A DNA stretch of 34,508 bases, from NCBI RefSeq assembly GCF_025965585.1, contig NZ_JAOPWR010000534.1, positions 1 through 34,508 on the forward strand. The letters are read 5' to 3'. The number at the start of each line of letters is the position of its first letter. Positions within the stretch are counted from its first letter, which is position 1. The notes under the pieces are model-generated. The model made no database searches. It was given only the letters and a program-made list of their open reading frames with translations, and was not told the origin of the DNA. Positions 1 to 34,508 of the stretch are shown here, one piece after another. A program made the translations under genes and the position numbers. The DNA is from Pseudonocardia sp. (GTDB lineage Bacteria; Actinomycetota; Actinomycetes; Mycobacteriales; Pseudonocardiaceae).

Positions 1-215
1 ACGACCACCTCGAGGCCGTGGTACTTCATCGACTCGACGATCTTGTGCACGATGTCCGAGCCGCGCAGGCCGGACGTCATCACCAGCGTCTTCTTGAAGC
101 CCAGCTTGAGGGCCTCCGGACCGATCATCTCGTGTGATCCCGGGCCGAGCAGCGCCCGGGGCATCGGATGGAACTCCTTGATGGGAAACGGTTTGAGTAG
201 CTCGTCGACCTGCAT
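1..215 (-). CDS. NDMA-dependent methanol dehydrogenase, N-terminal part (runs off window)
   Basis: Only the first 71 codons are present; the rest lies beyond base 1. The translation starts MQVDELLKPFPIKEFHPMPR and continues with LLGPGSHEMIGPEALKLG and TLVMTSGLRGSDIVHKIVE. This is the characteristic start of the actinobacterial nicotinoprotein methanol:N,N-dimethyl-4-nitrosoaniline oxidoreductase, an iron-type (group III) alcohol dehydrogenase with tightly bound NADP(H) that oxidises methanol and other primary alcohols in the cytoplasm. The ATG at 215 follows a GAAAGGG ribosome site. A repeated promoter block lies about 200 bases upstream (413-466) and is shared with the thiolase gene, which suggests joint control by the nearby LysR protein. 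The substrate could be a longer alcohol than methanol. Metal ligands are outside the window and cannot be checked. Confidence 0.85.
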   Translation of the reverse strand, partial: MQVDELLKPFPIKEFHPMPRALLGPGSHEMIGPEALKLGFKKTLVMTSGLRGSDIVHKIVESMKYHGLEVV

Positions 216-412
216 GGCAGCCCTTTCGGCGATAGGAGACGTGCACAGCGGTGCTGACCAGGCTCAGGCCGGTCCTCTGCAAGTGGTCCGTCGCACCGTC
301 GGTCGTTCCGGGTCCGGGACAGGTGCTCGGACCTCACCCTCGTGTACTCGCCGTCGATGGGCGGTGGGTGCGCGCCGGGTGTGGTCCGGTCGGCTCAGGT
401 AACCGCGCATCA

Positions 413-466
413 TGGCAGCGGGAAAGGGCGGATCGGAGCACGACTCATCACGGGCGCCGATAACAC
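413..466 (-). repeat. Promoter-associated repeat, copy 1
   Basis: This 54-base block matches 2678-2731 at 52 of 54 positions. It lies upstream of the methanol dehydrogenase gene, in the same orientation relative to its gene as copy 2 is to the thiolase gene. It contains the LysR-type box at 447-461. Identity continues about 35 bases past the box, further than an operator alone needs, so a duplicated promoter is likely. Confidence 0.8.
447..461. promoter_or_regulatory. Candidate LysR operator (ATC-N9-GAT), site 1
   Basis: The plus strand reads CTCATCACGGGCGCCGATAA. ATC and GAT are nine bases apart, which makes a T-N11-A box as bound by LysR-type regulators. The same arms recur at 2712-2726 and 3750-3764. 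One of the two differences between the repeat copies falls in the spacer and none in the arms. Confidence 0.55.
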
Positions 467-498
467 GAGACGGCACGTTCGTCGCCGTCGTTCGTGCT

Positions 499-600
499 GT
501 CACCGGGGATCGAGATGGTCGAGGTGTGGAGCGCCGCCTCCAGGCCGTCGCCGTGGTGGGCGCCCAGATCGACGTACGCCACCTTCCGCACGCCGTCGGC
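499..600 (-). pseudogene. Fragment of an AcuC/histone-deacetylase-family gene
   Basis: In one minus-strand frame these 34 codons read ADGVRKVAYVDLGAHHGDG followed by LEAALHTSTISIPGD. This matches the core of the arginase/deacetylase superfamily (AcuC and class II histone deacetylases), where the motif is usually YVDLDxHHGDG. There is no start codon, ribosome site or flanking homology in frame, so only a short piece survives. The second Asp, a zinc ligand in the family, is Gly here, as expected for a decayed relic. The match is read by eye over a short stretch and could be chance, although the HHGDG context is quite specific. Confidence 0.45.
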
Positions 601-683
601 CGGCAGTCTCCACCTCGGCGTTGTCCGCCATCACTCGCTCTCGAGGAGAGGAATGCGCCAGGTGAGGTCAGGTCTCCCCGGGG

Positions 684-1418
684 CTACATGTACTGGCCGC
701 CGTTGACGGAGTAGATCTGGCCGGTGATGAATCCCGACTCCGGGTCGGCGAGGAACTCGACGACCCTGGCGATCTCGTCGGGCTCGCCGAGGCGACCGGC
801 GGGGATCTTGGCGATGACCCGGTCGAGGGCGTCCTGCGGGACGGCGGCAACCATCTCGGTCGAGACGTAGCCCGGCGCGACGGAGTTGACGGTGATGCCC
901 TTCCGGGCCGTCTCCTGAGCGAGGCTCATGGTCAGCCCGAACAGGCCTGCCTTGGCGGCGGCGTAGTTGGCCTGCCCGATGTTGCCGGACTCGCCGATGA
1001 TCGAGCTGATGTTGACGATCCGCCCGGACCCGCGGTCGAGCATGTGCTGCAGGATCGCCCGGGACAGGTAGAAGGCGCCGGACAGGTTGACCTGGACGAC
1101 GCGGTCCCACTCCCCCGGGGTCATCCGGCGGACGGTCTTGTCGGCGGTGATCCCGGCGTTGTTGACCAGGACGTCGAGGCGTCCGTGCTGGTTGAGTACC
1201 TCCTGGACGACCCGCTCGCAGTCCTCCACCGCGCCGATGTTGCCCTGGTGCACGCTGGAACCGCGATGCGACTCCAGGAACCGGTCGGCGGCTTCCTTGT
1301 CGCGGGAGTAGCCGGCGGCGACGGTCATCCCCCGGGCGGCGAGCCGGTCGCAGATCGCCGCCCCGATTCCCCGGATGCCGCCGGTGACCAGCGCGACCTG
1401 CCCGTTCATGTCAGCCAT
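684..1418 (-). CDS. phaB: Acetoacetyl-CoA reductase / 3-oxoacyl reductase (SDR family)
   Basis: This 244-residue short-chain dehydrogenase reduces a 3-oxoacyl thioester, most likely acetoacetyl-CoA to 3-hydroxybutyryl-CoA with NADPH. The cofactor motif TGGIRGIG is at residues 12-19, NNAG at 86-89, and the catalytic Ser139, Tyr152 and Lys156 are present in NISS and YAAAK. The C-terminal ITGQIYSVNGGQYM is typical of the PhaB/FabG group. The ATG at 1418 is preceded by GAAGGG; a second ATG nine bases downstream is possible. It lies 32 bases behind the thiolase and is probably cotranscribed with it. The pair thiolase plus reductase is the standard route to 3-hydroxybutyryl-CoA for polyhydroxybutyrate, but no PHA synthase is visible. 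FabG-like activity on acyl-ACP is an alternative. Confidence 0.85.
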   Translation of the reverse strand: MADMNGQVALVTGGIRGIGAAICDRLAARGMTVAAGYSRDKEAADRFLESHRGSSVHQGNIGAVEDCERVVQEVLNQHGRLDVLVNNAGITADKTVRRMTPGEWDRVVQVNLSGAFYLSRAILQHMLDRGSGRIVNISSIIGESGNIGQANYAAAKAGLFGLTMSLAQETARKGITVNSVAPGYVSTEMVAAVPQDALDRVIAKIPAGRLGEPDEIARVVEFLADPESGFITGQIYSVNGGQYM

Positions 1419-1450
1419 GTCGAGACCCTTCGTGAGGTGTGTGGCCGGAG

Positions 1451-2635
1451 TCAGGCATCGACACGGAGCAGCAGGGCCTCGCCCTGACCGCCACCACCAC
1501 ACAGGGCGGCTGCACCGAGGCCGCCGCCGCGCCGGCCGAGTTCGAGGGCGAGGTGCAGCGCGAGGCGGGCACCGGACGCGCCGACGGGATGGCCCATGGC
1601 GATCGCCCCGCCGTTGACGTTGACCACGGCCGGACCGGTTCCCAGGTCGCGCATCGACTGGACGGCCACTGCGGCGAACGCCTCGTTGATCTCGAAGAGG
1701 TCGACGTCGGACGGCGACAGGTGCTGGCGGCCCAGCGCTGCGGCGATGGCGTGTGACGGCTGCGACAGCAGCGACGCGTCGGGACCGGCCACGGTCCCGT
1801 GGGCGCCGATCTCGGCCAGGACGCTGAGCCCCAGCCGCTCGGACATGGCCCGGCTCATGACGACCACGGCCGCGGCGCCGTCGGAGAGCTGCGAGGCGTT
1901 CCCTGCGGTCACCGTGCCGTCGGGGCCGAATGCGGGACGCAGGGTGGCGAGGCTCTCGGCCGTGGTCCCGGGGCGCACCCCCTCGTCCTCGGTCACCAGC
2001 AGCGGGTCCGCCTTCCGCTGCGGCACCGGCACCGACGTGATCTCGGGGTCGAACAGCCCGTTCTTGTGCGCGGTGGTGGCCCGGTCGTGGCTCATCGCCG
2101 CGTAGTCGTCCTGCTCGGCGCGGGAGATGCCCTTGGCCGCGCTGTAGACATCGGTGGACGCGCCCATTCCGCGCTGGTCGAACGAACAGAACAGGGCGTC
2201 GTGCGCGGTCGCGTCGATGATCTCGGAGTCGCCGTACCGGTAGCCGCCGCGGGCCTTCTGCAGCAGGTACGGGCCGTTGGTCATGGACTCCATGCCGCCG
2301 GCGACCACGACGTCGAACTCGCCGCAGCCGATCAGCTGGTCGGCGAGGGCGATCGCGTTCAGTCCGGACAGACAGACCTTGTTCACCGTCAGTGCGGGCA
2401 CGGTCATGGGGATGCCGCCCTTGACCGCGGCCTGCCGGGCGGTAGCCTGGCCGGCGCCTGCCTGGATGACGTGGCCCATGATCACGTGATCGACCTGGTC
2501 GCCGGTGGTCCCGGCGTTCGCCATGGCGGCCGCGATCGCGATCCCGCCCAGATCCATCGCCGTGAAGTTCTTCAGCGAGCCGGACAATTTGCCGATCGGC
2601 GTTCGAGCGCCGCCGACGATGACCGTTCCCGCCAT
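1451..2635 (-). CDS. Acetyl-CoA acetyltransferase (thiolase)
   Basis: This 394-residue thiolase condenses two acetyl-CoA to acetoacetyl-CoA, or cleaves 3-oxoacyl-CoA. All catalytic features are present: nucleophile Cys88 in NKVCLSG, the NEAFA motif, His349 in GHPVGASGAR, and Cys379 in CGGGGQG. The length is normal for the biosynthetic-type family. The ATG at 2635 has a strong GGAAGGGAG ribosome site. A promoter block at 2678-2731, shared with the methanol dehydrogenase gene, sits just upstream, and the LysR gene precedes it on the same strand. Thiolase followed by reductase suggests 3-hydroxybutyryl-CoA formation, or disposal of acetyl units when alcohol is oxidised. The link to alcohol oxidation is inference. 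Confidence 0.92.
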   Translation of the reverse strand: MAGTVIVGGARTPIGKLSGSLKNFTAMDLGGIAIAAAMANAGTTGDQVDHVIMGHVIQAGAGQATARQAAVKGGIPMTVPALTVNKVCLSGLNAIALADQLIGCGEFDVVVAGGMESMTNGPYLLQKARGGYRYGDSEIIDATAHDALFCSFDQRGMGASTDVYSAAKGISRAEQDDYAAMSHDRATTAHKNGLFDPEITSVPVPQRKADPLLVTEDEGVRPGTTAESLATLRPAFGPDGTVTAGNASQLSDGAAAVVVMSRAMSERLGLSVLAEIGAHGTVAGPDASLLSQPSHAIAAALGRQHLSPSDVDLFEINEAFAAVAVQSMRDLGTGPAVVNVNGGAIAMGHPVGASGARLALHLALELGRRGGGLGAAALCGGGGQGEALLLRVDA

Positions 2636-2677
2636 GGGGAACTCCCTTCCGTGTGGCCACCAGGACACTCCGCCCGG

Positions 2678-2731
2678 TGGCAGCGGGAAAGGGCGGATCG
2701 GAGCACGGCTCATCACGGACGCCGATAACAC
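2678..2731 (-). repeat. Promoter-associated repeat, copy 2
   Basis: This is the partner of 413-466 (52 of 54 bases identical). It fills most of the gap between the end of lysR (2746) and the thiolase start (2635). On the minus strand it runs from the LysR-type box towards the thiolase gene. Confidence 0.8.
2712..2726. promoter_or_regulatory. Candidate LysR operator (ATC-N9-GAT), site 2
   Basis: The plus strand reads CTCATCACGGACGCCGATAA, with the same arms as site 1 and a T-N11-A layout. It is 77 bases from the thiolase start codon, a usual distance for a LysR activator site. Confidence 0.6.
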
Positions 2732-2745
2732 GCCCGGGAGCGGGA

Positions 2746-3651
2746 TCAGCCCGCCGAGGGCTGCAGCCAGCCGAGCTCCCGGGAGAGGGTGCGGGCGGCA
2801 CGGACGAGGGCGCTGACATGTTCGGAGGAGTCGCCCGCCCGCCACAGCACCGACCACGGATAGCGCGACAAGGGGGCGACCAGGGGGCGCCACACGATCC
2901 CCGCCGGCGTCGGTACACACGAGGACGGTGCACAGAGCACACAGCGTTGCTGCACGACCAGGTCGACCGCAGCCAGGATGCTGTCGACCGTCCCGCTGTA
3001 CAGGGTGGGTATGAACCCCACCGAGCGGCACAGCTCGATCACGAACTGGTTGAACTCGGGGGCTCGGTCCTCCTCGGAGAGCAGCAGCGGCTCCGCGGCC
3101 AGCGTCGCGACCGGGACGTCGGACCGCGCCGCGAAGGCGTGGCCCTCGGCGACGAGCACTCCGAGCGGGTCCAGTCGGAACAGCGTCGAGGCCACGGTCG
3201 GTGGTGCCAGCGACGCCCGCCCGATTCCCACGTCGAGCCGTCCGCCCACCAGCCGCTCGAACTGCTCCGGCACACCGGCCTCGATCTGGTGGATCTCCAG
3301 GTCGGGGTACTGATGCTGGACCTCGTGCAGGATCAACGACATCGAGTCGTAGCTGGCATCGACGACCCCGACCCGCAAGGAGGGCGTCGACCGAGCAGCC
3401 TGCTGCGCTGCTGCCGCGGCCCGTTCGACGTGAGCGAGGATCTGCCGAGCGTCGATCAGGAAGACGGCGCCGGCCGCGCTCAGCTGCACGTGGTGGGTCG
3501 TCCGCTCCACCAAGGTGACACCCAGCTCCCGTTCCAGCCGCTGCAGTCTCTGGCTCAGCGCGGACTGGACGATGTGCTCGCGTGCGGCGGCCCGGCCGAA
3601 ATGCAGCTCCTCGGCGAGGGTGACGAAGTAGCGGAGTTGCCGGAGCTCCAT
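2746..3651 (-). CDS. LysR-family transcriptional regulator
   Basis: This is a 301-residue LysR regulator. An N-terminal winged helix-turn-helix spans about residues 1-60 (MELRQLRYFVTLAEELHFGR, then SALSQRLQRLERELGVTLVER). An effector-binding periplasmic-fold domain follows from about 85 to 295 (starting LRVGVVDASYD). The ATG at 3651 is chosen because GGAGAG lies just upstream and it gives the standard LysR N-terminus. It is on the same strand as the thiolase and reductase and upstream of them, not divergent as is common. A symmetric T-N11-A box about 100 bases upstream (3750-3764) suggests autoregulation, and matching boxes precede the thiolase and methanol dehydrogenase genes. The effector is unknown. 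Confidence 0.92.
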   Translation of the reverse strand: MELRQLRYFVTLAEELHFGRAAAREHIVQSALSQRLQRLERELGVTLVERTTHHVQLSAAGAVFLIDARQILAHVERAAAAAQQAARSTPSLRVGVVDASYDSMSLILHEVQHQYPDLEIHQIEAGVPEQFERLVGGRLDVGIGRASLAPPTVASTLFRLDPLGVLVAEGHAFAARSDVPVATLAAEPLLLSEEDRAPEFNQFVIELCRSVGFIPTLYSGTVDSILAAVDLVVQQRCVLCAPSSCVPTPAGIVWRPLVAPLSRYPWSVLWRAGDSSEHVSALVRAARTLSRELGWLQPSAG

Positions 3652-3749
3652 GCGCTCTCCCCACTCAGTCCTGCCGTGCGGGCGCGCCGCCACGGTGATG
3701 CCGCTGCGGGGTGGGCAAGCACTCCGCCGTCGACGTGGCGATGCCGCTC

Positions 3750-3764
3750 ATCACCCGGGGTGAT
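3750..3764. promoter_or_regulatory. Candidate LysR operator (ATC-N9-GAT), site 3, most symmetric
   Basis: The sequence TCATCACC-CGG-GGTGATGA at 3748-3766 is a perfect inverted repeat with 8-base arms. It contains ATC-N9-GAT in the same arrangement as sites 1 and 2. It lies about 100 bases upstream of the lysR start and also about 95 bases upstream of the divergent zinc finger gene, so it could control both. Confidence 0.6.
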
Positions 3765-3858
3765 GACCGCTGCACATGTTGGTCGTTTCGCGCCGCGGTC
3801 GCCAGGCGTTCCCTTGCCGGGACCGCGTGCGATCCGGCGGAGGACGAGGAGGAGCGCG

Positions 3859-4152
3859 ATGCCACGAGGGACCCCGCGCGGTAACCACGCCGGAAGGGCC
3901 GTCCGATGCATGCATGCCATCGATCACCTCGGCGCCAGGCCGTCCTCGACGGGATGCGCGCCGTGCCGGGAGCGCGGCGACGGCTGGGCGGAGCTGTGGG
4001 TGTGCCTGACCTGCGGCTGGGTCGCCTGCTCGGGCGGCTCCCCCAACCAGCACGCGCGAGCTCACTACGAGGAGACCGACCACCCCGTCGCCGTCCGGCT
4101 ACCCCCGGCGTCGCGCCTGCAGTGGTGTCACGTCCATCGGTGCGCTGTCTGA
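3859..4152 (+). CDS. UBP-type zinc finger protein
   Basis: This small protein of 97 residues is essentially one ZnF-UBP domain. Probable zinc ligands are Cys17, Cys33 and Cys36, Cys49 and Cys52 (VCLTCGW), Cys57, and the histidines 65, 69 and 75 in NQHARAHYEETDHP. The core GDGWAELWVCLTCGWVAC and the terminal QWCHVHR match the stand-alone actinobacterial UBP-finger family. In eukaryotes this fold binds the ubiquitin C-terminus; the bacterial role is unknown. The ATG at 3859 follows a very strong GAGGAGGAG ribosome site; an in-frame ATG at 3910 would remove Cys17 and is less likely. It is divergent from lysR. Confidence 0.85.
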   Translation: MPRGTPRGNHAGRAVRCMHAIDHLGARPSSTGCAPCRERGDGWAELWVCLTCGWVACSGGSPNQHARAHYEETDHPVAVRLPPASRLQWCHVHRCAV

Positions 4153-4359
4153 CAGGCTCGCCGCCCGGAGGGGCCCTCGTGATCGCCGGCGGACCGGTTC
4201 GTCGATGGGCTGCGACTCTGTGGGCCACGGTGACCACGGTTTCGTCGATGATGCCGCTCGGCCGGCTGGGGTCTGGAACCGCTTGACATGTCGAGGGTAG
4301 TCACCACGACCGGCGGGAACCAGTTGCGCCCTACCAGTTCTGTGTCGGCCGGAGGTCCT

Positions 4360-4875
4360 TCAGCCCCAGCCCAGACCGACGGCGAGATCGCGCTCAGGAG
4401 CCTCCCCCGCGGCGTCGGCGATGGCGCGCAGGGCCGTGATGACGAGGTCGTGCTGCTCCGGCGGCAGCGCGGTCAGCAGCTGCTCGACCTCCTCGCGACG
4501 CCGCTGCGTGACCTGGGCGACGAGATCGCGCCCGGCCGGTGACAGCGCCACCCGCAACGACCGTCGATCGGCCTGCACGCGCGTGCGGCGGATCAGCCCG
4601 GCGCGGGAGAGCCGGTCCAGCAGCCGCGTGGCCGAGGACGGGTTGACCCCGAGCGCGACGGCGAGGTCGATCGACCGCTGCGGACCCCGGCTGGCCAGCA
4701 CCACCAGGGCTCGGTACTGCGGGAGCGTGACGTCCCCGGCCGTGGCCAGGGATCGCGCGGCGATCGCCACGAGGACGCGGCTGGCGGTCATGACGGCGTC
4801 CACCAGCTCACCACCCTGGCCGTCCGGGCGCGGTGGACCCGACGGACCTCCGGTGGTCGGTGTCGCGTCACTCAC
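4360..4875 (-). CDS. MarR-family transcriptional regulator
   Basis: This is a 171-residue winged-helix regulator. The MarR core runs from about residue 25 to 150. TLPQYRALVVLASRGPQRS and the recognition region VNPSSATRLLDRLSRAGLIR are followed by the wing QADRRSLRVALSPAGRD. The first 22 residues are a Gly/Pro-rich tail of low complexity. The start is GTG at 4875 with a GAAAGGGTG ribosome site. It is divergent from the secreted hydrolase at 5060, with a 184-base gap in which no clear inverted repeat was found. Ligand and target are unknown; the hydrolase gene and the marR gene itself are the obvious candidates. Confidence 0.9.
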   Translation of the reverse strand: MSDATPTTGGPSGPPRPDGQGGELVDAVMTASRVLVAIAARSLATAGDVTLPQYRALVVLASRGPQRSIDLAVALGVNPSSATRLLDRLSRAGLIRRTRVQADRRSLRVALSPAGRDLVAQVTQRRREEVEQLLTALPPEQHDLVITALRAIADAAGEAPERDLAVGLGWG

Positions 4876-5059
4876 CGGGGCACCCTTTCACGTCGCTCGG
4901 CGGCATCTCCGCCACCTTCAAACCGGACGGCCCCGCACTCATCGTGCTTGCCGCTGATCCCACGCCATGCCAGGGTGTGGGCTCGTCTTCAGTCGGGGAC
5001 AGTTGCGCGGGGCACGACCGAACATCCCGAAGGTCTAGGCCGCCGTGGAGGTCCTGGCC

Positions 5060-5869
5060 ATGAAACGACTGCTCGTGATCACGGCCGTCGCCCTTGCAGG
5101 GTTCGTTCTTGCTGCGCCGGCTGCTCTGGCCGTGCCCGCAGCACCGCCGGTCGACCGCTCCGGCTACGCGGCGCTCGGTGACTCCTACTCATCCGGTGTG
5201 GGCACCCGCGTCTACCAGCCGTCCAGCGGGGCCTGCCAACGCAGCCCGCTGGCCTACCCGTCACTGGCCGCCCCGCTCCGGCGACGGACTCTCACCTTTC
5301 TCGCCTGTTCGGGCGCGACGACGGCCGACGTCCGCAGCAGCCAGATCGCCGGCGTGCCGCAGGACGCCAGCCTGGTCACGATCACCGTCGGCGGAGACGA
5401 CGTCGGCTTCACCCCGGTCCTGGCCGCGTGCTCAGCGGGCACACCCGCACAGTGCGCAGCCGCGGTGACAGCAGGCGACGCCGCGATCCAGCAGGTGCTT
5501 CCGGGGAGCCTCGACGCCATGTTCGCGATGATCCACACCCGGGCGCCACACGCCGAGCTGGTCGTGGTCGGCTACCCGCACCTCTTCGGGTCCGGCGCCT
5601 GCAACGCGGCCGGCTTACCACCGGCGGCGGCCAGAACGGCGATCGACGCCGGCACCGACCTGCTCGACTCGGTCATCCAGGAGCGCGCCACTGCAGCGCA
5701 GGCCACCTTCGTCGATGTCCGACCGCGGTTCAACGCCCACGGGACCTGCGCAGCGGTCCTGCTGCGCTGGATCAACCCACCGACCGTACCGACATCGGAC
5801 AGCTATCACCCGAACATCGCCGGACAGGCACTGGGGTATCTGCCCGCTCTGCTCAGGACATCCTCCTGA
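5060..5869 (+). CDS. Secreted SGNH/GDSL hydrolase (esterase or lipase)
   Basis: This 269-residue exported hydrolase has a Sec signal peptide (MKRLLVITAVALAGFVLAAP, likely cut after AALA near residue 24). The SGNH blocks are all visible: GDSYSSG with nucleophile Ser42, the Gly block GGDDVGF, and DSYHPN with Asp247 and His250. Several cysteines suggest disulfides, as in the Streptomyces extracellular lipase/esterase group. The ATG at 5060 is preferred over an in-frame GTG at 5045 because GGAGG lies 8 bases before it and it gives a clean signal peptide. A strong hairpin at 5900-5939 follows. The substrate cannot be told from sequence; short-chain esters or lipids are typical. Confidence 0.9.
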   Translation: MKRLLVITAVALAGFVLAAPAALAVPAAPPVDRSGYAALGDSYSSGVGTRVYQPSSGACQRSPLAYPSLAAPLRRRTLTFLACSGATTADVRSSQIAGVPQDASLVTITVGGDDVGFTPVLAACSAGTPAQCAAAVTAGDAAIQQVLPGSLDAMFAMIHTRAPHAELVVVGYPHLFGSGACNAAGLPPAAARTAIDAGTDLLDSVIQERATAAQATFVDVRPRFNAHGTCAAVLLRWINPPTVPTSDSYHPNIAGQALGYLPALLRTSS

Positions 5870-5899
5870 ACACTGCCCGGCGAGCACAGCAAGGGCCGG

Positions 5900-5939
5900 A
5901 GCACCCGCCACCGATGGGCGCTCAGCGGCGGCGGGTGCT
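5900..5939. terminator. Hairpin between convergent SGNH hydrolase and lacI genes
   Basis: Arms AGCACCCGCC and GGCGGGTGCT pair over 10 bases, with a further CCG/CGG pairing inside. The hairpin lies between the two converging stop codons and overlaps the last codons of the LacI gene. There is no T-tract, as is common in actinobacteria. Confidence 0.5.
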
Positions 5940-6953
5940 GTCGCGAAGAACCACCTCGCCGACAACCGTGGTCGATCGGGCACCGCCGCGGGTGGCCTCG
6001 GTCAGGACCAGCCGCACGGCCGTCTCCCCCATGCTCTCCAGCGGCAGGCGGACGGTGGTGAGCGCGGGCACGTGGTCCTGGACGGTGGTGATGTCGTCGA
6101 ACCCGGCGACCTGGACGTCCTGCGGGATCCGCAGCCCCCTGTCACGCAGGCCTGCCATGGCCCCGATGGCCATGACGTCGTTCACCGCGAAGATGCAGAG
6201 GCCGTCGCCGCCCCGGGCCAGCCCGAGCTCGGCCACGAGACGGCGCGCAGCGTCGAAGCCGCCGTCACGGGTGAACGCGCTCGGCACCGTCGCGAGCGGC
6301 TCCAGACCGTGGCGACGGAGCGCCTCGGTGAAGCCGACGGTCCGGTCCACCGCCGTCTGCAGCTCGGTCGGCCCGGTGAAGACGGCGAACCGGCGGTGCC
6401 CCTGCTTGACGAGGGCGTCGGCGAGCGCGGCGGCCCCCTCGCGGTTCTGCGGCACCACGGAGTTCGCCAGCGGTGTGGCCTGACCGATGACGGCCATCCG
6501 CCCGCCCATCTCGGTGTAGCGCTTCAACTCGGAGTTGAGCAGCCGATCGTGCGCGCGGCGGCCGATGAACCGGGATCCCACCATGATCAGTGCGTCGGCG
6601 CGCAACGAGATGAACGAGGTGACGGCGTCGAGGTCACCGGCCGGATCGGCCTCGGTGCACGACAGCAGCACGTGCCGGTCGTGCTCCCGGGCGATGCGCT
6701 GCACGCCACGGGCGATCGAGGAGAAGTACGGATCGGAGATCTCGCGCACGACCAGCCCGATGAGCCCGCTGGACGAGCGTGCGAGGGCCTGCGCCTGCGC
6801 GTTCGGGACGTACCCGAGCTCCGCGGCGGCCTTGCGCACCAGCTCGGCCACCCCTGGGCCGGGGACGCGCAGCGAGCCGTTCAACACGCGCGACGCGGTC
6901 GCCTGGGACACCCCGGCATGCCGGGCCACCTCCTGCAGCGTCACCGCCCGCAT
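5922..6953 (-). CDS. LacI-family transcriptional regulator
   Basis: This is a 343-residue LacI/GalR repressor. The helix-turn-helix and hinge occupy residues 1-60 (VTLQEVARHAGVSQATASRV and NAQAQALAR). The sugar-binding, periplasmic-fold domain follows (GLIGLVVREISDPYF to AVNDVMAIGAMAGL and QVAGFDDI). The ATG at 6953 has an upstream GAGGTG; an in-frame GTG at 6965 is the alternative. It lies 121 bases downstream of the isomerase gene on the same strand, so it may be read both from the catabolic operon and from its own promoter. Likely targets are the three related 14-bp palindromes at 10417, 15678 and 17717. The effector is probably the sugar imported by the transporter at 12.0-15.3 kb. Confidence 0.93.
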   Translation of the reverse strand: MRAVTLQEVARHAGVSQATASRVLNGSLRVPGPGVAELVRKAAAELGYVPNAQAQALARSSSGLIGLVVREISDPYFSSIARGVQRIAREHDRHVLLSCTEADPAGDLDAVTSFISLRADALIMVGSRFIGRRAHDRLLNSELKRYTEMGGRMAVIGQATPLANSVVPQNREGAAALADALVKQGHRRFAVFTGPTELQTAVDRTVGFTEALRRHGLEPLATVPSAFTRDGGFDAARRLVAELGLARGGDGLCIFAVNDVMAIGAMAGLRDRGLRIPQDVQVAGFDDITTVQDHVPALTTVRLPLESMGETAVRLVLTEATRGGARSTTVVGEVVLRDSTRRR

Positions 6954-7074
6954 GGTGCACCTCACCCCCCTCGCCGTCGTCAGTATCGCAATCGTGCCAG
7001 GTCACCCGGCCGACAGCCCCGGACGTCGTCCTCTCCGGACCGGCGGCGCCGTCCGCGGGCGGCTGATCCGCGGC

Positions 7075-7956
7075 TCACGGGGCGATGCGGTCGAGCGGGG
7101 GCAGCACGTGCTCGAGGTAGCGCCGCGTGAGCGTGGCCAGTACGGCGTGCCCGTCGGCGGCCCAGATGTCGGCGTTGAAGATCTCCACCTCGACATCGCC
7201 GGCGTAGCCCGCGTCCCGGACCCAACCCCCGACGGCCCCGAAGTCGATGTGGCCGTCGCCCATCATCCCGCGGGACAGCAACGCGTCCTGCGCGATCGGA
7301 AGCATCCAGTCGCACACCTGGTAGGAGGCGATCCGTCCCTCGCGTCCGGCGCGGCCGATACCGCGTTCCAGCTCGGGATCCCACCAGACATGGAAGGTGT
7401 CGACCACGACGCCGACGGTGTCGGCGGGATGCGGGGCGGCGAGGTCGAGGGCCTGGCCCAGGGTGGAGAGCACGGCGCGGTCGGCGCAGTACATCGGGTG
7501 CAGGGCCTCCAGGGCGAGCCGGACGCCGTGGTCGGCCGCGATCGGTGCCAGCTCGGCGATCCGCTCGGCGACGCGCCGCCGGGCCGCGGCCAGGTCGTGG
7601 TCGCCGTCGGGCAGCCCGCCCACCACCATGACGAGCTCACGGGCGCCCAGCACCGCGGCCTCCCGGATGGCGGCCCGGTTGTCCTGCAGAGCCGCGTCGA
7701 CGCCGCCGGCGCCCGCAGCGGTGAGGAACCCGCCACGGCACAGGCTGGAGACACGCAGGCCCGCGTCCGCGATCATCGCGGCAGCCCGCCGGACGCCCAC
7801 CTCCGCGACCCGGTCGCGCCAGACGCCGAGTGCCGGGATCCCCGCGCGGACGGCCCCGTCGACGGCCTCGGCCAGCGTCCAGTTCTTCGTGGTGGCCGTG
7901 TTCAGCGACAGCCGGGCCAGCCGGGGGTCGCCGGGCCCCGAGTCCTCAGTGGCCAT
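7075..7956 (-). CDS. Sugar phosphate isomerase/epimerase-like TIM barrel protein
   Basis: This 293-residue protein has the xylose isomerase-like (AP endonuclease 2) TIM barrel fold. Metal-ligand positions of the family are visible: Glu in RLALEALHP, Asp and His in VVVDTFHVWWDPE, His in GDGHIDFG, and Glu in DVEVEIFN. Relatives isomerise or epimerise keto-sugars or inososes, or remove water from them. The ATG at 7956 lies inside the preceding DUF993 gene (11-base overlap), indicating translational coupling. It forms one operon with the Gfo/Idh/MocA and DUF993 genes, so it should act on the product of that dehydrogenase. The exact reaction is unknown. Confidence 0.85.
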   Translation of the reverse strand: MATEDSGPGDPRLARLSLNTATTKNWTLAEAVDGAVRAGIPALGVWRDRVAEVGVRRAAAMIADAGLRVSSLCRGGFLTAAGAGGVDAALQDNRAAIREAAVLGARELVMVVGGLPDGDHDLAAARRRVAERIAELAPIAADHGVRLALEALHPMYCADRAVLSTLGQALDLAAPHPADTVGVVVDTFHVWWDPELERGIGRAGREGRIASYQVCDWMLPIAQDALLSRGMMGDGHIDFGAVGGWVRDAGYAGDVEVEIFNADIWAADGHAVLATLTRRYLEHVLPPLDRIAP

Positions 7957-9142
7957 GGCCGACCTCGATCCCGTTGACCGCCAGCAGGGACCGCAGACGG
8001 TGCCGGGCCAGATCCGGGTCGAGCAGCAGCCCGGCCTCGTCGGCCAGCCGGAAGACGGTGACGAGGTGCGGCACCGACCGGCCCGACTGCAGGCCGGCCA
8101 CCATCGAGAACCCCGGCTGCCGGCCGTTGAGCCAGGACAGGAACGCGATACCGGTCTTGTAGTAGAAGGTCGGCGCCGAGAAGATGTGCCGCCCCAGGGC
8201 CTGGGTGGAGTCGAGGATCTGCCGGGCCCGGGTGGCGTCACCGGCGTCGAGGGCCTGCAGGGCGGCCGAGGCGGCGGGATAGATGGCGGCGAAGATGCCC
8301 AGCAGGGCGTCGGAGTGGCCCTCGTCGTCCCCGACCACCAGCTCGGGGTAGTTGAAGTCGTCCCCGGTGTAGAGCCGCACGCCCGCCGGCAACGCGGCCC
8401 GCAACGCCTTCTCGTGCCCGGCGTCGAGCAGTGACACCTTGATGCCGTCGACCTTCTCCGGGTGCGCCCGGATCAGGTCCAGCACCGTGGCGGTCGCGGT
8501 GGGCAGGTCGTGCGAGCCCCAGTAGCCGGACAGCGCGGGGTCGAACATGGCTCCGAGCCAGTGCAGGATGACCGGCCTGTCGGCCTCGCTCAGCAGCCGG
8601 GAGTACACCTCCAGGTAGTCCTGGGCCCCACGGGCGGCACCGGCGAGTGCGCGCGACGCCATCAGGATGACGGTCGCGCCGGCCTCGGTGACCACCTCGA
8701 CCTGCTCGCGGTAGGCCGCCTCGACCGAGCGGAGACCAGCGGGCCCGTCCGGGATCATGGCCCGGTCCAGCTGGTCGGTGCCCGCGCCGCAGGCCAGAGC
8801 TCCCCCGACGGCCGCGGCCTCGGCCCCGCTGCGCCGGATCAGCTCGCGGGTGGCGGCCCAGTCCAGGCCCATGCCGCGCTGGGCCGTGTCCATCGCGTCG
8901 GCGACGCCCAGGCCGTACGACCAGAGCTCGTGGCGGTAGGCGAGGGTCACGTCCCAGTCCAGCACCGCAGGGGCACCAGGTGCGTTGTCGGCGTCGACGA
9001 CCGGCACGACGTGTGCTGCCGCGTAGGCCACGCGGGAGCGGATCGGGCCGGTGGGACGCGTCCAGAGCATCGCCGGCCGCGGCGCCGGAAGGTCCACGGC
9101 GGCTGCCACCGACGGGCGTACCGCCGTCGCGGGCGTGCTCAC
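7946..9142 (-). CDS. DUF993 family protein (dihydrodipicolinate synthase-like)
   Basis: This 398-residue protein belongs to the DUF993 family, often labelled dihydrodipicolinate synthase-like, with a predicted TIM barrel of the class I aldolase type. Characteristic stretches include WDVTLAYRHELWSYGLGVAD, VILHWLGAMFDPALSGYWG, KVDGIKVSLLD and LYTGDDFNYPELV. The lysine in DGIKVSLLD is a candidate Schiff-base residue, which is inference. The GTG start at 9142 overlaps the stop of the Gfo/Idh/MocA gene by four bases (GTGA). Placed between a dehydrogenase and an isomerase-like protein, it may cleave or dehydrate an oxidised sugar. No member is known to me with a proven reaction. Confidence 0.82.
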   Translation of the reverse strand: MSTPATAVRPSVAAAVDLPAPRPAMLWTRPTGPIRSRVAYAAAHVVPVVDADNAPGAPAVLDWDVTLAYRHELWSYGLGVADAMDTAQRGMGLDWAATRELIRRSGAEAAAVGGALACGAGTDQLDRAMIPDGPAGLRSVEAAYREQVEVVTEAGATVILMASRALAGAARGAQDYLEVYSRLLSEADRPVILHWLGAMFDPALSGYWGSHDLPTATATVLDLIRAHPEKVDGIKVSLLDAGHEKALRAALPAGVRLYTGDDFNYPELVVGDDEGHSDALLGIFAAIYPAASAALQALDAGDATRARQILDSTQALGRHIFSAPTFYYKTGIAFLSWLNGRQPGFSMVAGLQSGRSVPHLVTVFRLADEAGLLLDPDLARHRLRSLLAVNGIEVGHGH

Positions 9143-10293
9143 AGCGTCACCTCGGGGACCTCGAGACGCCGGCCCTCGGCGGAGGACCGCAGTCCGAGCT
9201 CCGCGAGCTGCACACCCCGGGCCGCCGAGAGCAGGCCGAACCGGTGCGGGCGCCCGGCGACGACGTCGCGGAGGAACTCCTCCCACTGCATCTTGAAACC
9301 GTTGCCGAGGTCGTCGTTGGCGGGTACCGGAAGCCACTGGGAGCGGAAGGGTTCGGTGACCGGGAGATCGGGGTTCCACACCGGCTTCGGGGTGTGGGCC
9401 CGCTGCTGCGCCACGCACTCGCGCAGGCCCGCCACGGCCGAGCCGTGCGTGCCGTCCACCTGGAACTCGACGAGCTCGTCGCGGTGCACCCGGACGGCCC
9501 AGGAGGAGTTCATCTGGGCGATGACGCCGCCCTCGATCTCGAAGATCGCGTAGGCCGCGTCGTCAGCGGTGGCGGCGTAGGCCTGGTCCTGTTCGTCCCA
9601 CCGCTGCGGGATGTGGGTGACGGCCCGGGCCGTGACGGCCTGCACCGGTCCCAGGATGTTCTCCAGCACGTAGTTCCAGTGGCAGAACATGTCGACGACG
9701 ATCCCGCCGCCGTCCTCGGCCCGGTAGTTCCAGCTCGGCCGCTGGCTGCGCTGGCCGTCGCCCTCGAAGACCCAGTACCCGAACTCCCCGCGCAACGACA
9801 GGATCCGGCCGAAGAACCCCTCGTCGACGAGCCTGCGCAGCTTGATCAGACCGGGTAGGTAGAGCTTGTCGTGCACCACTCCGGCCACCACGCCCGCGTC
9901 CTGCGCCAGCCGCGCGAGCTCGACGGCCTCGCTCAGGGTCTCGGCCGTGGGCTTCTCGGTGAAGATGTGCTTGCCCGCCTTGATGGCCGCCGTCAGCGCC
10001 GCGCTCCGCCGCGAGGTGACCTGCGCGTCGAAGTAGATGTCGATCGACGGGTCGGAGATCACCGCGTCGACATCAGTGGTCCACTGCGTGATGCCGTGCG
10101 CGTCGGCGATCCTGCGGACCCTGTCGGCGTTGCGCCCGACCAGGACCGGCTCGATCCCGACCCGGCTCCCGTCCGGCAGCTCCACTCCCCCGTCGTCGCG
10201 CAACGGCAGGATCGACCGGACCAGGTGCTGGCGGTAGCCCATCCGGCCGGTGACGCCGTTCATCGCGATCCGCAGGGTCTTCGGCTGGCTCAT
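9139..10293 (-). CDS. Gfo/Idh/MocA family oxidoreductase
   Basis: This is a 384-residue NAD(P)-dependent sugar or polyol dehydrogenase of the Gfo/Idh/MocA family. The Rossmann domain is residues 5-125, with an atypical dinucleotide motif NGVTGRMG (12-19) resembling that of dihydrodipicolinate reductase. The family motif EKPTAET is at 113-119. The C-terminal substrate domain includes EDGGGIVVDMFCHWNY, whose histidine matches the usual catalytic region. The ATG at 10293 follows AGAAGGAAG. It is the first gene of a tight three-gene set with DUF993 and the isomerase, and a 14-bp palindrome (10417-10430) lies upstream. It probably makes a keto-sugar from the imported substrate. Confidence 0.88.
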   Translation of the reverse strand: MSQPKTLRIAMNGVTGRMGYRQHLVRSILPLRDDGGVELPDGSRVGIEPVLVGRNADRVRRIADAHGITQWTTDVDAVISDPSIDIYFDAQVTSRRSAALTAAIKAGKHIFTEKPTAETLSEAVELARLAQDAGVVAGVVHDKLYLPGLIKLRRLVDEGFFGRILSLRGEFGYWVFEGDGQRSQRPSWNYRAEDGGGIVVDMFCHWNYVLENILGPVQAVTARAVTHIPQRWDEQDQAYAATADDAAYAIFEIEGGVIAQMNSSWAVRVHRDELVEFQVDGTHGSAVAGLRECVAQQRAHTPKPVWNPDLPVTEPFRSQWLPVPANDDLGNGFKMQWEEFLRDVVAGRPHRFGLLSAARGVQLAELGLRSSAEGRRLEVPEVTL

Positions 10294-10416
10294 TCTTCCT
10301 TCTCTCCAGGGACGATCTACGGAAGCCGTGCCGGCCGCTCCGGCGGCCCGTCGTCGGCGTCGGTTCCGGCAGGCCGACCGAGGACGATGCTGCGCGCACA
10401 GCCGGGATACCGGTGC

Positions 10417-10430
10417 GGAATGCGCATTCC
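10417..10430. promoter_or_regulatory. Candidate LacI operator, perfect palindrome GGAATGCGCATTCC
   Basis: This is a perfect 14-bp palindrome with a GCGC centre, the size and centre style of actinobacterial LacI operators such as the CebR site TGGGAGCGCTCCCA. It lies 124 bases before the oxidoreductase start. On the minus strand it is followed by a -10-like GTATCC. Related sites are at 15678-15691 and 17717-17730. Confidence 0.6.
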
Positions 10431-10478
10431 ATCCTGGCCGACGGCCCGGTGTGCAGTCAAGGTGCGCAGGACCGCGGC

Positions 10479-12002
10479 TCAGCGGGGCGGCCGGAAGGCG
10501 TTCGGCACCCACTCCAGGCCGGGGTGCTCGGCCACCGCGACGATCCACTCGGCGTGGTCGCGGGCCGGCGGGGGCTTGCGGATGGTCGCCAGGAGGGTGT
10601 GCCGGCCCGCGGCCAGCGACACGTCGGCCCCCTGCCCCATCGGCGGCCGGTGCTGCGTGGGCATGATCATCGACGGCTGGCTGCCGAGCAACCATTCCCC
10701 GTCCAACCACACCCGGATGTCCTCGGAGCAGTTGAACATCACCCGGGCCTCGACGGGCCGGTCGAGGTCGATCGCGTAGCGCACGACCATGATCAGGTCC
10801 TCGAACTCCTCGCGTGGCCACCGCACCCAGGTGCCCGGCACCGTCAGCTCCCGGGCGCCTTCCGGCATCGGCGGCTCCGGCGCACCCTGCGGCGGCAGCG
10901 AGGAGATGTCACGCTGGCCCCAGATCTGGCCGTAGGGCGAGGACCAGCCCACAGTCACCGGTATCGCGTAGACCGACGGGTCGAACTCCGCGGTCTCGTC
11001 CGGCTCCGGCCACACACCGACCAGGGCGTCGCGCAGGCCCGCCACCTGATCGGCGAACTCGTCCACCGAGGCCGGTGCCGCGATGCCGACGACCTCCGGG
11101 TTGAGCACGAGATCGCGGCCGACGGGGGCGAGCCACCTCTCCGGAATGGTGTCGGGGTCGATGATGGCCATCAGCGCACCGACCGAGGCCGTCGTGCTGT
11201 CGGTGTCCGCTCCGCACCCGTTGGTGATGGTGATGGCGGTGTGGAAGTCGCCCCCGGAGGCCAGCCAGCCCAGCACCACGAAGCCGGTGTTGATCCGGGT
11301 GTCGGTGAAATCGGTGGCGCGGTACCGGTCGAGGATCAGCGCCATCACCTCCTCCCACCCGAGTCCCGCGGACACCCACACCCGGGTGTCGTGCACGACC
11401 TGGCGGATCCGGCTGCTGACGGGCAGCAGCGCGGACGCGGCGTCGAGCAGCCGGTCGGGATCGCTCTCGACGAAGGCGTGGGACTGAAGAGCGGCCATGA
11501 ACACCGACGCCCAGATCCCGTCCCCTGCGTGGTCGAAACAGGCGTCCTCGTAGGCGTAGGCCGCCGCCCGCTCCGGCTCCCCCGGAGCCAGGCAGGCCCA
11601 CAGCTCCGTGCGGATCACCGCTCCCTCGCCGCAGGTGTACCAGTTGTCGAAGGATCCGGTGAACGGCGGGACCAGGCCCTCGGCGAGGTTGCGCTTGGCG
11701 ACCCCGTACTCGCACCAGGGAAAACGGATGTGCTCACGCCAGGCCTGCGCGAGGACGTGCCGGTCCACCCGCGGCTTCTCCAGCCCGCACAGCACCGCCG
11801 CGTAGACGACCTGCATGTCCAGGTCGTCGTTGGGCACCATCGCATCGGGGACCGGCACGTAGTAGTCGGCCCGTATCGGCCCGTCCAGTCCCTCGAAGGA
11901 CTGCCCGAAGGAACCGCCCACCGCCTTGCCGAACCAGCAGGCCAGGACCTTGTCCCGGTAGCGGTCGATCGTGGGGGCGGACGGGGCGACGTCGTCGGTC
12001 AT
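10479..12002 (-). CDS. ADP-ribosylglycohydrolase-family protein with C-terminal beta domain
   Basis: This 507-residue protein has an N-terminal all-helical ADP-ribosylglycohydrolase domain (about 10-330). The dinuclear metal motifs are present: PNDDLDMQ (Asn58, Asp59, Asp60, Asp62) and GCGADTDST (Asp266, Asp268). The C-terminal region (about 360-507) looks like a beta-sandwich (ARVMFNCSEDIRVWLDGEWL), reminiscent of carbohydrate-binding or PA14-like modules. The ATG at 12002 has a GGAG ribosome site. It lies directly after the ABC permeases and binding protein in one operon, so the likely substrate is the imported compound and not ADP-ribosylated protein. A glycosidase acting on a ribosyl or other furanosyl bond is a plausible inference. 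Confidence 0.87.
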   Translation of the reverse strand: MTDDVAPSAPTIDRYRDKVLACWFGKAVGGSFGQSFEGLDGPIRADYYVPVPDAMVPNDDLDMQVVYAAVLCGLEKPRVDRHVLAQAWREHIRFPWCEYGVAKRNLAEGLVPPFTGSFDNWYTCGEGAVIRTELWACLAPGEPERAAAYAYEDACFDHAGDGIWASVFMAALQSHAFVESDPDRLLDAASALLPVSSRIRQVVHDTRVWVSAGLGWEEVMALILDRYRATDFTDTRINTGFVVLGWLASGGDFHTAITITNGCGADTDSTTASVGALMAIIDPDTIPERWLAPVGRDLVLNPEVVGIAAPASVDEFADQVAGLRDALVGVWPEPDETAEFDPSVYAIPVTVGWSSPYGQIWGQRDISSLPPQGAPEPPMPEGARELTVPGTWVRWPREEFEDLIMVVRYAIDLDRPVEARVMFNCSEDIRVWLDGEWLLGSQPSMIMPTQHRPPMGQGADVSLAAGRHTLLATIRKPPPARDHAEWIVAVAEHPGLEWVPNAFRPPR

Positions 12003-12050
12003 GGTGTTTCTCCGGCTCGGGTTCGGCGGGGGGAGGCAAGGGGAACAGGG

Positions 12051-12932
12051 CTAGCCCTTCACGGAGCCCGCCGTGAGGCCGCTGATGAGGTAGCGCTGGA
12101 TCAGGATGAAGACCACGACGGGCGGCAGGGACGTCACGAGGCTGGCCGCCATCAGGTTGTTCCACTGCGGCAGCGCGCCGTCGGCGGAGGCGCTGGCGAA
12201 CGCCTGGATGCCCACCCCGACCGTCTGCGTGGTGTCCGAGGTCAGGACACTGGCGAAGAGCACGTCGTTCCACGCCAGGACGAACGCGAAGATCGCGGTG
12301 ACCACGATCGCCGGCCGAGCCAGCGGGAACACCACCTTGCGCAGCGTCTGCAGGCGGCTGGCGCCGTCCAGCGCCGCCGCCTCCTCCAGCTCGAGCGGGA
12401 TGGTCGACAGATATCCGCTCAGCATCCAGATCGTGTACGGCAGGCTGAACGACATGTAGGTCAGGATCAGCACCGGCGTCGATCCGATCAGCCTGACGCC
12501 GATCATGTTCTGGATCTGCACGTAGATCGTGTACAGCGGGATCATCAGCACGATCCCCGGCGTCGAGTACGAGGCGAGCAACGACAGCCGGAGCGTGTCG
12601 CGGAACCGGAACCGGAACCGCGACAGCACATAGGCCGCCCCGAACCCGACGATCGAGGAGGCCACGGCGGTGCAGGTGGAGACGACGAGACTGTTCTCCA
12701 GGTTGCCGGCCAGGTCGATGATGCTCCAGATGTCCGCGAAGGCCCGCAGCGTCAGGTGGCCGACCGACAACGTGCTCCCTGCGATGTCCGTGGGCTGCAA
12801 CGAGACCAGCACCATGTACGCGACGGGCACCAGGGCCAGCAGCCCGAAGACCAGGGCCCCGGCGTGCAGGAGCCATCGGGCGCCGGCGCGCCTGCCGGGC
12901 CGGGCGCGGAGCATCAGAGCGGCGTCAGTCAT
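12051..12932 (-). CDS. Carbohydrate ABC transporter permease (MalG-like)
   Basis: This 293-residue inner-membrane permease of the CUT1 family has about six transmembrane helices; the first is near residues 22-46. The EAA loop that docks the ATPase is visible as ELEEAAALDGASRLQTLRKV. The C-terminus (LISGLTAGSVKG) is typical of MalG-type subunits. The ATG at 12932 overlaps the end of the partner permease by 8 bases. A hexanucleotide tandem repeat at 12601-12620 encodes RFRFRFR. No ATPase gene is present in this locus, so the permease pair probably uses a shared MsiK-type ATPase encoded elsewhere, as is usual for CUT1 systems in actinomycetes. Confidence 0.93.
   Translation of the reverse strand: MTDAALMLRARPGRRAGARWLLHAGALVFGLLALVPVAYMVLVSLQPTDIAGSTLSVGHLTLRAFADIWSIIDLAGNLENSLVVSTCTAVASSIVGFGAAYVLSRFRFRFRDTLRLSLLASYSTPGIVLMIPLYTIYVQIQNMIGVRLIGSTPVLILTYMSFSLPYTIWMLSGYLSTIPLELEEAAALDGASRLQTLRKVVFPLARPAIVVTAIFAFVLAWNDVLFASVLTSDTTQTVGVGIQAFASASADGALPQWNNLMAASLVTSLPPVVVFILIQRYLISGLTAGSVKG
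12601..12620 (+). repeat. Hexanucleotide tandem repeat (CGGAAC x3)
   Basis: Three perfect CGGAAC units followed by CG lie inside the MalG-like permease gene. They encode an alternating Arg-Phe run at a cytoplasmic loop. The repeat is in frame, so gain or loss of a unit would keep the frame. Confidence 0.7.
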
Positions 12933-13878
12933 CGGAGCCGGCCCTCCTCAGGTAGTAGGCGACCGGGACCAGCAGCACCAGCAGGTTGACCACGGCGATC
13001 GCCGTGGAGTGCCCGAAGTCGAACGACGTGAACGACGCCGTGTAGATGGTGATCGGCAGCACGTTGGCCTGCGGTGGCGGCGGGCTCCCGAACAGGATGA
13101 AGGGCAGCGTGAAGTTGTTGAAGTGGCTGATCGTCGTCAGGCACGCCGCCAGGGTGAGGGTCGGCCGGATCGAGGGGAGGGTGATCGACCAGAAGCGTCG
13201 GATCGCGCCGGCACCGTCCACCACGGCGGCTTCGTAGTACTCGTGCGGGATGGACTGCAGCGTCGCCAGCACCATGATGTAGACGAACGGCCAGCTGGTC
13301 CAGATCCCGGTGATCACCAGCGCCCAGAACGAGTTCGGGCCGATCAGCCACAGGGTGTCGCCGTCCCCGAGCCCGGTCGCCCGCATGAGCTGGTCGATGG
13401 CACCGGTGCCGGTCTGGAACATCAGGCGCCAGATCAGCGCACTGCCGAAGGCCGGCAGGATGAACGGGAGCAGCATCACCGTCCGCAGCACGGCCCGTCC
13501 CCGGAACCGCTGGTTCACCAGCAGGGCCGCGCCGATCCCCAGCGGCGTCGCGACGACCGTGCTGAGGACGCTGAACAGCACGCTGGTGCGCAGCGATCCC
13601 AGGATCGACAACGAGCTGGACGGGTTCAGCACGTCCAGGTAGTTGCGGGCGCCGACCCCACGCGCCGAGCTCATGTCCCCGATGGTGAACTGGTTCAGCG
13701 CCGTCAGGCTGATGAGCACCGCAAGGAGCAGCGGCAGGTAGGTCACCACCGCCATCAGCGCGAAGCTGGGCGACATCAGCCAGTAGGGAACGCGGTGTGC
13801 AGTCCGGCGCCGGCGACGGCGCGGTGGGGAAGCCTGCGCGACGGACCCGCGCTGTTCGAGAACCGACTGACTCGTCAC
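12925..13878 (-). CDS. Sugar ABC transporter permease (MalF-like)
   Basis: This 317-residue CUT1 permease starts with an Arg-rich cytoplasmic tail (SPPRRRRRRTAHRVPYWLM) and then has about six membrane helices. The EAA loop reads YYEAAVVDGAGAIRRFWSIT. The GTG start at 13878 overlaps the TGA of the binding-protein gene by four bases, and its own end overlaps the MalG-like gene. It is the membrane partner of the MalG-like subunit; together with the lipoprotein they import a sugar or glycoside. Confidence 0.93.
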   Translation of the reverse strand: MTSQSVLEQRGSVAQASPPRRRRRRTAHRVPYWLMSPSFALMAVVTYLPLLLAVLISLTALNQFTIGDMSSARGVGARNYLDVLNPSSSLSILGSLRTSVLFSVLSTVVATPLGIGAALLVNQRFRGRAVLRTVMLLPFILPAFGSALIWRLMFQTGTGAIDQLMRATGLGDGDTLWLIGPNSFWALVITGIWTSWPFVYIMVLATLQSIPHEYYEAAVVDGAGAIRRFWSITLPSIRPTLTLAACLTTISHFNNFTLPFILFGSPPPPQANVLPITIYTASFTSFDFGHSTAIAVVNLLVLLVPVAYYLRRAGSDD

Positions 13879-15296
13879 CGCTCACTCTCCAAGGCCTGGG
13901 CCAACGTCTGGTCGGCGGTGTCGAGCTGCTTGCGCAGCGCGGCCGGGTCGTAGGTCCCGTTCGCCGCGAGCTCGGCGAAGCTCGGCTTCACGGCGGCGGA
14001 CAGCAGCGGTGAGACCTGCGCGAACGACGGTGACCACGGCGTCGGTGCCGCATTGACCGCGGCCTCGTAGGTGACCGCCCAGACGCCCTGCTTCGTCTCC
14101 GGATAGGCGGTGAAGGTCTCGGTGGTGACCGGGATGCCGCCGACCTCCTGCCACGTCATCCGCTGGATGTCGGGATCACCCATGATCTTGGCCATCCCGA
14201 GGGCGAGGGTCCGGTTGCGGGTGTACTTGGAGATCGCCCAGGTCGCCCCGCCGAGATAGGTCTGCACCGGCTTCTGCCCGGCCGGCAGGGCCGTGCGCCC
14301 GTACGGGACCGTCGGGTTGCCCGCGAGGGCCCAGTCGTCGGCGACGCCGGTGCCGCCCATGCTGCTGATCGCCTGGGTGAAACCGCAGCAGAACATCGCG
14401 GTCGTCCCCGCGGTGAACTGCTTGATCTGCTCGGCGGAGACGTTGGTCGCGTCCCGCCTGTTGGCGATGCCGTACTTCGCGATCCAGTCCAGCCAGAAGC
14501 TCGTGGCCTCCACGACCTGCGGGGAGTTGAGCCGGGACGTTCTGCCGTCGGCGCTGATCAGCTCTCCACCGAGCTGCGTGGTGAGCAACCAGATCACGTG
14601 CCAGGGGTCGGACGGTTCGGCGGCACCGAGACCGACCGCGTACCGGCCCTGCGCGGGTGCGGACAGCTGTCGTCCGATGTCGACGAACTCGGTCCACGTC
14701 TGCGGCGGGGCGGTGATGCCGGCCTGCTGGAACGTCCGGCGGTTGTAGTACATGGCCATGGTGGACGCGTAGTACGGGATCCCTACGAGCTCGTCGGTCG
14801 TCCGGCCGGTCGCCGCCAGCGCCGTCGGCAGGTATCTGCCCTTGCCTCCCACGGCCGCCCAGTCGCTGTCGGAGAGCACCTCGAACACCCCGACGGCCTG
14901 GCCGGTGGGCAGGGTCTGCGGGCTGACCTCGAAGATGTCGGGGCCGTCCCGGCTCGTGGCGGCGGTGATCACCGACGTGGTCACCGCCGAACCGAGGGTG
15001 ACCACGTTGAACCTCACCGAGGCGCCGGGATGGGCGGCTTCGAACTTCTTCTGCATCGCCGCCAGGATCCGGCGCTGCCCCGCCGGTGCCGTCGGGCTCT
15101 GCGCGACCTGGACGGTGATGCTGTTCGGATCCTCGCCCCGCCCGCACGCGCTCAGCAGCGCCGGCGCGGCGACCGCTGCCACTCCGACCCCGCCGAGCTT
15201 GAGGACACCCCGCCGGGACAAGGGTCTCCCCCTCCCCGCCGACCGCCTCGGTCCTGCCTGCTGCATCCGGCGTTCACCGGTGCTGTCGGGCCGCAT
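13875..15296 (-). CDS. Extracellular sugar-binding lipoprotein (ABC transporter)
   Basis: This is a 473-residue solute-binding protein of the CUT1 (extracellular solute-binding family 1) type. The signal carries twin arginines at 28-29 (LSRRGVLKLGG) and a lipobox ALLSAC with lipidated Cys51, so Tat export and lipid anchoring are likely. The mature fold shows DIFEVSPQT, YYASTMAMYYNRRTFQQAGI and LGGATWAISKYTRN, all typical of the family. The ATG at 15296 is used; an ATG at 15266 is possible. It is the first gene of the importer operon. An inverted CCTGT/ACAGG pair around a -10-like GATACA (15319-15338) lies just upstream. Confidence 0.92.
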   Translation of the reverse strand: MRPDSTGERRMQQAGPRRSAGRGRPLSRRGVLKLGGVGVAAVAAPALLSACGRGEDPNSITVQVAQSPTAPAGQRRILAAMQKKFEAAHPGASVRFNVVTLGSAVTTSVITAATSRDGPDIFEVSPQTLPTGQAVGVFEVLSDSDWAAVGGKGRYLPTALAATGRTTDELVGIPYYASTMAMYYNRRTFQQAGITAPPQTWTEFVDIGRQLSAPAQGRYAVGLGAAEPSDPWHVIWLLTTQLGGELISADGRTSRLNSPQVVEATSFWLDWIAKYGIANRRDATNVSAEQIKQFTAGTTAMFCCGFTQAISSMGGTGVADDWALAGNPTVPYGRTALPAGQKPVQTYLGGATWAISKYTRNRTLALGMAKIMGDPDIQRMTWQEVGGIPVTTETFTAYPETKQGVWAVTYEAAVNAAPTPWSPSFAQVSPLLSAAVKPSFAELAANGTYDPAALRKQLDTADQTLAQALESER

Positions 15297-15318
15297 TCCT
15301 CACGCTCCTTCAGGGCGT

Positions 15319-15338
15319 CCTGTATCGTTGCGGACAGG
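15319..15338 (-). promoter_or_regulatory. Possible promoter of the importer operon
   Basis: On the minus strand the segment CCTGTCCGCAACGATACAGG has inverted ends (CCTGT/ACAGG) and a -10-like GATACA about 24 bases before the start codon. The -35 is not convincing, so this is tentative. Confidence 0.3.
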
Positions 15339-15406
15339 TGAGCCGGTACCTGGGACCGCAGTTCCGCGAGCGGAGGTCCCCGCCGCGCTCTGATCGGATG
15401 GCTACC

Positions 15407-15712
15407 TCACCTGGGCTGCGCACTCGGCGGGCCCTGCTCGGCGACGGCGCTGTCCAGGATCGCCCGGAGGTTCGCCACGTCGGCGAGGGCGTCGCGCTGC
15501 AGCTCGAGGTGTTCCTCGGGGCTGCGCGGATGGAAGAGCATCAGGTCGTCGCTGAACGCTGCGAGCTTGTATCCCACGGCTGTCCCATCTAGGTGGAGAT
15601 CGGGTTGCGTCACATGGCGGCAGCGCGGAACGACCGCGCCGGTTCCGAGGTCGTCACCCTCAGGGTCCCACCGTTTCGGAATGCGGTTTCCAGAGCTTCG
15701 CACCCAGGTCAT
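15407..15712 (-). CDS. Hypothetical small protein or decayed fragment
   Basis: This open frame has up to 101 codons. The last 55 residues look protein-like, with a probable amphipathic helix (SPEEHLELQRDALADVANLR), while the first part is of doubtful quality. No ribosome site or family was recognised, and a candidate LacI operator (15678-15691) falls inside its 5' end. It may be a short real gene beginning at an internal GTG/ATG, or a remnant. Confidence 0.3.
   Translation of the reverse strand: MTWVRSSGNRIPKRWDPEGDDLGTGAVVPRCRHVTQPDLHLDGTAVGYKLAAFSDDLMLFHPRSPEEHLELQRDALADVANLRAILDSAVAEQGPPSAQPR
15678..15691. promoter_or_regulatory. Candidate LacI operator, imperfect copy
   Basis: GGAATGCGGTTTCC matches the perfect palindrome at 10417-10430 in 12 of 14 positions. 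On the minus strand it is followed by GAAACGGT, resembling GCACCGGT after the first site. It lies in the divergent region between the importer operon and the acyltransferase gene. Confidence 0.45.
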
Positions 15713-15950
15713 CGGGTGTCAAGATCGATCGCCGGCCGGATCCGTCCAGATACGGGACTGGTGCACGGAACACGATCTGTGGTTCGCTGCGGCGGCACGC
15801 AGACCTCGCGAGAGCTCATCATCGAGCCGCGGGGGACCCAGCCGCAGGCCCCGCGGAAGCCGCTTGCCGAGGCGCATGTGGATGGTCGCGGGCGCACCGC
15901 GCATCCGCCCGGACCGACGCGACGCCGCCCCACCGGTCGCCCCCGGCGAG
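15713..15950. other. Region without a recognised gene upstream of the acyltransferase
   Basis: No frame here gives a recognisable protein or a start with a ribosome site. It is likely leader and promoter sequence for the gene at 15994. Confidence 0.4.
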
Positions 15951-15972
15951 CTGCGGGCGCCTGCGCCCGCAG
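15951..15972 (+). promoter_or_regulatory. Leader hairpin next to the ribosome site
   Basis: CTGCGGGCG and CGCCCGCAG pair perfectly over 9 bases around a CCTG loop. The hairpin ends only a few bases before the AGGACAGGAG ribosome site of the gene at 15994, so it could act on translation or transcript stability. Confidence 0.35.
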
Positions 15973-15993
15973 CCACCAGGACAGGAGACGGAC

Positions 15994-17685
15994 ATGGAAC
16001 CGACGACGCACGCTCGGCGCAGCCAGTTCACCCGGTACGACCTCGGCGTCACACCGTTCTGGACCGACGCCTCGCCCGAGGAGCAGGACGCGCAGCGCGC
16101 CTGGCACGCAGAGATCGCCACCCGCGGCGAGGTCCATCTCGGCCCCGGCGCCTTCGTCTCGCCGCTCGCCGCCGTGTACGCCGACCGGCTCGTGGTCGGG
16201 GCACAGTCCTACCTCGCCGCACACGTCTACCTGTGGGGTGAGCACGAGATCGGCGAGAACTGCACCCTCAACCCGTTCTCCGAGCTCAGAGGCCGGGTCC
16301 GGATGGGCGACGGCGTGCGCGTCGGAGCACACACCTCGATCCTCGGGTTCAACCACCTGACCTCCCCCGACGAGCCCATCCACCAGCAGCCCCTGGTCTA
16401 CAAGGGGATCTCGATCGGCGACGACGTGTGGATCGGCTCCCACGTGGTGGTCCTCGACGGCGTCAGCATCGGGGCGCACAGCGTGATCGGCGCCGGCTCG
16501 GTGGTGACCAAGGACGTGCCCGCCTGGACCGTCGCGGCCGGGAACCCGGCGCGACCGATCCGCGATCGCCGGGCGACGAAGCCCGCGAGCGGGCCGGCAG
16601 ATCTGGGGAGCAGCCTGCACCGGCTCGCCGAGACCGCCCGGGCCCAGGCCGCTGAGCTGCTGCAACGGTGCTGGCAGGGTGACGACCCGGAGCCCGGGTT
16701 CGTGGACCGTCCGGACGCCGACCCGACCCTGCGCGCCTGGTGCGATGCGGTGGAGCTCTCGGACATGCTGCTCGACTCCACGCCACCGCAGGTCGGCGCC
16801 GAACGCATCATCGAGGTGCTGCGGTCCGGGCAGGACCCACGGACCGGCCTGGTCCCCGAGCTGCCCGGCCCGGACGGCCCCCGGTCGGCCGCACCGTCGG
16901 CCGACGGCCACGCCGCCGTGAACTACCACGTCCTGGCCGCGGGATACGCCCTGGAACTGCTCGGATCCCGGTTCGCGCACCCGATCACCTCCGTGGCGGA
17001 AATGTCGTCGCAGGACCTGAGGTCCGCGTTGGACCGGCTGCCGTGGGCCGGTGAGAGCTGGCGGGCCGGCTCCTGGGTCGACGCGATCGGCACGGCGCTG
17101 TACCGCAACCGGGCCGACTTCGGACTCGACGGCGAGATCGAGAGCCTGTTCGGCTGGCTGCTGACCCGCTGCGACCGCTCCACCGGCCTGTGGGGGCGTC
17201 CGGACGAGCGGTCCCGCTGGCTGGAGCCGGTCAACGGCTTCTACCGGCTGACCCGGGGCACGTTCGCCCAGTTCGGCGTCCCGCTGCCCTACCCGGAGCG
17301 GACGATCGACAGCGTGCTGGCCCACGCCGCGGACACGCACTGGTTCCGCGACGACCGTGGCACCGCGTGCAACGTGCTCGACGTGATCCACCCGCTGTGG
17401 CTCTGTGCGCGGCAGACCGGCCATCGGCGGGCCGAGGGCGAGCAGTGGGCGCGGCGGCAGCTGGCCCGGGTGCTGCGGTCCTGGCGCGACGGGGCCGGCT
17501 TCAGCTTCGCCCTCGAGGCCGGCCACGGCCCTGAGCGGACACCGGGCCTGCTGGGCACCGAGATGTGGCTGTCGATCACCTGGCTGCTCGCCGATCACCT
17601 CGGCTGCAGCGACGCTCTCGGCTACACGCCCCGGGGGGTGCACCGGCCCGAACCGCGCGGCGCGGTCGCCGCCGGCCCCCTCTGA
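15994..17685 (+). CDS. Hexapeptide-repeat acyltransferase fused to a helical C-terminal domain
   Basis: This is a 563-residue two-part protein. Residues 45-195 form a left-handed beta-helix acyltransferase of the LacA/WbbJ type: hexapeptide turns such as IGENCTLNPFSEL, VRMGDGVRVGAHTSI, ISIGDDVWIGSHVVV and VIGAGSVVTKDVP, with a candidate catalytic His in GFNHLTSPDE. Residues 205-555 are helical and Trp-rich (DTHWFRDDRGTACNVLDVIH, LLGTEMWLSITWLLADHLG), suggesting an alpha/alpha toroid as in many glycosidases and lyases. The ATG at 15994 has AGGAG upstream. It is divergent from the importer operon and followed by the 2-hydroxyacid dehydrogenase. Acylation of an imported sugar together with processing of it is a guess; no signal peptide is seen. 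Confidence 0.82.
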   Translation: MEPTTHARRSQFTRYDLGVTPFWTDASPEEQDAQRAWHAEIATRGEVHLGPGAFVSPLAAVYADRLVVGAQSYLAAHVYLWGEHEIGENCTLNPFSELRGRVRMGDGVRVGAHTSILGFNHLTSPDEPIHQQPLVYKGISIGDDVWIGSHVVVLDGVSIGAHSVIGAGSVVTKDVPAWTVAAGNPARPIRDRRATKPASGPADLGSSLHRLAETARAQAAELLQRCWQGDDPEPGFVDRPDADPTLRAWCDAVELSDMLLDSTPPQVGAERIIEVLRSGQDPRTGLVPELPGPDGPRSAAPSADGHAAVNYHVLAAGYALELLGSRFAHPITSVAEMSSQDLRSALDRLPWAGESWRAGSWVDAIGTALYRNRADFGLDGEIESLFGWLLTRCDRSTGLWGRPDERSRWLEPVNGFYRLTRGTFAQFGVPLPYPERTIDSVLAHAADTHWFRDDRGTACNVLDVIHPLWLCARQTGHRRAEGEQWARRQLARVLRSWRDGAGFSFALEAGHGPERTPGLLGTEMWLSITWLLADHLGCSDALGYTPRGVHRPEPRGAVAAGPL

Positions 17686-17716
17686 GATCGGCGGACCGAC
17701 TTCCCGACAGCAAGTC

Positions 17717-17730
17717 GGCAAGCGCATTCC
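17717..17730. promoter_or_regulatory. Candidate LacI operator upstream of the 2-hydroxyacid dehydrogenase
   Basis: GGCAAGCGCATTCC matches 12 of 14 positions of GGAATGCGCATTCC. It lies 54 bases before the start at 17784 and is followed, five bases on, by a -10-like GATACC, the same arrangement as at the oxidoreductase promoter. Confidence 0.5.
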
Positions 17731-17783
17731 AACCTGATACCGTGCACCGCGGATCACAGGCGCCCAGACCGGAGGTGGCGGAC

Positions 17784-18791
17784 GTGCCAGTCCTCGACAT
17801 CGTGATCGCGATGACGCCGGAGTTCGTCGACATGACGCTGGAGCCGTCGGTCCGCGCGCGGCTGGAAAGGTTCGGCCGGGTCCGCTACTCCCCCACCCCG
17901 ACCGACCACGGCTCGCCGGCCGCACGGGCGCTGCTCGCCACGGCCGACGTGGTCGTCACCGGGACCGGGACCGCCCTGCTGGACGACGACACGTTCACCG
18001 CCGCACCGCGGCTGAAGGCGGTGATCCACGCTGCCGGATCGCTGCGTCCCGTGGTCACAGCCTTCGCCTACGACCGCGGCGTGCGGCTCTCCTCCCAGGC
18101 CGGGGCCAACGCCCTCCCGGTCGCCGAGTACACGCTGGCGATGATCCTGCTGGAGCTCAAGGGCGTCCGGGGGACCGAGCAGATCTATCGCCGCGAGCGC
18201 CGGGAGGTCGACGTCGACGGCCTGCTCGCAACCAGCGGCACCTACGGACGACGGGTGGGAGTCATCAGCGCGTCCGCCATCGGGCTCCGGGTGATCGACC
18301 TGCTCCGGCCCTTCGACGTGCACGTGGTGATCCACGACCCGTACCTGAGCGACGCCGCGGCGGCCGAGCTCGGGGTCGAGCGCGCGGACCTGCACACCGT
18401 CCTGTCCACATCGGACGTCGTGACCCTGCACGCCCCGCTGCTGCCCGAGACCCGCGGCATGATCGGTGCACCCGAGCTCGCCGCGCTCCGCGACGGGGTC
18501 ACGTTCATCAACACCGCACGCGGTGCCCTGATCGACCAGGACGCATTGGTCAGCGAGCTCTGCAGCGGCCGGATCCGTGCCGTCATCGACGTCACCGACC
18601 CCGAGGTGTCCGCACCCGACTCGCCGCTGTGGGACCTCGACAACGTCGTCCTGACACCCCACGTCGCGGGCTCGCGCGGCCTCGAGCTGCACCGGATCGG
18701 GGAGCGGGCCGTGGCCGAGGTGGGCCGGCTCGCCCGCGGTGAACCACTCGCCTACGAGGTGACGCGCGAGAGGTACGCGACGAACGCGTGA
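17784..18791 (+). CDS. D-isomer-specific 2-hydroxyacid dehydrogenase family protein
   Basis: This 335-residue NAD-dependent dehydrogenase interconverts a 2-hydroxyacid and a 2-oxoacid. The catalytic Arg (INTARGALID), Glu (DVTDPEV) and His (TPHVAGS) are kept. The cofactor loop is altered: the usual GxGxxG reads SASAIG in VGVISASAIGLRV, so two glycines are serine; related actinobacterial proteins often have GAS at this place. The start is GTG at 17784, with GGAGG eight bases upstream; a GTG at 17775 is less suitable. It follows the acyltransferase fusion by 98 bases, with its own putative operator. It may handle an acid made in the sugar pathway. Its 3' end converges with the deacylase gene. 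Confidence 0.88.
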   Translation: MPVLDIVIAMTPEFVDMTLEPSVRARLERFGRVRYSPTPTDHGSPAARALLATADVVVTGTGTALLDDDTFTAAPRLKAVIHAAGSLRPVVTAFAYDRGVRLSSQAGANALPVAEYTLAMILLELKGVRGTEQIYRRERREVDVDGLLATSGTYGRRVGVISASAIGLRVIDLLRPFDVHVVIHDPYLSDAAAAELGVERADLHTVLSTSDVVTLHAPLLPETRGMIGAPELAALRDGVTFINTARGALIDQDALVSELCSGRIRAVIDVTDPEVSAPDSPLWDLDNVVLTPHVAGSRGLELHRIGERAVAEVGRLARGEPLAYEVTRERYATNA

Positions 18792-18814
18792 CCGCCCGGT
18801 ACCGGAGGTGCCGC

Positions 18815-18833
18815 CCGCGGTCGTCAACCGCGG
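18815..18833. terminator. Small hairpin between convergent genes
   Basis: CCGCGGT and ACCGCGG pair over 7 bases around a 5-base loop, at the end of the deacylase gene and 23 bases after the dehydrogenase stop. There is no T-tract. It is a weak candidate for a bidirectional terminator. Confidence 0.35.
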
Positions 18834-20467
18834 CGGTACACCCGGCCCGCGCGGGAGGGGCGGTAGCCGCCACCGTCGACGATCACGGTGCCGTTGACGA
18901 GCACGTACTCGATCCCGGTCGGTGACGACGTGGTGTCGGAGTAGGTCGTCGTGTCGCCGACCTCGTCGAGGTCGAAGACCACCAGGTCGGCCGCGCATCC
19001 CGGCCCGATCCGGCCGATCGTCGACAGGCCGACCCGCCCGGCGGCCAGCCCCGTCATCCGGTGGATCGCCTGCTCGAGGGACAGCAGCCCCTCGGATCGC
19101 ACGAAGTGGCCGAGCATCCGGGGGTAGGCGCCGAAGGCTCCGCGGTTGGGGGTGCCTTCGCCGGTGACGATGGCGTCGGTCTCCAGCGCGGTGTAGGGCA
19201 GGCCGAGGACCTCCCGCAGCGGCGCGTCGGACCGCATGCTGCCGGCCGAGCCGACCACGAGCATCATCGTCTCGCCGCGGTCGGCGACGAGCAGGTCCAT
19301 CGTGGCGTCGAACGGGTCGCGGCCGGTGCGCTCCGCGAGCTGGGCGAGCGAGCCGCCCTCGTGCTCGCGGTACTGGGCCGAGCCGACGGTCAGCAACAGG
19401 ATGTTGTCGTAGCCGAGCGACGCGATCATGTTGTCGGTCCAGCCGCCGGACGGGGTGGGCCACTGCGGGCGCTCGTCCTCGATGCTGCGCCGGATCTCCG
19501 TGCGGGTGCGCGGGTCGTCGAGCCGCGCGGCCACCTCGTCCATCCCGCCCTCGACCGCCCAGGGCGGGAGCAGCGCGGCCAGCGTCGTGTTCCCGGCGAT
19601 GTAGGCCTGGCAGTCGGTGGCGACGTCGATCCCCCGCCTGCGGGCCACCTCCAGGGAGTCGATCGCCCGGCCGATCCGCGGCCAGTTCGACTCCCCCAGC
19701 GCGCACAGGTGCGAGAACTGGGTCCGCACCTCGCCGTGGGCAGCGATCTCGACGACCTCGTTGACGGCGTCGACGAGGGTCTCCGACAGTCCCCGGCTGT
19801 GGCAGGTGAACAGCCCGTCGGTGCGTCCGACGAGGCGGGCCAGGTGCGTCACCTCCGCCGTGTCGGCGTACATGCCCGGTGCGTACGCCAGGCCGGCCGA
19901 CATCCCGAAGGCGCCGGCGGCGAGGGACTCCTCGAGCAGCGCGGTCATCTGCCGCAGCTCGGCGGCATCCGGCTCCCGCTTGGCGAAACCCATCGTGGCG
20001 ATCCGCAGTGCGCCGTGGGCCGCCAGTGGCACCACGTTGAGCGCGACCCCGGCGTCGTCGAGGGTGTCGAGGTAGTCCGCCATCGTCGGCCAGCCGCTGC
20101 GCGAACCACGCGAGCGCAGGAACGAGGTGTAGCCCCGCATCTCGGGATCGAAGGCCGGGACCGCCGGGGCCGGGGCGAAACCACAGTTGCCGGTGACCAG
20201 CGTCGTGATGCCCTGACGCAGGAAGCAGCTCAGGATGTCCTCGTGCCGCGGGTCGGCCAGCACGAAGTCGGAGTGGCTGTGGATGTCGACGAAGCCCGGG
20301 CTGACCACCTTCCCGCGGGCGTCGATCACCCGATCCGCCTGCACGCCCTCGGGGAGGGTCCCGACGTAGACGATGTCGCGTCCCAGGACCCCGACGTCCG
20401 CGACGAACGCCGGAGCACCGGTCCCGTCCACGACGAGCCCGTCACGGATCAACAAGTCCAGGTTCAC
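18824..20467 (-). CDS. N-acyl-D-amino-acid deacylase (amidohydrolase family)
   Basis: This 547-residue amidohydrolase removes an acyl group from an N-acyl-D-amino acid or a related N-acylated compound. Metal-site motifs are in place: HSHSD (His63, His65, Asp67), Cys95 in TGNCGFAPA, His in FTCHSRG and His in TQFSHL. The family signatures LAALLPPWA and GAFGAYPRMLGHFVR are also present. The GTG start at 20467 overlaps the TGA of the kinase gene by four bases. It is the last gene of the eight-gene importer operon. In this company (amino-sugar kinase, GlmS-like SIS protein) the natural substrate may be an N-acylated amino sugar, an amino-sugar acid or a D-amino conjugate. Substrate is inferred. 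Confidence 0.9.
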   Translation of the reverse strand: MNLDLLIRDGLVVDGTGAPAFVADVGVLGRDIVYVGTLPEGVQADRVIDARGKVVSPGFVDIHSHSDFVLADPRHEDILSCFLRQGITTLVTGNCGFAPAPAVPAFDPEMRGYTSFLRSRGSRSGWPTMADYLDTLDDAGVALNVVPLAAHGALRIATMGFAKREPDAAELRQMTALLEESLAAGAFGMSAGLAYAPGMYADTAEVTHLARLVGRTDGLFTCHSRGLSETLVDAVNEVVEIAAHGEVRTQFSHLCALGESNWPRIGRAIDSLEVARRRGIDVATDCQAYIAGNTTLAALLPPWAVEGGMDEVAARLDDPRTRTEIRRSIEDERPQWPTPSGGWTDNMIASLGYDNILLLTVGSAQYREHEGGSLAQLAERTGRDPFDATMDLLVADRGETMMLVVGSAGSMRSDAPLREVLGLPYTALETDAIVTGEGTPNRGAFGAYPRMLGHFVRSEGLLSLEQAIHRMTGLAAGRVGLSTIGRIGPGCAADLVVFDLDEVGDTTTYSDTTSSPTGIEYVLVNGTVIVDGGGYRPSRAGRVYRRG

Positions 20468-21444
20468 GCTGCCGCCTCGATCGCTGCCGTCAGATGGGGG
20501 GTGAGCTCGATGGTGCCGATCAGGCCGGGGCACGCCGTGGCAGCGGCCTCCATCGCCAGCCGGACCGACCCGACGATGGGTGAGGCCTGCGCCTGCTGCC
20601 AGGACAGGCACCGGGCCGGGCCGGCGCTGTGCCGCCGGACGCAGGCTCGGAACAAGGCGTCCCCCGACACCCCGCCCACCAGGGCGAACGGCGTCGGTGG
20701 ATCGCCCTCGTCGCGCACGGCCGCCGCGGCGGCCCCGGCGAACTCGACCAGGGCGGTCGCGGCCGCCTCGACGATCCGCTCGGCCACGGGATCGCCGGCA
20801 CTCGCGTGGTGGAGCACCACCGGGGCCAGCGCCGCGACGTCCGAGGGCTGCATGCGGAAGTGCATGTGGTCGATGATCGACTGCGGCTCGGTGAGCCCGA
20901 GCTCCCGCAGGACCGGACCGCACAACGCAGTGGGAGGTCCGACGCGGTCGTGCTGGCGCAGCACCGCGATCAGCGCACGCCGCCCGATGTCGTAGCCACT
21001 GCCCTCGTCACCGAGCAGCGCTCCCCACCCGCCGGCCCGGGCCTCCCGGGCGCCGTTGCGGGCGAAGGCCACGGAGCCGGTGCCGGAGATGGCGACCACC
21101 CCGGACGAGCCCGTGCCGAACGCGCCCATCCACGCCCCCATCGCGTCGTTGGCCAGCGACCAGTCGATGTCGGGCGCCGCCTCGCGCAGCCCGTCCGCCA
21201 GCGCGGCCTCGACCTCCTTGGTGTCCAACCCGGCCGCGCAGACCGCCGCATACACCGGTGCTCCGGGCGGCGTGTCGCGCAGCGCCGCGCGGACGAGTCC
21301 CACGAGCGTGCGACCGCTGGCCTGCGGGCCGTGGCGGTGGACGTTGGCCCCCGGGCCGGTCACGCGGCCGATGACGGTGCCGGTCGAGCTGATCGCGGCG
21401 CACCGGGCGCGCGTGCCGCCGGCGTCGACTCCCACGAAGATCAT
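20464..21444 (-). CDS. BadF/BadG-type N-acetylglucosamine kinase-like protein
   Basis: This 326-residue ASKHA-fold kinase is of the BadF/BadG/BcrA/BcrD family, the group holding eukaryotic-type GlcNAc kinase and bacterial glucosamine kinases. Phosphate loops are clear: GVDAGGTRARC (Asp7-Thr11), VAISGTGSVAF, and the family stretch GGWGALLGDEGSGYDIGRRA. The ATG at 21444 overlaps the stop of the ROK gene by four bases (ATGA), and its end overlaps the deacylase start. The predicted reaction is ATP-dependent phosphorylation of the imported amino sugar. The sugar specificity cannot be fixed from sequence. Confidence 0.88.
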   Translation of the reverse strand: MIFVGVDAGGTRARCAAISSTGTVIGRVTGPGANVHRHGPQASGRTLVGLVRAALRDTPPGAPVYAAVCAAGLDTKEVEAALADGLREAAPDIDWSLANDAMGAWMGAFGTGSSGVVAISGTGSVAFARNGAREARAGGWGALLGDEGSGYDIGRRALIAVLRQHDRVGPPTALCGPVLRELGLTEPQSIIDHMHFRMQPSDVAALAPVVLHHASAGDPVAERIVEAAATALVEFAGAAAAAVRDEGDPPTPFALVGGVSGDALFRACVRRHSAGPARCLSWQQAQASPIVGSVRLAMEAAATACPGLIGTIELTPHLTAAIEAAA

Positions 21445-22529
21445 ATGAGCAGTCGCCGCATGTCGGTGTTGACCTGCTGGTGGACCGCGGCCGCGGCACC
21501 GCGCAGCGTGGCGTCCGCGCCCAGCCGTGACGGGATTACGGTCGGCGGGTGGGGCAGCACATCGGCGAGCCGGTCGGTGAGCTCCTCGTCGAGTCGTCGG
21601 CCGTAGCGGAGGATCTCCTCGCCGAGGACGATGACGCCCACGTCGAGCACCGCCGCAACCGCCACGCAGGCGGACGCCAGGATCTCGGTGATCCCGGTGG
21701 TCGACGCCTCGTCCGCCGTGCCGTTCTCCCCGACCGCGCGCATGTGGTCGAACAGCGTGGTCTCCAGCGGGCCGAAGTCGCGCGACCCGCGCTCGCCGGA
21801 CGGCGCGGGCAGGTACCCGATCTCGCCGGCCGCGAAGTGCACGCCGCGGTGCAGCGTTCCCCCCAGGATCAGACCTGCGCCCAGACCGCCGCGGACGCCG
21901 AACATGACCAGGTCGGACGCGTCGTGCTCGCCGAAGGCATGCTCGCCCAGCGCGCCGAGGTTGAGGTCGTTGTCGACCACCACCACCTCGGTCCGCACCG
22001 TGGCCCGGACCTCGTCGAGCAGCCGGACGTCACGCCACCCGAGGCTCGGCGCCCACTCGATGGTGCCGGTCAGCGGGTCGGTGACGCCGGGGACCGCGAG
22101 TCCGATGCCGACCACGTGCTCCAGGCCGCTCACCTGCTTCGCGAGCCAGCGGACGAAGGTCGCCGGGCTGCGCAGCGCCGTCGCGGGGACGTCGTGGAGC
22201 GAACCGGCGACGATGCCGCCGTTCAGGTCGACGAGAGCGTGCCGGGCCGGCTCACCGCTCAGGTCCACCGCCAGCACCGTGCGGGATCCGGCGTCGAGCC
22301 CGTACAGGTCGCCCCGTCGGCCGCCGGTCGCCGGTCCCTCGCCGACCGGGGTGACCACACCGGCCTCGGTCAGCGTCGTCACCACCGCCGAGACCGTCGG
22401 GCCGCTCAGACCCGTCTCGCGCGCGATACCGGCCCGGGTCATGGCGCCGACCCGCCGCAGGGTCTCCACGACCGCGCGCAGGTTCACCTCGCGGATGTAG
22501 CCGCGGTCGGCCGTCCGGACGTCAAACAT
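21441..22529 (-). CDS. ROK-family transcriptional regulator
   Basis: This 362-residue ROK protein has an N-terminal winged helix (about 15-65: VVETLRRVGAMTRAGIARET, LSGPTVSAVVTTLTEAGVV) and a sugar kinase-like ROK domain (LAVDLSGEPARHALVDLNGG, VGIGLAVPGVTDP, VVVDNDLNLGALGEHAFG). The ROK zinc motif CxCGxxGCxE is missing: the matching region reads PSGERGSRDFGPLE. It is therefore probably a pure sensor-repressor, not an active kinase. The ATG at 22529 overlaps the preceding gene by 8 bases. It is in the operon it probably controls; the 21-bp near-palindrome at 28081-28101 is the best operator candidate. Confidence 0.9.
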   Translation of the reverse strand: MFDVRTADRGYIREVNLRAVVETLRRVGAMTRAGIARETGLSGPTVSAVVTTLTEAGVVTPVGEGPATGGRRGDLYGLDAGSRTVLAVDLSGEPARHALVDLNGGIVAGSLHDVPATALRSPATFVRWLAKQVSGLEHVVGIGLAVPGVTDPLTGTIEWAPSLGWRDVRLLDEVRATVRTEVVVVDNDLNLGALGEHAFGEHDASDLVMFGVRGGLGAGLILGGTLHRGVHFAAGEIGYLPAPSGERGSRDFGPLETTLFDHMRAVGENGTADEASTTGITEILASACVAVAAVLDVGVIVLGEEILRYGRRLDEELTDRLADVLPHPPTVIPSRLGADATLRGAAAAVHQQVNTDMRRLLI

Positions 22530-23739
22530 AGGTCGGCAGCCGGTTCCCGGCCTGATCGAACACACCGTGCAACACGGGCCGCTCCCCTGCGCCGCTGACG
22601 ACGGCGATGTTCGCCCGCGTGACGAAGGACTGGATGCGGAAACCCATCACGACGGTCGAGCCGACGGGCGCGGTCTGCGGCGTGCCGCTGATGTAGCCGT
22701 AGTAGTCGATGCCCCCGAACCCGCCGGTGGTGCCGGACCCCGCGCCGTGGAACTCCTCGCGGTGCTCGTGGATCTCCTCCAGGCTGTTGCCGACCATGAC
22801 GGTCCGCCGGAACTCCGGGTCCAGCCACACCGGGTCGTCGACGAAGAAGCCGCCGCCGTAGACGTAGGCGCGATCGCCCACGTGGTGGGCCACCTCGGTG
22901 ACGTAGCAGGCGGCCGGGATCTCCGGCAGGTCCTGCACGAGGTGGTAGGGCGTGGTGCCGAGGAACCCGTGCCCGGGCTCGACGTGGGTGGCGCCGAGCT
23001 CGGCCTGCGTGCGCAGCGTGTAGACGGAGGTGTTGCCGGGGGCGTTCACCTGGAGCACCTCGAGGCCCATGCCCTCGAGGATGTCGCGGGCCCGCAGCAA
23101 CGTCGCGAAGTTCGCGGTGGGGACGGGCTTCGCCGCCTCGGAGTAGGCCAGCGCCGGGAACGTCGTCACGCCCACGACCCGAACGCCCGGCAGTGCCGCG
23201 ATCTCCGCCGCCGTCGTGCGCAGGTCGTCGATGAGCACGCCGCCGTCCATGCCGGGCAGGTACGTGTCCCTGGCCGGGTCGGCGACGCGGATCAGCAGGT
23301 CCTGCGTGCGGCCCTGGCGGTGGGCCTCGGTCGCGATCTGCCGTGCCTTGGCCGCGCTGAAGACCGAGATGGCCTCGGGTTCGGCGGCCACGATTCGCGG
23401 GATGTCGATCGTCGGCACCTGCACCAGGTTCCCGACGTGTCCCAGCCGGAAGCCGTGGGCCAGTAGCGCGTTGGCGTCGGCGATGTCCACCGCGACGGTC
23501 TCGCCACCGCCCGCGCCGACCAGCGCCTCGGTGATCACCGGGTTCCGGCCGATCTGCTTGGTCATGAAGTACAGCGCCAACCCGACGGCATCGGCCTCGG
23601 CCCGGATGACGGCGGCGTTGGCCGCGATCGCGTCGCGGTCGAGCACGAAGGTGTTCGGCGGGATCCGCCGCTGCAGGGCGAGATCGGCCGCCGCCGTCAG
23701 CAGGGCAGGGTTGCGCCGCCGGAGGAGCTCAAGAAACAC
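22522..23739 (-). CDS. YhfX-like PLP-dependent protein (alanine racemase fold)
   Basis: This 405-residue fold-type III PLP protein starts VFLELLRRRNPALLTAAADL and continues PPNTFVLDRDAIAANAAVIR and LYFMTKQIGRNP. That pattern resembles E. coli YhfX and the wider alanine racemase/D-serine dehydratase/D-threonine aldolase group. Lys61 in FMTKQ is the probable PLP lysine. The glycine-rich GHVGNLVQVP and EPGHGFLGTTPYH are also family-like. The GTG at 23739 is chosen because it matches the expected N-terminus; an upstream in-frame GTG at 23781 would add 14 residues. It overlaps the ATPase gene by 11 bases. Possible roles are racemisation, deamination or dehydration of a D-amino or amino-sugar acid; the reaction of YhfX itself is not known to me. 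Confidence 0.78.
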   Translation of the reverse strand: MFLELLRRRNPALLTAAADLALQRRIPPNTFVLDRDAIAANAAVIRAEADAVGLALYFMTKQIGRNPVITEALVGAGGGETVAVDIADANALLAHGFRLGHVGNLVQVPTIDIPRIVAAEPEAISVFSAAKARQIATEAHRQGRTQDLLIRVADPARDTYLPGMDGGVLIDDLRTTAAEIAALPGVRVVGVTTFPALAYSEAAKPVPTANFATLLRARDILEGMGLEVLQVNAPGNTSVYTLRTQAELGATHVEPGHGFLGTTPYHLVQDLPEIPAACYVTEVAHHVGDRAYVYGGGFFVDDPVWLDPEFRRTVMVGNSLEEIHEHREEFHGAGSGTTGGFGGIDYYGYISGTPQTAPVGSTVVMGFRIQSFVTRANIAVVSGAGERPVLHGVFDQAGNRLPTYV

Positions 23740-24847
23740 GGGCCACCACCACTTCGTCGAATCGGAGGTCGAGACGATCACCGCTGTCGGGATCGAAGGC
23801 CAGCGCGTGCGCCCAGTCGACAGCCAGGTCGACCGGCGTGTCGGCGTCGAGCACCTCGTCGTCGCTGCGCACCGCGACGAGCTCGTCCCCCCGGTCGGTG
23901 GTGATCGTGTACTTCACCTGGCCGCCGATGATCTCGCGGGTGAGGACCCGGAAGGCCGACGACGCGCTGCGCGTGATGCGCAGGTGCTCGGGCCGGACAC
24001 CGAGGTCGAACCGCTCGGGCAGCGGGCCACCGGGTGGGGTGAGCACCAGGCTCCCGCCGAACGCGGAGAGCGTGACGCCGTCCTGGTGCTCGATCGTGAC
24101 GAGGTTGAACGGCTGCACGCTGACGAAGTCGGCGAGCCACGCCGAGGCCGGCTGCCGGTACAGGGTCAGTGGGTCGGCCACCTGCACCAGCGTGCCGTTA
24201 CGCATCACCGCCACCCGATCGGCGATGCTCATCGCCTCCTCCTGGTCGTGGGTGACGAACACCGTCGTGGTGCCGAACTGCCGGTGCAGCTTGGCGAGCT
24301 CGGTGCGCATCTGACGCCGGAGCTGGGCGTCGACGGCCGAGAACGGCTCGTCCATGAGCAGCAGGGCGGGATGGGAGACAAGGGCCTTGGCCACCGCGGA
24401 GCGCTGCCGCTCGCCGCCGGAGACCTCGTGCGGCTTGCGGTCGAGCAGGTGGTCGATGCGCAGCCAGCCGGCGACCTCGTCGATGCGCCGCTGGATCTCC
24501 CCCGCCGGCAGCTTCTGCATCTTCAGCGCGAACGCGATGCTCTGCCGCAGGGACAGGTGCGGGTAGAGCATCGAGGACTGGAAGACCACGGCGACGTTGC
24601 GCCGCTCGGCGGGGATGTCGGTGACGTCCTCGTCGCCGAACCGCAGTCGCCCGGAGTTGACGGGCTCGAGCCCGGCCAGCACGTTGAGCAGCGTGCTCTT
24701 GCCGCCGCCGGACGGGCCCAGCACCGCGAGCAGCTCACCGGGACGGATCTCGAGGTCGACGTCGTCCAGGGCGGCGCGCGGGGCCCTGCCGTAGCGCTTG
24801 GTCACCGACTCGACCGAGATGCCGACCTGCAGCACTTCAGGTTCCAT
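23729..24847 (-). CDS. ABC transporter ATP-binding protein (MalK/UgpC type)
   Basis: This 372-residue ATPase energises the importer encoded by the next three genes. Walker A is GPSGGGKST (44-52), followed by the Q-loop VFQSSMLYPHLS, signature SGGERQR, Walker B LLLMDEPFSAVD and H-loop VTHDQEEA. A C-terminal TOBE-like regulatory domain follows (FDLGVRPEHLRI). The ATG at 24847 is preferred; an in-frame TTG at 24877 would overlap the permease gene. Having its own ATPase sets this CUT1 system apart from the neighbouring importer at 12.0-15.3 kb, which has none. Confidence 0.94.
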   Translation of the reverse strand: MEPEVLQVGISVESVTKRYGRAPRAALDDVDLEIRPGELLAVLGPSGGGKSTLLNVLAGLEPVNSGRLRFGDEDVTDIPAERRNVAVVFQSSMLYPHLSLRQSIAFALKMQKLPAGEIQRRIDEVAGWLRIDHLLDRKPHEVSGGERQRSAVAKALVSHPALLLMDEPFSAVDAQLRRQMRTELAKLHRQFGTTTVFVTHDQEEAMSIADRVAVMRNGTLVQVADPLTLYRQPASAWLADFVSVQPFNLVTIEHQDGVTLSAFGGSLVLTPPGGPLPERFDLGVRPEHLRITRSASSAFRVLTREIIGGQVKYTITTDRGDELVAVRSDDEVLDADTPVDLAVDWAHALAFDPDSGDRLDLRFDEVVVARVS

Positions 24848-24863
24848 GACAGCTGTCCGTTCC

Positions 24864-25724
24864 TCAGAGGCCGACAAGGTTCACCTTGCGGATGTAGCGC
24901 TGGAAGAGGCCCGCCACGAGCAGCGGCGGGATGAGGCCCAACACCGTCGCGCTCGCGACGTCGGTGGGCACCGAGACCTGGAAGAACATGCTCGACAACG
25001 CCGGCGGGAAGGTCTGCGCGGGCGTGCCGGTGTTGAAGATGAGGGCGAACGTGAACTCGTCCCAGGAGGTGATGAACGCGATCACCGCCATCGCCGTCAT
25101 GGAGTTCCGCGACGCAGGCACGACGACGCGGGCGAACGCCAGCCACCGCGAACAGCCGTCCACCCGGGCCATCCGCTCGAGGCCGGGCGGCAGGCCGCCG
25201 AAGAAGCTGGTCCCGATCCACACCAGCAGCGGGACCGTGATCGTCATGTGGGCGATGACCAGGCCGGTCTTCGTGCCCGACAGCCCGAGGCCCTGGTAGA
25301 GCGCGAAGAACGGGATCGTGGTCGCGACCGGTGGGATGGACCGGGTGGCCACGATCGTGAGCAGTCCGGCCTGGCGGAACCGCATCTGGACCCGCGACAG
25401 CGCGTAGGCGGCGGGCACCGCGACGATCATGCTCAGCACCGTCACCCAGACGGCGACCTCGGCGCTGTTGAGCAGGCCCTGGCGGATCAGCGGCCCGTAC
25501 GCGTTCGGGCCCTGGGGGACGCCGTTCCAGTCAGGAGCGTCGCCGCCGAGCAGCCGGACGTAGTTGGCCAGCGTCGGCTGGTGCGGGAACAGGTGGATGT
25601 CCGCCGAGGCGAACTCGTGGTGGTACATCAGCGAGATCAGCACGATCCAGACGATGGGCACCACCGTCCAGACCAACGCGATCAACGCGAGGATGTGGAT
25701 GAGGATCTTCCGTCGCACGCTCAT
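24864..25724 (-). CDS. Carbohydrate ABC transporter permease (MalG-like)
   Basis: This is a 286-residue CUT1 permease with about six membrane helices. The EAA loop reads GLERMARVDGCSRWLAFARV, and the C-terminus LFQRYIRKVNLVGL is typical of MalG-type subunits. The ATG at 25724 overlaps the stop of the partner permease by four bases (ATGA). It forms the membrane channel with the MalF-like subunit for the compound processed by the downstream kinase and deacylase. Confidence 0.93.
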   Translation of the reverse strand: MSVRRKILIHILALIALVWTVVPIVWIVLISLMYHHEFASADIHLFPHQPTLANYVRLLGGDAPDWNGVPQGPNAYGPLIRQGLLNSAEVAVWVTVLSMIVAVPAAYALSRVQMRFRQAGLLTIVATRSIPPVATTIPFFALYQGLGLSGTKTGLVIAHMTITVPLLVWIGTSFFGGLPPGLERMARVDGCSRWLAFARVVVPASRNSMTAMAVIAFITSWDEFTFALIFNTGTPAQTFPPALSSMFFQVSVPTDVASATVLGLIPPLLVAGLFQRYIRKVNLVGL

Positions 25725-26692
25725 GCCCCCGCCGCCTTGCCCTGCCGCGACCCGGATCTCATCGCCACGACGTAGTAGCCGGCGGTCAGCACCGTGACCA
25801 CGACCAAGAGGATCCAGGACATCGCGGCGCCGGGCCCGAAGCTCAGGTCCTGGAACGTCTCCTGGTAGATGGCGTAGGTCAACGTCTGGGACGCGCCCCC
25901 CGGCCCGCCGGACGTCAGGAAGTAGATCAGGTCGAACGCCATCGCCGCCTGGCCCCCGACGAGCACGACGTAGATGGCGAACGGCAGCCGGATGTAGGGC
26001 ATCGTGATCGCGCGGAACCGCCGCAGGATGCCCATGCCGTCGACCTTCGCGAGCTTGTAGAGGTCGTCCGGGATCACCTGCAGGCTCGCCAGCAGGAAGT
26101 AGGCCCCCAGCGGGGCGAACTGCCAGGCGTGTACCAGCGCCAGCGCCGGGATCACCGTGTTCGTCGAGAGCAGATCGAGCGGTGGCAGACCCAGGTGCTG
26201 CGCGATCGCGGCGAGCAGTCCGTACTGCGGGCTGTAGACGTAGCGCCAGACGACGCCCGCCGCGTAGGTCGACAGCGACCAGGGCAGCACGATCAGCGCC
26301 ATCAGGACCGGACGCCCGACGAACCTCTCGCGCAGCAGCAGCGCCAGGCCCAGCGCCACGGCGGCGGCCAGCACCGTCACGCACACGACGTAGTAGACGG
26401 TCAGCCACGTGGAGTTCCAGAAGTCCGGGTCGCTGAGCACCTGCCCGAAGTTGTCGAGGCCGGCGAAGCGCCGGACCCCGGTGAAGGGGTTCGTGTGCGA
26501 CAGGCTCAGGTACAGCGAGTACGCCACCGGGTAGATCACGATCGCCACCAGCAGGACAGCCACCGGCGCGACGAGCAGCAGACCGAACCCGGTTGGGCTG
26601 ATCCGCGAGCTGAACGGCGTCCTCGGCCGGGCGGTGGACTCCTCGACGGGTTTCGCCGGACCCGGCGGCGCGGGCTCAGTTACCGTACTCAT
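25721..26692 (-). CDS. Sugar ABC transporter permease (MalF-like)
   Basis: This 323-residue CUT1 permease has a Pro-rich cytoplasmic N-terminus of about 33 residues and then about six membrane helices. The EAA loop is DDLYKLAKVDGMGILRRFRA. The ATG at 26692 lies inside the end of the binding-protein gene (17-base overlap), which implies translational coupling. Confidence 0.93.
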   Translation of the reverse strand: MSTVTEPAPPGPAKPVEESTARPRTPFSSRISPTGFGLLLVAPVAVLLVAIVIYPVAYSLYLSLSHTNPFTGVRRFAGLDNFGQVLSDPDFWNSTWLTVYYVVCVTVLAAAVALGLALLLRERFVGRPVLMALIVLPWSLSTYAAGVVWRYVYSPQYGLLAAIAQHLGLPPLDLLSTNTVIPALALVHAWQFAPLGAYFLLASLQVIPDDLYKLAKVDGMGILRRFRAITMPYIRLPFAIYVVLVGGQAAMAFDLIYFLTSGGPGGASQTLTYAIYQETFQDLSFGPGAAMSWILLVVVTVLTAGYYVVAMRSGSRQGKAAGA

Positions 26693-28067
26693 CGATCAGG
26701 CTCTCTGCTTTCGTCTGCAGCTTCTTCACGACAGCGGCCGGGGTCTCGTCCCCGTTGACCGCCTTCGGCAGTTCCCGGGACGCGTACGTCATCCACACCG
26801 AGCCCCACGTGGTGTGGAACAGGTCGGTCGCGACCTGCGGATCGGTCAGGTAGTCCTTCAGGACCGGCCAGTTCGTCTCCGGATCGGGCAGCCACTTCGC
26901 GACCGACTCGGCCAGCGCGGGGCTGTTGTTCACCGCGCTGTAGCCCTGGGTCAGGTAGTAGTTGCCCGCCCAGGCGTCGGGCACGTCGAACCGGCCGGTG
27001 CGCCGGTCGCGGTATCCGAAGTGCTGGGCCAGGTCGTAGGCCTGCGCCAGGGCGGCGTCGTCCTGCCCGTAGTTGCCGACCAGGTACGCGCCGACGTGCA
27101 GCATGCCCCACTTCTGCCCCTGTTGCGGGACGGGGACGATCTTGCCGGCGACCTGCGACGTCTGCGGGTCGGAGAAGGTCTTGATGTCGTACTGCAGCTG
27201 TGGTGAGTAGGCGATGCCGCCCTTCGCGAACGCCTCCGTCCAGTCCGACTCCTGGAAGGTCAGGACGCCCGGGGGCACCAGCCCCTCCTGGTACAGGCTG
27301 CGCCACTGGCCGAGCATGTCGACCACCTCGGACTGCTCGTCGAAGAGCGGCCGCCCGCCCGGGCCGAACAGCGGGATGTTCCGGTTCAGCGCCTCCTGGA
27401 TGAACCCGAACGGGATGCCGAACCAGGGCGCGGACCAGAACGACGGCAGGTAGGGCGTGTCGCTCGCGCCCCGGCGCTTGATCAGCCGCACCTGGGCGTA
27501 GAGCTCCTCGTAGGTCTTCGGGTACTGACCTTCGAGGTCGGCCTTGCGCAGCACGTCCGTGTTGGCGAACAGCGCCCCGTTGACGAAGGCGAAGTACGGC
27601 AGCCCGACGAGCTTGCCGTTGATGGTCAGGGCATCGCGGACGGCCGGGAGCATCTCCTTCTCGGCGGCGTCCTTGGCCCAGAACCGCTCGAAGTCGTGGA
27701 TCCAGTTCGCCTCGGCGTACGCCTGGGGCATGTGCCAGAGGCTGTAGACCATGTCCAGCGGCGTGCCCTGGCGCAGCAGGTTGGTCATCAGCGACGGGTA
27801 GTCACCGGCGATCACGCCCAGGTCCACCCGGGCGCCGTAGGTCTTCTCGAACGCCGCCACCTCGGACGTCACGAAGTCGGGGTAGGCACCCCAGATCCGC
27901 ATCGCCAGGTCGCCACCCCCGGTACTCGGCGGCGCCAGAGGCGGGCCCGCAGCCGGGGCCGGCCGAGCACCACCCCCACCGCACGCCTGAAGCAGAGGCG
28001 TGGCCCCGAACGCCAGTGCGGCCAGGCCGCCGGCCTTCAGGAATCGCCTGCGCGAGGTGTCCACCAT
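26676..28067 (-). CDS. Extracellular solute-binding lipoprotein (ABC transporter)
   Basis: This 463-residue family 1 solute-binding protein has a Tat-type signal (SRRRFLKAGGLAALAFG) and a lipobox TPLLQAC with Cys29 as the lipid anchor. A short Gly/Pro/Ala linker leads into the binding domain (MRIWGAYPDFVTSEVAAFEK). The domain is rich in aromatic residues, as in sugar-binding members (FWSAPWFGIPFGF, WAGNYYLTQGYSAV). The ATG at 28067 follows GAAGGAAGG. It is the first gene of the eight-gene operon, and a 21-bp near-palindrome lies 14 bases upstream of its start, where a repressor would block transcription. Confidence 0.92.
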   Translation of the reverse strand: MVDTSRRRFLKAGGLAALAFGATPLLQACGGGGARPAPAAGPPLAPPSTGGGDLAMRIWGAYPDFVTSEVAAFEKTYGARVDLGVIAGDYPSLMTNLLRQGTPLDMVYSLWHMPQAYAEANWIHDFERFWAKDAAEKEMLPAVRDALTINGKLVGLPYFAFVNGALFANTDVLRKADLEGQYPKTYEELYAQVRLIKRRGASDTPYLPSFWSAPWFGIPFGFIQEALNRNIPLFGPGGRPLFDEQSEVVDMLGQWRSLYQEGLVPPGVLTFQESDWTEAFAKGGIAYSPQLQYDIKTFSDPQTSQVAGKIVPVPQQGQKWGMLHVGAYLVGNYGQDDAALAQAYDLAQHFGYRDRRTGRFDVPDAWAGNYYLTQGYSAVNNSPALAESVAKWLPDPETNWPVLKDYLTDPQVATDLFHTTWGSVWMTYASRELPKAVNGDETPAAVVKKLQTKAESLIDEYGN

Positions 28068-28080
28068 GCTCGGTAGCCTT

Positions 28081-28101
28081 CCTTCGGAAAGTTTCGTAAG
28101 G
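28081..28101. promoter_or_regulatory. Candidate ROK operator, 21-bp near-palindrome
   Basis: The site reads CCTT-CG-GAAA-G-TTTC-GT-AAGG. Sixteen of 21 positions agree with the reverse complement, and all mismatches fall in the centre or the two 2-base gaps. It lies between the divergent binding-protein and SIS genes, close to the former. The ROK repressor encoded in the operon is the likely ligand. Confidence 0.6.
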
Positions 28102-28175
28102 TCTAGCTGGCGGTTCGGTGAACTGTCAAGAGCCGTCCCGGGACACGCCGGGGACGGCAGGCGTGGTGGAGGTTC

Positions 28176-29243
28176 GTGGTGACGCAAGGATCCGTTCTGC
28201 AGGGGCCGCCGACGAGCGGCCGGGCGATGGCCGCGGAGATCGCCGAGCAGCCCGAGGTGTGGCGCCGCTCGCTCACCGGGCGCGCCCGCCTCGCGCCCGT
28301 CGTCGCGGTGCTGAAACGGAGGCAGCCGCGCTTCGTGCTGCTCGCCGCCCGCGGCACGTCCGACCACGCCGCTCTGTACGCGAAGTACCTCTTCGAGGTC
28401 GTGCACGGCATGCCGGTGGGGCTGGCCTCACCGTCCACCGTGACCGCCTACGGCTCGACGCCGGATCTGCGCGACACGCTGCTGATCGCGGTCAGCCAGT
28501 CGGGCCAGTCCCCCGACCTGGTCGAGATGGTGCAGACCGGCCGCCGCCACGGAGCGATCACGCTGGCGGTCACCAATGCCCCCGCGTCACCGCTCGCGCA
28601 GGCCGCCGAGCTGCACATCGACGTTCTCGCCGGTGAGGAGCGGGCCGTGGCCGCGACGAAGTCCTACACCGCGCAGCTGCTGGCGCTGTACTTGCTGGTG
28701 GACATGCTCCGCGACGGCGACGGCTCAGCTCTGGAGGCGCTCCCGGCCGCCGGCGAGGCGTTGAATGCCCGGTCCGACGACATGCGGGCGCTCGCGGCGC
28801 GCTACCAGTTCGCCTCCCGCCTCGTGGTCACCGGCCGCGGCTACGCCTACCCGACCGCCCGCGAAGGCGCGTTGAAGCTGATGGAGACCTGCTACCTCAG
28901 CGCGCAGGCCTTCTCCGGAGCCGACCTGCTGCACGGCCCGCTGGCGATGGTCACGTCCCAGGTCCCGGTCCTCGCCGTAGCCCCGGACGGCGTCGGGGGC
29001 CGGATCATGGGCGAGGTGCTGCAGCGCCTGCACGCGGTCGGCGCGCACGTCTTCACCATCGGCGGCGCCGAGGCGATCGCCGCCTCCAGCGCCGGACTGC
29101 AGCTGCCGGCCGGGATCGACGAAGCGGTGTCCCCGCTGATCGAGATCCTCCCGCTCCAGCAGCTCGCGCTCCACCTGGCGATCACGCGCGGCGAGGACCC
29201 CGACGTCCCGCGCGGGCTGTCGAAGGTCACCAAGACCTTGTGA
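28176..29243 (+). CDS. GlmS-like double SIS domain protein (possible amino-sugar phosphate deaminase)
   Basis: This 355-residue protein consists of two SIS domains, like the isomerase half of glucosamine-6-phosphate synthase without the glutaminase half. Key motifs are LLAARGTSDHAALYAKYL, VSQSGQSPDLVEM, AATKSYTAQ and GRGYAYPTAREGALKLMET. The C-terminal LSKVTKTL is GlmS-like. Such stand-alone proteins include NagB-II and AgaS, which deaminate or isomerise amino-sugar phosphates. Two adjacent GTG codons (28176 and 28179) are possible starts; the second is better spaced from GGAGG. It is divergent from the operon that holds the amino-sugar kinase, and both promoters can be controlled by the site at 28081-28101. 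Confidence 0.88.
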   Translation: MVTQGSVLQGPPTSGRAMAAEIAEQPEVWRRSLTGRARLAPVVAVLKRRQPRFVLLAARGTSDHAALYAKYLFEVVHGMPVGLASPSTVTAYGSTPDLRDTLLIAVSQSGQSPDLVEMVQTGRRHGAITLAVTNAPASPLAQAAELHIDVLAGEERAVAATKSYTAQLLALYLLVDMLRDGDGSALEALPAAGEALNARSDDMRALAARYQFASRLVVTGRGYAYPTAREGALKLMETCYLSAQAFSGADLLHGPLAMVTSQVPVLAVAPDGVGGRIMGEVLQRLHAVGAHVFTIGGAEAIAASSAGLQLPAGIDEAVSPLIEILPLQQLALHLAITRGEDPDVPRGLSKVTKTL

Positions 29244-29422
29244 AGAACCTCAACCGCATCGTCCGGGAGTACTTCCCCGAAGGAGCGGCGATCACCTCGG
29301 ATCCCACTTGTCTGGCGATGGTGGCTTCCGATATCAACGACCGACCCCGTACGATCCACAACCGGAAGAAGCCCTCCGAGGCATGCACCGAACTTGTCGA
29401 GGCGAATGCTTCCACTGGCTGA
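29240..29422 (+). pseudogene. C-terminal remnant of an IS30-type transposase
   Basis: Sixty codons read KNLNRIVREYFPEGAAITSD and then LAMVASDINDRPRTIHNRKK and PSEACTELVEANAS. This is the C-terminal end of IS30-family transposases, usually NTNxLLRxYFPKGTDL and LNxRPRKxLGWxTPAEAL. All upstream parts, including most of the catalytic core, are missing; the fragment begins exactly at the stop of the SIS gene. It is a relic and not functional. Confidence 0.75.
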
Positions 29423-29441
29423 ATCTGCGCACTGCATCACT

Positions 29442-29463
29442 GCAGCCGGCATAGCCGGTCTGC
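29442..29463. terminator. Small imperfect hairpin after the transposase relic
   Basis: GCAG-CCGGC and GCCGG-T-CTGC pair around an ATA loop with one bulged T. It could end transcripts from the SIS gene. It has no clear T-tract. Confidence 0.3.
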
Positions 29464-29684
29464 ATTGTGCCAGATCTCCACCGGCTGCCCTGCCAGTGAG
29501 GTGATCTCAACAAGAAGCGCGTAGTCGAAGTTGTTCGATATGCGTGAGAACGAGTGCGGCTTCGAGGTGGTCGCCGATTCTGCGGGGGCTGGTGGTGACG
29601 CCTCGCAGCGCTCGCCGGCGGCCGGCGTGCGGGGCGAAGCCCGTTCGCCGCGGGGCGGCTGACCCCGCCCGGATCCGCGCGCCG
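29464..29684. other. Region without a recognised gene
   Basis: Between the transposase relic and the palindromes at 29685 no gene was recognised. Minus-strand frames give short protein-like pieces (for example FDYALLVEITSLAGQPVEIW) but without a start or family, so they may be remnants of decayed genes. Confidence 0.4.
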
Positions 29685-29728
29685 TTTTGCGTCCTCGCAC
29701 CGTCCACGGAGGGTGCGAGGACGCAAAA
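29685..29728. repeat. Perfect inverted repeat with 17-base arms
   Basis: TTTTGCGTCCTCGCACC at 29685-29701 and its exact reverse complement at 29712-29728 flank a 10-base loop. The Ts are on the 5' side and the As on the 3' side, the opposite of an intrinsic terminator, so a REP- or MITE-like element or a protein-binding site is possible. Confidence 0.75.
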
Positions 29729-29730
29729 TC

Positions 29731-29747
29731 GCGCGCGAATCGCGCGC
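29731..29747. repeat. GC-rich palindrome next to the large inverted repeat
   Basis: GCGCGCGA-A-TCGCGCGC is a perfect 8+1+8 palindrome that begins two bases after the 17-base-arm repeat. The two together may form one structured element. Confidence 0.6.
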
Positions 29748-29815
29748 AGGTCGGGGCGGTTCGCTCAGCCGGCCAGCTGCTCCGCCGCGCGCCGGGCCGG
29801 CCTCGATGAACGCGG

Positions 29816-30214
29816 TCAGAAGCTGAGGGATACCTCCAGATGCTGCAGGGCCTCGGCGCACCGCTTGGCGCTCTCGGAGTGCAGGCGGCAGTGCTCGTAC
29901 TGAGCGGCGTGTGGCCCGCAGGCCGCGGCGCTGGCCTGGCAGGCCATCACGCAGGCGTGCACGACGGATCCGACGATGTTCAGGTCGGTCGCCGGGCCGC
30001 GGGACAGGATGCGTTCGGTCACATCGCACATGTCCGCGCAGTCCAGCGCTCGGCGCACCTCCGCCACCATTCCGCCGGCCTCGACCATGGCCATCGCGCA
30101 TGCGTTCGAGGCCTGCTCGCACTCTCTGACGGCGTCGATCACCGCGGCGAGCTCGGCGTGGGCCGGGACCGGGCCGGCTCCGGCACTGTCGATGACCTGC
30201 AGAGTCTCGGTCAC
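29816..30214 (-). CDS. Four-helix bundle copper-binding protein (Csp-like)
   Basis: This 132-residue cytoplasmic-looking protein has nine cysteines spaced along predicted helices: RECEQASNAC, LDCADMC, VVHACVMACQASAAAC, EHC and RC. This is the pattern of the Csp-type four-helix bundle copper storage proteins (often annotated DUF326), in which Cys residues pointing into the bundle bind many Cu(I) ions. No signal peptide is seen, which favours a cytosolic Csp3-like form. The GTG at 30214 is chosen because GAGGAG lies seven bases before it; an in-frame GTG at 30229 contains that site. It is divergent from the Met-rich membrane protein gene, which supports a copper role. Confidence 0.85.
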   Translation of the reverse strand: MTETLQVIDSAGAGPVPAHAELAAVIDAVRECEQASNACAMAMVEAGGMVAEVRRALDCADMCDVTERILSRGPATDLNIVGSVVHACVMACQASAAACGPHAAQYEHCRLHSESAKRCAEALQHLEVSLSF

Positions 30215-30642
30215 TGGTCTGCTCCTCACTGTCGGCCAGGACGCAATCCTCCTCGGTGGACCCCGGTATGCACCAGCGGTCGGCGGCGCTTGTGTGCGGG
30301 CATCGGCGAGGCGAGGACAGCAGGTGGAATCACCGGTATGTCAATAAATTTCCGATAACGATCGGGTGCTCGCCGTGCCCTCTCACGCTTTCGGGTCCGG
30401 GCGGGAGCTTATTGCCCCTACCCCGTAGCCGTATGGAATCAAATCGACTCGAAGAGTTAGTCTCCGCCGCGATTGGTGCTACACGGTCGGGGGTCCGGCA
30501 ATGGACGGGGCGTGTCGTGGCTGGATCCGGGAACGGGTTCTGCGGGCTGGGCTCGCGGCGCCGGGATCGGCTTCCGGCGATGCCCTCGGGGCCTGGGCCC
30601 GTCGTTGCCGAGCACCGTCCGTAGGACGACGAAGGGCCTCAT
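30215..30642. other. Divergent intergenic region of the copper module
   Basis: This stretch holds no recognised gene. It contains an AT-rich island for this genome (around 30340-30365, TCAATAAATTTCCGATAA) that probably carries promoters, and a C-rich segment GCCCCTACCCCGTAGC near 30415 that faintly recalls metal-repressor sites. Confidence 0.4.
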
Positions 30643-31437
30643 GTGAATTTTCCGCTTCCGCTGTCGGTCGCGCTGACCGTGCTGTTCGCCATCACCGGGA
30701 CGTACTCGCTGGTGCGCTGGGCATCGTTGGTGTCGGTCCGCTCGGTGCGCGGCGGGGACCCGTTGGCCGAGCTGTTCCATCTGCTGATGAGCGTGGCGAT
30801 GATCGCCATGACCTGGACGTGGAGCGGGCCGCTGGGCGACCGGGTGCAGATCGTCGTGTTCAGCGCGTTCGGCGTGTATTTCCTTTGGCGGATCACGGGC
30901 CGCACTGCTGATCGGCTCGTTCATGGCCGGATCGAGCTGGGCTACCACGTGCTGATGGCCGCGGCGATGGTCTGGATGGTCGCCGGGATGCCGGTGCTGA
31001 TGGGCATGTCCTCCGGCGGTCCTGCGCACCCGGGGCACAGCGGCTCGGCGGGCATGGCGTCCATGCCTGACATGCCCGGCATGCCGGTGAGCCCGGCTGC
31101 CATGTCCGGCATGCCGATGAGCGCCGGGGCGACGCCGGCGTGGGCGATCGGGCTGAGCGTGCTGCTGTCCGTTGTTCTGCTGGGCGCTGCGGTGATGTGG
31201 GCCGTCCGGGTGTTCCGGCACGCCACGCACGAACCGGTACCGGCCGTCACGCTCGTCCCGGCCGTCGCTGAGCCGACCGCCACCACACGGACCGCCCTCA
31301 CACAGGCCGGCGCGCCTGGTTCGGCGCCGCAGGCGGCGGGGGCGATGGCCCGTCAGCTGCTCGGCGCCCGCGGTTCGGCCGGCTGTCATCTGCTGATGAG
31401 TCTCGGCATGGCGGCGATGTTGCTTGTGATGCTGTAG
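30643..31437 (+). CDS. DUF5134-like membrane protein with a Met-rich loop
   Basis: This 264-residue membrane protein appears to have about six helices: two near the N-terminus, further ones around 45-120, one at 165-190 and one at the C-terminus. Between the fourth and fifth helices is a Met/His-rich segment (SAGMASMPDMPGMPVSPAAM and MSGMPM), a typical soft-metal, Cu(I)-binding composition. Other membrane methionines (MSVAMIAMTWTW, LMAAAMVWMVAGMPVLMGM) add to this. It is consistent with the DUF5134 family. The start is GTG at 30643 with GAAGGG upstream; the overlapping ATG at 30641 is out of frame. It lies between a copper-binding bundle protein and a PepSY protein. A role in copper handling is inference. 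Confidence 0.78.
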   Translation: MNFPLPLSVALTVLFAITGTYSLVRWASLVSVRSVRGGDPLAELFHLLMSVAMIAMTWTWSGPLGDRVQIVVFSAFGVYFLWRITGRTADRLVHGRIELGYHVLMAAAMVWMVAGMPVLMGMSSGGPAHPGHSGSAGMASMPDMPGMPVSPAAMSGMPMSAGATPAWAIGLSVLLSVVLLGAAVMWAVRVFRHATHEPVPAVTLVPAVAEPTATTRTALTQAGAPGSAPQAAGAMARQLLGARGSAGCHLLMSLGMAAMLLVML

Positions 31438-31445
31438 AGGTCGCC

Positions 31446-31462
31446 GGCCGGTGTGACCGGCC
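31446..31462 (+). terminator. Hairpin after the DUF5134-like gene
   Basis: GGCCGGT and ACCGGCC pair over 7 bases around a GTG loop, 9 bases after the stop codon. It may end or weaken transcription before the PepSY gene, or stabilise the upstream message. Confidence 0.4.
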
Positions 31463-31540
31463 CTCCTCCCGTCTCTGATGACCGCGGTGGCCGCGCTCCT
31501 GCGGTCCGACCGTCGACCCCGCACGCCCGTGAGGAGCAAC

Positions 31541-32998
31541 ATGTCGGATACCACCGAGACCCGCCCGGTCGGGCTCGACGAGATGGCGGAGGCGCCGGCC
31601 GGAGGTACCGCGATCCCGCCGGCTCCCCTCGCGACCGCGGCGACGACCCGGGCCGGGGCGTGGAGCTGGTGGTGGCAGGGGCTGCGGCCGCTGGTGCTGC
31701 GGCTGCACTTCTACGCCGGGCTGCTGGTCGGCCCGTTCCTGCTGGTCGCGGCGACGACCGGGCTGCTCTACACGCTGACCCCGCAGCTCGAGCAGTTGGT
31801 CTACCGCCACGAGCTGACCGTGCCGGTCGGGGCCCGGGTGCTGCCGCTGCAGCAGCAGGTCGCCGCGGCGGCCGCGGCCCTGCCGCAGGGCACGCTGACC
31901 GCGATCCGCCCGGGGCCCACCCCTGGGGGCACGACCCGTGTCGTGTTCGCCGCGCCGGGGCTGGCCGACGGGTACTCCCGTACGGTGTTCGTCGACCCCT
32001 ACACCGCGCAGGTCCGGGGCACGCTGACGACCTACGGGGAATGGCTGCCGCTCCGCGCCTGGTTCGACGACCTGCACCGCACTCTGCATCTGGGCGACGT
32101 CGGCCGGGTCTACAGCGAGCTGGCCGCCAGTCGGCTGTGGGTGCTCACGCTCAGCGGGCTGGGGATCTGGGCGATCCGCGGGCGCCGGGCGAAGCGGCTG
32201 CGCCGCACCCTGGCCCCGGAGTTCGCCGCGAGGGACCGGATCCGGTTGCGCTCCTGGCACGGCTCGGTCGGGTTGTGGGCGAGCGCCGGGCTGCTGTTCC
32301 TGTCCGCGACCGGGCTGACCTGGTCCCACTTCGCCGGCGCCAACGTCGGCGCGCTGCGCTCGGCGCTGCACTGGAGCACCCCGTCGATCACCAGGACGCT
32401 CGCCCCCGCCCCGACGACTGCCGCCGCCCCGTCCGCTGCAGCGGCGGGGGCCGCCGGCATCGGGGCCGCCGCGGATCGGGTGCTGGCCGCTGCCCGCTCG
32501 GAAGGTCTCACCGATCCGGTTCAGATCACCCCGGCGAGCAAGCCGGGCCAGGCCTGGGTCGTCGCGCAGGTGCAGCGGTCCTGGCCGGAGAAGCAGGACT
32601 CCGTGGCCGTCGACCCGCACACCGGCACCGTCGTCGACGTGCTGCGCTTCGCCGACTGGCCGATCGCGGCGAAGCTGGCGCGCTGGGGCATCGACACCCA
32701 CATGGGCCTGCTGTTCGGAGTGGTCAACCAGATCCTGCTCGCCGCACTGGCCCTCGGCCTGATCTGCGTGGTGATCTGGGGCTACCGCATGTGGTGGCTG
32801 CGCCGCCCGACCCCCGGCGGCCTCGCCGGCGCCCCCGGCGGCAACGCGCGGACCAGCCTCGGAGCCGTCATCGTCATCGGCATCCTCGCCGTCGGTGTGG
32901 GCCTGTTCGAACCCGTGCTCGGCTGCTCGCTGCTGGCCTTTCTGGCCATCGACGGCATCCGCAGCCACCTGCAGACCGGAGCCGCTCCCCGCGTGTAG
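31541..32998 (+). CDS. PepSY-associated transmembrane protein (PiuB-like)
   Basis: This 485-residue membrane protein of the PepSY_TM family begins with a hydrophilic Pro/Ala-rich segment and then the typical first helix (LVLRLHFYAGLLVGPFLLVA, TTGLLYTLTPQLEQLVY). Further features are HRTLHLGDVGR, RLRSWHGSVGLWASAGLLFL and SATGLTWSHFAG, then a PepSY-like extracytoplasmic domain (SVAVDPHTGTVVDVLRFADW) and the closing helices (DTHMGLLFGVVNQILLAALA). Conserved histidines in helices suggest haem or metal ligation. Relatives are linked to iron or copper reduction and uptake. The ATG at 31541 has GAGGAG upstream. It follows the Met-rich protein by 103 bases and probably belongs to the same metal module. 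Confidence 0.88.
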   Translation: MSDTTETRPVGLDEMAEAPAGGTAIPPAPLATAATTRAGAWSWWWQGLRPLVLRLHFYAGLLVGPFLLVAATTGLLYTLTPQLEQLVYRHELTVPVGARVLPLQQQVAAAAAALPQGTLTAIRPGPTPGGTTRVVFAAPGLADGYSRTVFVDPYTAQVRGTLTTYGEWLPLRAWFDDLHRTLHLGDVGRVYSELAASRLWVLTLSGLGIWAIRGRRAKRLRRTLAPEFAARDRIRLRSWHGSVGLWASAGLLFLSATGLTWSHFAGANVGALRSALHWSTPSITRTLAPAPTTAAAPSAAAAGAAGIGAAADRVLAAARSEGLTDPVQITPASKPGQAWVVAQVQRSWPEKQDSVAVDPHTGTVVDVLRFADWPIAAKLARWGIDTHMGLLFGVVNQILLAALALGLICVVIWGYRMWWLRRPTPGGLAGAPGGNARTSLGAVIVIGILAVGVGLFEPVLGCSLLAFLAIDGIRSHLQTGAAPRV

Positions 32999-33039
32999 AC
33001 CCGTGGCCCGAGTCTGTGTTCCGGTCGGAGACGCGAGAA

Positions 33040-33084
33040 CGCGACGTCCTGGGCTCTGGTGGACACCGAGCCGAGGACGTCGCG
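33040..33084. terminator. Strong hairpin between convergent PepSY and NTF2-like genes
   Basis: CGCGACGTCCT and AGGACGTCGCG pair over 11 bases; after one G-G mismatch GGCTC and GAGCC add 5 more, leaving an 11-base loop. The placement between two convergent stop codons fits a bidirectional terminator. Confidence 0.65.
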
Positions 33085-33092
33085 AGAAGATC

Positions 33093-33557
33093 TCAGCCTC
33101 GGTCCAGCCAGGGATAGCGAGCGGTGTCCTGCCCCGCGTAGTCGGGATCGAGGTAGATGAACACCCGCTGGATCAGGAAGTCACGGATCTCGAACACATC
33201 GCACCAGCGCCCCGCGCCCCACTCCGGCACGCCCGCCCGCCAACTGCCGTCCTGGTGCTCCCCGTACGAGGTGCCCTCCGCAACCACCGTGTCCCCGCCG
33301 GAGAAGATCCAGTTGAACGACGCGTAGTCGTGCTTGATCGACTTCAGCGTGCCGCCGACGTCCCCGAACAGCCTGCCGATCTCGGCCTTGCCCTCGGCGA
33401 TGCCCCACTTCGGGAGGTAGACCTGCGCATCGTCGGCGAACAGGTCGAGAATCGCCCCGCCGGTGCTGGTGACCCCGGCGTGGTCGAACGCCTTGAGGTA
33501 CTCCAACGCCACGGACTTGCGCTGCTCGTCGGTCATGACCTGGGTGGCAAGGGCCAT
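33093..33557 (-). CDS. NTF2-like / SnoaL-like domain protein
   Basis: This 154-residue protein has the NTF2-like (cone-shaped alpha+beta) fold. SVALEYLKAFDHAGV forms the first helices, ILDLFADDAQVYLPKWGIAE the first strand pair, followed by IGRLFGDVGGTLKSIKHDY and the sheet VAEGTSYGEHQDGSW to WCDVFEIRDFLIQRVFIYLD. Family members are small isomerases, cyclases, dehydratases or ligand-binding proteins; no function can be named. The ATG at 33557 has GGAG seven to eight bases upstream. It is separated from the TetR gene by a long gap without a gene. Confidence 0.8.
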   Translation of the reverse strand: MALATQVMTDEQRKSVALEYLKAFDHAGVTSTGGAILDLFADDAQVYLPKWGIAEGKAEIGRLFGDVGGTLKSIKHDYASFNWIFSGGDTVVAEGTSYGEHQDGSWRAGVPEWGAGRWCDVFEIRDFLIQRVFIYLDPDYAGQDTARYPWLDRG

Positions 33558-34140
33558 CGGTTTCTCCAGTTCGGACGACGGGATGGGGGCGAGCGCCTCG
33601 CCCGCGGCCGCGACGCGGTACGCGACAGCGGATCGGGCCGAGCGCGGCGCGGCCGGCCCACCAGGAGGTGCCTGATGTCGAGGCGACCCAGCTGCCGACA
33701 CCCCAGGGCTCAGGGATCGGGCCGCCGAGGTCATCGAGCTGCATCAGGATCTCCTCATCAGTGAGCCGTGTCACAGTCGCGCACCGGTCAGGTCTTTGTC
33801 CAACGCCAATCTCGGGTTACGGATCGTGCGTGATCACTCGGCAGCCGCTGGAAACCGGCAGCGTGGGGACCGCGCGGTCTGGACGACGACGACATTCGTG
33901 CCATCGACAACCCGTTCGTCTCACAGGTCGTTTCAGAATGACGTCGGCGCGTCCGCTGTGGACAACAGATGATCGCCGCCAGGCCGCGGCACCTGGTTGA
34001 CCGTCTTGTCCCGCTCCCCCCTGGAGACGGGTGGTGCCGTTGCCAAGGGCTCGCCTACCCGGGCGGCACCGCTTCCCAGCGGGGAGGCGCATCTTCAGTC
34101 ACGACAGCCGGGCTCATCGACCGAGATCCACCGGACACGT
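33558..34140. other. Region without a confirmed gene upstream of the NTF2-like gene
   Basis: A minus-strand frame starting with GTG at 33774 reads TRLTDEEILMQLDDLGGPIP and EPWGVGSWVASTSGTSW, which looks protein-like, but then turns into Arg/Pro-rich text and runs out of frame into the NTF2-like gene. It may be a decayed or frameshifted small gene. The remainder, to 34140, shows no recognisable gene. Confidence 0.4.
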
Positions 34141-34508
34141 CTAGGCGAGTGCTGCATCGATCAGGGTCTGTGCGGCTGCACGCGCGGCGATGGCGATCGA
34201 GGAGTCGCGGTCCATCCGCGCGGACGTGCCTGCCCCGTCGTAGATGAGGTGGAGCTGGCGAGCGAGGGTGTCCGGGTCGGGGGCGCCGGCGTCGGCGGCG
34301 AGGCCGTGGAACAGTCCGCGGATGTCGGCGCGGTAGTCGTCGGCGGCCTGCTCGATCCTGCCACCACGGGGGGCTTCGGCGGTGGCGGAGGAGAAGGCGC
34401 AGCCACGGAAGCCGGGCTGGGAGAAGAACTCGGCCTGGGCGTCGAACACCGCGAGCAGCCGGGCGCGGGGGTCGGACTCCCGCTCGACGGCGGCGTGCAG
34501 CCGAGCGG
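34141..34508 (-). CDS. TetR-family regulator, C-terminal part (runs off window)
   Basis: About 122 codons of the C-terminal ligand-binding domain are present; the N-terminal helix-turn-helix lies beyond the end of the window. The text LLAVFDAQAEFFSQPGFRGC, AFSSATAEAP and LARQLHLIYDGAGTSARMDR is typical of a common TetR_C group, where the usual form is FDxLxEWFxxPGFRGCAFINA. The stop is TAG at 34141-34143. Target and ligand are unknown. Confidence 0.85.
   Translation of the reverse strand, partial: ARLHAAVERESDPRARLLAVFDAQAEFFSQPGFRGCAFSSATAEAPRGGRIEQAADDYRADIRGLFHGLAADAGAPDPDTLARQLHLIYDGAGTSARMDRDSSIAIAARAAAQTLIDAALA

Follow-up and report, generated by a model that had tools for sequence, protein, structure and literature searches.

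Organisation of the locus

The window analysed here was a 34,508-nucleotide stretch of DNA from Pseudonocardia sp. (contig NZ_JAOPWR010000534.1), a soil actinobacterium. A minus-strand operon of eight genes was found at positions 18824-28067, with a divergent SIS gene at 28227-29243. Seven of the nine genes also appeared in the list of likely coding frames made from GC content by position, and the second permease and the kinase were found as open reading frames by translation. Neighbouring minus-strand genes overlapped by 4-17 bp, the sole exception being a 16-bp gap before the ATPase gene. All genes named in the original prediction were present at 18824-29243, and each was placed by Pfam in the family stated for it (SBP_bac_8, two of BPD_transp_1, ABC_tran with TOBE_2, Ala_racemase_N with YhfX-like_C, ROK, BcrAD_BadFG, Amidohydro_3 and SIS). 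Two other Pseudonocardia genomes had all nine genes in the same order, with the SIS gene again divergent and with protein identities of 86-97%, indicating that the gene set is not a chance assembly. The set was also found, in altered form, in four further actinobacterial genera; the SIS gene was not seen at the Actinoallomurus locus (L030).

The importer genes consisted of a solute-binding lipoprotein (26676-28067, minus strand; PF13416, 52.8 bits) whose translation showed, on inspection by eye, a Tat-type signal and an LLQAC lipobox, a MalF/UgpA-type permease (25721-26692, minus strand; PF00528, UgpA model 120.6 bits), a MalG-type permease (24864-25724, minus strand; PF00528, GlcU 80 and MalG 67.7 bits) and a UgpC/MalK-type ATPase with a TOBE_2 domain (23729-24847, minus strand; PF00005 and PF08402, UgpC model 311.2 bits). 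In PDB searches, the lipoprotein (best match 33.3 bits) and an Rbs-type binding protein from a related cluster matched various sugar-binding proteins weakly, and no ligand was indicated.

A ROK-family repressor with a winged helix-turn-helix and a ROK domain was encoded at 21441-22529 on the minus strand (PF00480, 91.5 bits; NagC model, 81.4 bits). Its probable operator is the inverted repeat TTACGAAACTTTCCGAA at 28083-28099 (minus strand), an assignment based on the uniqueness of the pattern and on like sites in relatives. The pattern TTANGAAANTTTCNNAA, built from this site, had no second exact match in the 6.8-Mb genome, and 0.00 matches were expected in the window. An operator-like site was found at the equivalent position in L030 and in L028 and L029, two near-copies of the window operon, and no such site with GAAANTTTC was found in L031-L034. 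A promoter-like element, TTGACA-18-TAGACC, was recognised by eye at 28100-28129 on the minus strand, upstream of the binding-protein gene; it was found in L028 and L029 as well and was altered in L030. A strict sigma-70 scan of the upstream region listed nothing, this element included.

The hydrolase lacks the alpha-carboxylate site

The last gene of the operon (18824-20467, minus strand; PF07969) encoded a D-aminoacylase-like amidohydrolase that matched 1m7j at 241 bits and PpOngB at 192.2 bits. The HxH motif, the beta-site metal ligands Cys, His and His, and the catalytic Asp were retained in all seven sequences aligned (the window protein and six orthologues). At the positions of AfDam Lys252, Tyr283, Ser289 and Arg377, the same seven sequences had Cys (six) or Ser (one), Gln, Asn and Gly, respectively. 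An Arg was present one residue ahead of the aligned Arg377 position, so that the Arg part of this argument depends on the alignment. Compared to the 484-residue A. faecalis D-aminoacylase, with which it shares the fold family and the metal and catalytic residues, the window hydrolase is about 60 residues longer (547 residues) and its alpha-carboxylate residues are replaced. Since this site was replaced in all seven sequences while the catalytic residues were kept, the substrate is expected from sequence to be a neutral amide.

These replacements bear on the use of oxidised chitin sugars, an option raised in the original prediction, in which an OngB-like deacetylase and a PLP deaminase would convert GlcNAc1A to KDG as in Pseudoalteromonas. 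The window set resembles the ong pathway (PMC9537276) in combining a D-aminoacylase-family deacylase, here related to PpOngB, with a sugar kinase and a PLP protein encoded in the same operon. The carboxylate-binding residues Lys, Tyr and Arg of OngB, however, are described as strictly conserved (PMC12017989), and their counterparts were missing from the window hydrolase. The window hydrolase and OngB were compared only through AfDam and that statement, with Lys252, Tyr283, Ser289 and Arg377 taken as the author-assigned counterparts of PpOngB Lys254, Tyr285, Ser291 and Arg379. Moreover, the PfkB-type (KDG) kinase and RidA families were not found among the 10 proteins scanned, the PLP protein belongs to the YhfX family, and the ong route has no step for a SIS deaminase. 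An oxidised chitin sugar is thus a highly improbable substrate.

The kinase and the SIS protein belong to amino-sugar families

The BadF-type kinase (20464-21444, minus strand; PF01869, 116.8 bits) was NagK/MurK-like. It scored 109.4 bits with the NagK_SO3507 equivalog model NF046058 (cut-off 370, not reached), and its best PDB match was 8zo3, a MurNAc/GlcNAc kinase (97.3 bits). The divergent gene (28227-29243, plus strand; PF01380, 112 bits) encoded a GlmS/NagB-II-like double-SIS protein, predicted to be an amino-sugar-6-phosphate deaminase. It matched nearly the whole NagB-II model NF046059 at 215.6 bits (equivalog cut-off 430, not reached), compared to 37.1 bits for the fructoselysine deglycase (FrlB) model (cut-off 430, not reached). 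Neither protein had a family match over an equivalog cut-off. In the alignment, the SIS protein kept the Glu, the His and the C-terminal Lys found in the isomerase site of GlmS, which we take to be the catalytic residues of GlmS isomerase and NagB-II.

The families present support a pathway in which a deacylase, a kinase and a SIS deaminase break down an acylated amino sugar. The further proposal that they mimic NagA, NagK and NagB by non-homologous families needs correcting: NCBIfam already has a BadF-type NagK (NF046058) and a SIS-type NagB-II (NF046059), which leaves the deacylase and YhfX as the only unusual members. In comparison with the Shewanella-type GlcNAc enzymes (NagK SO3507 and NagB-II SO3506), the kinase and deaminase families are the same, but the scores were far under the equivalog cut-offs, a D-aminoacylase-like hydrolase replaces NagA, and YhfX, an ABC importer and a ROK repressor are additional.

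A second route for ordinary GlcNAc would agree with the NagK and NagB-II families of the kinase and SIS protein. An adjacent nagA-nagB-like pair was found elsewhere in the genome, so named because its members scored under their cut-offs (178 bits, cut-off 225.65, and 234.9 bits, cut-off 236.9, respectively), which leaves some room for such a route. The two genes are nevertheless adjacent and clearly of the NagA and NagB families, and their presence suggests that the window operon probably serves something else. The established GlcNAc pathway does not require a PLP enzyme, and the genome had no second exact copy of the operator. Ordinary GlcNAc was therefore judged a very unlikely substrate.

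Muropeptide or MurNAc recycling, also among the options first proposed, would fit the MurNAc/GlcNAc kinase as the closest PDB relative of the window kinase. In addition, yhf genes in L046, L048 and L100 share a gene run with MurQ, MupG and a sucrose/MurNAc-type PTS permease, and in L043 with MupG alone. A search of the 98.77% complete genome with the MurNAc-6-P etherase model, however, gave two weak matches, both far from the cut-off of 302 bits: the window SIS protein itself, which was the best at 26 bits, and another two-SIS protein, presumably GlmS. Because no MurQ-type etherase over the cut-off was found, muropeptide use is very improbable in this organism.

YhfX occurs with amino-sugar deaminases across bacteria

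The YhfX-like PLP protein was encoded at 22522-23739 on the minus strand, the start being taken at GTG 23739 (PF21279, 63.8 bits, cut-off 27; PF01168). It matched 4kbx, the solved E. coli YhfX, at 235.5 bits, and the printed start of 4kbx was the E. coli YhfX sequence. Lys61, in an MTKQ motif, was invariant in all nine sequences aligned and, judging from the fold, would be the PLP-binding lysine. In the literature searched, no assigned function was found for YhfX or for the E. coli yhf operon (yhfS, T, U, php, yhfW, X, Y, Z), in agreement with the suggestion that a YhfX-type protein in such a context appears undescribed. That operon resembles the window operon in having YhfX and an amidohydrolase-like enzyme (Php). 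It differs in that the YhfS, T, U, W, Y and Z families were absent from the window operon proteins and the importer and kinase families of the window are absent from yhf.

The gene-neighbourhood survey suggested at the outset revealed a new association. Of 488 confirmed stretches, the 80 best were taken as loci, a choice that leans to relatives of the window protein. Grouping at 80% identity reduced 87 loci (86 retrieved plus the window, whose row was entered manually, with L028 and L029 excluded) to 73 groups, and one locus was counted from each. A NagB or GlmS-like SIS gene, the predicted amino-sugar-6-phosphate deaminase, was present in the retrieved DNA at 30 of these 73 non-redundant YhfX loci sampled across bacteria, together with varying amide hydrolases, kinases and importers. 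The deaminase gene lay within 3 kb of YhfX in 21 of the 30; the distances were taken manually from the locus table and tested against a chance share of 0.35 for this range. No such gene was found in the retrieved DNA of the other 43 loci, some of which were cut short by contig ends. The SIS matches counted at L021 and L086 were just 26% and 23% identical, respectively. When NagB proteins beside YhfX were scored at four loci, those of L042, L039 and L101 were over the TIGR00502 cut-off and that of L082 was under it. On a quick YhfX tree with 24 open forks, the deaminase-neighbour trait changed 21 times, a count that does not separate gain from loss. In 11 actinobacterial genomes, NagB or SIS genes lay within 10 kb at 11 of 14 YhfX loci compared to about 0.48 expected by chance, an upper bound calculated from all SIS and NagB matches (the contig-edge fragment G475 was dropped). 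None was found within 10 kb at the remaining three loci (G100, G175 and G364), of which G364 was a classical yhf operon.

The amide hydrolases near YhfX were D-aminoacylase-like, amidase (L036, a locus labelled classical solely for a YhfT/YhfU pair 8 kb off), M20 (L097) or PTE-like. A PTE-like protein matched phosphotriesterases and organophosphate hydrolases, matches that do not separate an amidase from a lactonase. The sugar kinases were of BadF or ROK type; ROK kinase matches included ROK repressors and were not used as counts. YhfX is the fixed part of the gene sets, and hydrolases, kinases and importers are interchangeable. Beside YhfX, L022 and L082 had a deaminase, a ROK protein and an amino-acid permease but none of the queried hydrolase types, an arrangement that speaks for the sugar, and not the acyl part, as the target of YhfX. 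The ROK proteins of both loci look like repressors, so that no kinase is shown there; together with that of L034 they were not classed as kinases.

The same two loci are relevant to a D-amino conjugate as substrate, in which the hydrolase would free a D-amino acid from an N-acyl-D-amino acid, YhfX would racemise it, and the kinase and SIS protein would process the sugar part of a glyco-conjugate. This scheme draws on A. faecalis D-aminoacylase as the closest relative of the hydrolase by sequence, on the alanine-racemase-type N-terminal domain of YhfX and on amino-acid-type permeases at some YhfX loci. Yet L022 and L082 have YhfX, permease and deaminase with no queried hydrolase in view, and amino-acid catabolic families were not found among the operon proteins. 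With the alpha-carboxylate site missing from all seven hydrolases, it is not supported and appears unlikely, as does, more strongly, the GlcNAc1A route, for which KDG kinase and RidA were also not found among the operon proteins.

Alternatively, the SIS protein might be a deglycase of a phosphorylated fructosyl-amino acid, with YhfX acting on the freed amino acid. The SIS family includes deglycases, and the fructoselysine (frl) operon of E. coli K-12 adjoins the yhf operon in convergent orientation. The SIS protein, however, scored far higher with the NagB-II than with the FrlB model, and the NagB proteins beside YhfX in L039, L042 and L101 were over their cut-off. The substrate of NagB is GlcN6P and not Amadori compounds. 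Catabolism of an Amadori compound is therefore quite unlikely.

A proposed pathway for an uncommon amino sugar

The gene content, linkage, conservation and residue patterns of the operon and the co-occurrence of YhfX with amino-sugar deaminases are observations. On balance, they lead us to favour, with modest confidence, an operon for the uptake and breakdown of an uncommon N-acylated amino sugar other than plain GlcNAc, in which YhfX works on the amine once it is freed and ahead of the deamination step. Its substrate, the order of steps and the chemistry of YhfX we infer as follows. The ABC importer would take up a neutral N-acyl hexosamine or one of its small glycosides, the N-acyl group would be cleaved off by the D-aminoacylase-like hydrolase, and the BadF kinase would phosphorylate the sugar before or after deacylation. 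YhfX may then use PLP to act on the sugar or sugar phosphate at its free amine, most simply by changing the configuration of the carbon that bears it. Removal of ammonia by the SIS protein would give a ketose 6-phosphate that enters glycolysis. The ROK repressor, probably sugar-sensing, would act at the single operator between the divergent genes.

More tentatively, YhfX might be a PLP enzyme that works on hexosamines in free or 6-phosphorylated form, such as a C2 epimerase converting an uncommon 2-amino-2-deoxyhexose into a substrate of NagB or NagB-II. YhfX gene sets, perhaps including E. coli yhf with its PTS-like YhfT/YhfU in place of importer and kinase, would then serve the catabolism of uncommon N-acyl hexosamines. 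No PLP epimerase acting on amino sugars is known to us. In the literature searched, no paper was found that deals with pyridoxal, an amino sugar, an epimerase, mannosamine and glucosamine-6-phosphate deaminase together.

The recurring combination of YhfX, a NagB or NagB-II-like protein, a sugar kinase and an amide hydrolase offers a concrete and cheap hypothesis for the family, namely that it serves amino-sugar catabolism through an unusual PLP step, and makes YhfX, which is also present in E. coli, testable. If true, it would provide a function for a widespread orphan family and would add a branch to the bacterial use of amino sugars, whether these derive from cell walls, chitin or natural products.

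The YhfX operon and its spread

The window, one entire contig of 71% GC from a 6.8 Mb genome, carries on its minus strand (18824-28067) eight genes in tandem; neighbours overlap by 4-17 bp, apart from one 16-bp gap. They encode, in order, a binding lipoprotein, two permeases, an ATPase, YhfX, a ROK repressor, a BadF-type kinase and a D-aminoacylase-like hydrolase, and a double-SIS protein is encoded divergently (28227-29243, plus strand). The gene names of the original prediction agreed with the Pfam and NCBIfam results, and the operon it proposed was borne out by the contiguity of the eight genes with the divergent SIS gene and by two other Pseudonocardia genomes, in which all nine genes were found in unchanged order with protein identities of 86-97%. 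The same type of operon (YhfX, ROK, BadF kinase and hydrolase) was also present in Actinoallomurus (L030), Marmoricola (L031) and two Modestobacter MAGs (L032 and L033); the SIS gene was downstream in L031-L033, and none was seen at the Actinoallomurus locus. In Planosporangium flavigriseum (L034, 3979-11221), no BadF kinase was seen; the genes that come after the hydrolase gene encode a relative of ribulose- or allulose-phosphate 3-epimerase (194.3 and 180 bits, each under the cut-off), a GlmS-like SIS protein, a ROK-family protein and a pair of adjacent YhfX proteins. YhfX was sparse, occurring in 8 of 199 genomes among relatives and in 5 of 396 sampled across the phylum, the window's own included in both counts.

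A 17-bp inverted repeat (28083-28099) directly precedes the lipoprotein gene. Sites resembling it occupy the equivalent position in L030 and in the loci of the two other Pseudonocardia genomes (L028 and L029), and GAAANTTTC was absent from L031-L034. As a pattern derived from the window repeat matched exactly nowhere else in the genome, this locus is probably the only one under the control of the ROK repressor.

Two further features of the window were recorded. Genes for a second sugar-type ABC importer precede one whose product has an ADP-ribosylglycohydrolase domain (10479-15299, minus strand), and a D-2-hydroxyacid dehydrogenase gene (17784-18791, plus strand) is convergent with the hydrolase gene; relatives of this dehydrogenase (33-34% identity) occur near YhfX in L081, L085 and L090.

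Predicted substrate

The window hydrolase was nearest to the D-aminoacylase of A. faecalis (241 bits) and more distant from PpOngB (192.2 bits). One report describes strict conservation, across OngB-like and D-aminoacylase-like sequences, of the residues anchoring the acetamido group and the alpha-carboxylate (PMC12017989), and another describes an ong cluster of D-aminoacylase-like OngB, OngC, RidA-like OngD and KdgK (PMC9537276). When the window protein and six orthologues were aligned with 1m7j, the HxH motif, Cys, two His and Asp were kept. At the positions that we assigned as the AfDam counterparts of the OngB residues, Lys252 was replaced by Cys (six sequences) or Ser (one), Tyr283 by Gln, Ser289 by Asn and Arg377 by Gly, with an Arg present one place earlier than the Arg377 column. 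Since the alpha-carboxylate residues are replaced, a substrate without a carboxylate beside the amide is expected, which speaks against both N-acyl-D-amino acids and the N-acetylglucosaminate of oxidised chitin, two options that had been raised. The residue pattern fits a neutral N-acyl sugar, as judged from the alignment.

The SIS protein scored 215.6 bits with the NagB-II model, 203-212 with GlmS models and 37.1 with the deglycase FrlB. The GlmS isomerase site is conserved in it at the aligned Glu, His and C-terminal Lys, which we take to be the catalytic residues. The kinase was nearest to NagK SO3507 (109.4 bits) and the MurNAc/GlcNAc kinase 8zo3; neither protein passed an equivalog cut-off of the NCBIfam models. 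Only one other protein of the genome has two SIS domains (E up to 0.001), a frame of 623 residues, presumably GlmS.

A nagA-nagB-like pair was found on another contig (C121, locus L122). Its two members scored 178 and 234.9 bits against cut-offs of 225.65 and 236.9, respectively, and the genes around it, named by eye, include a GntR-like regulator and PTS-like genes. Ordinary GlcNAc use is therefore probably covered elsewhere in the genome. MurNAc had also been proposed as the substrate, and against it MurQ had no match up to the cut-off anywhere in the genome. GlcNAc, GlcNAc1A, N-acyl-D-amino acids and MurNAc are all improbable as the substrate.

YhfX neighbourhoods in other bacteria

Among 73 non-redundant YhfX loci (80%-identity groups, drawn largely from the best 80 of 488 confirmed stretches), a NagB or GlmS-like SIS protein was encoded in the fetched DNA at 30, two of these matches being weak (L021, 26% identity; L086, 23%). 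The 30 were split between the 39 loci that carry classical yhf genes (15) and the remaining 34 (15), and the distance from YhfX was 3 kb or less in 21 of the 30. On a quick YhfX tree, NagB/SIS presence changed 21 times and NagB versus SIS 5 times, so a single shared ancestor is a poor explanation. When 11 actinobacterial genomes were searched whole, SIS or NagB was within 10 kb at 11 of 14 YhfX loci compared to 0.48 expected, and at 8 of 11 compared to 0.40 when each lineage was counted once. The tie of YhfX to amino-sugar deaminases extends past the window.

The other neighbours varied. The hydrolase was D-aminoacylase-like in the window clade, of the amidase-signature type in L036, L037 and L039, M20 in L035, L056, L075, L097, L101, L107 and L120, and PTE-like in L023-L026, L087 and 33 of the 39 classical groups, these classes resting on family models for L035, L036, L097, L101 and L104 and on tblastn for the remaining loci. 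Importers were Mal-type ABC, Rbs-type ABC or amino-acid permease. A PTS EI-type gene followed the yhfX/yhfW genes in four loci (L081, L085, L099 and L102; confirmed by Pfam in L099), accompanied in three of them by an HPr-type gene, an arrangement that points to YhfT/YhfU as a possible PTS-like importer. The slots around YhfX are import, amide hydrolysis, phosphorylation and deamination, some left empty at some loci; the case for an amino-sugar route rests mainly on the fact that every part except YhfX is replaced by unrelated families, one slot per function.

Several loci had additional genes. MurNAc-6-P etherase, the 6-phospho-muramidase MupG and a PTS permease were in one run with classical yhf genes in L046, L048 and L100, in two different orders, and MupG was also in L043. 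A 370-residue protein of yhf operons (L058, 6859-7980, and 16 other classical groups) had a weak likeness to an amidase catalytic stretch (25.4 bits) and no Pfam match. At L021, YhfX is accompanied by an ABC importer of the branched-chain-amino-acid type (named by eye), the distant SIS match, a PfkB kinase and a class II aldolase, a set resembling a galactosamine/tagatose route.

Role of YhfX

The window YhfX matched the sequence of the solved YhfX structure, and the Lys of the MTKQ motif was kept in all nine aligned sequences. On the quick tree, E. coli YhfX fell within the classical set, together with a Serratia protein, and the E. coli yhf operon is convergent to frl. Among the papers retrieved by gene name, no functional study of yhfX or other yhf genes was found.

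YhfX might act on the acyl part released by the hydrolase or on the amino sugar itself. At L022 and L082, a permease, a ROK protein and a deaminase are encoded beside YhfX and none of the queried hydrolase types was found, so a released acyl part is no explanation there, and we place YhfX on the amino sugar. For its fold, the simplest reaction would be epimerisation of the amine-bearing carbon. Catabolism of an acylated amino sugar, the core of the original prediction, is the best supported reading of the operon, given the hydrolase residues, the NagB-II-like SIS protein and the linkage of YhfX to deaminases.
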